DNA of 64,000 nt from IMG/VR virus record IMGVR_UViG_3300005613_000008, positions 1-64,000 of that record. One strand, given 5' to 3'. This DNA comes from a virus. Both the position numbers and the translations under genes were made by a program. Every line of letters begins with the position of its first letter. The first letter of the stretch is position 1. The notes below the pieces were generated by a model that was not told the DNA's origin, searched no databases, and saw only the letters and a program-made list of their open reading frames with translations. This document shows, one piece after another, positions 1 through 64,000 of this stretch.

Positions 1-1
1 G

Positions 2-271
2 GTAAGTGCCTGTTTGTCTGTATACTCACTTCATTACAAACTCGATAACATCAACCAAGAAGTTGAAAGAGTTCAAGTAGAATCAATAGTATCATCAGGA
101 AAAGCAATCTACATGCCCGGTAGCGTATGTGTTATTAAGGCTACTTCTGATATTGATACATACAAAATGCGTGAATTTGCGGCTGCCTGTATCAAGTCAC
201 ACGATGAGTGGCTGCTTATCAATAATGGCAAAACTACTTACAGTAATGCCACAAAAGAAACTCAAGACTGA
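2..271 (+). CDS. Hypothetical protein, 5' end probably outside the window
   Basis: The reading frame is open to the left edge, so the true start may lie upstream; a TTG at 14 is an internal alternative. The visible ~89 residues are soluble, with no signal peptide or membrane segment and no motif I recognise. A middle stretch reading 'SVCVIKATSDIDTYKMREF' looks like a small alpha/beta fold. Its end overlaps the next gene by 26 nt, which suggests translational coupling in a run of small accessory phage genes. Function unknown. Confidence 0.5.
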   Translation, partial: VSACLSVYSLHYKLDNINQEVERVQVESIVSSGKAIYMPGSVCVIKATSDIDTYKMREFAAACIKSHDEWLLINNGKTTYSNATKETQD

Positions 272-509
272 AGATCTCAAAATTGGAACACTTATTCGTG
301 ATGTCCAAACAGGCGATTTAGCGCTTCTCGTTCAAAGAGTTAATTTATTCGATTCAACAGATAATGAAGATTCACTTTGGATTTGGGAGTTAATTTGGAC
401 TGGACCCGCGACTGATTGTCATAATAGAAATACTCCTTATATTGAGGAATCTATTATTGGTCTCCTGAATAGTTCTGTTTGGGAGGTAATAAGTGTTGAC
501 GAATCTTGA
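246..509 (+). CDS. Small SH3-like 'GTLI/GDLI' family protein
   Basis: An 87-residue protein beginning MPQKKLKTEDLKIGTLI. The open frame extends further upstream, but the earlier sequence lies inside the preceding gene and reads like a shadow, so I chose the ATG at 246. The pattern '(K/Q)(I/V)G-x-LI-x-DV-x-T' early, an aromatic 'WIWELIW' strand in the middle and 'YIEE' near the end recur in the next gene, so the two look like a tandem duplication. The GD-(L/V) start followed by beta strands resembles small SH3 or KOW-like barrels. No catalytic residues are visible and the function is unknown. Confidence 0.6.
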   Translation: MPQKKLKTEDLKIGTLIRDVQTGDLALLVQRVNLFDSTDNEDSLWIWELIWTGPATDCHNRNTPYIEESIIGLLNSSVWEVISVDES

Positions 510-774
510 TCACTTGCGCGAAGAAGCTGAGCATGTTATATTGCAAGTGGGAGATTTGATTTATGATGTCCGCACCAAATCACGAGGCTTCTTAAGAAAA
601 AGAGAAAGAAGAATCGATATAATAGAAGATGACATTTATGTTTGGTGGGTTGTGTGGATTTCTCAAGACAAAGACAATGATTATAATAACCTCGATTACA
701 TCGAAGAAGAAGGTTTAATAATGTCAATTGTAATAGGGATAGTGAAACTTTATAGCATCAACCAAGGAGAATAA
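493..774 (+). CDS. Small SH3-like 'GDLI' family protein, paralog of the preceding gene
   Basis: A 93-residue protein. The GTG start at 493 is chosen because GGGAGG at 481-486 sits six bases upstream; it overlaps the preceding gene by 17 nt. After a short N-terminal helix it repeats the previous protein's plan: 'LQVGDLIYDVRT', then 'VWWVVWIS', then 'DYIEEE' and a hydrophobic last strand. This supports a local gene duplication followed by strong divergence. Likely a small beta-barrel protein of unknown role. No membrane segment is evident, although the C-terminal strand is very hydrophobic. Confidence 0.65.
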   Translation: MLTNLDHLREEAEHVILQVGDLIYDVRTKSRGFLRKRERRIDIIEDDIYVWWVVWISQDKDNDYNNLDYIEEEGLIMSIVIGIVKLYSINQGE

Positions 775-775
775 G

Positions 776-1225
776 ATGCCAACTTGGAACGCATACAAGG
801 TCTTTGCTAATGGCAAAAGAGCTAAGAATCCGCTTATGACATTTGAGTCAGACGATTCTTCACATTTTTATAACAGTATTCTGCCGACTCTTGAACCAAA
901 AATGCAAAAATTTGATTGGATTATTTTAAACACAGAATCTCCACAAGAACGAAAAGCAGAACAAAAAGAAGAAGTAAATCAAAAGTTTGAAGAAAATAAG
1001 ATTAAAGTTCTAAGCAAGCTCGCAAAAAACAAATTTCCAAAATATATGAAAAAAAATACTGAAGGGTGTTTGATGCTAAATGAGAATACTGATTGGAAAT
1101 GGGCTTGGTGTGTCGCAGAATCTGCTACACTAAATTTTCTTGGAAAACTATCACAAAATTTTGATACTTCTATGGAGGCAGAAGAGTGGATTCAAAATTT
1201 GGTTGGCACACAGCCCACAGGGTAG
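776..1225 (+). CDS. Hypothetical phage protein
   Basis: A 149-residue protein with a good AAGGAG ribosome site (in 'ccaaggagaataag') just before ATG 776, one base after the upstream stop. The N-terminal ~60 residues look like a compact alpha/beta domain. A lysine/glutamate-rich helix follows at about 60-90, then a Trp-rich segment 'NTDWKWAWCVAES' and a final amphipathic helix. I do not recognise the family. It overlaps the next gene by 40 nt. Confidence 0.65.
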   Translation: MPTWNAYKVFANGKRAKNPLMTFESDDSSHFYNSILPTLEPKMQKFDWIILNTESPQERKAEQKEEVNQKFEENKIKVLSKLAKNKFPKYMKKNTEGCLMLNENTDWKWAWCVAESATLNFLGKLSQNFDTSMEAEEWIQNLVGTQPTG

Positions 1226-1425
1226 GCGATCTGATAAGAGTAATAAATAAAACTTCCATAAACATGGATGATGTTGAATGTAAAATTGGAGATCTTGGAC
1301 TCATCATTAAAACGCCAAATGAAACAGATGGAATTTTATTTATTGAAGCCTATATGTTTAAATCACACAGAGTGCGCTGGTTTTCGCCTAGAGAAATAAA
1401 AATAATTTCAAATATAGATATATAA
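1186..1425 (+). CDS. Small SH3-like 'GDLI' protein
   Basis: A 79-residue protein starting at GTG 1186. That start is supported by GGAGG at 1174-1178, seven bases upstream and inside the preceding gene. Residues 12-20, 'HRVGDLIRV', and a second 'KIGDLGLIIK' match the GD-L motif of the two small genes at 246 and 493, so this is probably a third member of the same barrel family. Basic and aromatic residues near the end ('KSHRVRWFSPREIKII') resemble the closing strands of small KOW/SH3 domains. Function unknown. Confidence 0.6.
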   Translation: MDSKFGWHTAHRVGDLIRVINKTSINMDDVECKIGDLGLIIKTPNETDGILFIEAYMFKSHRVRWFSPREIKIISNIDI

Positions 1426-1429
1426 TCTT

Positions 1430-1436
1430 CTATTTA
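1430..1436 (+). promoter_or_regulatory. CTATTTA motif, candidate phage late promoter element
   Basis: CTATTTA lies in the short gap 24 nt before the ATG of the small membrane protein at 1454. The same heptamer occurs at similar distances before four other genes in this window. Assigning it to the gp55-like sigma factor is inference. Confidence 0.35.
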
Positions 1437-1453
1437 TTATAGAGGGTTTGTAT

Positions 1454-1621
1454 ATGAACAAGTCCAATAGCTTTATCGCTTCTATTTCACTAACATGTGT
1501 AGCGATAAACATTGGGCTTTTTCTTTTTGCTGCTTTAACATACCAAAATGATTTACAACTTCTTACACTATTTAATGTTGCATGTTTTTCGTTGTATTTT
1601 ATAATAATGGATATTAAATAA
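1454..1621 (+). CDS. Small two-helix membrane protein
   Basis: A 55-residue ORF beginning MNKSNSFIASIS. It has two hydrophobic segments, about residues 8-28 and 36-52, separated by a short polar turn ('TYQNDLQ'), so it should be an inner-membrane hairpin. GAGGG at 1442-1446 provides a ribosome site, and the stop codon overlaps the next start as TAATG. No family is recognised. Small membrane proteins of this kind in phages can act in lysis, superinfection exclusion or host takeover, but nothing here decides between them. Confidence 0.6.
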   Translation: MNKSNSFIASISLTCVAINIGLFLFAALTYQNDLQLLTLFNVACFSLYFIIMDIK

Positions 1622-2781
1622 TGTATCAAAAATTTTGGAATCAATTCTTATCAGAAAGTGAGCCTACATTTAATTTAGATAACGGCTCTACTAGGCAAAA
1701 CCAACAGATAATAAACTTGCCAAAAAGTTCTGAAAAATCCGAGCCAAAAGAAGAGCCTGATATTTCCTCAGCAACAGGGGTGGGCGCTTATTTGCTGGAT
1801 AAAGGCTTCTATCCAGACAAAGAGCTTGGTAAAGGTTTGGATGGTATCGTTGTTGGAGCCACCAACAAAAAAACTGGACAAAAAGTCGCTGTAAAGTTTG
1901 TACGACAAACTACTAAAGGCGATATGAACAGAGAAGCTAAAAATTATAAAATAATAAAATTAAAAAGAGATAAACTTGGTGAGTTTGCTAAACATTTTCC
2001 TGTTGTTTATTCTTCTAAAATAGAACAAGTTCCTGCTGATGGGCAGCCTTTGGATGGGCACAAAATACCGACAGCAGTTATTGTAATGGAGCAGTTAGAG
2101 CAGCTTCCAAAAGAAGTAGCCTTGGGGCTGTTTCCAACATCAAGATTTACTAGTAGCCCAGAAGCTGTAAAAAGTCGAGACGAACGTATTTTTAAAAATG
2201 ATAAATTAATAGAAGGAATGGTATCCATGGCTTTTGCTTTTTTGGAAGATTCAAATGCTTGGACTCCGCATCTTTCTGTGGATGCTGAACTTGAATTGGT
2301 TCCACAAATTATAAGTAATTTTAAAAATCTTAAAATTTCTATTCAAGAACCTCCTGGGTGGGATAAAGTTTTCAAAAGCAAGCAATCACTTTTTTTGGCT
2401 ACTCTCTTCATGAAACTCACTTACGAGAAAATGGTTGAGATTGCTCCCAACGAAGATGAAAAGAGTCTAGTTGTAGATTACGAGCAAAACATAAAGAAGA
2501 TTCTAATGGAGATTTTCTACAAGGCTTATTCTCGTTCTGTTGTCTCAGGCGCTGTCCAAGGCGCGGCAGCACCATATTCTGCTCTACGAGGCATGGATCA
2601 GTTTTATGGTCAAGAGGGAGAGATAGAAAAGTCATTCCCAGAATCAATAAGCATTCGCAAAGCAATGAAGGCACTTGGAATGGAAGGCTTGAAGCCTTTT
2701 GATGTTCACTCAGGCAATGTCATGATGCGCCCTAAGACAAAAGAAATAGTTATTGTTGATCTTGGTAGGTTCAAGACATGA
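1621..2781 (+). CDS. Protein-kinase-like protein with candidate capsid-targeting N-terminus
   Basis: A 386-residue protein. Kinase-fold signatures: a glycine-rich loop 'LGKGLDGIVVGA' at about 68-79, the VAxK lysine in 'KVAVKFV' near 90, a catalytic-loop-like 'FDVHSGNVM' (D-x-H-x-x-N) near 361-370 and 'VDLG' in the DFG position near 380. The last two sit only ~20 residues from the end, so the usual C-lobe after DFG is missing or rearranged, with a ~250-residue helical insert before it. The N-terminus MYQKFWNQFLSES matches a motif shared by three neighbouring proteins and resembles the T4 internal-protein capsid-targeting sequence, with L-S-E as a possible cleavage site. Start ATG 1621 is coupled to the upstream stop. 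Phosphotransfer activity is plausible but unproven. Confidence 0.65.
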   Translation: MYQKFWNQFLSESEPTFNLDNGSTRQNQQIINLPKSSEKSEPKEEPDISSATGVGAYLLDKGFYPDKELGKGLDGIVVGATNKKTGQKVAVKFVRQTTKGDMNREAKNYKIIKLKRDKLGEFAKHFPVVYSSKIEQVPADGQPLDGHKIPTAVIVMEQLEQLPKEVALGLFPTSRFTSSPEAVKSRDERIFKNDKLIEGMVSMAFAFLEDSNAWTPHLSVDAELELVPQIISNFKNLKISIQEPPGWDKVFKSKQSLFLATLFMKLTYEKMVEIAPNEDEKSLVVDYEQNIKKILMEIFYKAYSRSVVSGAVQGAAAPYSALRGMDQFYGQEGEIEKSFPESISIRKAMKALGMEGLKPFDVHSGNVMMRPKTKEIVIVDLGRFKT

Positions 2782-3233
2782 AACAAATAATGAATGAATG
2801 GAGAGAATTCGCGACAAAACGTAACAAAAGAGAAGTTGGCTCTTGTGTCATTGTTGATAACAAAGATAGGGTACTTATTCTCAAAAGATCAGCCACAGAC
2901 GATTGGAAACCCGGTTGGTGGGATCTTCCGGGTGGTCACCTAGATGGCGATGAAAAACCAATTGAAGGTGCTGAGAGAGAGGCAAGAGAAGAGAGCGGCT
3001 TGACTGTGAGAAACTTACAAAAAATAGAAACCCTAAACATGGAAAGCATCTTCAAACACTTCTTTGTAACAAGAGATTGGGACGGAGTAGTGAGACTGGA
3101 GGAAAATCCCGAGACTGGCGAAGTCGAACACGACGATTACAAGTGGGTAACTTTAGAAGAGTTACAGGATCTTAAACAATCAATAGTCTTGGAAGCAATC
3201 GTAAAGAAGGGACTGAATATTGTTCGAGTATAA
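2778..3233 (+). CDS. Nudix hydrolase
   Basis: A 151-residue Nudix protein. The Nudix box is intact: a Gly, then Glu after five residues, then 'REAREESGL' seven residues later (about residues 57-79), giving the metal-binding RE-x-x-EE core. Family members hydrolyse nucleoside diphosphates linked to another moiety, such as NAD-type, ADP-sugar, oxidised-nucleotide or capped-RNA substrates; the sequence does not decide which. The N-terminus MKQIMNEWREFATK resembles the candidate capsid-targeting sequence of its neighbours, though without the L-x-E cleavage site. It starts with an ATGA overlap with the kinase-like gene and overlaps the nuclease gene downstream. Confidence 0.88.
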   Translation: MKQIMNEWREFATKRNKREVGSCVIVDNKDRVLILKRSATDDWKPGWWDLPGGHLDGDEKPIEGAEREAREESGLTVRNLQKIETLNMESIFKHFFVTRDWDGVVRLEENPETGEVEHDDYKWVTLEELQDLKQSIVLEAIVKKGLNIVRV

Positions 3234-3552
3234 TGCGATTTGTACTAGAGTTATTGATGGAGATACCATCGATGCGAGAGTAGACCTAGGTTTCTCTGTG
3301 TGGATAGAGTGCAGGGTGCGTTTAGAGGGCATAGATGCCCCGGAGACCCGTACAAAAAACTTAGAGGAAAAGCAGGCTGGCTTAAAAACCAAGGCTTTTC
3401 TACAGGCGATTATGGACGAATGCGGGCATAAGTTTGTTTTGAAATCTCATGGCGTAGGAAAGTATGGAAGGTGTTTGGGGACTATTTACGTTGACGGCGA
3501 GAGCATCAATGAGCGATTGCTTGCCGAAGGATTAGCCGAGGAATACAGGTGA
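3220..3552 (+). CDS. Staphylococcal-nuclease-like (thermonuclease/TNase) protein
   Basis: A 110-residue single SNase domain. Hallmarks are 'VIDGDTIDARVDLG' (metal-binding Asp), 'RLEGIDAPET' (catalytic Arg and acidic residues), 'GKYGRCLGTIYVDG' (second catalytic Arg) and 'INERLLAEGLAEEY'. Known members are calcium-dependent nucleases acting on DNA and RNA. No signal peptide is visible, so it should act in the cytoplasm or be delivered with DNA. The TTG at 3220 overlaps the Nudix gene by 14 nt; no closer ATG keeps the full domain. Host DNA breakdown for nucleotide recycling is a reasonable role, but that is inference. Confidence 0.85.
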   Translation: MFEYNAICTRVIDGDTIDARVDLGFSVWIECRVRLEGIDAPETRTKNLEEKQAGLKTKAFLQAIMDECGHKFVLKSHGVGKYGRCLGTIYVDGESINERLLAEGLAEEYR

Positions 3553-5534
3553 AACTTTTGATGGAAAACTGGTATAGGTTCCTTGCAGAAGGAGGCAACG
3601 TTTTCAAGGGTGAAGCCGTTGGACCTATTCCGCTTGCGTCTATCCAGCCCACACTAGAACAATACTATGAAGAGTTATCGCGACTCTTCCCACAGCACAC
3701 ATCTAAGTTTTCCAACTTTACTCCATTAGGCTCTGTCGGTAAGAAAGCCAAGTCTGGCGACATTGATTTAGCTGTTGATGTTGAGGAAATGTTCCCACAA
3801 GGCAAGGTGACCGACGAAGACTTGCAAAGTTGGAACCTTGACCCTGCCGCATGGCGTGCAACCTATGAGAAGATGGTCAAGCGCGCTAGAATAGCCAAGC
3901 CAGCAGAGGTGGAGCTTCGTGCATTCTTGTATGAGATAGCAAAATACATTGGCGAGAACTCGCAGATAATCAAGACAGACCTAAAGAAAGTTCGTCCCGG
4001 TCAAATGTTCTCTCTATTTCCTCAAATCTCAGAGACTGGCGAACAACAAGATGTTGGTGTCCAGATAGATTGGATGATGGGAAACCGAAACTGGCTCAAG
4101 TTCTCCTACTTCTCGCCAGATCCCACAGAATCTCAGCCACTCTTGAAGGGGCTACACAGAACTCAGCTACTTTTGGCTATGTTTTTGGCGAAAGACCACT
4201 CGTTCAAGCATGTCGGTGGAGTTTTTGACCGCAAGACAGGCAAAAAGGTGGCTCACAGCCCCGCAGAGGCTATGAGACTGCTTGGAAAACTCTATTCGTC
4301 CAATGTGTCGCCTGAAATTTTTAATAGATTTGAGAGCGCGCTAGAGTGGTTAATGGACAATGCGTCAGAAGAAGATAGAAATAGAGCACTTGATGCTTAT
4401 TTAACAATTCTTGACCGCACAGCGGGTAACAAAGAGACCTTACCAAGCGGAGAAGAAAACCGATGCGGTTACATCCCACAAGAGTTGGAAGACTATTGGC
4501 TTCAAAACTGGAAGCGTCTTGGATTGAAGGGTAGCATTCTTTGTAAAACTGCGAATGATAGGCTCAGGGCGGCAGTTGAAAATGGAATGCTCGAAGAAGC
4601 AGTCACACCACGCATTGCAAACCTTGGAAATGCTGACATTGTAGCCTTAATTGATCTAATTCTTGGCAAAGAATCTGTTTTAGATGTGTCGGAGAAGCTA
4701 GCAGGACAAAATCTATCCGTCATTATAGATAGAGGCAATGTCTACACCAAATATAAGCAGCAACCAGACTTTATATATGCGCGCGAGCCGTTCAAATCTA
4801 TTTTTGCAAGGCACGAAGGTGATGGTAAATATACTTTTGAGATGATTTCTCCAGATGATCGTCCAGATTACGTCAATTATTTGACTGACAACACTATTTT
4901 TGTGGATTTTTCTGGACGGCTCACACCAGAAATGGCAAAATCTTTGTCCAATGACCAATATACTTTTATGACAAAGGGTCAGATCCGTCGCAATCAGTTC
5001 GATCTAACCGACGAACAGCGTCAAGAGTTGGTTGGTTTGCGTTCGAGAGCAGAAGGAAAACTTAGAAGTCATGATAAAAAAGAGATTGCGGAGCGTATCA
5101 AGGCAATTATCCTGTCTCCAAACGTCCAATCTGTTCTAGGTGGCGGAATTGAAGGGCTTTATGTCACTGGTGGAGAGAAGGATTTCAAGATTCCCAACCC
5201 AACCTACCAGAATTTACAGAAATTACAAGCTGGAATCTATGCTGTGCTCTCCGGTAGAGGAGGAATTCCCAAGAAAGTCGTCAAACAACGTATAATTGAC
5301 GGCGACGATAGCGATAGAATAATCCAAGACCTCCGCAGATTCCTATCATTTGCCCAAAACGACATACCTGTAGGCTATAGAATGTTTATTAGTCCCGAAG
5401 AAGCCATGGAACTTCTATCAAAGATGGATTCACCCGAAGGAAGAGAGCAAGTCTATGTATTTTTCAATAAGAGAATCAAGCAAAAAAAGAACTGGTATTC
5501 TCCTGAACAGCTTGAAGAAGCCAAGAAAGTATAA
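3549..5534 (+). CDS. Large nucleotidyltransferase-like protein with candidate capsid-targeting N-terminus
   Basis: A 661-residue protein starting at GTG 3549, overlapping the nuclease stop; ATG 3561 is the alternative. Residues ~60-80, 'LGSVGKKAKSGDIDLAVDV', form the GS...D-x-D core of pol-beta-type nucleotidyltransferases, with a helical region to ~330. The C-terminal part (~400-600) is not identified. It contains 'GLYVTGGEKDFKIPNP', which loosely resembles a ligase-type EG-x-V/K motif, but this is weak. The first residues MKLLMENWYRFLAEGG repeat the MK-x-x-M-x-x-W-x-x-FL-x-E motif of neighbours, with L-A-E as a possible prohead-protease site. It may be a packaged enzyme that modifies RNA, DNA or a host factor early in infection; the target is unknown. 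Confidence 0.65.
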   Translation: MKLLMENWYRFLAEGGNVFKGEAVGPIPLASIQPTLEQYYEELSRLFPQHTSKFSNFTPLGSVGKKAKSGDIDLAVDVEEMFPQGKVTDEDLQSWNLDPAAWRATYEKMVKRARIAKPAEVELRAFLYEIAKYIGENSQIIKTDLKKVRPGQMFSLFPQISETGEQQDVGVQIDWMMGNRNWLKFSYFSPDPTESQPLLKGLHRTQLLLAMFLAKDHSFKHVGGVFDRKTGKKVAHSPAEAMRLLGKLYSSNVSPEIFNRFESALEWLMDNASEEDRNRALDAYLTILDRTAGNKETLPSGEENRCGYIPQELEDYWLQNWKRLGLKGSILCKTANDRLRAAVENGMLEEAVTPRIANLGNADIVALIDLILGKESVLDVSEKLAGQNLSVIIDRGNVYTKYKQQPDFIYAREPFKSIFARHEGDGKYTFEMISPDDRPDYVNYLTDNTIFVDFSGRLTPEMAKSLSNDQYTFMTKGQIRRNQFDLTDEQRQELVGLRSRAEGKLRSHDKKEIAERIKAIILSPNVQSVLGGGIEGLYVTGGEKDFKIPNPTYQNLQKLQAGIYAVLSGRGGIPKKVVKQRIIDGDDSDRIIQDLRRFLSFAQNDIPVGYRMFISPEEAMELLSKMDSPEGREQVYVFFNKRIKQKKNWYSPEQLEEAKKV

Positions 5535-5613
5535 AAAAAGCATAAACTGCTCTAGTCCAAAAAGTTTTAGCCAGAAACAATATTGCAAAAGACAAAAGCG
5601 TGGCGGTAGTTAC

Positions 5614-5647
5614 AAGCCCTAACTAGTTAATTCGTAATGGAGGGCTT
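5614..5647 (+). promoter_or_regulatory. Hairpin that can cover the ribosome site of the next gene
   Basis: AAGCCCT at 5614-5620 is perfectly complementary to AGGGCTT at 5641-5647, with a 20-nt loop. The right arm overlaps the GGAGGG ribosome site (5639-5644) of the membrane-protein gene starting at 5652. Formation in the mRNA would restrain translation. It lies in the 117-nt gap after the nucleotidyltransferase gene, where I see no ORF. A CTAGTTA at 5623 in the loop resembles the CTATTTA element seen elsewhere. Confidence 0.45.
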
Positions 5648-5651
5648 TACA

Positions 5652-5963
5652 ATGCCTGAACAAAACTACAATCAGCTAGTATTAGCACAATTACAATCCC
5701 TTTCACAAGGAGTTGAACTCCTTACTAAAGATTTACAATCAGTTAAACAAGATATAATTGAGATTAAAGCAAAAGAAGATAAGGTAATAGAGCTTCGTGA
5801 GTGGAAACAAAAAATCGATGAAGTTGCTTCTCCAACTCAATTATCTAAATTTGTTCAAGATATTCAAGATTTGAATAACTTTAAAACAAAAGCAGTAACA
5901 ATCTTTGCTGTTGTACAATTTGGAATGGGTGTTGTTTTATTTGCTATGAACTTTATTGATTGA
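5652..5963 (+). CDS. Coiled-coil protein with C-terminal membrane anchor (XhlA-like architecture)
   Basis: A 103-residue protein. I chose ATG 5652 because GGAGGG lies eight bases upstream; an in-frame ATG at 5637 precedes that site. Residues ~10-55 form a long heptad-like helix ('LLTKDLQSVKQDIIEIKAK'), and residues ~80-101 form one membrane segment ending in 'FAMNFID'. Coiled coil plus a C-terminal membrane helix is the layout of XhlA-type hemolysin/holin-accessory proteins and of some phage membrane anchors. A lysis-accessory role is possible, but no endolysin or classic holin is adjacent. The upstream hairpin suggests controlled translation. Confidence 0.6.
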   Translation: MPEQNYNQLVLAQLQSLSQGVELLTKDLQSVKQDIIEIKAKEDKVIELREWKQKIDEVASPTQLSKFVQDIQDLNNFKTKAVTIFAVVQFGMGVVLFAMNFID

Positions 5964-5987
5964 CATTATTTTAAAACATGTTAAATT
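5960..5987 (+). promoter_or_regulatory. Sigma70-like promoter
   Basis: TTGACA at 5960-5965, a 16-nt spacer, then TAAATT at 5982-5987, in the only gap between two gene runs. Predicted transcription starts near 5994, just ahead of the AGGAG ribosome site and ATG 6006. A perfect -35 with a moderate -10 fits a host-type promoter for early or middle genes. Confidence 0.55.
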
Positions 5988-6005
5988 AATAACATAGGAG
6001 CCATC

Positions 6006-6269
6006 ATGATAGAACTTGGTGATTATGTAGGGCAAAGACACCCAGTTGATAAGTTTTTTTTAAAAAAAGGTATCGTTGTAGAGTCTAAAAGCAACTCATT
6101 TGTGGTTCAATGGCTCAGTTACAGCAAAGATTTCTTCTTGGATTTCAAAGGAGAGGTGTTTGAAGAACTTAATAATCGCTATTTACTAACGAAGATGTCT
6201 TATTCTAGAGCAAATAAAAAGGTAGACATCGTTATTTTAAATAAAGCAGGTGTAAATGGCGTGGGATGA
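6006..6269 (+). CDS. Small SH3-like 'GDYV' protein
   Basis: An 87-residue protein with a strong AGGAG ribosome site six bases upstream and its own host-like promoter. It begins MIELGDYVGQRHPVDKFF and continues with beta strands ('KGIVVESKSNSFVVQWLS'), typical of a small SH3/KOW-like barrel and similar in plan to the GD-L proteins at 246-1425, 6733 and 11342. The tail is basic ('SRANKKVDIVILNKAG'). No enzyme motif is visible. Function unknown; binding to nucleic acid or a host protein would fit the fold. Confidence 0.6.
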   Translation: MIELGDYVGQRHPVDKFFLKKGIVVESKSNSFVVQWLSYSKDFFLDFKGEVFEELNNRYLLTKMSYSRANKKVDIVILNKAGVNGVG

Positions 6270-6543
6270 TTTAGATGTTGACAGAATTGAACAAGTTATT
6301 CGTCAAATAACTGGTAAAAAGATTGATAAAACAAAAGAAATAATCAATCCTGCAATCATTAAAGGTGTGGGTGTCCTTTATCTGTGGGCTCCAACAAAAA
6401 AAACACTTATAAAAATTAATAGAGGCATCCAAGTTTACATAATCAGCTATGATATGGATGAAAAAGACAGAATTTTGATATATGATGGCTATAATCTACT
6501 TGCTATCCACCCAGATGAGATAGAAGAGATAGGGTTTAACTAA
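6256..6543 (+). CDS. Hypothetical small protein
   Basis: A 95-residue protein with ATG 6256 overlapping the previous gene by 14 nt. It starts with a short helix ('DDLDVDRIEQVIRQITGKK') followed by a beta-rich half with 'IIKGVGVLYLWAP' and 'YNLLAIHPDEIEEIGF', again compatible with a small barrel. It lacks a clear GD-L signature, so membership in the neighbouring SH3-like family is uncertain. No function can be assigned. Confidence 0.6.
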   Translation: MAWDDLDVDRIEQVIRQITGKKIDKTKEIINPAIIKGVGVLYLWAPTKKTLIKINRGIQVYIISYDMDEKDRILIYDGYNLLAIHPDEIEEIGFN

Positions 6544-6544
6544 A

Positions 6545-6697
6545 ATGTTGTTTACATTCGGCAAAATTTGGAAAATTTTACTTACTCTCGTAGCATTCTG
6601 GCTATTTTATGCTTTCTTTGGCTACGAAATAGCGGTTATTACTGCTTTAGGATGTATTTTAGGGTCTTTTTGGACTACAAGTACCCATTTATTCTAA
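6545..6697 (+). CDS. Small two-helix membrane protein
   Basis: A 50-residue ORF beginning MLFTFGKIWKILLTLV. Two hydrophobic segments (about residues 9-26 and 29-45) flank 'FGYEI', and the short N-terminus is positively charged, so it should insert in the inner membrane as a hairpin. It starts one base after the stop of the previous gene, suggesting coupling. Its size and layout match the small membrane protein at 1454, but I see no clear sequence similarity. Function unknown. Confidence 0.5.
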   Translation: MLFTFGKIWKILLTLVAFWLFYAFFGYEIAVITALGCILGSFWTTSTHLF

Positions 6698-6715
6698 ATA
6701 ATACAATTTTTATTG

Positions 6716-6722
6716 CTATTTA
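6716..6722 (+). promoter_or_regulatory. CTATTTA motif, candidate phage late promoter element
   Basis: CTATTTA occurs 17 nt upstream of ATG 6733, within the gap between the small membrane ORF and the next gene. It is one of five intergenic copies in the window. The next gene has no obvious ribosome site. Confidence 0.3.
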
Positions 6723-6732
6723 TCTATGAATA

Positions 6733-6993
6733 ATGGAAAATAAAAATATTTTTGGTGAAATAACAGCAAAAAACATCAAAGTTGGCGATATTGTTGCTTG
6801 GTCTAAGTGGAATTCTGATAATTCTGACTGGATTCAGCATCTTGGAGTCGTTTTAGAGGTAAAAAATACCATTTTTTCTGACAGAATGATATGTGTAACC
6901 ACTGTTTTACCCATAAAAGAGCCTAAAATACCATTAGAATTGTTTACTTTTTCCCTAAAATTAGTGTCTTCAGCAGAAGAAAAAGAGGTATAA
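6733..6993 (+). CDS. Small SH3-like 'GDIV' protein
   Basis: An 86-residue protein beginning MENKNIFGEITAKNIKVGDIVAWSKW. The 'KVGDIV' motif, followed by 'HLGVVLEVKN' and 'MICVTTVLPI' strands, is the same plan as the GD-L/GD-Y proteins in this region, so it is probably another member of the phage's small barrel family. No Shine-Dalgarno sequence is evident before ATG 6733, and a CTATTTA element lies just upstream. Function unknown. Confidence 0.6.
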   Translation: MENKNIFGEITAKNIKVGDIVAWSKWNSDNSDWIQHLGVVLEVKNTIFSDRMICVTTVLPIKEPKIPLELFTFSLKLVSSAEEKEV

Positions 6994-6994
6994 A

Positions 6995-7327
6995 ATGGAT
7001 ATTATAGACCACATAGCAATAAAGGTTTCTGACCTAAAACTAGCAGAAACATGGTATTTGGGTCATCTTCATGCCGAAATCACCTTCAGAGACGAGAAAT
7101 ATATCCGTTTGAAGGTCGGTAACACAAACATAGCTCTTATAGACGAGAAATTCTATCCACATGAGCATATTGGAATCCTTGTGGAGAACTATGAAGACCT
7201 ACCTGACTTTGGACAGCGTGTTCAACATCGTGATGGGACTGTTGGTGTATATGTTAAAGACCCATTTGGTAACTACTTAGAATATATTTGGTACTCTCCA
7301 GAACAAAGTGAGACATTTCTCAAATGA
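6995..7327 (+). CDS. VOC (glyoxalase/dioxygenase-fold) protein
   Basis: A 110-residue single VOC-fold protein. It begins 'IIDHIAIKVSDLKLAETWY', the standard first beta-alpha-beta unit with a candidate metal His, and ends 'VYVKDPFGNYLEYIWYS', the typical D-P-x-G-N-x-x-E motif with a candidate metal Glu; 'HEHIGILV' supplies another His. Family members include glyoxalase I, fosfomycin-resistance proteins and ring-cleaving dioxygenases, and the substrate cannot be inferred. It starts one base after the preceding stop and overlaps the peptidase gene as ATGA. Confidence 0.8.
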   Translation: MDIIDHIAIKVSDLKLAETWYLGHLHAEITFRDEKYIRLKVGNTNIALIDEKFYPHEHIGILVENYEDLPDFGQRVQHRDGTVGVYVKDPFGNYLEYIWYSPEQSETFLK

Positions 7328-8193
7328 AAGACATCCTGCAACCCCTATTTAAACAGTTTATGCCATTTGCTCAAAAGAGAATGGGATTCAACAAACCGCC
7401 AAGGGTGTTCTTGCGAGATGACCATGAGAATGCTCAAAATCCATTGGGCAAGACTGCTTATTACGACCCAGAGCAGATGTCAGTTACACTTTACATCAAT
7501 GGGCGACACCCGAAAGATATTATGCGCTCTCTATCTCATGAGTTAGTGCATCACACACAGAACTGTAATGGTCAGTTTGACCACGTTGGTGAAATGGGAG
7601 AAGGCTATGCCCAAAATGATGAACATCTCCGTGAAATGGAGAGGCAAGCTTATGAACAAGGCAATTTGTGCTTTCGAGATTGGGAGGATAGCATAAAGGG
7701 CACTATTTACAATGAATCTTTGCAGAAAGGAGCAAAAACTAATATGTCTACTAAAGATTGGAAGAATAGAGAGCTACCAACTCTTCTAACAGAGAAGTGG
7801 GGCTTTTCATTTAATCTTCTTACTGAGTCTCAAGATGAAGAGGCACTCAATGAAGAGGAAGAAGAGATTGAGGAAGGTCAGTCTTCTTCTAGCCGCGAAC
7901 TAACCCCAGATCGTGAACAAAACGATGATCGTCGTTCTTCTACCAAAACTCGTCCAATGGAAGAGGGTGAAGATAAAAAGCCAGACGAAGATGGCGATGG
8001 TGTTCCAGACTATGCCGATAAAAAGCCCGGCAAAGATGATAACGAAGAAAAAGAAGAGAAGTCCGACAAAGATATGTCTAAGGTACCACCCCAGCTTCGT
8101 AAACATGTCAAGGGCAAGATGGATGAAGCTCAGATTCGTCAGCTAATCCGCAAACTTGTAAAAGAAGCAATGATCAAAAAGGAGACCAAGTAA
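7324..8193 (+). CDS. HExxH zinc metallopeptidase with acidic, Ca-binding-like tail
   Basis: A 289-residue protein. The N-terminal ~125 residues form a zincin-like domain with HExxH at residues 72-76 ('LSHELVHHTQ') and a downstream 'REMERQAYEQGN' helix that may supply the third zinc ligand. Residues ~170-260 are acidic and low-complexity and include 'DEDGDGVPDYADKKPG', a D-x-D-x-D-G loop like EF-hand or thrombospondin type 3 repeats. The C-terminus 'QIRQLIRKLVKEAM' is a basic amphipathic helix of a type also seen in the genes at 8714 and 9490. It could be a virion-associated peptidase. No signal peptide. Confidence 0.7.
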   Translation: MKDILQPLFKQFMPFAQKRMGFNKPPRVFLRDDHENAQNPLGKTAYYDPEQMSVTLYINGRHPKDIMRSLSHELVHHTQNCNGQFDHVGEMGEGYAQNDEHLREMERQAYEQGNLCFRDWEDSIKGTIYNESLQKGAKTNMSTKDWKNRELPTLLTEKWGFSFNLLTESQDEEALNEEEEEIEEGQSSSSRELTPDREQNDDRRSSTKTRPMEEGEDKKPDEDGDGVPDYADKKPGKDDNEEKEEKSDKDMSKVPPQLRKHVKGKMDEAQIRQLIRKLVKEAMIKKETK

Positions 8194-8462
8194 TGGGTAA
8201 GAAATGGAAAAGACTATTAGTTCAACGCAGAGCTAATGGTAGAGTTGATATGCCTACGGTGCGTTCAGAGCCAGTTGTTTCTAACTCTGAGATGATTGAA
8301 AAATTGGAAGTTGTTTCCCCAACAACAGAACCGGAACCGGAAGTTATTGAAGAAGTTATTTCTTCTGAACCCGAAGTTGTTGAAGAAGAGTCAGTTACAG
8401 AGGCACCAAAACCAAAGCGCCGACGTTCTACTCGCTTTAAAAAGAGTACAAGTGAGGCTTGA
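8193..8462 (+). CDS. Low-complexity Pro/Glu-rich protein with basic ends
   Basis: An 89-residue protein with basic termini (MGKKWKRLLVQRRANGR and 'PKRRRSTRFKKSTSEA') and an acidic middle with imperfect repeats of 'EPEV(I/V)EE'. It is coupled to the peptidase gene by a TAATG junction. The charge layout suggests a disordered linker or nucleic-acid-associated protein, possibly part of an internal core. No domain is recognised. Confidence 0.55.
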   Translation: MGKKWKRLLVQRRANGRVDMPTVRSEPVVSNSEMIEKLEVVSPTTEPEPEVIEEVISSEPEVVEEESVTEAPKPKRRRSTRFKKSTSEA

Positions 8463-8704
8463 TGATGTCAAAATGGCATGATTTTCTTGATGGAAAAGAA
8501 CTTAGAAAAGACCTTGAGAGCATTTTAGAGAACATAGAAGCAGAACTCAAGGAGCTTAAAGCTCGTTCTTTGACAGAAGAAGCCAGATTATCATCTATTA
8601 GAGATAACTTAACCGAAGCTAGACTAAAAGTCAAGAGACTAAAGCACGAAAATTCTATTTTAAAAAATAAAGTCTCCATACTTGAGGAAGACTTAGACCT
8701 GTAG
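8462..8704 (+). CDS. Small coiled-coil protein
   Basis: An 80-residue, almost entirely helical protein beginning MMSKWHDFLDGKELRKDL. From residue ~12 to the end it shows heptad spacing of Leu/Ile ('LKARSLTEEARLSSIRDNL'), so it should form a coiled-coil dimer or bundle. ATG 8462 overlaps the upstream stop as TGATG; a second ATG at 8465 is an alternative. 'KWHDFLDGKE' loosely recalls the W-x-x-FL motif in neighbouring candidate capsid-targeted proteins. A scaffold or core role is possible but not shown. Confidence 0.6.
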   Translation: MMSKWHDFLDGKELRKDLESILENIEAELKELKARSLTEEARLSSIRDNLTEARLKVKRLKHENSILKNKVSILEEDLDL

Positions 8705-8713
8705 GAGACTTTT

Positions 8714-9493
8714 ATGTCTAAACTCTATAACAGCATAGACGAACTCATGCTTGAGCTGGAAGATGAAGATGGCGACCCCGTTGGTGGTCGCACTATCGCT
8801 ATTGTGCCCGGTGCTTTCAAACCACCACATCTGGGGCATTTAGATATGGTTCGCCAGTATGCCCAGCAAGCAGACGAAGTAGTTATTCTAATCTCTTCTC
8901 CACTCAAAGCAAGCAGGGGTGTAGGTGGTAAACCAATCACAGCTAGGCAATCTATGGAAATCTGGGAAATGCTTCTTGATGATGCTGGACTTCCGAATGT
9001 AAAGCTTGAAGTTTCTCCAAAGCCATCTCCAGTTACAGCAACATATGACTTCATCGATGAAGAAGGTCCATTAGAGCCTGGAATAAATGTGATTCTTGGT
9101 GCTAGCCAAAAGGGTGGCGATTTCAAACGCTGGAAGGGTGCTACAAAGTATGTTAAATCAGGTGTGAACTTGCTCCCTCCAGAAGAAACAGCCGTAGTTC
9201 CAGCCAACAGACCCTCTGGGGAGCCGTACAGTGCCACTGACGCTCGCAAAATGTTAGAGCAGGGTGAGAACGCCGATGAGTTTTTTGGAGACGGCAGAAC
9301 CGATTCTGTGAGATCTGTGCTTGGTCTTGAATCACTAGACGAGATGTTTGCCATGGCTGGTGGTGCTATCCAAGGATACGGAGCGCCGCTTGGTATGAGA
9401 AAAAGAAGAAAGAAGAAACAAAGTGAGTACAATGAGTTATACTTATACAAAGAAGTTTTGAAACTACTTATGAAGGAAGGAATAGTCAAATGA
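8714..9493 (+). CDS. HxGH-family nucleotidyltransferase (cytidylyl/adenylyltransferase-like)
   Basis: A 259-residue protein with a clear Rossmann nucleotidyltransferase domain. 'VPGAFKPPHLGHLDMV' (about residues 31-46) holds the HxGH ATP/CTP site, and 'PYSATDARKML' (~173-183) matches the (S/T)-x-x-x-R signature of the class that includes NMN adenylyltransferase and phosphopantetheine adenylyltransferase. Substrate specificity cannot be read. Non-standard parts are an acidic N-terminus ('ELMLELEDEDGD') and a basic C-terminus ('MRKRRKKK') ending in an amphipathic 'LYKEVLKLLMKEGIVK'. GGAG lies eight bases before ATG. The extensions suggest it is bound to a particle or complex, perhaps a virion component. 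Confidence 0.75.
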   Translation: MSKLYNSIDELMLELEDEDGDPVGGRTIAIVPGAFKPPHLGHLDMVRQYAQQADEVVILISSPLKASRGVGGKPITARQSMEIWEMLLDDAGLPNVKLEVSPKPSPVTATYDFIDEEGPLEPGINVILGASQKGGDFKRWKGATKYVKSGVNLLPPEETAVVPANRPSGEPYSATDARKMLEQGENADEFFGDGRTDSVRSVLGLESLDEMFAMAGGAIQGYGAPLGMRKRRKKKQSEYNELYLYKEVLKLLMKEGIVK

Positions 9494-10275
9494 AGACCCC
9501 AGAAGATTTGCTCAGAGAGAATGTAAGAGATTTGATCTCTCTTGTCAAGAAAAGAAACAAAAATAAAGTCTCTGAAGAACGCCAACTACGTCAGATCATT
9601 AGAGAATTTCTGAAGCATGAACTTAAAGAAGTTTCAACACCTGATAGTGATCCTTCTCCACATAAATCTACTGGAATCAATGTTCTTGAAGATCTTCTAA
9701 AGAAGATTGTTCCACAGATCGAGGACGACTATAAACTTCTTACAACCTCTGAAGAGCAGCGTGATTCTTATCGTGCTCACATCATTCAGGCTACTGTTCA
9801 GACTCTTACCCCCGTTGATCTAAACAACGATGCTCCCGATCAGGAACCTAAAAGTGCTGGTCTAGAAGAAGAGGTTGATGTTCAAATTTCCGATGATGAT
9901 GGCGAAGATGATATGTTCATTGATATCCGTAGTGACAAAGAGAAAGCATCTGAGGACGAGAAAGAAGAAGAAGATCCAAGGGATGCTTTCGGTATCGAAG
10001 GTAAAGATACCACAGGTCGCAACATGGCGTATACAACTTTCAAGAAAATCGAATCTCAAATCATCGATGCTTACGATATGCTCTCTAATCCTGAAGATCA
10101 AGAAATCTTCTTTGATTATCTGATCGCAAACCTTAAACTTTACTTTGACAAGTTTGAGGGAGAGATCATACCCAACGTCAAAGAGCCCACCAATCAAGCT
10201 TACGATACAGCCAAGCAAGAACAGCCTGCTGCTGGGGGAGAAGGCGAAGAAGAACAATTGGATCTAGAAATCTAA
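9490..10275 (+). CDS. Acidic hypothetical protein, possible internal or scaffold component
   Basis: A 261-residue, strongly acidic protein. The N-terminal ~50 residues are basic and helical, with 'QLRQIIREFLKHELKE' matching the R-x-(I/L)-I-R-x-(F/L)-(L/V)-K motif at the end of the peptidase at 7324. Residues ~125-165 are a D/E-rich low-complexity stretch, then a helical domain ('FKKIESQIIDAYDML', 'LIANLKLYFDKF') and an acidic tail. Start ATGA overlaps the previous gene. It closes a five-gene coupled block. A core or scaffold-like protein is an inference from composition. Confidence 0.55.
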   Translation: MKTPEDLLRENVRDLISLVKKRNKNKVSEERQLRQIIREFLKHELKEVSTPDSDPSPHKSTGINVLEDLLKKIVPQIEDDYKLLTTSEEQRDSYRAHIIQATVQTLTPVDLNNDAPDQEPKSAGLEEEVDVQISDDDGEDDMFIDIRSDKEKASEDEKEEEDPRDAFGIEGKDTTGRNMAYTTFKKIESQIIDAYDMLSNPEDQEIFFDYLIANLKLYFDKFEGEIIPNVKEPTNQAYDTAKQEQPAAGGEGEEEQLDLEI

Positions 10276-10303
10276 TTGACAACCAGTATTTCTGTGTTAT
10301 GAT
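10276..10303 (+). promoter_or_regulatory. Strong sigma70-like promoter, transcript predicted leaderless
   Basis: TTGACA at 10276-10281, 16-nt spacer, TATGAT at 10298-10303, directly after the upstream stop. The expected start of transcription, about seven bases after the -10, falls on the ATG at 10310, and there is no ribosome site between them. The -10 context GTGTTATG also occurs in the promoter at 18753. Confidence 0.65.
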
Positions 10304-10309
10304 CTTTAT

Positions 10310-10657
10310 ATGAAGAAGAGAAGATCAAAATATAAATACAAGAGTGTTGTAAATAAGTTATTAGATAATAATATTTTAAATGAAAGTAATCTAACATTCA
10401 TTGATAGTATGACTTTAGAAGATTTGATTGCTGTTAAGTTAGAGCTTTCTGCAAGACACATTAATAATAAACTTTATGCTTTTAATCTATTATCTAATAC
10501 TAATAGACTAGTTAAGGAAGCAATAATTAAATTTGCTATCAGTGCTACTCAATCTAAGGTGGATGCAGCTAGATTCCTTGGAATCGATTACGAAGGTCTG
10601 CGTAAGTTAGTAAATGAGTATGGCTTGCAGGATTATTTTAATGAAATTAATAATTGA
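10310..10657 (+). CDS. Fis-type helix-turn-helix protein
   Basis: A 115-residue basic protein beginning MKKRRSKYKYKSVVNKLL. The C-terminal ~45 residues, including 'ATQSKVDAARFLGIDYEGL', match the Fis/HTH_8 pattern: a helix, then an A-A-x-x-L-G-I turn and a recognition helix. It should bind DNA and act as a transcription regulator. The middle is helical and may dimerise. It sits directly behind a host-like promoter whose predicted transcription start coincides with its ATG, which fits early expression from a leaderless message. Its regulatory targets are unknown. Confidence 0.7.
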   Translation: MKKRRSKYKYKSVVNKLLDNNILNESNLTFIDSMTLEDLIAVKLELSARHINNKLYAFNLLSNTNRLVKEAIIKFAISATQSKVDAARFLGIDYEGLRKLVNEYGLQDYFNEINN

Positions 10658-11333
10658 AAACTTCAGAAGATTCTTGACAGAACAAAATTTTATTTCTGAG
10701 TTTCCATTGGAACAAGATGAAGAAGGCAACATTATTCTTTATCATGTTTCTGGAGCAGAAGACATTGAAGAACTAGACCCTGATGTTGCTGCAAGGAATC
10801 TAAAGAACTACACCCAACAAGAATACAGAAGTTGGGACAGACCTAGGGTTTTCTTTTTTACTCGTCTCGGACAAGAAGACACGGGTATTGGAAGGATTGA
10901 TGGTGTCCCCTATCGTGTTAGGTTGAGACCAAATCAACTCTATCCAATTATAGATGACCCAGCAGGACTATCATCCAAGCAAGAACAACAGAATTGGATG
11001 GAAGCAAACATACCTGAGTTTGCAGAGAAGATGCAAGAAGCACAGAAGTGCTCGTCTTCAGAGCAATACAATCAGTGGCACATCTGCACCAAGACACCAG
11101 ATTCGGATGGACTCTACTACACAAATGAGCGCCACGCAGGCAAGACTCTGATGGTGGATAATCCTAAGTTCCATCATCTCAAACCAAACACATATGAAAT
11201 GGTTGCACAACTAGCAGAAGAACGTTATAATAGTATAGGATTCATTTACCCACAGAGCGGGGATCAAAACAATCAGATTGTTGCTTTGTGGCGTAAGGTT
11301 CCAGCAGAGAGATTAGAACAAGATTTCTACTAG
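10641..11333 (+). CDS. Uncharacterised protein with candidate capsid-targeting N-terminus, possibly ADP-ribosyltransferase-like
   Basis: A 230-residue protein. ATG 10641 gives MKLIIENFRRFLTEQN, the fourth copy of the MK-x-x-x-x-x-(W/F)-x-x-F-L-x-E motif, with L-T-E as a possible cleavage site; it overlaps the regulator gene by 17 nt. The body reads 'NIILYHVSGAEDIEEL', then 'PRVFFFTRLGQEDTG', then 'YRVRLRPNQLYPIIDDP'. This order of a His-containing strand, 'fF' strand and 'Y-x-V/L' strand is reminiscent of some ADP-ribosyltransferase-fold toxins. That is weak evidence, and no complete R/H-S-E triad can be confirmed by eye. Confidence 0.5.
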   Translation: MKLIIENFRRFLTEQNFISEFPLEQDEEGNIILYHVSGAEDIEELDPDVAARNLKNYTQQEYRSWDRPRVFFFTRLGQEDTGIGRIDGVPYRVRLRPNQLYPIIDDPAGLSSKQEQQNWMEANIPEFAEKMQEAQKCSSSEQYNQWHICTKTPDSDGLYYTNERHAGKTLMVDNPKFHHLKPNTYEMVAQLAEERYNSIGFIYPQSGDQNNQIVALWRKVPAERLEQDFY

Positions 11334-11341
11334 GAGGAATA

Positions 11342-11590
11342 ATGATTGGAAATACTGTTTGGACTAAGTTTGGAGATAATTGTCTTCGCTTTGGAAAGGT
11401 AGTAGAAGAGAAGATTAAGGATGGATGGGCTTTCGTTCGTGTTGATTGGGTAGATGACGAAGCTTTTGAGATGGATCGCCAACGCATAATTGAACTAAGA
11501 AACTATGATAAGTATGATGTTTGGCATAGAGTAGATAAAATTTCCTTCTTTAACAAAGAGGGACTAATTAAGACAATCAACAAACTATAA
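11342..11590 (+). CDS. Small SH3-like protein
   Basis: An 82-residue protein with a near-perfect AGGAGG ribosome site seven bases before ATG 11342. It begins MIGNTVWTKFGDNCLRFGKV and continues with strand-like 'GWAFVRVDWVDDEAF'. The layout of alternating hydrophobic strands around a Gly-rich start resembles the other small barrel proteins here, although the GD-L motif is not exact. It ends with an aromatic/basic stretch ('KISFFNKEGLIKTI'). It is the last gene before the Ser tRNA region. Function unknown. Confidence 0.6.
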   Translation: MIGNTVWTKFGDNCLRFGKVVEEKIKDGWAFVRVDWVDDEAFEMDRQRIIELRNYDKYDVWHRVDKISFFNKEGLIKTINKL

Positions 11591-11607
11591 AAATGTTCTT
11601 TCCCGAT

Positions 11608-11720
11608 GACTCGGCGGGTTTTTAATGGTTATTGGAACCTTATCTAACATGTTCCATCGGATTGCGAGCCGTAAATAAACTGTAGGTTAGCTGCGACGAG
11701 CAAGAGAGTCGTACCGAGTC
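11608..11720 (+). ncRNA. Candidate structured RNA upstream of tRNA-Ser
   Basis: No ORF fits this 113-nt stretch. Its ends, GACTCGG (11608-11614) and CCGAGTC (11714-11720), are perfectly complementary over 7 bp and are followed by TTTT. Inside are GGAAC/GTTCC (5 bp), CGAC/GTCG extended by wobble pairs, and CTAAC in the first loop complementary to a downstream GTTAG, which could form a pseudoknot. tRNA-Ser begins four bases later, so it could be a separate small RNA, a processing signal or a leader. It lacks a T-arm, so it is not a tRNA. An alternative CCCG/CGGG hairpin at 11602-11618 followed by TTTTT competes and could be a terminator. Confidence 0.4.
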
Positions 11721-11724
11721 TTTT

Positions 11725-11814
11725 GGTGAGGTGTCCGAGTGGCTTAAGGAACTGGTCTAGAAAACCAGCGTAGGGGAAACCCTACCGTGGGTTCAAATCC
11801 CACCCTCACCGCCA
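11725..11814 (+). tRNA. tRNA-Ser (anticodon AGA)
   Basis: A complete class II tRNA: 7-bp acceptor stem GGTGAGG/CCTCACC, D-arm, anticodon stem CTGGT/ACCAG around loop CTAGAAA (anticodon AGA), a long variable arm, T-stem GTGGG/CCCAC with TTCAAAT loop, discriminator G and encoded CCA. It would read UCU, a serine codon used heavily in this window. A34 in a serine tRNA is unusual in bacteria and would normally need conversion to inosine. From 11815 to 11902 I see nothing firm except a CTAGTTA at 11853. Confidence 0.93.
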
Positions 11815-11902
11815 TTTTTATTTTTAACTAATAAGAATCTTAGTACTATTGACTAGTTAATAAGAGTTGAGACATTTTGTATGTACACTCTTATTGACTA
11901 TT

Positions 11903-12853
11903 ATGTTTAACAAAGTTAATTTATTATTTTTATTCTTATTCTCATGCGTAAATGAATTTATAGTAGCACCACAAAAGATTATCGAAGTAGAAGCTGTATT
12001 AGAAGATTCAGCGCCTCCGATTCTTGTGGAATCTTTAGAAACTGAAGTTGTTATTGATTATTTTGAGCAACCAATAAAGCCAGAAGCTTTGGATGTTCTT
12101 GTCGTTCTTGATACCTCTTGTTCAATGAGAGATGATTATGAAAAGCTTTCTATTGGTTTAGAGTTGCTTAGAGAAGATATAGAACTTTTGACACACGATT
12201 ATCAAATAGGGATCATAAATTCTTCTTTGGCTTATAATGACTCTAAGCCATATTTTATTGGACCTTTTGATAGGAACACAAACTCGATAGACCTGCTGTT
12301 AGCACCAGCGATTTTATTTAGCGACTTTTATGAAGTAGCATTTCAGTCACATTATCAGTTTGCAACCTCAACAAGTGAAGGAGTTCAATTCCTTAGAAGT
12401 GGTGTAGATAAAATGATAATCTATATCAGCGACGAGAACGAACAAAGCATTATTCCTGTTTCTACATTTAACCAGTGGCTTGAAGATTACCACCAAGATG
12501 TACAATATGATGTTGTTTCGATCGCAATTGTGCCGACTTCTGACACTAGTTGTGCTTATTCTCCAAGCGATATTGGAGTTAGATATCAAGAACTAATGAA
12601 CTATTACAACAAGAATGTTATAGATTTTTGTGGTGATTGGCAACTAGCTTTGGCAGATAGTAGTTTTTTGTTATCTGAGACTACTCATCTAAAATTATCC
12701 AAAATTCCAATAGAGGACTCAATTGTTGTTTACCAAGATGGTATAGAAGAAAATATGTGGTATTACTTACAATCAACCAATACTGTATATTTTGAGTTCC
12801 CAATGAATGAGGGGGCAGTAATCAAAGTCGGTTACGACTCTGTAGTAAGATAA
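11903..12853 (+). CDS. Secreted vWA-domain lipoprotein
   Basis: A 316-residue protein from ATG 11903; an upstream TTG at 11867 is possible, but the ATG gives a clean signal. MFNKVNLLFLFLFSC is a short lipoprotein signal peptide with a lipobox-like F-S-C at the cleavage site. Residues ~60-250 form a von Willebrand A domain: 'VLVVLDTSCSM' supplies the MIDAS D-x-S-x-S, and 'MIIYISDENE' is the later vWA strand. The C-terminal ~70 residues ('SIVVYQDGIEENMWYY' onward) resemble the extra beta domain of bacterial secreted vWA proteins. It should be anchored in the host envelope. Rare in phages; envelope remodelling or superinfection exclusion is possible. Confidence 0.75.
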   Translation: MFNKVNLLFLFLFSCVNEFIVAPQKIIEVEAVLEDSAPPILVESLETEVVIDYFEQPIKPEALDVLVVLDTSCSMRDDYEKLSIGLELLREDIELLTHDYQIGIINSSLAYNDSKPYFIGPFDRNTNSIDLLLAPAILFSDFYEVAFQSHYQFATSTSEGVQFLRSGVDKMIIYISDENEQSIIPVSTFNQWLEDYHQDVQYDVVSIAIVPTSDTSCAYSPSDIGVRYQELMNYYNKNVIDFCGDWQLALADSSFLLSETTHLKLSKIPIEDSIVVYQDGIEENMWYYLQSTNTVYFEFPMNEGAVIKVGYDSVVR

Positions 12854-13497
12854 TGAAGACACAAATGGGCGATGTAATGCGTGAAGCCTATAGACGCAAC
12901 TGGATTACAACACGCGATGGTAACGTTGCTGCGAGAATCAAAAATAAAAATAAAATTTATTTTACCCCCTCTGGTATCAACAAAAATTTAATCACACCAG
13001 ATAATATAATAAGCGGAAGAATTTTAGAAAACGGAGGAATAGATTTTATAAGTTCCCATAATTATCAGCCAACTGGTGAATGGGAAATGCACTATTTGAT
13101 ACTCAAGGATGCTAACACAACACTTAGCTCAGTACATCTCCATCCACCAAATATAGTTGCTGCCATGTTTGCAGGATGGGATTTACAGCAAATGGTAAAG
13201 CCATTTCCAGAAGTCTATCGATACACTCGTGTTGGTCATAATGTCGCTGCTTGGAATGCACTATCAAAAGAACTTGCAAACCATACAGCTATCAATCTTG
13301 GAATAAAAGAAGGATTTCGTAAGTTTGACATCGTAGGTCAAAAAAATCATGGTGTCACAGCAGTAGGAAAAAATCCTTGGGAAGCGTTTGAACATATAGA
13401 AAGAGTTGAACATATTTGTCAGATTGTGTTAGCATCTGGTGTGAAGCCACCGGAGAAAGATAATGCAAAACCCAAAAAATTCAATTTGTCTCTTTGA
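12853..13497 (+). CDS. Class II aldolase/adducin-family protein
   Basis: A 214-residue class II aldolase-fold protein. Motifs: 'TTRDGNVAARI' with 'YFTPSGINK' (phosphate/substrate site), 'EWEMH' (catalytic Glu), 'SSVHLHPPN' (zinc HxH) and 'QKNHGVTAVGKNPWEAF' (third zinc His). The family includes L-fuculose-phosphate and rhamnulose-phosphate aldolases, ribulose-phosphate 4-epimerase and methylthioribulose-phosphate dehydratase; specificity is not clear. It is coupled to the vWA gene (TAATG) and overlaps the phosphomannomutase gene by 35 nt, so it probably acts on a sugar phosphate in the same pathway. Confidence 0.85.
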   Translation: MKTQMGDVMREAYRRNWITTRDGNVAARIKNKNKIYFTPSGINKNLITPDNIISGRILENGGIDFISSHNYQPTGEWEMHYLILKDANTTLSSVHLHPPNIVAAMFAGWDLQQMVKPFPEVYRYTRVGHNVAAWNALSKELANHTAINLGIKEGFRKFDIVGQKNHGVTAVGKNPWEAFEHIERVEHICQIVLASGVKPPEKDNAKPKKFNLSL

Positions 13498-14284
13498 TGT
13501 AGACGGAACACTAACTGAGTCTAGAAAAAGAATAAACAAACCAATGTTAGAGGTACTCAGAGAACTCTCGTTCACAACAGAAATTGGCTTACTAACTGGT
13601 TCTGGACTAGAATATATCAAAGAACAACTTTGGCCACTATTGGCTGACCAAGAGTTAAGTCTCAATTGTCACGTCTTGCCGTGCAATGGGGTTGAATATT
13701 ATATTCCAAACCCAGAAACACCCGGCAGTTTCATAGAAATTCATAAGAATTCTATGGAAGCAAAGATTGGCTTTGAGAAGTTCCAGGCAATTATGAAAAC
13801 AATAATGGTTCTTCAGGCGCAGATTGCTGAGGCTGATTACGATATTTCTTTCTCTGGGCATCACATCCAGAATCGTGAGTCCACAATCAATTGGTCACCT
13901 ATTGGCAGGAATGCTAATACAGGCGAACGACAGCAATTTGTGGCTATGGATAAGATTTACGGAATCAGAAAAAAGTTTATTCACGAGTTTAAAAAGAGAA
14001 TGAAGAAAGAAGCGGTAGACGATGTGATTATCAAACTTGCTGGTGATACATCATTTGACATTTATCCAGTTGGTTGGGATAAAACTTATGCTCTAAAACA
14101 TTTTCCAGAAGACCAGTGGGATTGCTTTTTTGTTGGTGATCGTTGTTTTCCTGACGGCAACGACTTTGAAATTTTTGAAGCACTCTCACCGCTTGGGAGA
14201 TCCTTTGAGACTTCTGGTCCAGAAGAAACAATTGAAATCATAGATTTACATCTACATAAACTATTAGGAGCAATAGATGAATAA
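13463..14284 (+). CDS. HAD-superfamily phosphomannomutase (eukaryotic PMM type)
   Basis: A 273-residue HAD protein. It opens with 'CLFDVDGTLTESRKRI', the D-x-D-G-T nucleophile/acid motif, and has 'NRESTINWSPIGRNA', the substrate-binding N-x-SPIGR signature of eukaryotic-type phosphomannomutase, then 'DTSFDIYPVGWDKTY' and 'FFVGDRCFPDGND', the conserved Mg-binding HAD motif. It should interconvert mannose-6- and mannose-1-phosphate, or a close hexose. The PMM type differs from the phosphohexomutases of most bacteria, which suggests lateral acquisition. GGAGA precedes ATG 13463. It sits between an aldolase and a cytidylyltransferase, consistent with activated-sugar synthesis. Confidence 0.85.
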   Translation: MQNPKNSICLFDVDGTLTESRKRINKPMLEVLRELSFTTEIGLLTGSGLEYIKEQLWPLLADQELSLNCHVLPCNGVEYYIPNPETPGSFIEIHKNSMEAKIGFEKFQAIMKTIMVLQAQIAEADYDISFSGHHIQNRESTINWSPIGRNANTGERQQFVAMDKIYGIRKKFIHEFKKRMKKEAVDDVIIKLAGDTSFDIYPVGWDKTYALKHFPEDQWDCFFVGDRCFPDGNDFEIFEALSPLGRSFETSGPEETIEIIDLHLHKLLGAIDE

Positions 14285-14729
14285 AACGAGACCAACAGTG
14301 ATGGTATCCGGTGGCTTTGATCCAGTTCACGCTGGACATATCCGAATGATTCTCGATGCAGGCAAATGGGGTGATGTGATTGTGATCGCAAACTCTGACC
14401 GTTGGCTGTTTGAAAAGAAGGGTTTTGTTTTTATGGATTTCGACCAGAGAGCAGAAATCCTACATGCAATCAAAGGTGTGGTGTTAGTTGATTCTGTAGA
14501 TGATACAGACGGAACAGTATGTGAAGCAATCCTTAGACACAAGCCAACATATTTTGCTAATGGTGGAGATCGTGGTCGCAATAACACTCCTGAACAAACT
14601 ATTTGTGAAGAGCTAGGGATTGAAATGTTATGGTCAATTGGGGGCGATGAGAAGAGGGATTCTTCTTCAGAACTCGTCGCGAGAGTGCGGGCACCCGATC
14701 GTACAAACCTGAAACAATCTCAAAAATGA
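14277..14729 (+). CDS. RfaE/TagD-type cytidylyltransferase-like protein
   Basis: A 150-residue protein consisting of one HxGH nucleotidyltransferase domain: 'VSGGFDPVHAGHIRMI' at about residues 10-25, 'VIANSDRWLFEKKG', 'FANGGDRGRNNTPE' and 'KRDSSSELVARVR', the S-S-x-L-V motif of HldE-C/glycerol-3-phosphate cytidylyltransferase relatives. It should transfer a nucleotide to a sugar or polyol phosphate, giving ADP-, CDP- or similar activated donors. It overlaps the phosphomannomutase gene by 8 nt. The substrate is not determined. Confidence 0.85.
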   Translation: MNKTRPTVMVSGGFDPVHAGHIRMILDAGKWGDVIVIANSDRWLFEKKGFVFMDFDQRAEILHAIKGVVLVDSVDDTDGTVCEAILRHKPTYFANGGDRGRNNTPEQTICEELGIEMLWSIGGDEKRDSSSELVARVRAPDRTNLKQSQK

Positions 14730-14730
14730 C

Positions 14731-14759
14731 TTGACAGGCGTTAGCCTTCTAGTTATATT
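14731..14759 (+). promoter_or_regulatory. Sigma70-like promoter
   Basis: TTGACA at 14731-14736, 17-nt spacer, TATATT at 14754-14759, in the gap directly after the cytidylyltransferase stop. It should start transcription near 14766, just before AGGAG and the HNH gene, and could also serve the Thr tRNA and the SpoU methyltransferase downstream. Confidence 0.6.
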
Positions 14760-14778
14760 AAAGGAGAAAGCATGATGG

Positions 14779-15279
14779 ATGCCTGATAACATGTTTACTC
14801 TAAAACTAGATATGTCTTATCGCCCCGTTGATGTTATTGATTCCCTTGAGGCACTTGTTATGTGTCTTGTTGGGAGAGCCAAGAGCATTGAGTTTTACGA
14901 GGAAGAAATTAACTCTCCAAACGAAACCTTTAAGCTACCAGCAGTCATTGTGATTTTTAATGTTGTTAAGGAGACATGCCTTAAATCAAGCTGCACAAGA
15001 AAGAATGTTCTGAGTAGAGACAATTTTACTTGTCAGTATTGCGCAAAAGAGTTTGCTTCTTCTGCTTTGACTCTCGATCATGTTATGCCGCGCTCCAGAG
15101 GCGGCAAAAATACTTGGACAAATCTTGTTGCTGCTTGCAAAAAATGCAATCAGAAGAAAGGCTCTAAGACTCCCGAAGAAGCAGGAATGAAACTAGTTAA
15201 AAAACCAGTCGAACCGCGAGGAGCAAAAATAAAATATTCCAATTGTATGCAAGATATTTGGAAAGATTACATTTGGTAG
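14779..15279 (+). CDS. HNH endonuclease
   Basis: A 166-residue protein. An N-terminal ~80-residue domain ('MSYRPVDVIDSLEALVMCLVG') precedes an HNH domain: 'RDNFTCQYC' and 'CKKC' provide two CxxC zinc knuckles, 'LTLDHVMPRSRGGKNTW' carries the catalytic His, and 'NLVAACKKCNQKKGSKTPEEA' completes it. This two-part layout is a common free-standing HNH family in bacteria and phages. It may be a homing-type nuclease or a DNA-processing enzyme. ATG 14779 or 14791 could be the start. The best-spaced ATG at 14772 opens only a four-codon reading frame, so initiation here is unusual. Confidence 0.88.
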   Translation: MPDNMFTLKLDMSYRPVDVIDSLEALVMCLVGRAKSIEFYEEEINSPNETFKLPAVIVIFNVVKETCLKSSCTRKNVLSRDNFTCQYCAKEFASSALTLDHVMPRSRGGKNTWTNLVAACKKCNQKKGSKTPEEAGMKLVKKPVEPRGAKIKYSNCMQDIWKDYIW

Positions 15280-15373
15280 CCGCTGCATCGTCGGCAATAA
15301 CGGTGGGAGGCTGCCTGATCCAAACGTCGGCAGAGGTTTTCGGATATCCTTGTTCTAGACTAAAACCGAATAA
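15280..15373 (+). other. Non-coding stretch with pairing potential before tRNA-Thr
   Basis: No ORF. Short complementary arms include GCCG/CGGC at the left end (overlapping the HNH stop), CTGCC/GGCAG around 15311-15333, and GGTTTT/AAAACC or TTCGG/CCGAA towards the right end; the last two are mutually exclusive. It may be a tRNA processing leader or a terminator/antiterminator. The evidence is limited to these small helices. Confidence 0.3.
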
Positions 15374-15449
15374 GCCTGTGTAGCTCAGTTGGTAGAGCGC
15401 CTGTCTTGTAAACAGGATGTCGGGGGTTCGATTCCCTCCGCAGGCACCA
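15374..15449 (+). tRNA. tRNA-Thr (anticodon TGT)
   Basis: A complete 76-nt tRNA: acceptor GCCTGTG/CGCAGGC with one G-T pair, D-arm GCTC...GAGC, anticodon stem CCTGT/ACAGG with loop CTTGTAA (anticodon TGT), T-arm with TTCGATT loop, discriminator A and encoded CCA. It reads ACA, a threonine codon used often by the phage genes here. It lies directly before an RNA methyltransferase gene. Confidence 0.95.
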
Positions 15450-15465
15450 CTTTCTTGGAGGCAAA

Positions 15466-16029
15466 GTGAGAGACGAGACTAGACGAGAGCGTTACGATAA
15501 CAAACTATCAAAAGCACGGACATTCCCGATTAGTCTTACAGCAATCAATTTTCAATGTGATGAGAATCTAGGGTACCTTATTCGTACCGCTGCTTGTTTT
15601 GGTGCTGAGAGTGTCAATGTGATTGGCTGCGTTCCAGATAGAAGCGAACTAAGAGCTTTATCAGGCTCTTTGGTAGATTATATCCAAATCAATCAGTTCT
15701 CCACTCCAGAAGATTTCTTGGATTATTCTCGGACAGAAGGCATTCACCTTGTTTCAGCAGAACTAACAAGCGATTCGATTAATCTTGAACAATATTCATT
15801 TGACCATCAGGGCAAGATTAGCATAGTCGTTGGGAATGAAACAACAGGTGTTCCAACCCAGATTCTCGTGAACAGCGATGTTGTTCAGATCGAAATGCCT
15901 GGAGTGGGCTTTTGTCTAAACACCGCACAGACAGCGAACATTATGCTCTACGAAGCAGTAAAGCAGATTAAGAAAAAGCAAAATTTCTTTAATCCAGTAA
16001 AAAACGAAAGATTCGCAATGCTAACCTAA
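15466..16029 (+). CDS. SpoU/TrmH-family RNA 2'-O-methyltransferase
   Basis: A 187-residue SPOUT methyltransferase starting at GTG 15466, with TTGGAGG eight bases before. The three family motifs are present: 'NLGYLIRTAACFG' (motif 1 with the N...R pair), 'SIVVGNETTGVP' (motif 2, SAM-binding knot) and 'VQIEMPGVGFCLNTAQTAN' (motif 3). Known members methylate the 2'-OH of tRNA positions 18, 32 or 34, or of 23S rRNA; no extra RNA-binding domain is present, as in the small TrmL type. Its place right after tRNA-Thr, in a phage that also carries tRNA-Ser, suggests a tRNA target. Confidence 0.88.
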   Translation: MRDETRRERYDNKLSKARTFPISLTAINFQCDENLGYLIRTAACFGAESVNVIGCVPDRSELRALSGSLVDYIQINQFSTPEDFLDYSRTEGIHLVSAELTSDSINLEQYSFDHQGKISIVVGNETTGVPTQILVNSDVVQIEMPGVGFCLNTAQTANIMLYEAVKQIKKKQNFFNPVKNERFAMLT

Positions 16030-16032
16030 AAT

Positions 16033-16053
16033 AGCTCGCCTAAACGGCGGGCT
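16033..16053 (+). terminator. Stem-loop, possible terminator after the methyltransferase gene
   Basis: AGCTCGCC (16033-16040) pairs with GGCGGGCT (16046-16053) over 8 bp with one G-U pair and a five-base loop. It starts three bases after the methyltransferase stop. The following sequence, TACTATTTAT, is T-rich but not a clean T-tract, so it may be a weak terminator or an mRNA-stabilising hairpin. Confidence 0.5.
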
Positions 16054-16055
16054 TA

Positions 16056-16062
16056 CTATTTA
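16056..16062 (+). promoter_or_regulatory. CTATTTA motif, candidate phage late promoter element
   Basis: CTATTTA follows the stem-loop and lies 27 nt before the PhoH start, reading CTATTTATAATAG. The terminator-then-motif order is what a promoter opening a new transcription unit would give. Confidence 0.4.
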
Positions 16063-16082
16063 TAATAGTCATAGGAGTTTAA

Positions 16083-17411
16083 ATGGCTAAAAAGAACTAC
16101 ATTCTTGATACCAGCGTCTATCTTACCGATGCAGACGCACTTTTCAAGTTTGATAACCACGATGTGTTTATTCCACTAAAGGTTCTTGAAGAAATCGATA
16201 AGCATAAGAAGCGACAAGATTCTGTTGGAATCAATGCTCGCAGGATCATTAGAACTCTTGACGAGATGAGAACAAAGGGTAACTTACAGAAGGGTGTAAG
16301 AATAGATAAGGGTAAAGGTATTTTAAAAGTACTATCTTATGAAGTTCTTAAGAATGTGGTTTTTCCTTCTGACCTCGATTTAAAAATCCCAGATCATATG
16401 ATTATCGCAACTGCTATGGCGGTGAGTGAAGAGTCAACTCGCAAAACTTGTGTTGTTTCTCGTGACATCAATATGCGTGTTATCTGTGACTCGATTGGTC
16501 TGAATGCCGAAGACTACACAACAGAAAAGGTGGTTACCTCTTCTGACGAACTATATTCTGGTTTGGTAACACATATCGTAGACGATCAGGTTATCGATCG
16601 TTTTTATGCTGGTGATGAGATCACTATTTCTGAAGACGAAGTATCAGCCATTTGGTTCCCGAATCAATATGTGCTCTTGGTTTCAAATGCCAACCAGAAA
16701 AAGTCATGCATAGCGAGGTTCTACACCCATTTCCAGCCATTGAAAAAAATAGTGAATGATAAGATTCCTGATTGGAAAATCTCTTCAAGAAACAAGGAAC
16801 AGGCGTTCGCTATTGACCTTCTTATGGATCCGTCCGTGAAGGTTGTATCACTTGTTGGTCGTGCTGGTTCTGGTAAGACACTTTGTGCTATTGCTGCTGG
16901 CTTACAGCAAACAATCGGTCTCCGTGAAAATTCTTATGATAGAATGATTGTATCTCGCCCTGTCCAGCCACTAGGTAAAGATATTGGTTTCTTGCCCGGC
17001 ACAATGGAAGAAAAGATGCTTCCTTGGCTAATGCCCATTCAAGATAACCTTCAATTCTTGGTTGGAGGTAATAAAAATACACTTCAGATGTATATGGACA
17101 AAGGAAAGATTGAAATTGAAGCCCTTACATACATTCGTGGTCGTTCTATTGCAAATGCTTTTATTATCATCGATGAGGCTCAAAACTTGACAGCACACGA
17201 AATCAAGACTATTATGACTCGTGTAGGCGAAGGAACAAAGATTGTGCTTACTGGTGATGTTGAACAAATTGATAATGTCTATGTAAATGAGACTTCAAAT
17301 GGTCTTGCACATGCTGTTGAAAAGTTCAAAGAATTCCCAATCGCTGGTCATGTTACATTTACTAGAGGCGAGCGCTCAGAAGTAGCCACATTGGCTTCAA
17401 AGGTGTTGTGA
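16083..17411 (+). CDS. phoH: PIN-PhoH family ATPase
   Basis: A 442-residue protein with the two-domain PIN-PhoH layout. The PIN domain occupies residues ~1-150 ('YILDTSVYLTD' with its first acidic residue, 'VFIPLKVLEEIDKHK'). The P-loop domain has 'LVGRAGSGKTLCAIAAGL' (Walker A, ~256-273) and 'AFIIIDEAQNLT' (Walker B, ~359-370). Bacterial PhoH2 proteins are RNA helicase/ribonucleases. PhoH genes are common in marine phages, where their benefit is still debated. AGGAG precedes the ATG, and a stem-loop and CTATTTA motif sit upstream. Cytoplasmic; likely RNA turnover. Confidence 0.92.
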   Translation: MAKKNYILDTSVYLTDADALFKFDNHDVFIPLKVLEEIDKHKKRQDSVGINARRIIRTLDEMRTKGNLQKGVRIDKGKGILKVLSYEVLKNVVFPSDLDLKIPDHMIIATAMAVSEESTRKTCVVSRDINMRVICDSIGLNAEDYTTEKVVTSSDELYSGLVTHIVDDQVIDRFYAGDEITISEDEVSAIWFPNQYVLLVSNANQKKSCIARFYTHFQPLKKIVNDKIPDWKISSRNKEQAFAIDLLMDPSVKVVSLVGRAGSGKTLCAIAAGLQQTIGLRENSYDRMIVSRPVQPLGKDIGFLPGTMEEKMLPWLMPIQDNLQFLVGGNKNTLQMYMDKGKIEIEALTYIRGRSIANAFIIIDEAQNLTAHEIKTIMTRVGEGTKIVLTGDVEQIDNVYVNETSNGLAHAVEKFKEFPIAGHVTFTRGERSEVATLASKVL

Positions 17412-17857
17412 TGTTTCTCCATTTCATTTTTGGTCTGCTTTTAGCAAACTTAATGGAATGGGCTATTCATAAATACTTTTTACATAATCTCGGAAAGAAG
17501 AAAGCATCCTTATTTTGGTTTCATTGGGGTGCTCATCATCGCGAGGCTAGAAAAAATAACTTTATAGACTCCAAAGTTTCTCCAAGAGAAATTGTTGGGG
17601 TCTTTTTATTATGTCTTTTAACCTCTCCAATAATTTTCATTTCTCCAATTTTCTATACAGGCATGTTTATGTATGCTATGGTTTATTTATTGGTTCACAA
17701 CTATGCACATAGAAATCCTGACTGGTGTTACAAATATATGCGATGGCATTATGATCACCACATGGGCAAAGACCAAGATAAAAACTGGTGCATAGTTGTT
17801 CCATTTTCAGATTTTTTATTAGGAACACGGAGAAAATATGACTACAAAGACAGATGA
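17411..17857 (+). CDS. Fatty acid hydroxylase/sterol desaturase-family membrane protein
   Basis: A 148-residue membrane protein. It carries clustered histidines typical of non-haem di-iron hydroxylases: H20-x4-H25 ('HKYFLH'), H38-x3-HH ('HWGAHH'), 'HNYAH' and 'HYDHH'. Hydrophobic segments lie at ~1-16 and ~60-100. The family includes fatty acid 2-hydroxylases, sterol desaturases and carotene hydroxylases; this one is short, like bacterial carotenoid or fatty acid hydroxylases. It would modify a host lipid in the inner membrane. Start ATG 17411 forms a TGATG overlap with PhoH. Lipid-modifying auxiliary genes of this kind are unusual in phages. Confidence 0.82.
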   Translation: MFLHFIFGLLLANLMEWAIHKYFLHNLGKKKASLFWFHWGAHHREARKNNFIDSKVSPREIVGVFLLCLLTSPIIFISPIFYTGMFMYAMVYLLVHNYAHRNPDWCYKYMRWHYDHHMGKDQDKNWCIVVPFSDFLLGTRRKYDYKDR

Positions 17858-18107
17858 GTTGGCAAAAATTGTGGTTTCTGCCGAGAATCCACTCAAACAA
17901 ATGTTGCTTGAATATGTAGGAAATAAATTTGTGACAGAAGAAGACGAAGGCGAGTTTGAAGTCACGGTTCAAATGATTGTAGATACTCTTGCGCACGAAT
18001 TTCCAGAGTTTGTGATGATTATGGCTGAGGAAAACTGGGTAAGAGGTTACCAACAGGGGCTAGACGATGCTACGAGATTACATCCAGCAACGACAGAAAG
18101 TAATTGA
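17838..18107 (+). CDS. Hypothetical phage protein
   Basis: An 89-residue acidic, mainly helical protein ('IVVSAENPLKQMLLEYVGN', 'FPEFVMIMAEENWVRGYQQ'). The pattern looks typical of small conserved proteins in T4-like marine phages, but I cannot attach a function. It overlaps the hydroxylase gene by 20 nt and the zinc-peptidase gene by 41 nt, so the three are likely co-translated. Confidence 0.65.
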   Translation: MTTKTDELAKIVVSAENPLKQMLLEYVGNKFVTEEDEGEFEVTVQMIVDTLAHEFPEFVMIMAEENWVRGYQQGLDDATRLHPATTESN

Positions 18108-18750
18108 AGAAATGGGAAACTTTTATACACCTTCTGGGATTCAAGTTTATTCTAAGGATCTAATGATAGGGGGAGAAGTAGATATGGACAAGGTTGTCTC
18201 TAAATTTGAATCCTTGATCCCTGCTCACGTTAGGGATGAAGTAGAAATGATTATTGTTGGGCATTTTGAAGAGTTTGAAGATAGACAAATCAATGCTTTC
18301 TATAAAGACGGAACTCTTCATATTTCAAATGTGCAAAACAATAGCGAAGATCTTCTGGATGATTTAGTTCATGAAACTGCTCATTCACTTGAAGAATCAC
18401 AAGGTCACTTTATCTATGGAGACCAAAAGCTAGAAAAAGAATTTCTTAGAAAAAGAGAATTTTTATACAATATATTATGGAAAATGGGTTTTAAAGCGCC
18501 ACATGAAATGTTTCTTGATACAGAGTATGATCAAGAATTTGACGAATTTTTACTTCAAGATATTGGCTATGATAAATTGGCAGAAGTATTGAGAGGAATT
18601 TTTGTAACACCATATGCAGCAACCTCGCTTAGAGAATATTTTGCAACTGGATTTACAGAGTTTTATCTTTACCCAGATAGTCATGGTTATTTACAAAAGG
18701 TATCGCCAGAACTTTATAAAAAATTAGTTCAACTCCACCGCGCAGATTAG
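18067..18750 (+). CDS. HExxH zinc metallopeptidase-like protein
   Basis: A 227-residue protein with H102-E103-T-A-H106 in 'LVHETAHSLEE', a gluzincin-like active site. A second acidic helix, 'LREYFATGFTEFYLYP' (~196-211), could supply the third zinc ligand. The N-terminal ~95 residues are a mixed domain with a short hydrophobic strand 'VEMIIVGHF'. No signal peptide is visible. This is the second HExxH protein in the window; apart from the motif it does not resemble the one at 7324. The substrate is unknown; host-protein cleavage or virion maturation are possibilities. Confidence 0.7.
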   Translation: MLRDYIQQRQKVIEEMGNFYTPSGIQVYSKDLMIGGEVDMDKVVSKFESLIPAHVRDEVEMIIVGHFEEFEDRQINAFYKDGTLHISNVQNNSEDLLDDLVHETAHSLEESQGHFIYGDQKLEKEFLRKREFLYNILWKMGFKAPHEMFLDTEYDQEFDEFLLQDIGYDKLAEVLRGIFVTPYAATSLREYFATGFTEFYLYPDSHGYLQKVSPELYKKLVQLHRAD

Positions 18751-18752
18751 AC

Positions 18753-18781
18753 TTGACACCACCCACAATCCGTGTTATGTT
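18753..18781 (+). promoter_or_regulatory. Strong sigma70-like promoter
   Basis: TTGACA at 18753-18758, 17-nt spacer, TATGTT at 18776-18781. Transcription should start near 18788, right before the AAGGAG ribosome site (18790-18795) of the nuclease gene at 18802. It is the only promoter I see directly ahead of the glutamine synthetase and glycan genes. Confidence 0.65.
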
Positions 18782-18801
18782 ATAGGCATAAGGAGATTAC
18801 T

Positions 18802-19560
18802 ATGCCTCACATTTCATTTTCGGCATTGAAGGACTGGAACTTTTGCGCTTGGTATCACAAGCTAACTCGTATCGATGGAATCGGAGGCTTTGAGGGTAAT
18901 GCCTACACTGCCTTCGGCAATGCCATCCATGAGGTATGCGAGAAGAAACTATTGAAGGAAGAGGTAAACGAAGACGATATGTTTATCCGACGCTTTGAAT
19001 ACTTTCTTGGTAAGCTTGAAGAAGAGCAGGACCAGAAATTGGTTGAGGAAATGCGCGAGCAGGGTAAAGCAATACTGCCTGAGATTGAAGATGCGCTTAG
19101 AGACTACTTTGGAGAATATGAAGTTCTAGGTTCTGAGATTCCTCTTGAAGAGAAAATTGAAGACGAAGAAGAATATATCTTTAAAGGGTTTATTGATGGA
19201 GCCATCGCAACACCTGATGGTAAGGTTCATATCTTTGATTGGAAAACTTGTTCTTGGGGCTGGGACGCCCAGCGTCGTAATGCTCCCATGACAACATACC
19301 AGCTAACTCTTTATAAGCATTTTTTTGCTCGCAAGATGGAGATTGATCCAAAGAATATTGAGACACACTTCGCTCTTCTTAAGAGAACCTCTAAGAAAGA
19401 TAGGGTTGAATTCTTCAGAGTTACTTCTGGACCGCGAAAGACTGAAAATGCTCTAAAATTGTTGAAAAAAGCACTACACAATATCAAGAACCAAAGATAC
19501 ATTAAAAACAGACTTTCTTGTAGAACTTGCGTCTTTAACAAGACGGAACATTGCAGATAA
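18802..19560 (+). CDS. PD-(D/E)XK nuclease with four-Cys (Cas4/RecB-like) iron-sulfur signature
   Basis: A 252-residue protein. ATG 18802 is chosen because AAGGAG is six bases upstream. The nuclease core reads 'KGFIDGAI' then 'VHIFDWKTCSW', the D...D-x-K catalytic pattern, with 'YQLTLYKHF' as the following QxxxY-like helix. One Cys near residue 16 ('KDWNFCAWYHKL') and three at the C-terminus ('LSCRTCVFNKTEHC') match the four Cys that hold a 4Fe-4S cluster in Cas4, AddB and related nucleases. It probably processes DNA ends in phage replication or recombination. No CRISPR array or cas genes are nearby. Confidence 0.88.
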   Translation: MPHISFSALKDWNFCAWYHKLTRIDGIGGFEGNAYTAFGNAIHEVCEKKLLKEEVNEDDMFIRRFEYFLGKLEEEQDQKLVEEMREQGKAILPEIEDALRDYFGEYEVLGSEIPLEEKIEDEEEYIFKGFIDGAIATPDGKVHIFDWKTCSWGWDAQRRNAPMTTYQLTLYKHFFARKMEIDPKNIETHFALLKRTSKKDRVEFFRVTSGPRKTENALKLLKKALHNIKNQRYIKNRLSCRTCVFNKTEHCR

Positions 19561-19571
19561 CAGGATGAAAA

Positions 19572-20561
19572 ATGTTAGCAGAATATATCTGGGTTGATGG
19601 TTCTTCGCCATACCGCCTGCTAAGAAGCAAAACTAAAGTTTTTGAAGAGAAGCCTGAAGAGTTTCCATTATGGAACTTTGATGGCTCTTCTACAAATCAG
19701 GCTGATGGAGACAATTCAGATTGTGTTCTTCGCCCTATTTTTGTTTGTGATGACCCACTGCGCTATGATTCAGTTTTGGTTCTTTGTGATGTTTTGACTC
19801 CCGACCTAGAACCACACCATTCCAACACCAGAGTCTTCGCTCAACAGGTAGAAAGTGAATATAGCGAACAAAAAGCTCTATTTGGATTAGAACAGGAATA
19901 TACCATTTTCAAAGATGGTCGCCCTCTAGGTTTCCCTTGGGGTGGATATCCAGAACCGCAGGGGAAATACTACTGCTCCGCAGGGGGCGGGCGTGTGTTT
20001 GGTAGAAAGATCATAGAAGAGCATCTTGAGCTTTGTCTCAAAGCAGGATTGAAAATTAGTGGCGTCAATGCAGAGGTTATGCCCGGTCAATGGGAATTTC
20101 AGATTGGACCTCTCGGAACAGTTGCGACTGGTGACCACCTAACTGTGGCTCGTTATCTCTTAGAACGCATTAGTGAAAACCATGGTGTTGAAATTAGTTA
20201 TGCCGCCAAGCCTATGCCTGGAGACTGGAATGGTGCTGGGTGTCACGCTAACTTCTCAACATTAGCAATGAGACAGTCTATTGAGGCTTGCGAGGATGCC
20301 TGCCGTGCTCTTGGTGAGAACACAGAAGAGCACATTCGCAATTACGGTCACGACATCGAATCAAGACTAACAGGTGCTCACGAAACTTGCTCTTACAAGG
20401 AATTCCGCTGGGGAGTGTCTGATAGAACTGCTTCTATCCGTATTCCTTGGGGAGTGGCGAAGGCAGGCAAAGGTTACATTGAAGACCGACGACCCAATGC
20501 TGATTGTGATCCTTACCTAGTTTGCGGTCTTATCTTAAGAACAGTTATGGAGTATAGATGA
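19572..20561 (+). CDS. glnA: Glutamine synthetase, type II (GSII)
   Basis: A 329-residue protein with the type II (eukaryotic-like) signatures: 'WNFDGSSTNQA', 'LFGLEQEYTIF' (metal-binding E-x-E), 'GVNAEVMPGQWEFQIGP', 'GAGCHANFS' (nucleotide/ammonia site) and 'SDRTASIRIP'. It catalyses glutamate + ammonia + ATP to glutamine. GSII is shorter than the bacterial ~470-residue GSI and is not controlled by adenylylation, so it could escape that host control. It lies at the head of a glycan cluster that ends with GlmS, a glutamine consumer. A viral GSII is unusual; it was probably acquired from a cellular source. Confidence 0.93.
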   Translation: MLAEYIWVDGSSPYRLLRSKTKVFEEKPEEFPLWNFDGSSTNQADGDNSDCVLRPIFVCDDPLRYDSVLVLCDVLTPDLEPHHSNTRVFAQQVESEYSEQKALFGLEQEYTIFKDGRPLGFPWGGYPEPQGKYYCSAGGGRVFGRKIIEEHLELCLKAGLKISGVNAEVMPGQWEFQIGPLGTVATGDHLTVARYLLERISENHGVEISYAAKPMPGDWNGAGCHANFSTLAMRQSIEACEDACRALGENTEEHIRNYGHDIESRLTGAHETCSYKEFRWGVSDRTASIRIPWGVAKAGKGYIEDRRPNADCDPYLVCGLILRTVMEYR

Positions 20562-21838
20562 CTAAAAAGAAAATTCTGGTCTTATCTGACCATCCCCTAT
20601 CACCTTCTGGTGTAGGAACACAAACAAAGTATATGATAGAAGCACTGCTGAAGACCGGACGCTACCAGTTCGTTTGTCTCGGCGGCGCTGTCAAACATAA
20701 AGATTACACACCACAACGGGTTGAGCCTTGGGGTGATGATTGGCGTGTTTTTCCAGTAGATGGTTATGGAAATCACGAGATTATCCGTTCCATTCTTCAG
20801 AAAGAACGACCAGATGTCCTGTGGTTTATGACCGATCCTCGCTTCTATGGCTGGCTTTGGGAGATAGAAAATGAAGTCCGTGCGAACATTCCTATGGTCT
20901 ATTACCATGTTTGGGATAACTTCCCCGCACCACAATTTAATGCTGATTTCTACAACTCCACAGACGTTATTGCTTGTATTTCAAAAGTTACACATGAAAT
21001 CGTTCAAGAAGTTGCGCCCGACGTTCAGTCCTGCTATCTTCCACACGCGGTAAACGAGGAGTTCTTCCACCCTGCTAGAACTGAGCAGGAAGAACATGCA
21101 GTAAGAGTAATGAGACAGCGCGTAATAGATTCCTCAAGAACTAGAAATCCAAATAAAAAGATTTTCTTCTGGAACAACCGTAATGCCCGCAGAAAGCAGA
21201 GTGGCACTCTTATTTGGTGGTTCAAGGAATGGCTTGATAAAGTTGGGCACGATAAAGCTTCGTTACTCATGCACACAGATCCGCGAGATCCACATGGACA
21301 GGATCTTCCACACCTTATCAGCCATCTAGGTCTAAATAATGGTCAGGTACTTCTATCAACAAACAAGATACCATCAGAAGAGCTAGCAAACCTTTACAGA
21401 ATGGCTGATTACACAATCAATATCTCTGATGCTGAGGGTTTTGGTCTTGCCACTCTTGAGTCGCTTTCTTGCGGAACTCCAATCATCGTAAATATGACTG
21501 GTGGTCTCCAAGAGCAGGTAACTGACGGTAAGAACTGGTTTGGTTTTGGTATTGAGCCTTCCTCTAAAACAGTTATTGGTTCTCTTCAAGTTCCTTATAT
21601 TTACGAAGATCGTATCTCACAAGGGGATTTCGAGAAAACCATGACTAAAGCACTCAAAAATCCTACAAAGAAATATCGCCAAATGGCTTCACAAGGCAGG
21701 AAGCATGTGTTAAAATCATACAACTTTGAGACTTTTGAGAAGTCTTGGGTTGAACTTATGGATCAAGTCACTACTGAAATGGGTTCTTGGGATACAAGAA
21801 CTGGTTATGATAGATGGCGTCTAATGGAGGTTGCGTGA
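20558..21838 (+). CDS. GT4-like glycosyltransferase
   Basis: A 426-residue GT-B glycosyltransferase. The N-terminal half begins 'ILVLSDHPLSPSGVGTQT', a glycine-rich acceptor-side loop. The C-terminal half carries 'NISDAEGFGLATLESLSCGTPIIV', the E-x7-E nucleotide-sugar motif of family GT4 (cut short of 20 residues: 'DAEGFGLATLESLSCG'). It should use a nucleotide-activated sugar in the cytoplasm. Start ATGA overlaps the glutamine synthetase stop, linking nitrogen assimilation and glycan genes in one unit. Donor and acceptor are unknown. Confidence 0.87.
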   Translation: MTKKKILVLSDHPLSPSGVGTQTKYMIEALLKTGRYQFVCLGGAVKHKDYTPQRVEPWGDDWRVFPVDGYGNHEIIRSILQKERPDVLWFMTDPRFYGWLWEIENEVRANIPMVYYHVWDNFPAPQFNADFYNSTDVIACISKVTHEIVQEVAPDVQSCYLPHAVNEEFFHPARTEQEEHAVRVMRQRVIDSSRTRNPNKKIFFWNNRNARRKQSGTLIWWFKEWLDKVGHDKASLLMHTDPRDPHGQDLPHLISHLGLNNGQVLLSTNKIPSEELANLYRMADYTINISDAEGFGLATLESLSCGTPIIVNMTGGLQEQVTDGKNWFGFGIEPSSKTVIGSLQVPYIYEDRISQGDFEKTMTKALKNPTKKYRQMASQGRKHVLKSYNFETFEKSWVELMDQVTTEMGSWDTRTGYDRWRLMEVA

Positions 21839-23070
21839 AAAAGAAAGTTTTACTCAAGGGTCCGCTCCTAACCCGTTCTGGTTATGGCGAGCAGGCTCGT
21901 TTTGCTCTTCGGTCTTTGCGTTCTCGCGAAGACCTATTTGAAGTGTTTATTCAGCCACTACAGTGGGGAAAGACTTCTTGGGCTTCTGATATGGATGAAG
22001 AACGTGTCTGGATTGATCAAACTATCGAAAAGACGATTGCCTTTATTCAACAGGGTGGTCAGTTTGACCTTTCTCTACAAGTAACCATTCCAAACGAGTT
22101 TCAACGACTTGCGCCAATCAATATTGGCTACACTGCTGGTATTGAGACAACAAAGGTTGCTCACCAGTGGATTCAGAAAGCAAATGAGATGGATAAGATC
22201 ATCGTTGTGTCTTCTCACTCCAAGCAAGTGTTCGAGAACACAGAGTATCAGGCAACTAACCAGCAAACAGGCGAAAATGTAACCCTAAGAACACAGACTC
22301 CTGTTGAAGCTGTTGGTTATCCTGTAAAGACCTTTGAGAGCCTTCCAAAGCTTGATCTAGAACTCTCAACCTCATTCAACTTCCTCACAGTTGCCCAGTT
22401 TGGTCCGAGAAAGAACCTTCTAAACACCATCAAGTGGTTTATTGAAGAGTTCCGAAATGAAGATGTCGGTCTTGTTGTAAAGTCCAACATTGCAAAGAAC
22501 TGCCTTATGGATCGTAATCGCCTATATGGTGATTTAACCAAGTTTATTAGAGAACAGGGAGAGAGACAGTGCAAGGTATTCCTCCTACACGGCGATATGA
22601 CTGACGCCGAAATGCACTCCTTGTATCAGCATCCACAAATCCATGCATTTGTCTCTCTCCCCCACGGTGAAGGCTTTGGTCTTCCTCTATTTGAAGCTGC
22701 ATACTCAGGTCTACCAGTAGTCGCTACAGGCTGGTCTGGGCAGCTTGATTTTCTTACAGATGCCAATGGTCGAGAACATTTTTACAATGTAGCCTTCGAC
22801 CTACAACCCGTCCAGAAAGAGGTTGTTTGGGATGGGGTAATCGTCCCTGACTCTATGTGGGCTTATGCCCGCGAGACTTCCGCAAAGGAACAGATGCGTG
22901 CTTGCTTTGAACAGACAACAGGCAATGCAGACACGAATTTGCGACTAAATGATTATGCCCAACAACTATGGGAACGCTTCTCGCCAGACGAAATGTATGA
23001 TAGGTTTGTTGGTGAGATAGAATCTGTTTTTCCAGAAAACACCTTGATTGATTTGGAGTCAATGCTTTGA
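21835..23070 (+). CDS. GT4-like glycosyltransferase
   Basis: A 411-residue protein from GTG 21835, chosen because GGAGG lies just upstream; an in-frame ATG at 21814 is less well placed. It begins MKKKVLLKGPLLTRSGYGEQ and has a GT-B C-terminal domain with 'LPHGEGFGLPLFEAAYSG', the E-x7-E motif. It resembles the previous gene in plan, and the two could be a diverged duplication. It overlaps the previous gene by 4 nt and the next by 4 nt. Likely one step of ordered sugar addition. Confidence 0.85.
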   Translation: MKKKVLLKGPLLTRSGYGEQARFALRSLRSREDLFEVFIQPLQWGKTSWASDMDEERVWIDQTIEKTIAFIQQGGQFDLSLQVTIPNEFQRLAPINIGYTAGIETTKVAHQWIQKANEMDKIIVVSSHSKQVFENTEYQATNQQTGENVTLRTQTPVEAVGYPVKTFESLPKLDLELSTSFNFLTVAQFGPRKNLLNTIKWFIEEFRNEDVGLVVKSNIAKNCLMDRNRLYGDLTKFIREQGERQCKVFLLHGDMTDAEMHSLYQHPQIHAFVSLPHGEGFGLPLFEAAYSGLPVVATGWSGQLDFLTDANGREHFYNVAFDLQPVQKEVVWDGVIVPDSMWAYARETSAKEQMRACFEQTTGNADTNLRLNDYAQQLWERFSPDEMYDRFVGEIESVFPENTLIDLESML

Positions 23071-24140
23071 GGCTCGGCTTTGTAAGCGACTTTTACGCCC
23101 CTTCAATCGGCGGCACGCAGATTCTAGCACAAAGTTTGTGTGAGGGTTTTGCCGATCTTGGTCATGAGGTAGAGGCTATCACCACCCCTGATTCAAGTCG
23201 AGAACACAATAAATACTCTTACAAGATTCACGAAGTAAGTGGAATCAATTTCACAAACTCAGACTTCTTCCTTGTTCAGAACTATGATGCTGTTTTCGTT
23301 CTTGCTGATTTATTTTCTCCAACTTTGAAGACAATCAATCCTGGCGACACTCGTAAGAGCATACTTATCTTAAATCTGGACGAGAATGTTTATCGCTGGA
23401 TTCATGAGGGTAGAATCCCCAATGTCCAGCAGATTGTAGAAAAGATAAAACTTTACACTCATGTCGTTTCCTTTTGTAAGGGAGCACCTGTAAACAAGTT
23501 TCTTGAAGAGAATGGGATAGAATACTTATTTATTCCAAACTTTACTAGAGACACACAAGAGACTCCTAAGCCACCGATTCACATTCGTAATGCCCTCAAG
23601 TTAGGAAACAAGAAGATTATCTTCAATCACGGTTTGATCGAAGATAGAAAGAATCAGTTATCTTTGATTCAGAGCTTTGCTGCTTCTGGACTTAGAGAAG
23701 ACCACACTCTTGTTCTTCTCGGCTCTCCACGAAGTGCTTCTGATAATGCTTATCTCTCACAGATTAACTCTATGATTGAAGAACAGGGGCTCTCCGAGTG
23801 CGTCAAGATGGTGAAAGGAACCAATAACAGAGGTCTCATAGATCTTCTGCTTTGTTCTGCGGACATTTATGTTCTCCCATCAAAGGCAGAGGGCTTGCCG
23901 CTTGTTTTGCTTGAGGCTATGTCTGCTGGGTTGCCTTGGATTTCTACCCCTGTTGGTGGTGTGCCTGAAGTTTTTGGACCGCTCCAAGGCGGTGTGGTGC
24001 TCCCACAAATAGCATTCACAGCGGAAGAACTAGAATCCGCAGTCCGCTCTGTTGAACGAGGACATTCACGTCGCGAATGGTCCGAGAACTTTACAAAAGA
24101 AAAAGCACTTGAACGCTATGGGGCATTATTAAATGACTAA
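23067..24140 (+). CDS. GT4-like glycosyltransferase
   Basis: A 357-residue GT-B protein with a TTG start at 23067 (TTGA overlap). The N-terminus 'LGFVSDFYAPSIGGTQILA' is the classic Gly-Gly acceptor loop, and 'LPSKAEGLPLVLLEAMSAG' is the GT4 E-x7-E nucleotide-sugar site. It is the most typical GT4 member of the three adjacent genes. It ends with an 8-nt overlap with the next glycosyltransferase. Sugar specificity unknown. Confidence 0.88.
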   Translation: MRLGFVSDFYAPSIGGTQILAQSLCEGFADLGHEVEAITTPDSSREHNKYSYKIHEVSGINFTNSDFFLVQNYDAVFVLADLFSPTLKTINPGDTRKSILILNLDENVYRWIHEGRIPNVQQIVEKIKLYTHVVSFCKGAPVNKFLEENGIEYLFIPNFTRDTQETPKPPIHIRNALKLGNKKIIFNHGLIEDRKNQLSLIQSFAASGLREDHTLVLLGSPRSASDNAYLSQINSMIEEQGLSECVKMVKGTNNRGLIDLLLCSADIYVLPSKAEGLPLVLLEAMSAGLPWISTPVGGVPEVFGPLQGGVVLPQIAFTAEELESAVRSVERGHSRREWSENFTKEKALERYGALLND

Positions 24141-24744
24141 AGCATTTGTTTGTCTATTGAGTTGTGAGAAATATTCTTACAAGAGAGAACAGCAGAACAT
24201 TCATGATTTGGGGATCGATTATCGATACTTTATAGGCGACCCTTCTCTAAGTAATGCGAGAGAGGCTGGTTCCATAGTTTATCTACCATGCCCAGACTCA
24301 TACGAATACCTTACTCATAAGACTTTGCAAGCATTTCGCTGGATGGAAGATAATATAGAAGCAGAGTTTTATTTTAAGACTGATGATGACACCATGTTCG
24401 ACAAGGAGCAGTTCTTACTTTTATTGCAAGAAGTAGAAAATAACAAAATTCAATACGGAGGAGAATTACATCCCGGTGGTGTAATGTCTGTTCATCACTT
24501 TGGTAAGTGTGAAGATGAAAGGATAAACAAACAGAGATTTTATGTTCCAAACATAGTCTATGTAAAGGGTGGCGGCTATGTCTTATCCAGAGATTCTATT
24601 TCTTTGATAAACAAAACAAAAAATAAAAAAGACTACTTTTGTATCTATGAAGATGCTACAATAGGAAACATACTTAATCAACACGGAATAACTCCGAAGC
24701 CATTACAAATACGAAAGGCTTTTAATTGGGATGTGATAAAATGA
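24133..24744 (+). CDS. GT31-like (galactosyltransferase-type) glycosyltransferase
   Basis: A 203-residue GT-A-like protein. 'FYFKTDDDTMFD' supplies the D-x-D metal/nucleotide-sugar motif, 'VKGGGYVLSRDS' is the acceptor-side Gly-rich loop and 'IYEDATIGNIL' matches the E-D-x-x-x-G motif, together the pattern of beta-1,3-galactosyl/N-acetylglucosaminyltransferases (GT31). This family is common in eukaryotes and giant viruses and less so in phages. It overlaps both neighbours, continuing the coupled series. Confidence 0.78.
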   Translation: MTKAFVCLLSCEKYSYKREQQNIHDLGIDYRYFIGDPSLSNAREAGSIVYLPCPDSYEYLTHKTLQAFRWMEDNIEAEFYFKTDDDTMFDKEQFLLLLQEVENNKIQYGGELHPGGVMSVHHFGKCEDERINKQRFYVPNIVYVKGGGYVLSRDSISLINKTKNKKDYFCIYEDATIGNILNQHGITPKPLQIRKAFNWDVIK

Positions 24745-25457
24745 ATGATAGAAATGTTTTTGTTTATTGGGAAGGAGATATTCCTCCATTGATTTCTATC
24801 TTAAGGGATCTAATTTATAAATTTTCTAATAATGAAAAAAACTATAAAGTTATTTTTTTAAATGATAAAAATATTAAACAGTTTATTGATTTAGAGCCAA
24901 ATTATTGGAAACTTGCAGTTAATCATAAATCTGATTTTATTAGAGCAAAAGTTGTTTTTAAGTATGGAGGAATTTGGCTAGACAGCGACACTTTAGTCAT
25001 GAGTGATCTTGGGCAGTTATTTGAGATCTTAGAAAGCAAAGAAGGTTTTTTGATAAAAGAAAATAACAAAATTATTTGTACTGGTGTTTTTGGAGCAAGA
25101 AGGGGCAGTAATTTTCTAAAAGAGTGGATAGACAGAACAGAGGTAGCAATTAAAAAAGACAACTTATCGTGGTCTGAAATTGGGCCATTCATGGTTGATT
25201 CTATTTTTAGAAATACTGAGCTTTGTAAAAACTTTACTATTTTTAATGGTTTAGATACGATGTATCCAGTAAATTGGGATCAATGTCCGAAAGAGTATTT
25301 ATTGAATAATGATATCAATAAAATAAAAAAAGAGTTTCAGCCACTAGTAGTTTTGGTGAATTCTGTCTATAAACAAACTTCTAAAATGTCAAAAAAAGAA
25401 ATTATTCATATGAATAATAATTTAGGTTTTTTACTGAGAGAAGCAATTCAAAGATGA
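24741..25457 (+). CDS. GT32-like (DXD) glycosyltransferase
   Basis: A 238-residue protein from ATG 24741 (ATGA overlap). 'FVYWEGDIPPLI' at the start, 'SDFIRAKVVFKYGG' and 'GGIWLDSDTLVMSD' (D-x-D) in the middle are the signature of capsular-polysaccharide/Och1-like transferases with the 'R...L...GG-x-Y/W-x-D-x-D' core. It probably adds a hexose or amino sugar. From here to about 26670 the DNA is visibly more AT-rich than the flanking glycosyltransferases, suggesting separate acquisition. Confidence 0.8.
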   Translation: MNDRNVFVYWEGDIPPLISILRDLIYKFSNNEKNYKVIFLNDKNIKQFIDLEPNYWKLAVNHKSDFIRAKVVFKYGGIWLDSDTLVMSDLGQLFEILESKEGFLIKENNKIICTGVFGARRGSNFLKEWIDRTEVAIKKDNLSWSEIGPFMVDSIFRNTELCKNFTIFNGLDTMYPVNWDQCPKEYLLNNDINKIKKEFQPLVVLVNSVYKQTSKMSKKEIIHMNNNLGFLLREAIQR

Positions 25458-26038
25458 ACAACTATTTTACACAAAAAATAAAAGTTTCTACAATTTTCAA
25501 TAGGATAAACAGATTTGAATATTTTAAACAAATTTGTAGAGATAAAAAAGTTCTTCATGTCGGTTTTGTTGATTATCCGATAACAAATAAAAATCAAAAT
25601 ATGCATCTAATGATTGACAGTGTTGTTGAAGAATTGGTAGGAGTTGATCCAAATTTTGAAAATTTTGCAGAATTTGAGAAACTTCTCATCAACAAAAGAA
25701 TGCATAAGACACTCATAGAAGTGCAAAATGAATATTTTGATATTGTAATAGTGCCTGAAGTAATAGAGCATGTTGGAAATATGCAAGAATTTATTGAAAA
25801 TTTATCAAAATTAAATTTTAATAAGATGTATATTACTGCTCCAGATGCATTTCTTTTAAGTAGAAATGTTTCGTATGATAAATTAAATTCAATAGTAACT
25901 GAAATAGTACACCCAGATCACAATTGCTGGTTTTCTCCGTACACACTAAAAAATATTGTTCTTAAATACTCAGATTTAAAATTAGATGAAATGTTTTATG
26001 TGGGTGGCAATTCTATAGTTGGAGTCTTTGAGAAATGA
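25454..26038 (+). CDS. SAM-dependent methyltransferase-like protein
   Basis: A 194-residue class I methyltransferase-like protein. 'KKVLHVGFVDYP' is a motif I with one of its glycines replaced, 'ELVGVDPNFEN' is the acidic ribose-binding loop after strand 2, and 'FDIVIVPEVIEHVGNMQEF' matches the post-motif 'D/P-V-x-E-H' of methyltransferase_11-type proteins. It may methylate a sugar of the glycan assembled by neighbours. AT-rich. Coupled to both flanking genes by ATGA overlaps. Confidence 0.7.
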   Translation: MNNYFTQKIKVSTIFNRINRFEYFKQICRDKKVLHVGFVDYPITNKNQNMHLMIDSVVEELVGVDPNFENFAEFEKLLINKRMHKTLIEVQNEYFDIVIVPEVIEHVGNMQEFIENLSKLNFNKMYITAPDAFLLSRNVSYDKLNSIVTEIVHPDHNCWFSPYTLKNIVLKYSDLKLDEMFYVGGNSIVGVFEK

Positions 26039-26673
26039 AAATTCTAACTTATATCCATATACCTAAAACAGCAGGAACCTCAATTAAGCATTCGATATCA
26101 CAAGAGAAATTTTTTGCATATAGTGGACATAATAGGACTCCAAATCACAATTTAGAACACTTTGTTGTTTTGCGAGAACCTGTTGATAGATTTTTAAGTG
26201 CGATATGGTATAGTTATTATAATGACAAGACTTGGAGAGGTGCTGATGATTTAATAAGATCGGGGCTGAGTACTCCAAATGATTTTTTAGATGTGTGCTT
26301 TGATAAAACGCATAAGTTGTATAACTTATGTCAAATAGAGTTTTCTAACAACAACAACCACTATGTTGATGGAAAAAAAATAAGCAGATCTTGGATTTAT
26401 GAGGAACAAATACTTTGGTGGAATAAGCCAAAACATATAATTCTTTTTCAAAATTTAGAAGAAGAATTAAAAAAAATAAAATTAGTAATTCCTCATAAAA
26501 ACAAGGCAATAAAAAGTCCATATTGTTTAAATGAAGAACAACACAAATCAATAAAAGAAATGTATAAAAATGATTATAAGTTGTGGTCTTATTGGTCTGA
26601 GATTTGCTTTAAAGAAAGAAAGAATATAAACTGGGATAAACATAAAGATTTTTTATTAAAAATAGCTAAATAA
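26035..26673 (+). CDS. Sulfotransferase (heparan/chondroitin-type, Sulfotransfer_2-like)
   Basis: A 212-residue protein. 'YIHIPKTAGTSIKHSI' near the N-terminus is the 5'-phosphosulfate (PAPS) loop typical of carbohydrate sulfotransferases, and 'VVLREPVDRFLSAIWYSYY' is the 3'-phosphate-binding strand-helix. It should transfer sulfate from PAPS to a hydroxyl or amino group of a glycan. It sits in the same overlapping run as the methyltransferase and glycosyltransferases, which supports glycan sulfation. Strongly AT-rich. No PAPS synthesis genes are in the window, so host PAPS would be needed. Confidence 0.8.
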   Translation: MKILTYIHIPKTAGTSIKHSISQEKFFAYSGHNRTPNHNLEHFVVLREPVDRFLSAIWYSYYNDKTWRGADDLIRSGLSTPNDFLDVCFDKTHKLYNLCQIEFSNNNNHYVDGKKISRSWIYEEQILWWNKPKHIILFQNLEEELKKIKLVIPHKNKAIKSPYCLNEEQHKSIKEMYKNDYKLWSYWSEICFKERKNINWDKHKDFLLKIAK

Positions 26674-26674
26674 A

Positions 26675-27511
26675 ATGAAAATACTAATCACTGGACATAA
26701 GGGCTACATTGGTAGCAAACTATTTGAAAAATTGAATGATGGAATCAACATTGTTCATGGCTTAGATTTAAAAGATGGCAGAGACGTACTCCATCATTTG
26801 CCAAATACGAGTTATGACTATATATTTCATCTCGCAGCATTCCCCAGCGTACAGCAGTCAGTTAAGCACCCCTCAGATACATTCAAAAACAATGCTTACG
26901 CTACATCTGTCCTGTTAGAATGGGCAAAAAATCATAATGTAAAAAGAGTTATTTTTTCTTCCTCTGCTGCCGCTTCCGATGTAACATCACCCTACGGACT
27001 TCATAAGAGAATCTCAGAGCAAGAGTGCAAGCTTTATTCTGAACTCTACGGATTAGATACTGTTTGTCTTCGCTATCATAATGTCTATTCCGAAGATCAA
27101 ATCTATGGTGGCTCTTATTCCACAGCGATAAGCGCTTGGATGCAGATGATTCGGGAAGGTAGAGAACTTCGTATAGATGGAGATGGAGAACAGACAAGAG
27201 ATTTTGTACATGTTGATGACATTGTATCTGCTAACATTTTTTGTATGAACCAAGATAAGCCATTTGCTGGCGCAATACATGACGTTGCTAGCGGTGTTTC
27301 ATACTCTCTAAATTCAGTTAGAAAAGTAATTGATAGAAACCATAATGTAACTTGGATCCAAAATCCAGAAAGAAAAGGCGACATTAAACATTCACATTCG
27401 GACATTTCTGGGTTATTATCTCTTGGATGGAAGCCGTCTGTTACAATAGGAGATGGTTTGCAAAGATGTTTTTCAAAGGATAATCTATGTGTGGAATCTT
27501 TGGCTCAGTAG
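26675..27511 (+). CDS. NAD-dependent sugar epimerase/dehydratase (SDR extended)
   Basis: A 278-residue extended SDR. 'ILITGHKGYIGSKLFE' is the G-x-x-G-x-x-G NAD site, 'IFHLAAFPS' follows strand 4, 'VIFSSSAAASD' holds the catalytic Ser and 'SPYGLHKRISE' the Y-x3-K pair; 'RDFVHVDDI' is the conserved sugar-epimerase segment. It likely epimerises or dehydrates a nucleotide sugar such as UDP-glucose, UDP-GlcNAc or GDP-mannose. It is a little short for the family (~310-340). It overlaps GlmS by 25 nt, consistent with amino-sugar supply. Confidence 0.88.
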   Translation: MKILITGHKGYIGSKLFEKLNDGINIVHGLDLKDGRDVLHHLPNTSYDYIFHLAAFPSVQQSVKHPSDTFKNNAYATSVLLEWAKNHNVKRVIFSSSAAASDVTSPYGLHKRISEQECKLYSELYGLDTVCLRYHNVYSEDQIYGGSYSTAISAWMQMIREGRELRIDGDGEQTRDFVHVDDIVSANIFCMNQDKPFAGAIHDVASGVSYSLNSVRKVIDRNHNVTWIQNPERKGDIKHSHSDISGLLSLGWKPSVTIGDGLQRCFSKDNLCVESLAQ

Positions 27512-29307
27512 CCGATAAAGTAGAATACAATGTAGTTAAGCAGGGTCTCAAAAACCTTGCTTATCGTGGTTATGACTCGGCGGGCATTGCTGTCGCAACC
27601 TCGCAAGGAGTCGTAATCGAGAGAACAGAGGGACACCCCAAGTTCCTCCCAGATCTTGGACTCACTGGCACAGTTGCAATCGGACATAACCGATGGGCTA
27701 CTCACTCACCCCCAACAAAAGAGAACTCTCACCCTTACACTTCCAATGACAACAAGATTAGTCTTGTTCATAACGGAATTATTGAGAACTATGTTGAGGT
27801 CAAGAACTTTCTAGAAGGCAAGGGATTTACTTTCTATTCTCAGACGGACACCGAGGTGTTACCAAACCTTATTCAGTATTATCTCTCGCAAGGAGACGAT
27901 CTACGCGCTGCTATGCGTCATACCGCAAAGCATGTTGAGGGCGCATTCGGCGTTATCTTCATTCATGCTGACTACCCAAATCAGATGAACTTGATGAAAC
28001 TTGGCTCCCCAATGTATGTCGGTCGCGCTGACGATGCTGTCTATGTTTGTTCTGATGCCTACTCATTTCCAGAAGAAGTTAAGACCTTCTCTTCAATTGA
28101 CGACAGTAAGATCCTTATCATTCGTAAGGACTCTGTTGATGTTCAGGATCTTAACGGCACCAAACTAACCCTAATCTTTGAAGAGAAGGATGTCTCAGCA
28201 GATACCTACTGTCTTGGTAAGTACGACCACTACATGCAGAAAGAAATCTATGAGCAGTTTGATTATGTAATGTCTGGACTCATGGGCAGAATCAAGGATA
28301 CAGAAATCGTTCTTGGTGGTCTCCAAGACTGCATAGAAAGTCTTGCAAACAGTAATCAGATCATCTTTACAGGTTGTGGATCTGCCAACAACGCCGCCCG
28401 AGTTGGGGCACTTGCTATGGAGGAAGTTGGTAAACTTATGTCTCGCAACATGCCTTCTGGCGAGTTGAAGTATAGAGACGCCCTCGTAGATGAAAAGTCT
28501 TGGCTTGTAACTGTCTCTCAATCTGGCGAAACTGCTGACGTTATCGGTTGTATCAAGAACATGAAAGCAAAGGGTGCTAACGTTCTCGGCATCGTGAATA
28601 CTCCCAACTCAACCATCTACCAGATGACCGACTGTGGTATTCACATTCGCGCAGGAAAGGAAGTTTCTGTTGCCTCAACCAAGGCTGTTACGAATCAGAT
28701 TCTTGCCATGCTTCTTCTCGCTTACAAGATTGGACTTGAGAATGGGTGCTCCTATCGAGAATACAAACAATTTATCAAAGAAGCCCAGAAACTCCCCTAT
28801 TTTGTAAACAAGGTAATAGCCCTTGAGGATAAAATCAAAGGCATCTGCGAGACGTACAAGGACTCTAAAACTGCTTTTGTTATAGGTCGTAACACCCTTG
28901 AGCCCATCGCTGACGAGATTGCTTTGAAGATCAAAGAGATCTCTTACATTCATGCAGAAGGGTATTCTGGATCTGAGTTGAAGCACGGACCACTTGCACT
29001 CATTGATGACAAGATTCTCAACGTTTGCTTACTTGATAAGAACTTCTATCCTGAGAAGACTATCAGCAACATAGAGGAGATTAAAGCAAGAGGCGGCAAA
29101 GTTATTCTAATAACAAACTACACAAAGCATGAAATAGAGAATAAAATCTATGATAGGTTAGTTAGCGTAGAGACTGGTGAGAATAAATACATAACTGCTA
29201 TGATTTTCAACATCGTAGGACAGTTACTTTCTTACCACCTCGCTCTCCATAATGGTAGAGATGTTGATTTACCTAGAAATCTCGCCAAAAGCGTAACCGT
29301 TGAATAA
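27487..29307 (+). CDS. glmS: Glutamine-fructose-6-phosphate aminotransferase
   Basis: A full-length 606-residue GlmS. The start is fixed by MCGIFGSV: Cys2 becomes the N-terminal nucleophile of the class II glutamine amidotransferase domain (~1-230, with 'YRGYDSAGIA', 'GHNRWATHS' and 'SLVHNGIIENY'). Two SIS isomerase domains follow (about 280-420 and 450-590), with 'FTGCGSANNAARVGA', 'VSQSGETADV', 'SELKHGPLALID' and the C-terminal '...LPRNLAKSVTVE'. It makes glucosamine-6-phosphate from fructose-6-phosphate and glutamine, the first step to UDP-GlcNAc, and should draw on the product of the phage glutamine synthetase. Confidence 0.97.
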   Translation: MCGIFGSVADKVEYNVVKQGLKNLAYRGYDSAGIAVATSQGVVIERTEGHPKFLPDLGLTGTVAIGHNRWATHSPPTKENSHPYTSNDNKISLVHNGIIENYVEVKNFLEGKGFTFYSQTDTEVLPNLIQYYLSQGDDLRAAMRHTAKHVEGAFGVIFIHADYPNQMNLMKLGSPMYVGRADDAVYVCSDAYSFPEEVKTFSSIDDSKILIIRKDSVDVQDLNGTKLTLIFEEKDVSADTYCLGKYDHYMQKEIYEQFDYVMSGLMGRIKDTEIVLGGLQDCIESLANSNQIIFTGCGSANNAARVGALAMEEVGKLMSRNMPSGELKYRDALVDEKSWLVTVSQSGETADVIGCIKNMKAKGANVLGIVNTPNSTIYQMTDCGIHIRAGKEVSVASTKAVTNQILAMLLLAYKIGLENGCSYREYKQFIKEAQKLPYFVNKVIALEDKIKGICETYKDSKTAFVIGRNTLEPIADEIALKIKEISYIHAEGYSGSELKHGPLALIDDKILNVCLLDKNFYPEKTISNIEEIKARGGKVILITNYTKHEIENKIYDRLVSVETGENKYITAMIFNIVGQLLSYHLALHNGRDVDLPRNLAKSVTVE

Positions 29308-29316
29308 GGAGCAACA

Positions 29317-29538
29317 ATGAGTAACGGAACTTTTAAACTATCAAATCAGGCAGTAGGTGCCCTAATGATGGCTCTACAGGAGTCACTACTAAATGAGTTG
29401 GACATTGTTCCAATCATCAAGGGTTTTGAGTTACAGGCAGACGATGAAGGTCTTGTTGTAACCAATCCACCAACTGTCCGCGTTAGCAACAGTAAACCAA
29501 TCACCGAGCAAGACCTGCTCAACATGGCGGGCGAATAG
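29317..29538 (+). CDS. Hypothetical small protein
   Basis: A 73-residue protein with GGAG nine bases before ATG 29317. The first half is helical ('VGALMMALQESLLNELDIV'), followed by a strand-rich part with 'GLVVTNPPTVRV' and a helical tail. It looks like a small conserved phage protein of the late-gene region, function unknown. Its stop directly abuts the next start. Confidence 0.65.
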   Translation: MSNGTFKLSNQAVGALMMALQESLLNELDIVPIIKGFELQADDEGLVVTNPPTVRVSNSKPITEQDLLNMAGE

Positions 29539-29793
29539 TTGCCGCGCTATCAATATAAGTGTGAAAGCTGCGAAGGAAACTTCGTGGCTTTTCATTCTTT
29601 GTCAGAGACAAAGGAATCTTGTGACCTCTGTGGGCACGAGGGAGTTACAAAAATGGTGGGTAAGCCGATAGTCCTTAACAAAAAACAAAGCGATTCTATC
29701 ACTACTGGTGACCTCACAAACGAATATATAGAAGCAAACAGAGAGCTTCTAAAAGAAATGAAGGAGGAAGCCAAAAATGGATTTTATGAGTAG
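29539..29793 (+). CDS. FmdB-type zinc-ribbon protein
   Basis: An 84-residue protein starting at TTG 29539, immediately after the previous stop. 'YQYKCESCEGNF' and 'SCDLCGHEGVTKMVGKP' give a C-x2-C...C-x2-C zinc ribbon with the 'P-x-Y-x-Y-x-C' opening of FmdB regulatory-protein zinc ribbons. The C-terminal ~35 residues are a charged helix ('REILLKEMKEEA'-like). Small zinc ribbons of this type are frequent in T4-like phages. Role unknown; possibly nucleic-acid or protein contact during late transcription. Confidence 0.75.
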   Translation: MPRYQYKCESCEGNFVAFHSLSETKESCDLCGHEGVTKMVGKPIVLNKKQSDSITTGDLTNEYIEANRELLKEMKEEAKNGFYE

Positions 29794-30109
29794 ATTAGAA
29801 ATGGTGCTTACACTATTGTTGTTACTATCTCTTGCCTTCAATGTAATATTATTTATTTATTCTCGTAATGTAGCACAAAAACTTGTTCTAATCTCTAACG
29901 AGATAGATGATTTGCGTGCTGCTGCTGCCAGTTTTGCTTCTCACGTCAAAGCTGTTTATGAGCTTGAGATGTTCTATGGGGATCAGACCTTACAGGCACT
30001 TATGGATCATGCTCGTTCATTCCGAGAATACATGGACGAATTTGATTTTATCTATATACCAGACGATGAGGAAACTGATGCCAAAACACAGCAAATCGAA
30101 GAAATCTAA
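29777..30109 (+). CDS. Single-span membrane protein
   Basis: A 110-residue protein with one membrane helix at residues ~9-27 ('LTLLLLLSLAFNVILFIYS'), followed by a soluble helical part and an acidic C-terminus ('DDEETDAKTQQIEEI'). Topology is probably N-out with the helical tail in the cytoplasm. It overlaps the zinc-ribbon gene by 17 nt and the sigma-factor gene by 32 nt. Function unknown. Confidence 0.65.
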   Translation: MDFMSRLEMVLTLLLLLSLAFNVILFIYSRNVAQKLVLISNEIDDLRAAAASFASHVKAVYELEMFYGDQTLQALMDHARSFREYMDEFDFIYIPDDEETDAKTQQIEEI

Positions 30110-30770
30110 TCATTATTTTACCAAAGAACATGAAAAAGCAATAATGGAATATTGTTCTTCGGATTGTAATAGACGTAAGACTGAAATTTATGTAACGATG
30201 TTACAGCCAGCTTTTAGCGAGATGGTAGATAAAATTGTATTTACTTATAAGTTTACAACACTCCCGAATATAGATCTTCTCAGAGAAGAGTGTAAAGTTT
30301 GGCTGATTACTATTTTAGATAAATTTCAACCAGATAAAGGACATAAGGCTTTCTCTTATTTCTCGGTTATAACGAAGAACTGGTTTATTCATAAGGTCAA
30401 AAAACAAAAGCGTAAGATTCAACGTGAAGTAGATTATGACGCTGCACCAAAGAGATTCGAGGAAGAGTATCTTTCAACAGACCAAACTTGGGTAACAGAT
30501 CAAGTTGAGCGAGAGTTCTGGCTTTCTTTCTACGAAGATTTGAAGACTTGGAAATACAATGACATGCGAGACAGTGATGAGAAAGTATATAAGGCTATTG
30601 TCGTACTTTTTGAGAGCAAAGACGACATAGAAATTTTTAACAAAAAGGCTGTGTATCTCTATTTAAGGGAGATAACCGGGCTAAACACAAAGCAGGTTGT
30701 AAATTCTCTGAACAAGTTCCGTGAACATTACAGAGATTTCAAAACAGATTGGGAAAATGGCAAGATATGA
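30078..30770 (+). CDS. Late-transcription sigma factor (T4 gp55-like)
   Basis: A 230-residue protein from ATG 30078; ATG 30066 is an alternative, and sequence further upstream belongs to the preceding gene. Basic N-terminus, then 'MVDKIVFTYKFTTLPNIDLL', 'DKFQPDKGHKAFSYFSVITKNWFIHKVKKQ' (shortened core: 'KAFSYFSVITKNWFIHK') with the region-2 pattern of sigma-70-family proteins, as in T4 gp55 and its cyanophage counterparts. It should bind host RNA polymerase core and direct it to late promoters. No gp33 or gp45 homologue is visible beside it, although the following small gene is of the right size for a partner. Confidence 0.78.
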   Translation: MPKHSKSKKSNHYFTKEHEKAIMEYCSSDCNRRKTEIYVTMLQPAFSEMVDKIVFTYKFTTLPNIDLLREECKVWLITILDKFQPDKGHKAFSYFSVITKNWFIHKVKKQKRKIQREVDYDAAPKRFEEEYLSTDQTWVTDQVEREFWLSFYEDLKTWKYNDMRDSDEKVYKAIVVLFESKDDIEIFNKKAVYLYLREITGLNTKQVVNSLNKFREHYRDFKTDWENGKI

Positions 30771-31054
30771 ACGACGAATTTGACGATTTGATGGACGAGG
30801 CAATTGAAAACATTCGCAACGACCGCAAGGTTGCGCGAGAGTTCTTGAACGAACTTGCAAATCAGATTGCTCAAAACGCAGAAAACAACCGAGCACTTTC
30901 CCCCGTCGCTGCTAAACATATTGAAACAATGCAGCGTTCCAATGAGCAGTTGGTGAAAGTTCTCACCCTCAAGCAGAAGGAGAGAACCAAGGAAGTTGGC
31001 TTGTCTGACGAAGATAAAGCTAGTCTCTTTGATATGATTCAAGGAGAGAACTGA
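30767..31054 (+). CDS. Small acidic helical protein downstream of the sigma factor
   Basis: A 95-residue protein from ATG 30767 (ATGA overlap). It is helical throughout, with an acidic start (MNDEFDDLMDEAIENI) and 'HIETMQRSNEQLVKVLTLKQ' in the middle. No clear similarity to T4 gp33 is visible, so a co-activator role is only a positional guess. It is tightly coupled to the sigma gene and to the structural gene that follows (TGATG). Confidence 0.6.
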   Translation: MNDEFDDLMDEAIENIRNDRKVAREFLNELANQIAQNAENNRALSPVAAKHIETMQRSNEQLVKVLTLKQKERTKEVGLSDEDKASLFDMIQGEN

Positions 31055-32091
31055 TGGCTAAAAAGAACTATTTTGACTTCTCGCAGTTTGATGAAGTTGG
31101 TGATGCTATGGATCTTTTCGCCAATACTATCAGAAATGCTTTTGAGTTTGATGCGTTAGCGGGAAAAGATACCTTCAATGCAGTTGTGTTAACCCAACCA
31201 ATCCCAATGGACGAAAGCCAGATTGCCTCTTTTATACAAACTAAGCAAAATGATGAAAAGCAATCTGCCGATGATGACATTCCAAGATTTACCTTCAAGG
31301 CAAGGATTTTGGGACAACAATCGCCTCATTTATTTTTGCCCGATCCTTGTGACATAACAATTGCCAAAGAGATACAAGAGCAGCAGAACATACAAGATGT
31401 TATAGATATGCATACAACGGTTATTGCAATCAACGCTGTTGATAGACCTGCTCTTGGAGATGTTGTTAAAATAAAGATCGATCAAGGAACTTTCTCCATC
31501 AATCCACAAACTGCTGAATATGTTGGTCTTGTTACGAACTCGCCATCAGCAATTAACAATATTTTAGGATCCCAGAGGGGTGAATGTAAACAAGCATTAG
31601 AAAATACGTTTGCGGGTTACAATGGATCGGTTGTGCAAGGAGGAAAGCCAATCAGAGACCTTTCTAGACTAGATAAACAATTTAGACAAATAGTTGAAAC
31701 CTTGGTTCAAAAATTAAAAGACAGAGGATTCATTCCTTATGTGGCTGAAACGTTTAGGACACCAGATAGACAAAGGTTTCTTTATAACATTGGGCAAAGC
31801 AAAATAGAAAGTGGTGGAATGCATGAGAAAGGATTAGCCGTTGACATCATTGATGGAAGACCTCATGAAGACGGAAAGGGAATTGTTGGTTGGGGCTCGT
31901 ATGAAGAAGAGGCAAAAAAAAATGGTATAGAGCCGACCGAAGCAGACAAAAAAGCAACCAAAGATGCTAATGAATTTTTTGATGCTCTGGGGCAAGAAGC
32001 TAGAGAACTAAATTTAGTTTGGGGTGGGGACTGGAAGACATTTATAGATAAACCACATGTTGAAATGAGCGAGAGAAGTGAAGATGCCTGA
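31054..32091 (+). CDS. Baseplate-associated protein with C-terminal M15 (VanY-like) peptidase domain
   Basis: A 345-residue protein. The N-terminal ~170 residues are beta-rich and include 'GDVVKIKIDQGTF', an OB-fold-like segment as found in gp5/hub proteins. The C-terminal ~150 residues match M15 D,D-/L,D-endopeptidases: 'AETFRTPDRQRFLY', then 'GGMHEKGLAVDII' (zinc His ~257 and Asp ~264) and 'DKPHVEM' (second zinc His ~335). It would cut peptidoglycan cross-links, locally at the baseplate on infection or as an endolysin. Its position heading the baseplate genes favours a tail lysin, the functional counterpart of T4 gp5 lysozyme. Confidence 0.72.
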   Translation: MAKKNYFDFSQFDEVGDAMDLFANTIRNAFEFDALAGKDTFNAVVLTQPIPMDESQIASFIQTKQNDEKQSADDDIPRFTFKARILGQQSPHLFLPDPCDITIAKEIQEQQNIQDVIDMHTTVIAINAVDRPALGDVVKIKIDQGTFSINPQTAEYVGLVTNSPSAINNILGSQRGECKQALENTFAGYNGSVVQGGKPIRDLSRLDKQFRQIVETLVQKLKDRGFIPYVAETFRTPDRQRFLYNIGQSKIESGGMHEKGLAVDIIDGRPHEDGKGIVGWGSYEEEAKKNGIEPTEADKKATKDANEFFDALGQEARELNLVWGGDWKTFIDKPHVEMSERSEDA

Positions 32092-33112
32092 ATCAAAAAA
32101 AATAAAAATCTTTAATGATGAAAAGCTCAGTAAAGAGAAGCAAAGAATATTCAAAGAAGCACAAAGCCTAAACAAAATAATTCTCGGCTTAGACGGCTCA
32201 AATCCAACAGCTCAGCCACTAAACTCTTCTGGTTTATTTGGCAAGAAGCCTTATGAGCCTCAAGTAAAATACAACTTTGCTCCAAGTGAAAACGTCATCA
32301 ATAATGGCAATGCCTTCATAACACTTGGCAAAGATCGTCCTTCTGGAAAGGCATCTGGATTTGGTGGTCAAGGGGCTACAGGTGCCAATGCTATTGATTT
32401 AGTTGTTGGTAGAATGGCTTCAAGTAAAAGACCAGATGGTGCTATTGTAGATAACAGTTTTTCAGCCGACGCGGCAAGAATCTACATAAGCCAGCTAACC
32501 AACATTGATTTCAATTTTGGAATAGATCCGGGTAAGTCAGGTTACATGGAAGCTCGCTCTGGTATTGGAATAAAAGCAGATGGCGTTCGTGTCATCGGAA
32601 GGGAGGGTGTCAAGATTGTGACAGGTCGGTCTACAAATAGCACTGGATTTGGAAACAAAGGCGAAACCAACTCTCTTGGAGGAAAAATCTCCCAACCAGC
32701 ACCACTTATCGAGCTAATCGCTGGTAACAATACCGAATCAAGAGAAGTTGCTGGCGGTTTATTCAATACTCCAGAAAAATATGATACCCTACAAGGTGTC
32801 GCAATGGGACAAAATACAGTCGAAGCCCTAAGAGATTTAAGTGAGATTTTAGATAAACTTACCTCTTCTTTGTTTAACTTTGTCAATCTACAGACGCAGT
32901 TCAACGCTGCTTTGGCTGGAGCAGTTTCTTTACCTGCCCCGGCTGCTGGAGCCGCAGTTGGGGCTTTGACAACTGCCAACACAATCAGGATGCTGGTTCA
33001 AGTTTGGACTCCCTATTATCAAGCAAGGCTTGGAAAATTCTTGTGGGAAGTCAATCATCTACAACCGTTTGGCTATCGATACATAGAGAGTAGAAACGTT
33101 AAAACAACCTAG
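32084..33112 (+). CDS. Tail/baseplate protein with beta-helix-like repeat segment
   Basis: A 342-residue protein. I took ATG 32084 rather than the GTG at 32078, because the purine-rich GAGAG lies eight bases before it. The middle, 'ARSGIGIKADGVRVIGREG', has the repeated G-I/V-x-I-K/R pattern of the triple-stranded beta-helix in gp5/VgrG needles. A helical, alanine-rich part (~280-320, 'AALAGAVSLPAPAAGAAVG') follows. Its place after the peptidase suggests a baseplate spike or hub component. Family not recognised. Confidence 0.6.
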   Translation: MPESKKIKIFNDEKLSKEKQRIFKEAQSLNKIILGLDGSNPTAQPLNSSGLFGKKPYEPQVKYNFAPSENVINNGNAFITLGKDRPSGKASGFGGQGATGANAIDLVVGRMASSKRPDGAIVDNSFSADAARIYISQLTNIDFNFGIDPGKSGYMEARSGIGIKADGVRVIGREGVKIVTGRSTNSTGFGNKGETNSLGGKISQPAPLIELIAGNNTESREVAGGLFNTPEKYDTLQGVAMGQNTVEALRDLSEILDKLTSSLFNFVNLQTQFNAALAGAVSLPAPAAGAAVGALTTANTIRMLVQVWTPYYQARLGKFLWEVNHLQPFGYRYIESRNVKTT

Positions 33113-33132
33113 TTAGATAGATAGGAAAGGCA

Positions 33133-36100
33133 ATGGCTCAATCAGAATTTTTGAAGCACCAAGACAAGAATGGTGATTTTCTAATAGATAAATGTGAAGT
33201 AGAACTCCCTGGATCAGAAGAAAAGGTCTGTCTAGATTGTATTCCTAATCCGAAGGCTGTTCTAACTGATTGGAAAAACTTGGAGATTGATTCTCCAAGG
33301 CTGAACGAGCGCACTTGTAGGTATGAAGTGGCGGTCACTACTCGCTTCAAGACGACAGGCGGCGAGAATGCCTCAGATGAAGAAGAAGCAAAAAATGCCC
33401 TTGATGAGAGATTTTTAGATTATCGCGAAGAGGCGATAGCAGCCTTACTCGATGCTTACAAAAAGAAAGAAGATGCGTTAAGCCTCTTTACAATGCAAGA
33501 AAATATTCAGTTTACAAACTGGGATCTTGAAGCAAGACCAAATTCAAGATTAAAGCTACTTTATTCAGTCCCATTCGATATATTGAATAGTTTAGAAGAC
33601 GAAGATGAACAAAATGAATCAGACGAAAGTGATGGTCCATTAACTATATCTTTTTTGGCATCCGAATTGGCATTCATGAATGTGAGAGTCAGAAAAGGAT
33701 TGAATCTTTATTCTCGCTACGATAAAGTAAATAAGATTATGAGCAAAGAATACTTTGCGTATGTTGATAATCTAAAACCATTTGACGTTGGCATCTATGG
33801 AGATAATGGATTTTCTCGCACATCATTGATGGCTCGTGTTCTTATTGAGCTAGATCAATTTTTAGTCAATAGAGGATACAATCTACCGGGTGTTGGCAGA
33901 GGAGTCTTAAAAGATAGAGTTGTTAAAATACAGTTTAATTTTACACAGGAAAGAAAATTAAAAAAGCTTACAATTTTTACTGTTGGGTGTAGAGAAAAGC
34001 CTATTATTTTCAGTGGTCGTAAACTCTCTGCCCTTAACAGAAAAGAATCTTTTAAAGATAAGACTGCCATGGGCTACCTCTCAAGACTGAGGGATATGGA
34101 TAGGGCACTTACTGCAAGAGAGCCAGAACATTTTATTGAATTTTTAAAAAATAATACTTATCCACAAATCGATTTGTTTAATTCAATTCAGACTCTCGAA
34201 GAGAACAGCGATGAACAAGATGTTTTATCATGTGTAGGTGAAGCTCTCTTAAGTGAGGGTAAAGAACTTGGACAAGATATATTAGACGAGGTTCTGAACA
34301 TAGCAGATGTCCTTGCCTATCAGTTCCACAAGAATATCTGTAAAAGATCTGAAGAGGAAAGAAGAAAAGAAGCTGTTGCTATGGGTGAAAGCTTCGATCC
34401 TGATCTTCCAGCAAAAGATTATCTTCCTTTTGGACAAGGCAACCCACTTGCAATAATGGCTACTAATCAGGCATTTAGGCAAATTGAAGCAAGCGATAAT
34501 GTTTTTGTAAGACTGTGTGGAGAATTCCTTACAGACAAGATTACTGGAGGTTCTTTAGAGATTAGAGATCTTTATGATATTTCTTTCAACAAGATGAAAA
34601 TATGTGGTCTCCTTGATCTTATGACAGAAGGACTACAGTGTCTATTCAAGGGTCTTACACTAGAAGAAGCTTTGGCACAAGCAATTTCTGCTGCTCTAAA
34701 GGCGATGTCCATAGAGAACTTTGGTGTCTTATTTGTTGGACTACCACCAGAGAAACAATCAGAACTTGATGATCTTGTAAAGCGAAAGTTGGAATCTGGC
34801 AATCTTTTCTCAGAGCAATCGAATGCAGAAATACTTTCCGATGCCACTTCGGCACAACCAGATGATCGTGGACCATCTGCTCCTGTATTTGGAGAAATAA
34901 ACTTTGTTAAACCATGGGAAGACCAAGACTATATCGATCGAGAAAGAGAATCAATGATTCCCGGTCCATATGAAGCTATGTCTCCTTCAAGCAAGCTTGT
35001 TCAGCCACCCGGTGGTTCCGTAATTCGTCGTTCGCTTGGTAAAGATTACGACAATCCAAACCAGTTTGCAGAACAACAAACACCATTCGCTGATGCAATC
35101 AGGGCTGTCCAAACAGAATCAAAACAAAAGTTTAGCCCAGACAACCTTATGGAAGCTTATTTTGCAGCTTTGATCGAAGTGTATTCTGATAATCTTCTTG
35201 AACTTCTTGACATAATGAACAGATTCCCAGGAGCCGAGATTATATCAAAAGTTATAGCTCTATTTGATTGTCCTCGACCACCTCTGTTTACGCCAAGTGT
35301 GATGGATTTCTTGAAAGACATTGAGCTTCCTTTCTGTAGAAACGTCAATGATATCACTCTGCCTAGGCTCAACAACCCACTTGATTTTATTAATTTAGAT
35401 TTATTTAAGCTATTGATAGATGCTGCAAAGATTGCAATTCAGAATGCAATCGTGTCTATTTTGGTGAAACTAATTGTAAAAGTTTGTGAGATTATTGGTA
35501 GCGCTATTTGTAAAGCAATTGAGACAGCAGGTAGTTTGGCTGCTGGATTGCCAGGATTACTGACTGGCAGAAACACAATCAAAGACATTTTGCGCGAATC
35601 AATCTGTGGTCCCCAGGCAGATGAAAAAGCTTTAGATGATTCTATTGTGGATATGTATAAGCTGCTTGGAGGTGTAGCTCCTGAAATAGCAAACAGAGAA
35701 AAGGTTCTTGCTTTCAATGAAGCTATGGCTTCATCTGTCACACGCCGAGAACTAATCGAGGCTTCAATGGGAGAGCCTTCAGAATCATTCCTAACTCTCG
35801 TTGATAATCTTGTTGAGTTTGAGTTCCCCGAGTTTAGAGAATCATTCTCAAACAAAAGCGCGATCGGTAACTTTTTCAGAAACTTTGGAAACCTTCTTCC
35901 AGCCGACTTTAGAGATCAGGCACAGCAGTTTGTTGATGGCTTGGAAGAAGATGATCAGTTGCCAGCAAACCCAAGCCTATGTGCTTCTCCAGAGCAGATT
36001 GAAGAGTTTTGCTCTCTACGCTCTCAGATTCTAGAAGGTAGAGCATCAGCAGAACAGATTGCGCAACTATGTCGCCCCGGCGAAGAGTTTGCAGATATAG

Positions 36101-39100
36101 CAAGCATTATTCAGGATGGAATTCCAAAGACCTTAGAGAGCGGTATTCCACCCATTGTATCAGAGCCCGGCTGTAACAACGGCTTATTTCCTTATGAGAC
36201 GGAACAACAAACTGCCGCAACAGCGCAGATCATGAACAAGAATCTAGAGCAGTTGATGATTGCCTTCTCTTACGATATGCTTGGTAATGGTCCCGGCGAA
36301 AGAAACTGGGGCTTGATGAACATGGTGCTTTCGGACACTCTCGGAAGACCATTTACTGCTCACTCTCGTAAGGTGTTCAATGATCCCGGCAGGCAGCAGT
36401 ATGTTGATTTTTATGTTTCTAGTAGCACGCCCCTCGACGGCGGCGGCGAAGCCGGCATCACCGATAACTATGCAAAATCAGAACGACAAAAAGGCGCATT
36501 CCCAGTCTACATCGCAGAGTGGATGACTCAGGAGAATAATGGTCAGATAGCAGACTCTATCGGCATAAATAATCAAATCCAGCCAGATAAAACAACAGTA
36601 AAAGACTTTGATGAACTAAATCTTGGTCTAAGAGTAACTCCTTTAGAACTACCAGACTATGGCTATAGAGTTCAGTTTGAAGTGGACTATGAGAACAAGC
36701 AAGTCAAGTTTGTTGAGAAGAAGAGAAAAGCGACACCCGATTTGTCAATTGACTTCAGTAGTAAGATAGAGGATGACGAGGGATACAAGTTCTCTATGTC
36801 TGCTTACTTTGCAGACTTAGGCAACAAAGGCAATTACCCAACTGATAACGTAAGACTCAAAATAACAGAGACTATCATTGAAGATGGCGACAAAGAGTTA
36901 CAGGAGGACTACCTTGAGTTCTTGGCTAGTGATTCTACGCTACAAGACTTTGAAGAAGGCTTCTTGAACCAGTTTACCAGATTTACCGAGACATTCCAGA
37001 ATCCAAACAACACGATCTCACCTCCGATTGTGCTAATGTCTGAGATGCTAAACATTACAGAAGAACAGGCAACATCCTTCTGGAACTCCACAACTACAAA
37101 ACTTTATAACCAAATGTTTGAAAATGTTATGAGCACTTCAAGCATGGCGTTTGATTATGGTGTTGAGTTTGACAATCTCACGCCAGCAAGTGCCGATTAT
37201 CTCTACCCAGATGGAACTGGAACCCTCTATGCAGAAAAAGAAATTGATGATGGTGAGGGCGGAACGAGAAAATTGAACAATAGAGATGCAGTCCTTGGTA
37301 TAAGCCGCGATCAATTCGATAACCCAGATAACCCAAGGGTAATTTATTTAGATCCAGCCACCTATGGCGGCTCCTATCTGAATCCTCCAATCCATGTTCG
37401 TCCGCTCAAGAGTGCAGGATGGATGGGACTTGTAGATTCTGTTTTCCCCGAATTGAGTCCTTGTAAGCCGCCAAGAACAAATGTTATAGACTTTGGGGAG
37501 ATAGAATCTGAAATGATGAAGTCTTATAATCAATTGGCAGAAGACGAAAGGCTCGCGGGTGATCCAGATTGTGTTACAGAAGTTCCTTACAATAGAATCT
37601 TGACAAGACAAGGCAAGGCAGGAATCCAATCTGTGATAGAAGCCGCTTGCAGAATTCATTCTGTTGAACACTTCATCAAGTCTCTCGCAACATTCTCTAA
37701 ATTCAAACCAGACTTCAAGAATAACTTCAGCGATCTCTACGCTTCATACATTGTGGAGCAAATGGAGAAAGGATTCAAGAACGCACAACAGAATGAGTTC
37801 TTTGAATTGTTCAATCCATTTAAAGATGAAGAATTCTGGTATGCTTTCTTAGAACAATCAGTGCAAACCTACGGTCGCTTGCTTGATGAGGGGGAAATCA
37901 TGGATCCTCCAGAAACAGTTATCAACGCCTTGATCCGCCTCAACAACATCCAAGAACGTTATGATTACCCAGATCGTAAAGATCTGCGAGAGTCCAAAAA
38001 GAATAACGAAGTTTCAATCTTCAAAACTCTCAAAAACTACAGAAATGAAGATGCTCTAGGTGTCGTCAAGGAAACAGAAGACATTGCCAAAATGGTTCTA
38101 AAAGAGTTTGTAAAGAAGCAACTCGGCAAAGTAGCAGATTCTTTCGAGGCTTCTCTAAAGGAAAACGGCTTCATTGATGATTCTTATGCCACTAACATAA
38201 ATTATTATTTGCTAAGTTCTGCAACTGGACTTACAGCAGGAAGTGAACTGAATCTATTGGGAGAGTTGACAGAGGATGTGTCTGATGATCTGCTTACAAG
38301 AGAAGTCAAATACACTAATGGTGATGAGATGTCTCTACAAGATGGGACACCCTATGTTGGCTACTATCATTTTAGAGACGATCAACCGATGACAGGCGAA
38401 GAGCACAATGATGAATCACAAGATCTCAATCTTTTTGCGAAGAACATCATAGTAACTGCTGGCGGACAAGGGATCGGAAGGGTATCCCAAACAATGCCTT
38501 CTGGTGATATCCCCTTTGGTCTGAGAGCTTATCTAAAAACCCCAACTGGACAAAGTAATCCTTACGACCTCGGAGCGATAACAAGTCAAGAAGGCAATGT
38601 CTCAGATGTCTACCCAGGAACACTCAGAAAGGTTGTAAACGATTCTGGTAGAGTTGTCGGACTAGAAGGTGAACTTGGTTTGCGTTATGGTCTTGAGTTC
38701 TACGCAAATGTCGGTGGAGAAATGGTTAGTGTCACAAGCGTTGAGATCGATGTTCTCGATCTTCCACTTGCAAAGTTGCCACCACTACAGCCAAGTAGCA
38801 AAGAAATGCTTTGCCTTATCAACAATTTGTTAGATGACGATCGCTACAAAGCATTCATGAAATATTGCCTACCAACAACTAAGATTCCATCTATCATTGC
38901 AATCTATAACGACATGGCTTTCTTACCTTCTATTGGTGAAAATGTTCTTGATGATGCAAAGAGGAACAGTGGCAATTCTAAGCCCGGTAGAAAAGCTTCA
39001 GTAAATGATGATGGCGATGCTATAATTTATTCCCCAAATGATCCAGGCGAACAAGGTTGGTTCCCGAAGAAAGAGCGAAGAACCTTCACTCCATTTGTTT

Positions 39101-39363
39101 TGACATGGGACGAATGGGATCACGTCACGATGCGTAGAACTAATTCTCAACTCAAGAGAATGTTTAAAGAATACTACAACTCAAGAGATTTCGGAGATCA
39201 AGAAGAGGACGATAGTGGAATCGTTGGAACAAATCTTAAGGTTCTAAAAGAAAGGTTCTCGTTTGCACCCGGCAAGAGAATTCTTCCTTGGTGGAAGCGC
39301 CGCCGCCTACGCAGTAACCCGTTTAATGCAAAGGGAGAGCTTTGTAAAAATAAGGACGAATAA
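33133..39363 (+). CDS. Very large baseplate/tail structural protein (2076 aa) with an N-terminal EF-hand-like loop
   Basis: A 2076-residue protein with AGGAAAGG before ATG 33133. Residues 12-23 read 'DKNGDFLIDKCE', a near-perfect EF-hand loop (D-x-N-x-D-x-x-I-D-x-x-E), so calcium binding is likely. Two helical, hydrophobic stretches around 760-840 ('IAIQNAIVSILVKLIVKV') and an acidic, beta-rich remainder suggest a multidomain scaffold. The end is basic ('PWWKRRRLRSNP'). It lies directly upstream of gp25 and gp6, so a baseplate or tail component, perhaps tape-measure-like, is likely. The family is not known to me. Confidence 0.6.
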   Translation: MAQSEFLKHQDKNGDFLIDKCEVELPGSEEKVCLDCIPNPKAVLTDWKNLEIDSPRLNERTCRYEVAVTTRFKTTGGENASDEEEAKNALDERFLDYREEAIAALLDAYKKKEDALSLFTMQENIQFTNWDLEARPNSRLKLLYSVPFDILNSLEDEDEQNESDESDGPLTISFLASELAFMNVRVRKGLNLYSRYDKVNKIMSKEYFAYVDNLKPFDVGIYGDNGFSRTSLMARVLIELDQFLVNRGYNLPGVGRGVLKDRVVKIQFNFTQERKLKKLTIFTVGCREKPIIFSGRKLSALNRKESFKDKTAMGYLSRLRDMDRALTAREPEHFIEFLKNNTYPQIDLFNSIQTLEENSDEQDVLSCVGEALLSEGKELGQDILDEVLNIADVLAYQFHKNICKRSEEERRKEAVAMGESFDPDLPAKDYLPFGQGNPLAIMATNQAFRQIEASDNVFVRLCGEFLTDKITGGSLEIRDLYDISFNKMKICGLLDLMTEGLQCLFKGLTLEEALAQAISAALKAMSIENFGVLFVGLPPEKQSELDDLVKRKLESGNLFSEQSNAEILSDATSAQPDDRGPSAPVFGEINFVKPWEDQDYIDRERESMIPGPYEAMSPSSKLVQPPGGSVIRRSLGKDYDNPNQFAEQQTPFADAIRAVQTESKQKFSPDNLMEAYFAALIEVYSDNLLELLDIMNRFPGAEIISKVIALFDCPRPPLFTPSVMDFLKDIELPFCRNVNDITLPRLNNPLDFINLDLFKLLIDAAKIAIQNAIVSILVKLIVKVCEIIGSAICKAIETAGSLAAGLPGLLTGRNTIKDILRESICGPQADEKALDDSIVDMYKLLGGVAPEIANREKVLAFNEAMASSVTRRELIEASMGEPSESFLTLVDNLVEFEFPEFRESFSNKSAIGNFFRNFGNLLPADFRDQAQQFVDGLEEDDQLPANPSLCASPEQIEEFCSLRSQILEGRASAEQIAQLCRPGEEFADIASIIQDGIPKTLESGIPPIVSEPGCNNGLFPYETEQQTAATAQIMNKNLEQLMIAFSYDMLGNGPGERNWGLMNMVLSDTLGRPFTAHSRKVFNDPGRQQYVDFYVSSSTPLDGGGEAGITDNYAKSERQKGAFPVYIAEWMTQENNGQIADSIGINNQIQPDKTTVKDFDELNLGLRVTPLELPDYGYRVQFEVDYENKQVKFVEKKRKATPDLSIDFSSKIEDDEGYKFSMSAYFADLGNKGNYPTDNVRLKITETIIEDGDKELQEDYLEFLASDSTLQDFEEGFLNQFTRFTETFQNPNNTISPPIVLMSEMLNITEEQATSFWNSTTTKLYNQMFENVMSTSSMAFDYGVEFDNLTPASADYLYPDGTGTLYAEKEIDDGEGGTRKLNNRDAVLGISRDQFDNPDNPRVIYLDPATYGGSYLNPPIHVRPLKSAGWMGLVDSVFPELSPCKPPRTNVIDFGEIESEMMKSYNQLAEDERLAGDPDCVTEVPYNRILTRQGKAGIQSVIEAACRIHSVEHFIKSLATFSKFKPDFKNNFSDLYASYIVEQMEKGFKNAQQNEFFELFNPFKDEEFWYAFLEQSVQTYGRLLDEGEIMDPPETVINALIRLNNIQERYDYPDRKDLRESKKNNEVSIFKTLKNYRNEDALGVVKETEDIAKMVLKEFVKKQLGKVADSFEASLKENGFIDDSYATNINYYLLSSATGLTAGSELNLLGELTEDVSDDLLTREVKYTNGDEMSLQDGTPYVGYYHFRDDQPMTGEEHNDESQDLNLFAKNIIVTAGGQGIGRVSQTMPSGDIPFGLRAYLKTPTGQSNPYDLGAITSQEGNVSDVYPGTLRKVVNDSGRVVGLEGELGLRYGLEFYANVGGEMVSVTSVEIDVLDLPLAKLPPLQPSSKEMLCLINNLLDDDRYKAFMKYCLPTTKIPSIIAIYNDMAFLPSIGENVLDDAKRNSGNSKPGRKASVNDDGDAIIYSPNDPGEQGWFPKKERRTFTPFVLTWDEWDHVTMRRTNSQLKRMFKEYYNSRDFGDQEEDDSGIVGTNLKVLKERFSFAPGKRILPWWKRRRLRSNPFNAKGELCKNKDE

Positions 39364-39394
39364 CTAAGTAGTAGTAAGATTTGGAGGGCTATGG

Positions 39395-39763
39395 ATGGCT
39401 TCTTACGCGGTTAAACTACCATTGGCACAAGACTCAGCCGATGGTTATGCGATGATAAAGAGATTAAAGACTCTTGTAAAACAGAATCTCAAGATGCTTA
39501 TTCTCACCAACCCCGGTGAAAGAGTTATGGAGCCAAATTATGGAGTTGGCATAAGGCAATTCTTGTTTGAAAACTTTGATTCAAGTATCTATGCGAGAAT
39601 AGACAACAAAATAAGAGATCAAGTTGCTCAATATATGCCTGCTATTCAGATTCAAAAATTGCAGTTTGCTGGCTCTAATCCAGACACAAATACTCTAGCC
39701 CTTTACTTGGAGTATTCAATCCCACAAATCGCCACAAGTGATTTGCTTGAAATCACTATTTAG
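39395..39763 (+). CDS. Baseplate wedge protein, gp25/W-like
   Basis: A 122-residue protein of the GPW/gp25 family. 'LKMLILTNPGERVMEPNYG' and 'GVGIRQFLFENFD' are the characteristic core ('NPGER...PxxG'). gp25 nucleates the wedge and sheath start in T4. ATG 39395 is favoured by GGAGGG upstream; an out-of-frame ATG at 39391 is not used. It is followed by the gp6-like gene, the usual contractile-tail order. Confidence 0.92.
   Translation: MASYAVKLPLAQDSADGYAMIKRLKTLVKQNLKMLILTNPGERVMEPNYGVGIRQFLFENFDSSIYARIDNKIRDQVAQYMPAIQIQKLQFAGSNPDTNTLALYLEYSIPQIATSDLLEITI
39756..39762 (+). promoter_or_regulatory. CTATTTA motif, candidate phage late promoter element
   Basis: CTATTTA overlaps the stop of the gp25-like gene and sits 22 nt before ATG 39778 of the gp6-like gene. 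It is one of the five similarly placed copies. Confidence 0.35.
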
Positions 39764-39777
39764 TGTGAGGAAAATCA

Positions 39778-41568
39778 ATGTCAAATAAAAAGAAAGTAGC
39801 TATCAACTACACCAATCGTGATTACGAATCTATCAGGAATGATCTCACGCAAATAGCAGAGCGATTCTATCCTGAAACCTTTCAAGACTTCAGCGAAGGC
39901 TCATTTGGAGCAATGATGCTTGATGCGGTTGCGTATGTTGGCGACCAGCTTTCTTTTTATCTCGACTATAACGTCAATGAGACATTTCTGGACACAGCCT
40001 ATCAATATGGCAATGTTGTGCGTCAGGGTCGTATTCTCGGCTATAAGAACACGGGTCGTCCTTCAACTTATGGCAAGGTCGCTCTTTACGTTCAGGTACC
40101 TGCTTCAGCAACAGGTCTCGGACCAGACACTCGCTACATTCCGGTTCTAAAAAGAGGAACTCGTTTTACATCACAGAGCGGGTTGAATTTCGTTCTTACA
40201 GAAAATGTTGATTTTTCAGATCCTGCAAACCCAATCGTTGTTGCTAGAACAGACACTACGACTGGTGCCCCAAGTTATTATGCCATTAAAGCTTATGGTG
40301 ATGTTGTATCTGGTTTCTTTGGTGTAGAGCGCGTAACTGTTGGAGATTTTGAAAGATTTAAGAGAATCAAACTGACAAGCCCTAATGTGTCCGAGATCGT
40401 TAGTGTAACAGATTCTGATGGCAACGAATACTACGAAGTGGATTATCTCGCCCAAGACATTGTTTACAAAGAATTGACAAACAAGAACTACAAGTCAGAT
40501 AATGTTCCTTCTATTCTCAAACCATTGTTGGTTAGTAGGAAGTTTCAAGTAGTTCACGAACCAGAAGGTGTCTACCTACAATTTGGATCTGGTGAGGATG
40601 GGGCAAATGATGTTGTGGCAGAGCCACAGAATGTCGCAATGAATATTTTTGGCAAAAGTTATGTAACAGATGAAGCTTTTGATCCGAGCAGGCTCACAAA
40701 CAACAGAAGCTTTGGTATTGTTCCTGCAAATACAACTTTAACTATTGCTTATCGCCAAACCAACCCAACAAACTCAAATGTTGCTGCTGGTGGGCTAAAC
40801 CAAGTCGCAGGTGTTCTTGTTGACTTTGAAGACTTGTCGGTGTTGGCGGCAAACCAAGTTTCATTTATTCGCAATTCTTTTGAAGTCTCAAACGAAGAGC
40901 CAATCGTTGGTAATGTATCAAATCCCACAACTGCCGAGATCAAACAAAGAATTTATGACACATTCCCTACCCAGAACCGTGCAGTTACACAGAAAGACTA
41001 CGAGAGTCTTGTCTACAGAATGCCGCGCAAGTTTGGCTCAGTCAAGCGCTGTTCCGTTCAGAAAGACCCAGATTCCCAGAAAAGAAACCTAAATGTCTAC
41101 GTTATTTCTGAAAACACTCTTGGCAAACTAGTGCCTTCTAATGACACACTAAAGAAGAACCTCAAAGTGTGGTTAAACAACTATAGAATGATTAACGACA
41201 CCATAGACATTCTCGATCCTTTCATCATCAACTTTGGCATTAACTTCGTAGTCAAACCGGACAACTCGGCAAACAAGTTTGATGTTCTTGACCGTTGTGT
41301 CGAGAGACTAGCAAATAAATACTCAAGCCCAATGTTCATTGGTGAAAGACTATCCATCTCCGAAATCTTCTCAGAGTTGAACAAGGTAAAAGGCGTCAAT
41401 GATGTAGTAAAGGTACAGATCGTAAACAAGAACTCTGCCGACTACTCAAGTGTTGTGTTCCCAATTCAGGAGAACCTATCCCCCGACAGTGATTATCTAC
41501 TAACTCCTCAAAACGCAATTCTAGAATTAAAGTTCCCACAAACAGATATTAAAGGTAAGTTGAGATAA
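39778..41568 (+). CDS. Baseplate wedge protein, gp6/J-like
   Basis: A 596-residue baseplate J/gp6-family protein. The N-terminal 'FSEGSFGAMMLDAVAYVGD' followed by 'LDYNVNETFLDTAYQYGNV' is the family signature; a beta-rich middle domain and a C-terminal domain with 'QKDYESLVYRMPRKFGSVK' follow. It forms the inner baseplate ring in contractile tails. It lies between the gp25-like gene and a putative adhesin-type protein, with a TAATG junction to the next gene. Confidence 0.92.
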   Translation: MSNKKKVAINYTNRDYESIRNDLTQIAERFYPETFQDFSEGSFGAMMLDAVAYVGDQLSFYLDYNVNETFLDTAYQYGNVVRQGRILGYKNTGRPSTYGKVALYVQVPASATGLGPDTRYIPVLKRGTRFTSQSGLNFVLTENVDFSDPANPIVVARTDTTTGAPSYYAIKAYGDVVSGFFGVERVTVGDFERFKRIKLTSPNVSEIVSVTDSDGNEYYEVDYLAQDIVYKELTNKNYKSDNVPSILKPLLVSRKFQVVHEPEGVYLQFGSGEDGANDVVAEPQNVAMNIFGKSYVTDEAFDPSRLTNNRSFGIVPANTTLTIAYRQTNPTNSNVAAGGLNQVAGVLVDFEDLSVLAANQVSFIRNSFEVSNEEPIVGNVSNPTTAEIKQRIYDTFPTQNRAVTQKDYESLVYRMPRKFGSVKRCSVQKDPDSQKRNLNVYVISENTLGKLVPSNDTLKKNLKVWLNNYRMINDTIDILDPFIINFGINFVVKPDNSANKFDVLDRCVERLANKYSSPMFIGERLSISEIFSELNKVKGVNDVVKVQIVNKNSADYSSVVFPIQENLSPDSDYLLTPQNAILELKFPQTDIKGKLR

Positions 41569-43010
41569 TGGCAATCAAACGTTATAAGGCAGATGCCGAC
41601 AACACAATCGTAAATGCTTATGCACCAAATCTAAGATCTAGAGCATCTGGCTCCAACATGGGTCAGGCTGATGTAAGCGAAGTATATTCTATCTGGGGTC
41701 GCCAATCAACTTCCTCTGCGGAACTCTCCAGAGTTCTAACCAAATTTGATGTAGATTCAATCTCTTCAGATAGAACAGCAGGCACAATCCCAGCACAGGG
41801 AAGTGTTAGCTTTTATCTACGTTTATTCAACGCAGAAACGTCCAAGACCGTTCCAAAAAACTTTACCATAGTCGCACAAGCGATCTCAAAATCATGGGCA
41901 GAGGGCGATGGTCTAGACCTCGAAAACTACAAAGATTTGGGTAAGTCTAACTGGGTTTCTGCTTCTTCTACAACTGCTTGGGATACCGCTGGTGGTGATT
42001 ACCATGCTCTACCTGTCTTCTCACAATCATTTGCCACAGGACTTGAAGACCTTGAGATAGACATTACTGATCTTGTGGAAGAGTGGCTTGACGGAACAAA
42101 AGCCAACTACGGCGTTGGTGTTCGTTTGACTTCTTCTCAGGAAGCAAGTTCGTCTGCAAATCCTGACGGAGCAGAGACCTCCTATTACACCAAGCGCTTC
42201 TTTGCGAGAGGTACGCAATACTTTTTCAAAAAGCCTGTGATTGAGGCACGCTGGAACTCTTCCAACGGAGACGACAGGGGGCAGTTCTTTATGTCTTCTT
42301 CTCTCGCACCAGCAGCAGATAACCTTAATACGCTTTATCTCTACAACTACGTTCGTGGTCAGTTAACCAACATTCCGGCAGTTGGAACTGGTGAAATCTA
42401 TGTCGATCTTTACGAAACTCTCGGTGGAGACGCATTGACACAAGCAGTAGAGACACCAGCAACTGGCGGCTGGGTCTCAACAGGTATTTACTCTTGCTCG
42501 GTTTGTTTGACTGGAACCTACACAAGTCTGCGCGATGTGTGGCACACTGGTGGCGTAGAATACTTTACCGGTTCTATCTCGCCACAAACATTCGGTGCTT
42601 CTGGGCTCTCAACCGGAAACAACCGTTACATCACAAAGATCAAAAATCTAAGAAATAAATACTTCTCTGAAGAGGAAGCACGCTTCAATGTTTATGTCCG
42701 AAGCAAAAACTGGTCCCCAACTATTTATACAGTAGCGTCAAGTGAGATAGAAAATACTATTATTCCTAGCGCATCATACAGGGTTTATAGAGTTATCGAT
42801 GGTTATAATGCTATTCCACACGGCACAGGATCGGATCTTCAAACACTACTCTCCTACGATGTTTCAGGAAATTACTTTAACCTTGACATGTCCTTACTTG
42901 AGCCCGGCTACGAGTATGGTATCAAGCTTGCGTTCTACGATTCACAGCGACAGACTTGGATCGAACAAGACCAGAAATTCCTATTCAGAGTAGAAGATTA
43001 TGAGTATTAA
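41568..43010 (+). CDS. Tail protein with DNRLRE/CBM96-like jelly-roll domain
   Basis: A 480-residue protein. Residues ~1-230 fit a DNRLRE (CBM96-like) jelly roll: 'SVSFYLRLFNAETSKT' strands, 'SKSWAEGDGLDLENYKD', 'NWVSASSTTAWDTAGGDY' and 'DLEIDITDLVEEWLDG' near the end of the domain. The C-terminal half is beta-rich and of unknown fold. Such domains are known from secreted carbohydrate-binding and cell-surface proteins, so a host-surface or wedge-attached binding role is likely. Confidence 0.68.
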   Translation: MAIKRYKADADNTIVNAYAPNLRSRASGSNMGQADVSEVYSIWGRQSTSSAELSRVLTKFDVDSISSDRTAGTIPAQGSVSFYLRLFNAETSKTVPKNFTIVAQAISKSWAEGDGLDLENYKDLGKSNWVSASSTTAWDTAGGDYHALPVFSQSFATGLEDLEIDITDLVEEWLDGTKANYGVGVRLTSSQEASSSANPDGAETSYYTKRFFARGTQYFFKKPVIEARWNSSNGDDRGQFFMSSSLAPAADNLNTLYLYNYVRGQLTNIPAVGTGEIYVDLYETLGGDALTQAVETPATGGWVSTGIYSCSVCLTGTYTSLRDVWHTGGVEYFTGSISPQTFGASGLSTGNNRYITKIKNLRNKYFSEEEARFNVYVRSKNWSPTIYTVASSEIENTIIPSASYRVYRVIDGYNAIPHGTGSDLQTLLSYDVSGNYFNLDMSLLEPGYEYGIKLAFYDSQRQTWIEQDQKFLFRVEDYEY

Positions 43011-46000
43011 AGACCTATTTGGTAAGTCTACAAATTACGTTTCAGAAACAGATCAGAAAGACGCATTCTCTGATGCTGAGTCATCTAAAAATGTCCAGCA
43101 GATCACAGAGAAGCAGAATTCATTTGAACCACAGATAGATTATACTGATCCGCAAACATTTGCAAAATATGGTTCCGCTGAGCAATACTACAAGTCTGCG
43201 ATTGATCGCATTCTTGATTTTTATCCTTATGACGGCTCTGACGCAGAATACAACAGTTTCTACAACAAGTCGCTTGACATTGAGAAGTACATCTTCAATA
43301 ATCTCTATCCTCGCACCAATGGTTATGTGGATTTTGCAGGGTCATCCTACATTAGCCTAAAGGGCGGACCACACACAATCGCCGCCTCCAACACCAAGGG
43401 GCTCTTCAAAGATCCACAGTCTTCACAGCGAGAAACAGCAAACATCTATGACGAAGACATTTACACAACCGAAGGTCTCCCGTCAGATTACGGACAAGGC
43501 ACAAGAGAGTCAAATCTTCTTTGTGACTTTGAAAGAGGCGTAACAGTAGAGTTCTGGCTAAGTTCATCTGCTATTTCTTCTGCTGACCAGCAGGCTATCT
43601 TCCACATTACAGGCTCAGGGCAGAATGACGAACTAACCATTTTCTTATCTGGAACAACTGGCTCTCCATTCCACGTTCGTTTGAAAGAAAATGGAGTAAC
43701 TATCCTTAATGATGAGCAGGTTGGAACAACTCCAACAACTTCATCTATTCTCGGATGGAACCACTACGCTCTTACATTCAAGAGCGCAAGTTTAGGCATC
43801 GCATCTATGCTTTACGTCAATGGTGTCCTTGACGCGCAAACAACTCTCGGCTCAACGGGTGCTGGCACATTTGAGCAGTCTGGCTCGCTTGGCTATGTCG
43901 CTTCTGGTTCTGCAACCGAAACCCTACTCAATGGTGCAATGGACGAGTTCCGCTTCTGGAAGGTCGAGAGAACAGCACAAGAAATCGGTAGAAACTGGTT
44001 TGGTCAAGTCAGAGGCGGTTCTAACACCGACATTTCTAACACCACACTTGGTGTCTACTACAAATTTAACGAAGGCATAACAGGCATTACAGCCCAAGAT
44101 AGCGTAGTTCTAGACTACTCTGGTCGTGTTTCAAACGGAACATTCACCGGCTACACCTTAACAACTCGTAACACTGGCTCTGCTATTGTTCTTGCTGGCG
44201 CTGCTGCAAGCGAGTACCTTGATCCAATCATCTATGCTAATCATCCTGATGTTTCATCTCTGAGAACAAGTCTTATTGAGACAGGCTCCATCTACGATTC
44301 TAACAACAATGCCTCAATCGGCAGCATGATGCCAAGCTGGGTTATCGAAGAACACGAAGAGACCCAAAACGACAACTTTACCTACTTGATGCACATTGTA
44401 GGCGCTTATTTCGACAAGATCCGCCTTCAAATTGCTGCTTTGCCTGACTTCAAAACCCCTGTTTACACCAGTTCTTCCTTCAAGGCATTGCCATTTGCAG
44501 AGCATTTGCCTGCTTCTTTGGGTCTAGAAACTCCACAATTGTTCGTTGATGCGGACGTTTTAGAGCGTTTTCTCAACAGAAACGAAACTCAGAACTACGA
44601 ATTTGACCTAAATGACACCAAGAACCTCATTTATCTCAACCTTTACAACAACTTAACTTACCTTTTCAAGTCAAAGGGCACCCACAAGGCTGTAAGAAAC
44701 GTTCTTCGTGCCTTCAACATTGACGATAAACTTGTAAGATTCAACACCTATGCTAACAACTTTGTCTATGATCTCGAAAATAATCTTCGACAGACAACCG
44801 TTTATGATGCTGTTGTAAACTTCAATCATGCCGACAATCTCGGCGCTGTTGTCTATTCCACAGCGTCAGCCGACAGCACACAACTTGGTTACATTTCGTC
44901 TTCAAATGATGACAAATACGAAGACCGCTACGGCTTCACGCTTGAAACAGACGTAACATTCCCCAAATTCATTCGCTCTATTGACACGTTTGATCGAAAC
45001 TTCATCACAGCGTCTCTATTCGGCATCCACTCTGCGAGCGCAGACAGCGCCGCCACTGAGATCTTTGACCCGAGCATCTATGTCTTTGCAGAAAGAGAAG
45101 AAGCCTACAGCAAGAACATTCGTTTCCGCTTGAGTTCTTCACTACTTTCAACAACTCTCACAAGCAGTAACTTCTTGGGTGTCTACAACGACCAGCCTTG
45201 GAGTCTTTCTGTCCGTCTACGTCCCGATTCATTCGGGCTAACTGGCTCTGTTGAGGGTGTTACAACCTCTAACTACATCCTTGAGTTCACTGGTTACAAC
45301 CAACTTCTAGGCGAGATCAGAGAATCATTCACAGTAACCGGTTCTGTTGCAAATGCAGATGCACAGAACCTTCTTAGATCACCAAAGAGACTTTATGTTG
45401 GTGCTCAGAGAACAGATGTTACTGGCTCTCTAATAAACAAGTCAGACGTTCTTGTCTCGGCAGTTCGTTACTGGTCAAAGAATCTTGACAACGAGACACT
45501 TAAACAGCACGCCTACGATTTTGAGAACTACGGAATCAAAGACTCAAACAAACACTTATCTCCGCTTGACGCCGACAACGCCAAAACTCTTAACTCTCAC
45601 ACTCTTGTTCTGAGTTACGACTTCTCTGGCATTACAACTTCTGATGGTTCTGGTGAGTTCGTTGTAAACGACATAAGTTCTGGTTCCATTGAGAACAGAA
45701 CAAAATTTGGAAAGCTTGGAGAGATCTCAAGTTATCTCTATCCCGCAAAGGGTGTAGGATTCGGAGTATCTTCGACTAAGGCTGTAATCAAGAAAGAATT
45801 CAACGTTCATCAATTTATTAATCCAGAATTGGCTATTGGGGAAAATCTTGTTCAGATCAAGACAGAAGACGATAAGCTATTCGATACACTCGACACAATC
45901 CCAAACTACCACTATCTTCTAGAAAAGAGCATGTATGGTGCTATCTCTGAGGAAATGCTCAACTTCTTTGCAGGCGTTGTTGATTTCCAAAATCTAATTG

Positions 46001-49000
46001 GGCATCCCGTAAATCAATACAGGATGGAATACAAAGAACTAAGTAAGCTAAGAGAAGTTTTCTTCCGCAGAGTAGCCGAGGTTTCAGAAGTTGAGAAGTT
46101 TGTTGACTACTACAAGTGGTTTGATGATTCTATTTCTCAAATCATTTCACAGCTTGTTCCAGCATCTGCCGACTACACTGCCGACATCTTGAATACTGTA
46201 GAATCTCACGTCCTTGAGCGTAACAAGTACCAGCACAGAATCCCAATGATGGCTTTCACTTCTTCAACCGAGGGTGTTGCTTTCGGTGCAGAAGAGTTGC
46301 GCTACAACTGGGATAGAAACCATGCTCCTGTAAGTGGATTAGAGCGCGATAACTCAAACTGGTGGAAAGAACGCGCCGAGCGTGAAGGCACCATTTCTTC
46401 TGGTGATGCTGCCGTAGACTCTGATAGAACTCAGATTCGCAACGTTACCACAAATCAGACCAATGGCGGCGTTGGTAGAAGTTTCACCACCGCAGGCGTC
46501 AAATACTCTCGTTCCAGCTTCAAGTACCGCACTCTATCCAAGGGTCAGGTTTTTGAAGCAAAGAGAACAAAAGAGATCAAGGGTGGCGTCAATTTTACTG
46601 ACGACAAGGATATTCATTACACTTATACAGCGCTACATCCCGCTGGTCCAGTAAATCAAGACAACGACATTTTTGTTCCAAAGAACGTTCTTCTCGGCTT
46701 TACAGACGATCTCGTTGCCCTTGAAGACACAAGCGATCCTCCCGAGAACCCAGCAGCCAAGGTCAAGAGAAGCATTCTTGTTCAGCACGGACGCGATTGG
46801 GAAGACGGAATCGGCTACAAAAACGTCAAATCCTCAAAGGCATTCCCATTCAACATCGTCTCTTCTTCTGTTCGCTCTGGCTACAACGCGCATGTTATCG
46901 CGAGAGCAACAGCAAGTATTGAGATCACAAACCTTCATAACGACGTTTACGGTCCAGACATGGAGCGTCCAATGCAGGGACCATTCACAGAATATGCTGT
47001 TGGTGGTCACCAATCTCGTCACATTAAACTCAACACAGGTGGCGACAACTATCTAAATCGTCCCGAGGCTTGGAAGATAGCATTGGGTAAATGCCCCAAC
47101 ACTGACGGCGCAATCGGTATGGTCGGCGCTGATTATCCTTATCCAGAGGCTAATGAAGAGGGTGAGTCACCTTACCCACTTACAGGTGCCCAAAAGGCAA
47201 CTTACTTCCGTGACGAAACCGCAAAGCGACCCGTCAACATTCGCAACATTCAGCATAGAACCGGTTCGACTATCCTTGGTAACTATAATCACAACTATGA
47301 TGTCGTTCACACTGTGGGTGGTTACTCAAACCCAAGAGCCTTCATTGATGAGCAGCCAACTCTTCCTGCTATAGCGGAAGGTGCAGATGTTGTCAAGACA
47401 ATTCTTGATTTAGAGAGAGGTCGAAACGGACACTTTACATTCGTTGATGACTACAATGCTGGTTATCTAACAGGGTCTGGAGACTACAAGAACAAAACTG
47501 TTATCGTCAGTCGCTTCTCTTCTCCAGGCTCACCAGAGACTTCTGCTCCTGCTTTCAAGGATTTTCGTTCTGGTGACTTCTCTGTCTACAACACAATCAA
47601 TAACAGAAACTGGACATCTCGTCGTCCATTCCAAGGTGTGACTTCTTCTATTGTTTCACAGACAACAGGCTTTAGAAGTTTCGATCACACCGGAAGAGAC
47701 TTTGGTTTTACTAACTTGGCTGCCCGACATTCTGCAAGATTCTTCCGCGACTCTTATGTCGAGAGTGATACTGATTTTCCAAATGTTCCAAGAAACACCC
47801 CTGACTTAAACTCTCCCGGTAACGCTGACGATGCTTTTACCGAGGCACCATCGTTCCACAAAGTTCATAGAAACAATTTGCTAAGAGCAAAAGTGCTTAC
47901 CACGGTTGCTGAAGAACCAAGCCCTCTTAATTTACAAAATGATAAAGCTGTTTATTTAGATTCTACAGGATTAACACATGGTTGTCTTGTGTCTGCCTTG
48001 TCTGGAACTACACAAGGCTTGGTTTCTTCTATTCAAAAAAACGGCTTTACTTTTTCAATATGGATGCAGCCTGGGGCTGTAAATCAAGAAATCTTTAACT
48101 TGGTTAGAACAAATTTTAGTGGATTACCTGCTCTAAGATTACATACATCATTTGTATCTTCTAGGCATAGACTAAATGTATCATTTGTTGGTATTTCTGG
48201 CTCTAACAAAGATTACGCCGAAATTTATGCAACTGCTAGCGCCGGTTTTGACCCAAGAAACCAATGGAATCATGTTGCTTTTTCTGTAGGTCAATATCTA
48301 AGTAGCTCAACAACTTCTATCTATTTGAATGGCTCAAAACTAACAAATTTTGTAACAAATGATTTAATTTATCCAGATGCCATATTATATGCTACTGGCA
48401 CTAATGGTAATAATTTTAGAGGCTGGGGAGGGAATTTGCCTGATGGAACACCGAGTTCTGGTCCAGATATGGCTGAACGTTTTTATGTAATAGGTGCAGA
48501 CTACAATAGTGCAAATGCCGTTGGTAACAATCCATTTACTGGCGCTATGGATCAGATAAGTATGTGGACAACTGTTCTATCTGATTCAGAAATTTCTTCA
48601 ATCTACAACAGTGGTACTCCCTATAACATAACAGGTTCCGAGGTTTATCAAAATAACTCTGCGAGCTTATTTGCTTGGTATAAATTTGATGATCCAGATT
48701 CTTTTAATGGCTCAAACATTGGAGAATACGATCCAGTAAATAATGCTGTGAATGATTCTTCTGGCAACAACCGACACATGTTTGCTATAGCGCCTTATTC
48801 ACAAACAAACCAAACAACCATAGTTTCTGCTTCTATTCCAGTACCTCTTGCGGGTGATAGTTCTACAATTATGGTTGAGAGGGATTCTTATATTTGTGAT
48901 CAGAAATACGACAACCTAAACTTACACCACCAGATCCCACGCTCCGATCGTCAATACTCTTGGATTGGTGCATCAATAACCCACACAGGAACCTGCGAGC

Positions 49001-52000
49001 CACGTTACTCTGGTTTTATGAAAGTAAATTCCAATCTCGCACCTTATTACGAGATAACAGGTAACTACTACCCATTCTTTGACTATGTGTCTGCGTCTGC
49101 CGCAACATCCGGCATTTACCAGAATACAACAAGACTTAGCCTTCTTGCTCTTGATAAAACCGGTTCTGCTATCAACACTCTTGGCGAATCAACAATTAGC
49201 GGCGCTCTACAAACTCCCGCTGATGGCGAGAGGCTAAACGCCCTACTCATTCGTCGTGGTGATAACTACGGTTGGAACTGGCGTGCCCATAGAATGCAAG
49301 ACCACCCGATCTTAGATCGAGAGCATAAAGAGAATCTACTAACTGCTCTCAAGAACGAGGAGATAAAAGAATTCCGCTTACCCCCAGTCTCTATGAAGGG
49401 CAGACCAGTCATGGTAAACATGGATGTCGGCGGCGAAAACGTCACTCTCAAGGCTACTCACAACAACGAGAAGATCTACTTCAACGAAAGAGAACTTAAC
49501 GATCTAGTCTTCCAGACCGAAGACCCAACAATCACACCATTCGACCAGTTGATTGGCGTAGCACAAGACTACAGCCTAAACTGGGTGCGTTACTCTGAGA
49601 CCCTATTCCCGTCCACAAGAAACGAGTTCTCAAGCGGATCACGCGAGAGACTTGGTTATGATAACAAGTTCTGGAGGGATAGCCGTAGCGAAAGGACTGA
49701 GCTAGGATCCACAGGCAGTTTTGAACTTGGTCCCGGTATCGGAGGCTCAAACTCTTTTGACGTAACAGTGAAGCAAAGTAGCTGGATTCTCGACGCCCCA
49801 GAAGATTTCACATCAAGAACCACAATCCAAACTGCATCACATGCGAACCCTTATGTATTTATGAGCGGAACTGCTGGTGAATTACAGAATGGATATTTGT
49901 TTGCTCACGTCGAAGGTGGTCTCCCCCCACTCCAGAAACTAGCTACGCAAGCAATAGGAAACAGAGCATCTGCGATTCTTTCAAGAAAGCAGAGTCTAAC
50001 ATCTCCAAATTCTGTTGTTTCAAGAACTGGTTTTGCACCAACTGCTTCTTTGACACACTCTATTACTGATCAAATTCAGACAAAAGGCGGCGAAGCACTT
50101 TGGGAAGCTGGAACTTACGCCACAATCAATATCAAGTCTGGCAGTTCTTTCGTAACTTCTTCTTACCCTTCCGAGCCTTGGTTTGACGAATATGGAGACT
50201 TCCGTGAAGAACTGCAACTTGTCGCGAGAGATTACGCCATTATCCCAGAGTTCAGAATCTCAGAGCACATTAACGATTACGTCAAGGGCGGGACTTTCAA
50301 CAAGTCCAGCTTCGACACCTTCGAGATCCCCGGAACAACAATCAGCAGTTCACAGCAGGACTTCTACAAAGACTACTCCAACTCCGACTTCTTGCGAGAG
50401 TTCGCAAGCATCAAGGACAAGTCTGGATTAAGTGCAAAAGAAATAATGTTGACCTGCAAGGCGGCAGTCCGCTTCAATCCTTACAAGGGTTTTTATCCAG
50501 CACAAAGAACTTTGGACTTGGTAAGTCAGTTCTCAAGCTCATTTTCTAGTGGCTTTTCAATAAATTATTCTGGAACTCAATACGGAGGCTTTATTAAGTC
50601 CGCTGCTGGTGCTTATCGTCCCCTTATTCAGCCTCTCTTCGCCCCAGGCATTCTCTATAACTCCATCAAATCTGGAATTGCGGTTGATTATCCGATTATT
50701 AACACTGAATTTAAAATAAATTCTTTTAACTATTCTGGCTCCAGTTCTCCAGACGCAGAAAATTACATGTTGGCACCCCTAGTGGACGGCGGCGATTTTG
50801 ATCCACTAACTACAAATCCATCAAGTTCAACAATTTGGGATCTTCGTGTTCCATTTGAAACAATGATACAGCCTGGAAAATACATTGACAAAATTCAGTT
50901 CTTAGATTTTGAGCCACATCCTTCTGCTTCCATAAACACAACAGCTTCATTGGATACTTCTGTTTCTGATGGAATCTATGAACTTATGGCAAAGAATTTC
51001 TTTGGACAGACAGGGGATTTCTTCTTAAAAAATTCTTCTTATACAAAGATTGAGTCTGATCTTATTCAAGACGGATTAAAGTTTAAGACTGGCGATGTCT
51101 TTGCTGCGAGACTAAAAATTAGAAAGTCTCATAATGGCAAGCGTTTCTATAGTAATGAATTTGGTTCTACTGGCGATAATTCAAACTTTGCAACTCTCGG
51201 TGCGCAAGCATTTTCTGGTTCTGGCGCAGGAACAGATTTTACTTCAATAAGTGGCTCTTTCCCTATTCCACAAGATCCTGCACACAACTCAGGTTTTCAA
51301 GAAACATTTACAATGTATTCTCGACCAACTGCATTTGGTCCAGCAATCAGTGGTCGAGGAAATGAAACACCATCGTTTAATGATTATACAGAAGCATTCA
51401 ACTCTGGTACTCTAGATTCACTTGAGGGTTATAACTGGGCTTATACACCTCCTTATTACCACGGCGAATCTTGGGTTGACTTTATTTTCCGACCAGATTC
51501 AACTAAAACTTACACACTTGAAGACATCTTGACAGAAACAGATACTGTCTATTGGCGCGCAGATCCGGGTCAATTGAGCGGAAGTGGCGGTTTAAACAAT
51601 AACTATAATCCAAAACTAATTCATTCTCAATTTAGGTTTGGTAGCGCTGCTATATCGACTGGTCAAGTCGCCCCAATCTACGGTGGACTTGCAATCAACA
51701 AAAACGCAATGCAACTTGATTCATCCCTCAATCTCTTCGGTGTTGAGCGAGTCCCCAAGAAGCGTAAAGACAAGTTCGGAAACACAATCCTTGATGAGAA
51801 CGAACTCGCCGGCAAGCGTTGGGTCATCCAGCCCAAGTGGGAAACACCGATGCTTAACTTCGCGAACGTAACAAGCGGCTCGGGCAACATTACTTATCCG
51901 ACAAACTTCTCCGAGTCTGTGCCGCGCGGTATGTGGCACCAATTTGGTGAAATACCGACAGATCCAAGCACGGGTGTGTTCCTCGAAATTGGTGACATTC

Positions 52001-52866
52001 CAAACGATTGGCTCAAATACCACTATGATGTCATTAATGAAGACTCGGTTTACAACAACAATGACCCCGCAGGTTCAGGTTCTACTGCTTACCTCGATTA
52101 CCAGTCTCTAACCGACCTATTCGGCTTCACACGCTCTCAGAAAAAAGACAGCGCAAAAGTACGCCTTGGAGAAATTGCAGACAAGAAAGAGGTTTATGAA
52201 GCCGTTGTTGCCATTCCTTATGTCGTGGAAGCAAACGAAGATTACTCAGGAAACCAAAAGAAGGATGCAATCGAGCGTAAGAAGTTCATTAGCATTCCAA
52301 GGCAGCGCTTTGATGCTGCCCTCAAGGGACGTGAAGGCTCTCAGGACGGTGATTCTCTAGAGACAGCAGGCGAGAGTATCCGCAAGATGGTACAGAAGAT
52401 GAAGCGCTATGTTATGCCACCACAATTCGATTTCATCAATTTCGACCAGATTGATCCAATCGTAATGTACTTCTTTGAGTTCAAGTACGAGTTTGACAAG
52501 GACGATCTCTCCTACATCTGGCAGAACCTTGCTCCGAGAGATTACAAGAAGATCACTTTCCAAGAGGCTTCTGTCGCTCATGATTTGATGAACACAGAGT
52601 TGCTTGAAGAGCAAAATATTATTGACAACCCCAACCTTCGTTGGATGGTATTCAAGGTAAAACAGAAGGCAACCAAAGATTATTATGACCTCATTCCTCC
52701 ACAGATCAAAGCTGCAAGACCTACTAGTAATCTTGATAAGCCCGAGACCGACAAGGATGATGAGTATCTACAGTTCAACTGGCCATACGATTACCTTTCC
52801 TTCGTAGAACTAGTTAAACTTGAAGCTGATGTTCTTTATAAGGCAGATGAAGAAGAAACAGAATGA
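43000..52866 (+). CDS. Giant LamG-domain tail protein (3288 aa), likely adhesin/baseplate-fibre
   Basis: A 3288-residue protein. LamG/concanavalin-like domains are visible at ~170-330 ('VTVEFWLSSSAIS', 'MDEFRFWKVERTAQEIGRN') and ~1650-1930 ('FTFSIWMQPGAVNQEIFNL', 'WNHVAFSVGQYL', 'MDQISMWTTVLSDSEISS'), with a weaker third at ~640-860. The rest is mainly beta, with a charged helical end. Family LamG domains bind sugars or proteins. It probably projects from the baseplate and contacts the host. The ~1650-1930 part is more AT-rich than its flanks. ATG 43000 overlaps the previous gene by 11 nt. Confidence 0.75.
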   Translation: MSIKDLFGKSTNYVSETDQKDAFSDAESSKNVQQITEKQNSFEPQIDYTDPQTFAKYGSAEQYYKSAIDRILDFYPYDGSDAEYNSFYNKSLDIEKYIFNNLYPRTNGYVDFAGSSYISLKGGPHTIAASNTKGLFKDPQSSQRETANIYDEDIYTTEGLPSDYGQGTRESNLLCDFERGVTVEFWLSSSAISSADQQAIFHITGSGQNDELTIFLSGTTGSPFHVRLKENGVTILNDEQVGTTPTTSSILGWNHYALTFKSASLGIASMLYVNGVLDAQTTLGSTGAGTFEQSGSLGYVASGSATETLLNGAMDEFRFWKVERTAQEIGRNWFGQVRGGSNTDISNTTLGVYYKFNEGITGITAQDSVVLDYSGRVSNGTFTGYTLTTRNTGSAIVLAGAAASEYLDPIIYANHPDVSSLRTSLIETGSIYDSNNNASIGSMMPSWVIEEHEETQNDNFTYLMHIVGAYFDKIRLQIAALPDFKTPVYTSSSFKALPFAEHLPASLGLETPQLFVDADVLERFLNRNETQNYEFDLNDTKNLIYLNLYNNLTYLFKSKGTHKAVRNVLRAFNIDDKLVRFNTYANNFVYDLENNLRQTTVYDAVVNFNHADNLGAVVYSTASADSTQLGYISSSNDDKYEDRYGFTLETDVTFPKFIRSIDTFDRNFITASLFGIHSASADSAATEIFDPSIYVFAEREEAYSKNIRFRLSSSLLSTTLTSSNFLGVYNDQPWSLSVRLRPDSFGLTGSVEGVTTSNYILEFTGYNQLLGEIRESFTVTGSVANADAQNLLRSPKRLYVGAQRTDVTGSLINKSDVLVSAVRYWSKNLDNETLKQHAYDFENYGIKDSNKHLSPLDADNAKTLNSHTLVLSYDFSGITTSDGSGEFVVNDISSGSIENRTKFGKLGEISSYLYPAKGVGFGVSSTKAVIKKEFNVHQFINPELAIGENLVQIKTEDDKLFDTLDTIPNYHYLLEKSMYGAISEEMLNFFAGVVDFQNLIGHPVNQYRMEYKELSKLREVFFRRVAEVSEVEKFVDYYKWFDDSISQIISQLVPASADYTADILNTVESHVLERNKYQHRIPMMAFTSSTEGVAFGAEELRYNWDRNHAPVSGLERDNSNWWKERAEREGTISSGDAAVDSDRTQIRNVTTNQTNGGVGRSFTTAGVKYSRSSFKYRTLSKGQVFEAKRTKEIKGGVNFTDDKDIHYTYTALHPAGPVNQDNDIFVPKNVLLGFTDDLVALEDTSDPPENPAAKVKRSILVQHGRDWEDGIGYKNVKSSKAFPFNIVSSSVRSGYNAHVIARATASIEITNLHNDVYGPDMERPMQGPFTEYAVGGHQSRHIKLNTGGDNYLNRPEAWKIALGKCPNTDGAIGMVGADYPYPEANEEGESPYPLTGAQKATYFRDETAKRPVNIRNIQHRTGSTILGNYNHNYDVVHTVGGYSNPRAFIDEQPTLPAIAEGADVVKTILDLERGRNGHFTFVDDYNAGYLTGSGDYKNKTVIVSRFSSPGSPETSAPAFKDFRSGDFSVYNTINNRNWTSRRPFQGVTSSIVSQTTGFRSFDHTGRDFGFTNLAARHSARFFRDSYVESDTDFPNVPRNTPDLNSPGNADDAFTEAPSFHKVHRNNLLRAKVLTTVAEEPSPLNLQNDKAVYLDSTGLTHGCLVSALSGTTQGLVSSIQKNGFTFSIWMQPGAVNQEIFNLVRTNFSGLPALRLHTSFVSSRHRLNVSFVGISGSNKDYAEIYATASAGFDPRNQWNHVAFSVGQYLSSSTTSIYLNGSKLTNFVTNDLIYPDAILYATGTNGNNFRGWGGNLPDGTPSSGPDMAERFYVIGADYNSANAVGNNPFTGAMDQISMWTTVLSDSEISSIYNSGTPYNITGSEVYQNNSASLFAWYKFDDPDSFNGSNIGEYDPVNNAVNDSSGNNRHMFAIAPYSQTNQTTIVSASIPVPLAGDSSTIMVERDSYICDQKYDNLNLHHQIPRSDRQYSWIGASITHTGTCEPRYSGFMKVNSNLAPYYEITGNYYPFFDYVSASAATSGIYQNTTRLSLLALDKTGSAINTLGESTISGALQTPADGERLNALLIRRGDNYGWNWRAHRMQDHPILDREHKENLLTALKNEEIKEFRLPPVSMKGRPVMVNMDVGGENVTLKATHNNEKIYFNERELNDLVFQTEDPTITPFDQLIGVAQDYSLNWVRYSETLFPSTRNEFSSGSRERLGYDNKFWRDSRSERTELGSTGSFELGPGIGGSNSFDVTVKQSSWILDAPEDFTSRTTIQTASHANPYVFMSGTAGELQNGYLFAHVEGGLPPLQKLATQAIGNRASAILSRKQSLTSPNSVVSRTGFAPTASLTHSITDQIQTKGGEALWEAGTYATINIKSGSSFVTSSYPSEPWFDEYGDFREELQLVARDYAIIPEFRISEHINDYVKGGTFNKSSFDTFEIPGTTISSSQQDFYKDYSNSDFLREFASIKDKSGLSAKEIMLTCKAAVRFNPYKGFYPAQRTLDLVSQFSSSFSSGFSINYSGTQYGGFIKSAAGAYRPLIQPLFAPGILYNSIKSGIAVDYPIINTEFKINSFNYSGSSSPDAENYMLAPLVDGGDFDPLTTNPSSSTIWDLRVPFETMIQPGKYIDKIQFLDFEPHPSASINTTASLDTSVSDGIYELMAKNFFGQTGDFFLKNSSYTKIESDLIQDGLKFKTGDVFAARLKIRKSHNGKRFYSNEFGSTGDNSNFATLGAQAFSGSGAGTDFTSISGSFPIPQDPAHNSGFQETFTMYSRPTAFGPAISGRGNETPSFNDYTEAFNSGTLDSLEGYNWAYTPPYYHGESWVDFIFRPDSTKTYTLEDILTETDTVYWRADPGQLSGSGGLNNNYNPKLIHSQFRFGSAAISTGQVAPIYGGLAINKNAMQLDSSLNLFGVERVPKKRKDKFGNTILDENELAGKRWVIQPKWETPMLNFANVTSGSGNITYPTNFSESVPRGMWHQFGEIPTDPSTGVFLEIGDIPNDWLKYHYDVINEDSVYNNNDPAGSGSTAYLDYQSLTDLFGFTRSQKKDSAKVRLGEIADKKEVYEAVVAIPYVVEANEDYSGNQKKDAIERKKFISIPRQRFDAALKGREGSQDGDSLETAGESIRKMVQKMKRYVMPPQFDFINFDQIDPIVMYFFEFKYEFDKDDLSYIWQNLAPRDYKKITFQEASVAHDLMNTELLEEQNIIDNPNLRWMVFKVKQKATKDYYDLIPPQIKAARPTSNLDKPETDKDDEYLQFNWPYDYLSFVELVKLEADVLYKADEEETE

Positions 52867-53861
52867 AGTTCCTAAACAAGAAAGAGCAGGTTTTTGACAT
52901 TCAGCTTACCCCCTACGGCAAGCAGAAGTTGTCTATGGGAAAGCTCAATCCAACTTATTATGCCTTCTTTGACGACAACATTCTCTATGACATCCAGTAT
53001 GCTCATTCTGGAGCATCCGAGACCCAAAACGACATCCATAAAAGAATCAAACAAGAGACTGCTTATCTTGAGAGTCAAGTATTATTTAATCAGATAATGT
53101 CTGGAACTCTTGTTGATGGTGGAACATTTGATACAGTCACCCTAAAACAACTTGATAATCTCTACACTACGGAAGCTTTCATTGGCGATGCGCTTTTGCA
53201 ATCAGAAGAGCAGAAAGTCGCTCCTGCTTGGAAAGTTATCACAATGCAGGGGCACATTTCATCTTCTGTTTCAACACCGCAGGGAGTTCTAAACAATTCT
53301 ACAAAGAATAGAAACAAAGCAGAGGCAGGTATAACACAAATCAATATTAGTGTCAATTATTCTTTGAGAGCTATGCCGTTGGAAACTCGTGTTTCATTTG
53401 ATAATTTAAGGCAAATCCAAGACACTTCCAATGTCTTTGCTGATGATACTGTAGTTCGTTTAGAAACAGAAGATGCCTTGATTTATGTTGAAGAGTTAAA
53501 CACCGAGCTACTTGTTGATAACTTTGACATTGAAGTATTTGAGGTTCCAGAAGACATTGAGAATAGCGAGTTGCGTCGTCTCTATTTCAAGAATAAGGTT
53601 CCGCAAGTTGTGGATGGAATGTTGGTTCATTCTGCTCCTGTCGAAAACACACAAGAACTAGACAAAGATAGCGTTGAATACTACTTCACTCTTGATAGAG
53701 ACTATCAGATCGATCCAAAGATCGCCTGCAAGTACATCAATCAGTTCAACACAGAGGACTATTTAATAGACCTAGATTTCGATTGTGAAGACATAGAGGG
53801 TGAAGACCTCTACTTTGATATCTACGGCAGAGTTACGGAGTCAGAGATATGTCCAGATTAA
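52863..53861 (+). CDS. Tail/baseplate structural protein with shared N-terminal module
   Basis: A 332-residue acidic protein. The start 'VFDIQLTPYGKQKLSMGK' then 'YYAFFDDNILYD' matches the plan of the protein at 60660 ('ILDAVLTDVGRKRMAEGN', 'FGLGDDEIDY'), so the two share an N-terminal module of ~40 residues, probably an assembly or docking domain. The rest is not recognised. It overlaps both neighbours in the structural run. Confidence 0.65.
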   Translation: MKFLNKKEQVFDIQLTPYGKQKLSMGKLNPTYYAFFDDNILYDIQYAHSGASETQNDIHKRIKQETAYLESQVLFNQIMSGTLVDGGTFDTVTLKQLDNLYTTEAFIGDALLQSEEQKVAPAWKVITMQGHISSSVSTPQGVLNNSTKNRNKAEAGITQINISVNYSLRAMPLETRVSFDNLRQIQDTSNVFADDTVVRLETEDALIYVEELNTELLVDNFDIEVFEVPEDIENSELRRLYFKNKVPQVVDGMLVHSAPVENTQELDKDSVEYYFTLDRDYQIDPKIACKYINQFNTEDYLIDLDFDCEDIEGEDLYFDIYGRVTESEICPD

Positions 53862-56437
53862 TCTTTGAAGGCGATACGATAAGCCGTTTTGGCAAGAAGA
53901 TTCCAACTCCGTTTATCGAAAAAATAAAGATTTTTGAAGATAAGATTGAAGCAGAATTGGCGATCTATCTTCATATCACAGATGATGCGACAACTAACCA
54001 GCAAATTTATGAAGATTTAAACAATTTCGTTTTGTTTACTCCTGGCGAGAGGAATGGAATCTCAGTGATGGATTCTTTTGAAATTGTTAGAGATACAATT
54101 TATAACTCTAAATCTCAGAGATTTGCAAAACTTTTTTATAAAGAAAGCAAGAATTTTGACTTTGAGCGTTTAGGAAATAGAGAGCTTTATTATTATTGTT
54201 ATATTTCGATCTCAAGCGATGAAAGTGGAAACTCAAACACCAACTTAAACGAAGTGACTAGAAACACCTTAGTTTCAGCTATTGGAGCAAACACCTATGA
54301 TGAGAGAAAAAATTACTCCTCTCCTTTAGTTTACGAAAAGGTTTTAAATTTTGGAGGCGAGATAGCAAATGAGCCAATTTTAATTTACGAAAATTCATTA
54401 GGACTTCCTTATGAGTCTATCCCGCTACAATCAATTCAGAAAGATTACTACAAAACCATTGATTCATTTCGAGAAGACTTAAAAAAACAAATTGATGATC
54501 TTGTTGTTTCCTATGGAACAACTGAAGATCAACAGTTACAATCTTTTTTGGATAGTATTTCTTATATTGCTCAAACAGAAAGCAATGGTGTTATCTTTTT
54601 AACAGAGCTTGATAGGGTTAGGAACTCTTTTCCATCTAGAACTAGCACTAGTCAACTTGGGGTTCTCTATAATAGATTAAAGACAATAATTTTCTCAGCA
54701 AATGATGCCTTGATTCTGGGTGAAAGTTTGCAAAAAAAGATTGTCCCTAACACAAAATTAGTTGATTTGAGAGGTACGTTTCTTGGTCCAACACCCGAAT
54801 GGAGAAGAAGAGAAGAAGATTCTTATGAACCAAGGGTCGATGGTACAGGAGACATTCTTTATCGCACTGTTTTCATGGAAAGACAGCAGATCGAGGCTCC
54901 AAAAATTGCAACACTATCAACCGGCGAAGAAAGACTTTACGATGCTGGTTCTGGAATAACAGTTCCTGATTTTGATGTAACTTCTATTTTTGGTTATTTC
55001 TTTTTTGATTATGAAAAATCATTACACAAAAAGAGCAATATTTCGCAAGTTTATGAAGTTCAAAAACTTTTAGATATTTTTGGTAATGGGGTTTTGGATC
55101 CTTATTTTCAAATTGAAAAAACAGAACTAAGAAAATTTAGGTATAATGATGAGGAGAGAAGAATTACAACTCCCTATAAAGACAATCTCCCCCTTACTCA
55201 ACTTCTTACTCCGTCATCTGAAATAACTCCAGTTCGCAAGGTAGTTTACTCAGGCGAAGGGGGAGAGAATAGTTCTACAGAAATACCTTATGTTGTTCCA
55301 AGAGCGTTTGATACAGTAAGTGGACTAGAGGGCTATAGGCTGATTGCTTTTGAATTTCAAGATTTTGAAATCTCGAATGTTTCCACTTTACCAGGGCAAT
55401 CTTATCGATTCAATGTTTTCATAGATGATAACACTCTTGATTTTTATAAAATGCTTGTAGAGCAGTTTGAAGAAAATATAAATTTATTAAAAGAATATCT
55501 AAGTTTTGCAGAAGAATTTTGTAGCTATAACAACATAGATGATAGATTTAATGATTTTTTTACTAAAGCAGTAACTGAATTTTATGTTCAAAAGGGCTCA
55601 AAGCCTTGGCAATTGGTTCCAAAACTTTATGCCATTCATGCTGATTTGATTAGAGACAAATTTTCTGGTGTTCGCTCTTCTATTGCTAAATTTGCGGAAG
55701 AGCAGGCAATTTTAATTTCACCTGAAAATGGAACGCTTGAGCAACTTAGGAATTTTACTGAAACTGTTGAGGGATTCTACAATAAATATTATAGCTATGA
55801 CACTGGCGAAATCACAGTTCAAATTTCCGCAAGAATAAGTCCAGATGGAAATCTTCAACCAAGTCTTAGGGATAATGTTAGATTTATAGCAACAATTGGT
55901 TGGGATGATCTTCCAGATGTGATTGATTTTACTGTAGATCCACAACCGCCTTCAAAAATAAAATTGTGGAACGGAGAAGAGAAATTTGCAGATAAACAGG
56001 ATATAGAGACTTTTATAGATACTAGAGCCGCAACATTGGCTGCTGCTCGTGGTGAAGGCAAGAGTTTTGAACAATTTAAAACAGATAATGAAGGTTTTGA
56101 GACACTTGAAGGGCTTATACCAAGATTGGATACAGCGCAAAGTGTAAAAATAAGAAAATTTATAAATTTGATTATGAAATTCCTGTCGAGATTGCCGACA
56201 TCGGGAGACTCTTACACAGCAAGAAAGTCAGATATCAATTCGGAAATAGATTCTATGTTAAGCAGAAGCGGACCACAGATATATAAAGATTTGTCAGACA
56301 ATGATATAGATTTTATTCGTTCAAATAAAGCAGTCTTCGGCAACATAGGTTTAATGTATATCAAAGCTGAAAAAGAAAACATTATTTCAGACACCAATAA
56401 ATGGTTCAGAAGAAAAACCAAAAACATAAGGAACTAA
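53849..56437 (+). CDS. Large structural protein, function unknown
   Basis: An 862-residue protein beginning MSRLIFEGDTISRFGKKI, with CGGAG upstream of ATG 53849. It is mixed alpha/beta with long charged helices and no membrane segment or enzyme motif. Position in the baseplate/tail run and coupling to both neighbours make a virion component likely. It is visibly more AT-rich than the giant LamG gene before it. I cannot assign a family. Confidence 0.6.
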   Translation: MSRLIFEGDTISRFGKKIPTPFIEKIKIFEDKIEAELAIYLHITDDATTNQQIYEDLNNFVLFTPGERNGISVMDSFEIVRDTIYNSKSQRFAKLFYKESKNFDFERLGNRELYYYCYISISSDESGNSNTNLNEVTRNTLVSAIGANTYDERKNYSSPLVYEKVLNFGGEIANEPILIYENSLGLPYESIPLQSIQKDYYKTIDSFREDLKKQIDDLVVSYGTTEDQQLQSFLDSISYIAQTESNGVIFLTELDRVRNSFPSRTSTSQLGVLYNRLKTIIFSANDALILGESLQKKIVPNTKLVDLRGTFLGPTPEWRRREEDSYEPRVDGTGDILYRTVFMERQQIEAPKIATLSTGEERLYDAGSGITVPDFDVTSIFGYFFFDYEKSLHKKSNISQVYEVQKLLDIFGNGVLDPYFQIEKTELRKFRYNDEERRITTPYKDNLPLTQLLTPSSEITPVRKVVYSGEGGENSSTEIPYVVPRAFDTVSGLEGYRLIAFEFQDFEISNVSTLPGQSYRFNVFIDDNTLDFYKMLVEQFEENINLLKEYLSFAEEFCSYNNIDDRFNDFFTKAVTEFYVQKGSKPWQLVPKLYAIHADLIRDKFSGVRSSIAKFAEEQAILISPENGTLEQLRNFTETVEGFYNKYYSYDTGEITVQISARISPDGNLQPSLRDNVRFIATIGWDDLPDVIDFTVDPQPPSKIKLWNGEEKFADKQDIETFIDTRAATLAAARGEGKSFEQFKTDNEGFETLEGLIPRLDTAQSVKIRKFINLIMKFLSRLPTSGDSYTARKSDINSEIDSMLSRSGPQIYKDLSDNDIDFIRSNKAVFGNIGLMYIKAEKENIISDTNKWFRRKTKNIRN

Positions 56438-56439
56438 AC

Positions 56440-56931
56440 ATGCCAAAGCAAATAGATATAGAAGTTTTTTTAAGTGAAGAAATCACAGAAATAATAACTA
56501 TAAAAGACTCGCAAGAAGCAAAAAAGATTCTTGATAAAAATAAGCTTGGCTCTAACTTTGTAGAAGATGGGAGAATGAATGATTGTTATAATTTTCTAAC
56601 AATCATGGGTGTCTCAGTAGTATCCGTTAAACAAAAAAACTTTTCTTTAAAACAGATTTCAACAGATAATGAATTCATTAAAAATCCAAACATTATAGAA
56701 TCTAAAGATTACAAAGAAACACAGAATGAATACGATAAGCCAGATGATAAATTTCCAAACGAAAGTGATCCATTCTATCAACTTGATGACTACCGCGATT
56801 ATAGCGAAACAAAAACAAAAACGATAAATAGCATAGACAAAAGCGATGTCTTGGTCGATGTGATAGAGGACATTTTGAAAATAAACCTAGTAAATAATAG
56901 TTCTGTAAAACAATTTAAGGACTTAAGCTGA
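56440..56931 (+). CDS. Small acidic structural-region protein
   Basis: A 163-residue protein. ATG 56440 is chosen over the track's upstream in-frame start because AAGGAAC lies just before it and the earlier start lies inside the preceding gene. It begins MPKQIDIEVFLSEEI, with alternating strands and helices and a polar, low-complexity middle ('DKPDDKFPNESDPFYQ'). No domain is recognised. It is followed by a TGATG overlap. Confidence 0.6.
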   Translation: MPKQIDIEVFLSEEITEIITIKDSQEAKKILDKNKLGSNFVEDGRMNDCYNFLTIMGVSVVSVKQKNFSLKQISTDNEFIKNPNIIESKDYKETQNEYDKPDDKFPNESDPFYQLDDYRDYSETKTKTINSIDKSDVLVDVIEDILKINLVNNSSVKQFKDLS

Positions 56932-57743
56932 TGGCAAAAATAGTTTTAAGAAAACCAAAAAAAATAGTTTTAAGACAACCAAGAATAGCAGAAACCACGA
57001 ATATTGATAGAGGACGGAATGACATTACCAGTGGACTTGAGAGTGCTGGAAGTGCTCAGACTATCGAAAGTTCTCCACTTCTTCAGAACAACCAGCCTAT
57101 TGTTACCAGTGGTCTTAGGAGTGCTGGAAGTGCTCAGACTATCGAAGATTCAGTATCAACAACAGGGGATTTGCTAACAGAAAGACAAATAGAAGAAAGA
57201 GAAGAGGTACTAACAGAAAGGGGAGGTTCATCTTCTAGAACTCAAGTATTTGGAGACGAAGAGGACGAAGAATTGAGAATTGGCGGAAGTAGTGTACTTT
57301 TAGGTTTTGATACAGATTTTATTTCCGATGGTTTTTACCAATCATTGAGTCCAAGATTTGGAAATTCAAACTTAGAAGCTCGCGCACGTTCTGCCAATTC
57401 TGTCTTAATAAATAGAACTAGATTATATACTGGTAGAAAATTGGTTTTTGATTATACTCCGATTTCAAGATTTCCAAAACTCAATGTAGCACCACTCACA
57501 AGAGAAATCATTTACTCTGATCTAGAAAAAAATAAACTCTATACAATACTCAACAAAGACAAGACAAACAAGACACAAGCAAGAGAGGCAATAGAAAGTT
57601 ATCTAAATTTGGCGTCACAAGAAGAAATAGAAGATTCAATCATTACAAATCGCTTTGAAAGCAAAAAGAAAATCAAACTATCTTCTGTATCTGAAAATCT
57701 CGTAACAACAAATCCCGGTTCTGGTGGAGGATCTAGTTACTAA
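56931..57743 (+). CDS. Repeat-containing structural-region protein
   Basis: A 270-residue protein. The N-terminus 'KIVLRKPKKIVLRQPR' is an 8-residue tandem duplication rich in basic residues. At ~32-72 the sequence 'TSGL(E/R)SAGSAQTIE' occurs twice with a 26-residue period, matched by a near-identical DNA repeat. A serine/glutamate-rich linker and an alpha/beta C-terminal half ending in 'NPGSGGGSSY' follow. Basic N-terminus and repeats suggest a flexible connector within the tail. Function unknown. Confidence 0.6.
   Translation: MAKIVLRKPKKIVLRQPRIAETTNIDRGRNDITSGLESAGSAQTIESSPLLQNNQPIVTSGLRSAGSAQTIEDSVSTTGDLLTERQIEEREEVLTERGGSSSRTQVFGDEEDEELRIGGSSVLLGFDTDFISDGFYQSLSPRFGNSNLEARARSANSVLINRTRLYTGRKLVFDYTPISRFPKLNVAPLTREIIYSDLEKNKLYTILNKDKTNKTQAREAIESYLNLASQEEIEDSIITNRFESKKKIKLSSVSENLVTTNPGSGGGSSY
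57024..57147 (+). repeat. In-frame direct repeat inside the 56931 gene
   Basis: Two copies of about 45 bp, near 57024-57069 and 57102-57147, offset by exactly 78 bp (26 codons), differing at only a few positions around GTGCTGGAAGTGCTCAGACT. The high identity indicates a recent duplication or continuing homogenisation. Confidence 0.85.
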
Positions 57744-57745
57744 AA

Positions 57746-60613
57746 ATGACAATCAAGACCATCAACATAGCAGACTCAAATCTGATTTCTGGCTCTTCTG
57801 AATTGATTCGCCAAGCCCTCGGTGGCTATTGGCAGTCAAGCGACACCACTCTGACTGCGATCAAGACCGAACAACTTTCTCAACAAGTAATTACAGATTT
57901 TGATAGCAACTATGCAGGAACTAACGCTCCTGTCGATCCAACTTCTTTGATCGATTCAGTTAGATATGCCTCTCGCCTTTACGGAACCTCAGACCCATCA
58001 AAAATCCGTTCAGACGAAGAATGGAAAGCTTATGTGGTTGGCGGCACTTTTGGGGCTGCATCCTACCCTGGCGTCTATAATGAGGCAATCTATTTTGACC
58101 ACAAAACCCAGATTGAACTGCCGTTATTTAATAATGAATTAACAGGCAATGATACAATAACTGGAAGAGCAGTAGCCCAATTTTATAACCAATACGAAAG
58201 ATATCAAAATAATCTTGTAAATGTGGCATCGGAACATCTACTTCCAAACTTCTACTTTTTGATTGACAACGGAATTTCAGATCTCGACATCGCCAAGATG
58301 ATCACTCTTGATGGAACAATAGGTAGTGATTATTTTAGCTATGCTGGGTTTATAAGAGAATTAATAGAAGAACAACAAACTATTATTACTTCATCTGCCG
58401 TGCGCGCCCGCGATATTGGAGGAAACTTCTCCCAGAGAATTAATAATTTTATTAATTTTGTATTTCAAGCTGAGGTCTCAGACCCAACGGGTTCTAATCA
58501 AATTAATACACTCTTCTCTAACGTTGCTTCTGATAAGGGTGTCCCACGTTACAGCTACAATAACATCAAAGATTATCTTAATGTTTCTTATGTTAACCAC
58601 ACTTATCAAGATTCTACAGCACAAAGACTTCAAACAAGATTACAAAACATTATGTTTTTGGAACCAAGCGTCCTAAATGAACATAACAATAAAAAGATAG
58701 CGACTGATTTCTCTTTTCTGAAAGATGATAAACAACAAGCAGTCTATTCTTTGATGCCGATGGCTAACGACATAAGTTTTGATGTGGATGTTAACACCAT
58801 CGGGCTAAAGCAAATAATAAAAGATAACGATTATGCTCCAAGATTTCTCAAGACGCTAAAAGAGATTTTTACAAACGAGATTGATCTCAAGCCAACACCC
58901 TATTCCTTCACCCTTGAAGACGCTTACAACAAAGACGTTACCGCAAGACAACTAAACATAGTTGATCTCCCCGAGATGCTTCTTTATGACTACGAGAATC
59001 TTTTATCAAGAACCAATAATGTTTTCTTTTATGGCGATTCATCAACAGAGGTGAAGGCAGCTTTCGACAACACAGGCGTTTACAGGTTTATTAACTCCGA
59101 GATAGCAATCAACACCCTGAACGATGTCGTTGGAATGATTAATACTAATTTTTCACCACCTGAAACTTTAGAACATTTCTTGAATGACCCTGTGACAACA
59201 GATAAAGGACACGAAGTTCTTGCCTACAGAGTTCAGAAAATAGGTGGTCCGCCTACTGGCGATTCACGAACTGAAAACACATTACAGAACTTCTGGTTTT
59301 TCAATCAGGACAGCGCAATTAAGTATGTGGACACTCAAGTCAAATACGGAACAGACTACACTTATAAGATCTTCTCTTATGTCGCAGTTCAGGGTTACAA
59401 ATACAGATTATCCGATCTCGCCGTAACAAGACAGATAGCAAAAGACGAAGACATTTATTGTTTAGAATTTTATGACCCAATGACAGGTGAAACTTCTGCG
59501 AATATTTTCAGCGATGATCAAACAATTGGAATTGAGACCACAAACGAAGCAAACAAGCGAGTGAAACAAGAGTGGCAAGAAGAGGTAAACGCCCTTCTTG
59601 CTCTAATACCCACCGCTCCCGCATCTGATGTGCCTGATTTGGTAGAGCAGTTGAGAGTATTAAATGAAGAAGATCCTCGCGCTGTCTTGGTGGCTAGCTC
59701 TTCCGAGGCCGATGTTAATCGGTTCTTTACTAACGCTCAAGCAAAATCAACATTCCGATACCTTGCTGATCTTAATATAAACATTGAGCCATCTCTCAAG
59801 ATTGTAGAGGTACCAATCCAAGAAAAAACATTCAAAATTTTGGACAACCCACCAAACGATCTTATTGCGACCCCACATCACATTAAAGATCAAAGCAATA
59901 GGTTGGCTTTCTTTTTGTCCTACGACACGTTCTCTCCAAACACAGTGCCTTACCCAGTTGCTCTAACATCACAGGACGTTCAAAACAAGGCTGACTATTT
60001 GACTGCCAATGACTTGTCAGAAAATAGCTTTATTGAAAGCGAATCAGTCTCTATGGCTGAAACCTTCGAGGTCTATCGCCTTTCAAGAAAACCAACTTCT
60101 TACCAAGACTTTGAGAACAACCTACGCAAGTCAATTGATTTAAGAATCCTGAAACAAGGTCGTATCAAGTTGGATGCAATGTTCATGGAGAAGGTGCGTC
60201 CAAATCAAAAATACTACTACACCTTCCGCGCAATAAACGAGAATGGTATCGCGGGTGAGTTCACGCCAATCTTTGAGGCTGAACTAATCAACGATGGCGG
60301 TTATATTTACGGCAACTTCAATCAATTAACAGCCGAAGATTTGGTTACAGATGACATTTCCGAACCATTAATGTCATTCAAGAAACTATTTAATGTCGTT
60401 CCCAACATTCAGCATTTGATTTTAGACTCTACAAATGTAGATTTCTCCAAGTCAGCGTTTGAAGAAGTTGGCAATTTCAAACTAGGAACAGCAGAAGAGT
60501 CGCTATTTAGCTCTGACGAAGAGAAGAGCAAGACCTTCAAGCTTCGTTTGACTTCAAAGAAAACTGGAAAGAAAATTGATCTCAACATTACATTTAACAA
60601 GACGAATGGTTGA
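57746..60613 (+). CDS. Large tail structural protein
   Basis: A 955-residue protein starting MTIKTINIADSNLISG. Mainly beta, with segments resembling fibronectin-type strands around 520-560 ('YTYKIFSYVAVQGYKYR') and near 830 ('YYYTFRAINENGIAGEF'), the latter a good Fn3-like closing strand. No enzymatic motif. The run of large proteins around it suggests a tail or baseplate-periphery component. The GGAGG at 57726-57730 is 15 bases upstream, so initiation may be coupled to the preceding stop. Confidence 0.6.
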   Translation: MTIKTINIADSNLISGSSELIRQALGGYWQSSDTTLTAIKTEQLSQQVITDFDSNYAGTNAPVDPTSLIDSVRYASRLYGTSDPSKIRSDEEWKAYVVGGTFGAASYPGVYNEAIYFDHKTQIELPLFNNELTGNDTITGRAVAQFYNQYERYQNNLVNVASEHLLPNFYFLIDNGISDLDIAKMITLDGTIGSDYFSYAGFIRELIEEQQTIITSSAVRARDIGGNFSQRINNFINFVFQAEVSDPTGSNQINTLFSNVASDKGVPRYSYNNIKDYLNVSYVNHTYQDSTAQRLQTRLQNIMFLEPSVLNEHNNKKIATDFSFLKDDKQQAVYSLMPMANDISFDVDVNTIGLKQIIKDNDYAPRFLKTLKEIFTNEIDLKPTPYSFTLEDAYNKDVTARQLNIVDLPEMLLYDYENLLSRTNNVFFYGDSSTEVKAAFDNTGVYRFINSEIAINTLNDVVGMINTNFSPPETLEHFLNDPVTTDKGHEVLAYRVQKIGGPPTGDSRTENTLQNFWFFNQDSAIKYVDTQVKYGTDYTYKIFSYVAVQGYKYRLSDLAVTRQIAKDEDIYCLEFYDPMTGETSANIFSDDQTIGIETTNEANKRVKQEWQEEVNALLALIPTAPASDVPDLVEQLRVLNEEDPRAVLVASSSEADVNRFFTNAQAKSTFRYLADLNINIEPSLKIVEVPIQEKTFKILDNPPNDLIATPHHIKDQSNRLAFFLSYDTFSPNTVPYPVALTSQDVQNKADYLTANDLSENSFIESESVSMAETFEVYRLSRKPTSYQDFENNLRKSIDLRILKQGRIKLDAMFMEKVRPNQKYYYTFRAINENGIAGEFTPIFEAELINDGGYIYGNFNQLTAEDLVTDDISEPLMSFKKLFNVVPNIQHLILDSTNVDFSKSAFEEVGNFKLGTAEESLFSSDEEKSKTFKLRLTSKKTGKKIDLNITFNKTNG

Positions 60614-60634
60614 GAGAATAAAAAAAACAAACTA

Positions 60635-60641
60635 CTATTTA
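60635..60641 (+). promoter_or_regulatory. CTATTTA motif, candidate phage late promoter element
   Basis: CTATTTA in the 46-nt gap after the 955-aa gene, 25 nt before ATG 60660. It is the fifth copy in this spacing class and precedes a strong AGAGAGG ribosome site. Confidence 0.4.
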
Positions 60642-60659
60642 AGTGAGAGAGGAAAATAA

Positions 60660-61691
60660 ATGGGATTTTTAGATAACTCTGGCGACATCATCCTTGACGC
60701 CGTGCTAACAGATGTAGGTAGAAAGAGAATGGCGGAAGGTAACTTCCGCATTGTAAAGTTCGGTCTCGGAGACGACGAGATTGATTACTCACTCTACAAC
60801 GCCAATCATCCATCAGGTTCAGCCTACTATGACCTTGAGATTCTTCAGTCTCCAGTGATGGAAGCTGCCACAAAGCAAGCTTCTTCTATCAAGTATGGAT
60901 TACTAAGCATCACAAGAACTGATTTGGTTTACATGCCTGTTCTTGAACTAAACCAGAAGGCTGGCATTGATTCTGTAATCAAACACAACAACATTATCCT
61001 TCTTGCTGCTAACAAGGCAACCTACACCACTCTTGCTCAAGACGCTAACATTGGTTCATCCAAAATTCTAGAACCCAACACCCTAACACCTTCTGCTAAG
61101 GTAATCGTTGAATCTGGCATCACATCTACTGATCGTCAGCCAACCAGAGAGAACCGTGACAACATGCTCGTCAGCACAAACCTCGTTGACCTTCAGTTTG
61201 ATGTTAGATTTGATAGCCGCTTTATGGCTGGTTTGATTTCTGTTCAGCCACGTCAGGATCAAAGTTTTGCAAACAACACCGATGGTTCTAGAAGAATCAC
61301 CCTTACTGCGTTTGCTAGAAAGTCTGCTGTTTCTGCTACCCAGTTTATGGACAACTATGTCACTGCTGTTGCCGATGGACTTGAAGATCTCGTTCTTCAG
61401 TATACAACCGACACTGGTGGTGATGCAACCGGCGCAAATCTATCACAACTCGCTGGTCCCCGTGGCGGTATGACAGCACTATCATTTGCCCCAAGTACCG
61501 AAATCAATGCTCAAGGCACCGCTTCACCCAGTTATTACAGCCTCTACGGTTCAACCGGTGTTGTTGGAACTTCCCTTGGCTTTGCATCAACTGCTAACTT
61601 TGATTACATTGACACAACAGTTTATGTTCAGGGCTTGACAACTGGTGCCTCAATTCAACTACCAATCAGAATCGTAAGACAGCAGGCTTAA
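60660..61691 (+). CDS. Virion structural protein with the shared N-terminal module
   Basis: A 343-residue protein with AGAGAGG just upstream. The N-terminus 'ILDAVLTDVGRKRMAEGN' and 'FGLGDDEIDYSLY' pair with those of the protein at 52863. The rest is beta-rich and has regularly used, GC-richer codons than its neighbours, as expected of an abundant virion protein. It has its own candidate late promoter and a clean ribosome site, which also suggests high expression. Tail or baseplate component; the exact role is not clear. Confidence 0.68.
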   Translation: MGFLDNSGDIILDAVLTDVGRKRMAEGNFRIVKFGLGDDEIDYSLYNANHPSGSAYYDLEILQSPVMEAATKQASSIKYGLLSITRTDLVYMPVLELNQKAGIDSVIKHNNIILLAANKATYTTLAQDANIGSSKILEPNTLTPSAKVIVESGITSTDRQPTRENRDNMLVSTNLVDLQFDVRFDSRFMAGLISVQPRQDQSFANNTDGSRRITLTAFARKSAVSATQFMDNYVTAVADGLEDLVLQYTTDTGGDATGANLSQLAGPRGGMTALSFAPSTEINAQGTASPSYYSLYGSTGVVGTSLGFASTANFDYIDTTVYVQGLTTGASIQLPIRIVRQQA

Positions 61692-61704
61692 TCGGAGAAC
61701 TTAA

Positions 61705-62745
61705 ATGCCTATCAATTATGAAGTAATAAACCCAAACACAGATGTAGCAACTACAAAAACGCTACTACACGAGGTCATTCCACTAACAGGCACAATTGTT
61801 AGCGGCACCTACGGGACATTCCCAGATGACGATAACGTAAAGAACTACTCTCATGGCATGTTCCAGTCTGTCTATGACTACCCATACTTGAGTTCTTCCG
61901 CTAACCACATTTTTGATCTAACTATCGGTTATGACGAAAGCTCTGGTTTCTCTGGTTCAGCTAACACTCAGAATGCCAAGAAGATTAACATGTATAATCA
62001 GTTCTCTCAGGTTCTACTTGGTTACACTGGTTCTGCCAACACAGTTCGTCTTTTCGAGAGTGATCTAGAACTTGATGGGGCAAACCAGATGAAAGAGACA
62101 TTCTTTGTCAATCTTTCACGACTTCTCACAAAAGACGAAATCAAGAAGGGCTCGGTCTCCATCACTCTCGGTACTGCATCTTATGGCTCTCCTTTTGGTG
62201 GTACCGTTACCTACACTGATGCAAATGCAACAAACAACGCCGGAACTCTTAACACTGTTGGTGGAGATTACGGTGTTCTACTTGACACAAGTAACAATCT
62301 AACTGGCGGTATTGTATTTTATCAGGCTGGCGTTATGGTCTTGACGGCTTCTGCATTCAGCGGAGCCTTCGGTCTCCCAACAGACTTCTATGATGGCTTG
62401 ACCCTTGCAGATGTCATGACAGGTTCGGCAATTAGCGCGTCTGCTGATGCATTCCGCCACAGACTACAGAATCTTCAGTTCAACAATACGACTGAGATTA
62501 ACTCAACTGTCTACTTCTGCCGCGCTTCTCACAACAAGTTCAACTACTCAAACAACCCAACTTATTTGAGTTCAAGTGCGATTCGTGTCAAGAACCAAAA
62601 TAGAGACAATCCTCCTGTTTCTTACATTACAACAATCGGTCTCTACAACTCACAGAATGAGCTTCTTGCCGTAGCCAAGCTATCTGAGCCACTACGCAAG
62701 GATCCCACAAACGAACTAACCCTCCGCGTCAGGCTCGATTACTAG
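61705..62745 (+). CDS. Virion structural protein, paralog of the next gene
   Basis: A 346-residue beta-rich protein with CGGAG upstream of ATG 61705. The end contains 'FNYSNNPTYLSSS' and 'YITTIGLYNSQNELLAVAKL', which match 'INYSNNPTFLD' and 'YISRVAIYDEDKKLIGIATL' in the gene downstream. The shared C-terminal domain suggests the two pack together or replace each other in the tail. Codon use is like that of the highly expressed gene before it. Function unknown. Confidence 0.68.
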   Translation: MPINYEVINPNTDVATTKTLLHEVIPLTGTIVSGTYGTFPDDDNVKNYSHGMFQSVYDYPYLSSSANHIFDLTIGYDESSGFSGSANTQNAKKINMYNQFSQVLLGYTGSANTVRLFESDLELDGANQMKETFFVNLSRLLTKDEIKKGSVSITLGTASYGSPFGGTVTYTDANATNNAGTLNTVGGDYGVLLDTSNNLTGGIVFYQAGVMVLTASAFSGAFGLPTDFYDGLTLADVMTGSAISASADAFRHRLQNLQFNNTTEINSTVYFCRASHNKFNYSNNPTYLSSSAIRVKNQNRDNPPVSYITTIGLYNSQNELLAVAKLSEPLRKDPTNELTLRVRLDY

Positions 62746-62754
62746 GAGGGCACG

Positions 62755-64000
62755 ATGTCCCTCAAGAAGTTCGGACGAAGCGATGTGATAAGAAATGCTA
62801 TGAGGGCTTACCCTCATAACACTTTCTTTATTTACGATTCTTCAGTCTATTACGATCATAGACCGATAGAACAAGGTGCTTTCAATAGCGACATTCTGTC
62901 TGCTTCTGGAGGCATCAGCCTGTTTGAGTACAATATTGATAGAAGCGGAAGCACGGAATTTACATCTTCTCTATTAGTTGATGCAGAAAATTCTTTATTT
63001 CTAAGTGGCGATAACCCGCCCATAATCCCTTACGTGTTTCGTGGCTCTAACAGACAATTCTTAAAAGCGTCTTCTAGGACTCTATCGATTGACAGCACCA
63101 CTGGCGAGAAAACAGGTGGAATTGTTGATGTTTCTGATGCTTTTGTTGCCTCTCAAGGCACGACATCTATCTTTACTGGCTCGACTTATCCAGCCTCTGC
63201 ATCTATAACAAGAGAATTGATGCTCACAGCAGGAGGAAAATCAGAACCAACCCCCCATGTCTACAGCACAAATTATCCTCACTACTATTCTCTACGAAAC
63301 TCTCTCAACTTCTACGGCACACGCTCACCACATTACTTTGTTTCAAGTTCATTATGGAACAAAGACGAACAAGACATCAACCTTATCTCTATTCCAAAGA
63401 TCTTTTATGGAACACGAATCAAGCCCGGCTCGATGTCGCTAAAATTCTACATCACAGGCACATTGGTGGGAGAACTACAAGACACAAAATACAATGGCGA
63501 ATTAATTCAGGTCGGTCCTGAAGGTTCTACAGGTTCTGGCTCAGTTGCTGGAGTCGCAATGTACGAAGAAGGTTTTGTTCTTCTTACAGGTAGTTGGGAT
63601 CTCACCAACGATGCATATGATTTCGGCGCAGGATTAGCGACCGGCTCTTGGTTAAATTATGCAGCAGGAGCAAATGATGGAACAACTGTGTCAACTTCTG
63701 CTTCATTCGATCTTTCTTTCAAAGGTCACACAGAAACACAAGTCCTTACGATGTTTGCCCATGCTCGCAGAGGCGAAATAAATTATTCTAACAACCCGAC
63801 ATTCTTGGATTATGGACAAAGCAGGGTTGCCGTCACGTCTTCAAATGTCTATTTAGAGAATGATGCAGTGACAATAAAGAACACCGTATCGTCAAGTTAC
63901 GAAGGATTTGACGCTCCTTTCGAGAGGCAGGTTTACATTTCTAGAGTCGCTATCTACGATGAAGACAAAAAACTTATCGGAATTGCAACCTTATCTAACC
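62755..64000 (+). CDS. Virion structural protein, truncated by the window edge
   Basis: An ORF from ATG 62755, with GGAGGG seven bases upstream, that stays open to the right edge (415 residues visible). It begins MSLKKFGRSDVIRNAMRAYP. It is beta-rich and Ser/Thr-rich. Its last visible part carries the 'INYSNNPTFLD' and 'RVAIYDEDKKLIGIATLS' motifs shared with the preceding protein, so it is probably close to its end. Part of the same tail gene run. Confidence 0.75.
   Translation, partial: MSLKKFGRSDVIRNAMRAYPHNTFFIYDSSVYYDHRPIEQGAFNSDILSASGGISLFEYNIDRSGSTEFTSSLLVDAENSLFLSGDNPPIIPYVFRGSNRQFLKASSRTLSIDSTTGEKTGGIVDVSDAFVASQGTTSIFTGSTYPASASITRELMLTAGGKSEPTPHVYSTNYPHYYSLRNSLNFYGTRSPHYFVSSSLWNKDEQDINLISIPKIFYGTRIKPGSMSLKFYITGTLVGELQDTKYNGELIQVGPEGSTGSGSVAGVAMYEEGFVLLTGSWDLTNDAYDFGAGLATGSWLNYAAGANDGTTVSTSASFDLSFKGHTETQVLTMFAHARRGEINYSNNPTFLDYGQSRVAVTSSNVYLENDAVTIKNTVSSSYEGFDAPFERQVYISRVAIYDEDKKLIGIATLSN

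Follow-up and report, generated by a model that had tools for sequence, protein, structure and literature searches.

We propose, with a probability of roughly 0.6, that a T4-like phage of bacteria packages a minimal protein kinase in its head and injects it for immediate takeover of the host. The candidate is the 386-residue product of an open reading frame with an ATG start and a TGA stop (Table 1), found in a window of 64,000 nucleotides, the whole stretch of DNA analyzed here, which belongs to a 127-kb virus record of IMG/VR. Judged by its sequence, this product is very probably a kinase, and its packaging in the head appears likely. Kinases lacking a C-lobe are already known; the interesting part is the probable delivery route, together with the set of enzymes defined by a short N-terminal tag. 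This tag, absent from the original prediction, is a more informative feature than the catalytic loop at the C-terminus. It is common to unrelated neighboring genes and resembles the packing tag of T4, so that the kinase is probably injected together with the DNA.

The original prediction had placed a glycine loop near residue 68 and a VAxK lysine near residue 90, as well as D-x-H-x-x-N (~363) and DLG (~380) close to the C-terminus. All of these are in place, as L69-G75, K92, D361/H363/N366 and D380-G382, after which the chain stops with R-F-K-T. The opposite strand holds no long frame in register. A scan of IMG/VR viral contigs recovered three full-length relatives with 41-55% identity and two distant ones with 23-24%. 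In the six homologues D361, H363, N366, D380 and G382 are invariant, down to an identity of 23%; the motif pattern is thus not a product of chance, and such invariance across six members is what a functional kinase should show. The likewise invariant E105 would pair with K92. Scanning the viral contigs for the GNVMMRP pattern returned none beyond the five relatives, a family profile search of bacterial and archaeal genomes gave no match, and named phages yielded catalytic-loop matches only and no full-length close relatives.

Table 1. Features of the kinase gene and of tagged neighboring genes, in window coordinates.
Feature	Position	Strand	Basis
Kinase gene, catalytic loop at extreme C-terminus	1621..2781	+	ORF, motifs, conservation
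Capsid-targeting-like propeptide MYQKFWNQFLSE, residues 1-12, predicted cut after E12	1621..1656	+	Conservation, shared pattern
Variable low-confidence linker, about residues 13-45	1657..1755	+	pLDDT <50 (residues 1-47), alignment indels
Glycine loop L69-G-K-G-L-D-G75	1825..1845	+	Sequence, alignment; G72 and G75 invariant in six homologues
ATP-binding lysine K92 (VAVK)	1894..1896	+	Invariant in six homologues
E105, candidate alpha-C glutamate	1933..1935	+	Invariant; inside predicted helix 102-125
Hinge M156-E-Q-L-E-Q-L-P163	2086..2109	+	M156, E157, L159, P163 invariant
Poorly conserved helical insert, hinge to catalytic loop, about residues 172-338	2134..2634	+	Alignment, model
Catalytic loop D361-V-H363-S-G-N366	2701..2718	+	Invariance; match to gp0.7-type kinases
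Metal-binding D380-L-G382 (DFG equivalent)	2758..2766	+	Six residues from D380 to stop
Nudix hydrolase overlapping kinase stop, tag-like N-terminus MKQIMNEWREFATK without L-x-E	2778..3233	+	PF00293, E 2e-20
661-aa tagged protein (KLLMENWYRFLAE), possible nucleotidyltransferase motif GSVGKKAKSGDIDL / GSVGKKAKSGDIDLAVDV	3549..5534	+	Tag scan; motif by eye
Tagged protein MKLIIENFRRFLTE, ADP-ribosyltransferase-like LYHVS stretch	10641..11333	+	Tag scan; stretch by eye, putative

At the N-terminal side, Pfam Pkinase (PF00069) matches residues 66-104 with E 5e-4, its 19.9 bits staying under the gathering cut-off of 31.7, and solved Ser/Thr kinases align in the N-lobe with a profile built from the six members (E 9e-7). 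For the C-terminal catalytic part, the search gave PHROG 18305, annotated "kinase" (E 4.6e-8), and profile-profile comparison aligns the catalytic loop with T7 gp0.7-type kinases (probability 95%, E 3.5e-8). Weak Pfam matches to FTCD, Spo16_C and LpqN were taken as chance. The protein shares the N-lobe and the catalytic motifs with PF00069, but after DFG it has no activation segment, APE motif or C-lobe helices.

A catalytic loop in this position is unusual among kinases at large and known in phage kinases, as the gp0.7 group and the polyvalent proteins demonstrate. The gp0.7 group (PHROGs 2828, 15752 and 18305, including the DLP_6 and Cd1 kinases) shares the glycine loop, the lysine and D-x-H-x-x-N, the last likewise about 17-19 residues ahead of the metal-binding Asp, and its kinase domain likewise stops 3-36 residues past this Asp if no extra domain follows. 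The 188-aa kinase of Stenotrophomonas phage DLP_6 ends three residues past its TD, 12 and 10 residues follow the TDP Asp in the kinases of Caulobacter phage Cd1 and Brevundimonas phage Babayka, and a 226-aa gp0.7-type relative on contig L024 runs on for 36 residues past the DFG equivalent. In T7 gp0.7 itself, D195-x-H197-x-x-N200 and D213 are followed by a separate shut-off domain, and the N-terminal domain, of about 30 kDa, has Ser/Thr kinase activity (PMC4858673). Unlike gp0.7, the kinase described here carries a helical insert, a DLG in place of TDP and the N-terminal tag, and it lacks the C-terminal transcription shut-off domain. Matches to the gp0.7 family span only the C-terminal 30-50 residues and not the whole kinase domain; as far as sequence can tell, the protein is related to this group and is not a member of it.

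C-lobe-less kinase domains have also been described in injected phage polyvalent proteins, in which the C-terminal subdomain is lost, the active-site residues are kept and injection with the phage DNA is likewise predicted (Iyer et al., 2017, PMC5512222). In those kinases an insert separates the conserved His from the Asp (PMC5512222); the two residues are 17 positions apart here (H363-D380) and 16 in T7. The polyvalent-protein kinases occur mainly as parts of large proteins with several domains, encoded by prophages of Verrucomicrobia, Chlamydia and Bacteroidetes, whereas here a single kinase domain makes up the gene product. The earlier suggestion of a new kinase-fold family consequently survives in one half: conservation, profiles and the model agree on a kinase without a post-DFG C-lobe, and the novelty of the fold falls away in view of the gp0.7 group and the polyvalent proteins (PMC5512222).

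The large insert between the lobes was also correctly noticed, at a size of ~250 residues that has to be reduced to ~165, since the distance from the lysine to the catalytic Asp is 269 residues here and 102 in T7 gp0.7. Across the kinase family this distance amounts to 269-283 residues; it is 102-106 among T7-like members and 121-128 for DLP_6, the L024 kinase and a second kinase-like protein described below. The insert is missing from both T7 gp0.7 and the L024 kinase. AlphaFold modeling of the full-length protein from four sequences gave low confidence. A second run, with the first 45 residues removed and seven sequences, reached a mean pLDDT of 82 and a pTM of 0.76, with a well-formed N-lobe whose blocks lie mostly at 82-95. 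Fold comparison, which the original prediction had proposed as its check, gave a divided answer: Foldseek matched solved protein kinases with E 3e-5 and probability 1.0, but at a global TM of just 0.2-0.3 and a large rmsd, and for this reason we use these matches as support for the kinase N-lobe only. The model supports an N-lobe arranged as in kinases; the inserted helices possibly stand in for the C-lobe, and the insert could bind substrate or lend support to the active site.

At its N-terminus the kinase begins with an aromatic-x-x-F-[L/I]-x-E pattern that ends in an L-x-E protease motif. Among the four closer homologues 10 of the first 12 columns are invariant, against 3 of the next 48. 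Similar starts are found in the neighboring Nudix gene and in the tagged genes at 3549 and 10641. The expression [WF]xx[FY][LIVMAT]x[EDK], by which we recognized the tag from pattern and position, occurs within the first 17 residues of 8 of the 123 genes of the phage's own record and at 11 of 37,888 positions elsewhere, a 13-fold enrichment at N-termini whose p value of 2.5e-6 is optimistic because the expression was written after examples had been seen. When five related contig stretches are included, 30 of 204 genes carry the tag; they fall into 18 groups without BLAST similarity outside it, most of them with L/I/V/M-x-E at the same place, and their unrelated bodies include the Nudix hydrolase, an S-adenosylmethionine (SAM) lyase and a second compact kinase-like protein. 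A tagged gene at 80930-81388 closely precedes the one for the gp21-type prohead protease. The tag is not uniform: its commonest form, MKLLLENWRKFLTE, opens runs of adjacent genes in the related contigs and differs from the MYQKFWNQFL of the kinase, and the distant homologues on L008 and L009 read FRRFTEGE, without L-x-E, as the Nudix neighbor in the window reads FATK. The ORFs at 7324-8193 and 114128-114892 follow the pattern only loosely and are probably not tagged.

In T4, the internal proteins IPI, IPII and IPIII as well as Alt likewise carry a short N-terminal leader. For IPIII, ten N-terminal residues are enough to bring the protein into the head, and cleavage by gp21 falls after L/I-x-E (PMC9026906). 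IPII and IPIII start with MKTYQEFIAE, an aromatic-x-x-F-I-x-E leader with the same spacing as the tag and an L/I-x-E protease site as here, and the other T4 genes tested do not match; IPI is packaged without the pattern, which is thus neither necessary nor proven sufficient. The machinery has its counterparts in our record, which encodes a gp21-type prohead protease (81897-82355; PF03420, E 1.2e-31) and gp23 (91844-93394; PF07068, E 5.5e-61). Two points set the T4 system apart: IPI, IPII, IPIII and Alt include no kinase, and their leaders are shorter than the commonest tag in our set (MKLLLENWRxFLxE).

A tagged SAM lyase of the anti-restriction type at record positions 122461-123093 has 19 relatives in IMG/VR, and in the 16 checked an EWxxFLxE- or FINE-type tag is present in all but the two most distant, in one case with an extra residue; in T7-like phages, genes for a SAM-degrading enzyme and a kinase are also neighbors in the early region. 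The second kinase-like protein with a tag (217 aa) occurs in two related contigs (L002:708-1361 and L004:913-1566), is absent from the window's record and has a 35% identical relative at 87065-87751 (G002:C1) of the contig of L003. Its motifs GSGAFRVVFK, VIKLSK, DLGYGNIG and LDAS, with a catalytic loop nine residues from the end, carry the assignment as a kinase, since a Pfam search gave no match. The body of the 3549-5534 product found no convincing library match, and a library search with that of the 10641-11333 product was without match. Tagged genes at L004:2020-2472 (YYHS) and L008:991-1419 (LYHGT) are suggestive of ADP-ribosyltransferases, again with no convincing library match. On L024 (1025-2555), a Nudix-like gene, the gp0.7-type kinase and a third gene start with MKLEELFEKK, MKLYELVGVKK and MKLFEILSKK; these starts may represent another tag, again with a kinase paired to a Nudix gene.

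Elsewhere in the window, inspection by eye revealed a metabolic and glycan block at 19572-29307 (a glutamine synthetase-like gene, several glycosyltransferases, a sugar epimerase-like and a GlmS-like gene) and, at 11867-12853, a signal-peptide-like start with the von Willebrand A-type motif VVLDTSCS. The products of 7324-8193, metalloprotease-like (HELVHH), and 8714-9493, cytidylyltransferase-like (PF01467), share similar Leu/Lys-rich C-terminal helices.

Alternative explanations of the kinase differ in when, or on what, it would act. It could be a gp0.7-type minimal kinase that is made after infection and never packaged, its tag serving as a regulatory leader, for example, or as a helix that docks onto a partner from phage or host. 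T7 gp0.7, the closest characterized relative, is indeed an early gene product, and the tag of the distant homologues has no L-x-E cut site. We nevertheless regard this as rather unlikely, as the tag is also found on unrelated proteins, including the product of the gp21-adjacent gene and the anti-restriction SAM lyase, and has the spacing and the cut motif seen in T4 internal proteins.

Less likely still is a kinase-fold enzyme that acts on a small molecule or nucleotide, or a pseudokinase regulator. D-x-H-x-x-N is the form found in aminoglycoside-phosphotransferase-like kinases, which speaks for this reading, and so do the weak match of the ABC1 atypical-kinase profile to residues 360-384, the absence of the usual substrate-binding C-lobe and the Nudix hydrolase gene whose ATG overlaps the kinase stop codon, an overlap also kept in the related contigs L002, L008 and L009. 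A pseudokinase is disfavored by the invariance of all catalytic residues, and against the small-molecule reading stand the N-lobe profile, which matches Ser/Thr protein kinases, and T7 gp0.7, which also has D-x-H-x-x-N and phosphorylates proteins (PMC4858673). The short C-terminus is the sole point in favor of a C-lobe lost by frameshift, stop mutation or assembly error, the outcome that would have undone the original prediction. This explanation is refuted by the homologues and its probability is close to nil: all five, on other contigs, stop 6-16 residues past the same Asp, and in several of them the start of the next gene overlaps the kinase stop.

We thus return to a packaged protein kinase as the preferred reading. 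The N-lobe would bind ATP, with the chain ending after the catalytic loop and the metal-binding Asp; the 12-residue propeptide would take the kinase into the prohead core, where the gp21-type protease is predicted to cut after E12; and the mature kinase, injected with the DNA, would phosphorylate host proteins at once. T4 Alt acts on the host by ADP-ribosylation. T7 gp0.7 phosphorylates host proteins after its synthesis, and the kinase described here is proposed to arrive preformed. A literature search, with most subscription journals outside its coverage, found no capsid-targeted protein kinase described. At about even odds, we further speculate that one portable N-terminal tag loads the heads of T4-like phages with unrelated host-takeover enzymes, that the kinase, as one of them, arrives ready-made together with the genome, and that the tag reveals further injected effectors. 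The proposed set would possibly comprise two kinds of C-lobe-less kinase, the Nudix hydrolase, the SAM lyase and perhaps ADP-ribosyl- and nucleotidyltransferases.

Altogether, if this proposal is true, phosphorylation of host proteins starts on DNA entry, ahead of phage gene expression, with precedents for injected action in the ADP-ribosylation by T4 Alt and in anti-restriction internal proteins. With the tag as a simple criterion, injected effectors of uncultured T4-like phages could be listed from sequence. The kinase family adds an example in which the catalytic residues persist although the post-DFG lobe is missing; its conserved members are structural targets for the question of how small a working kinase can be.
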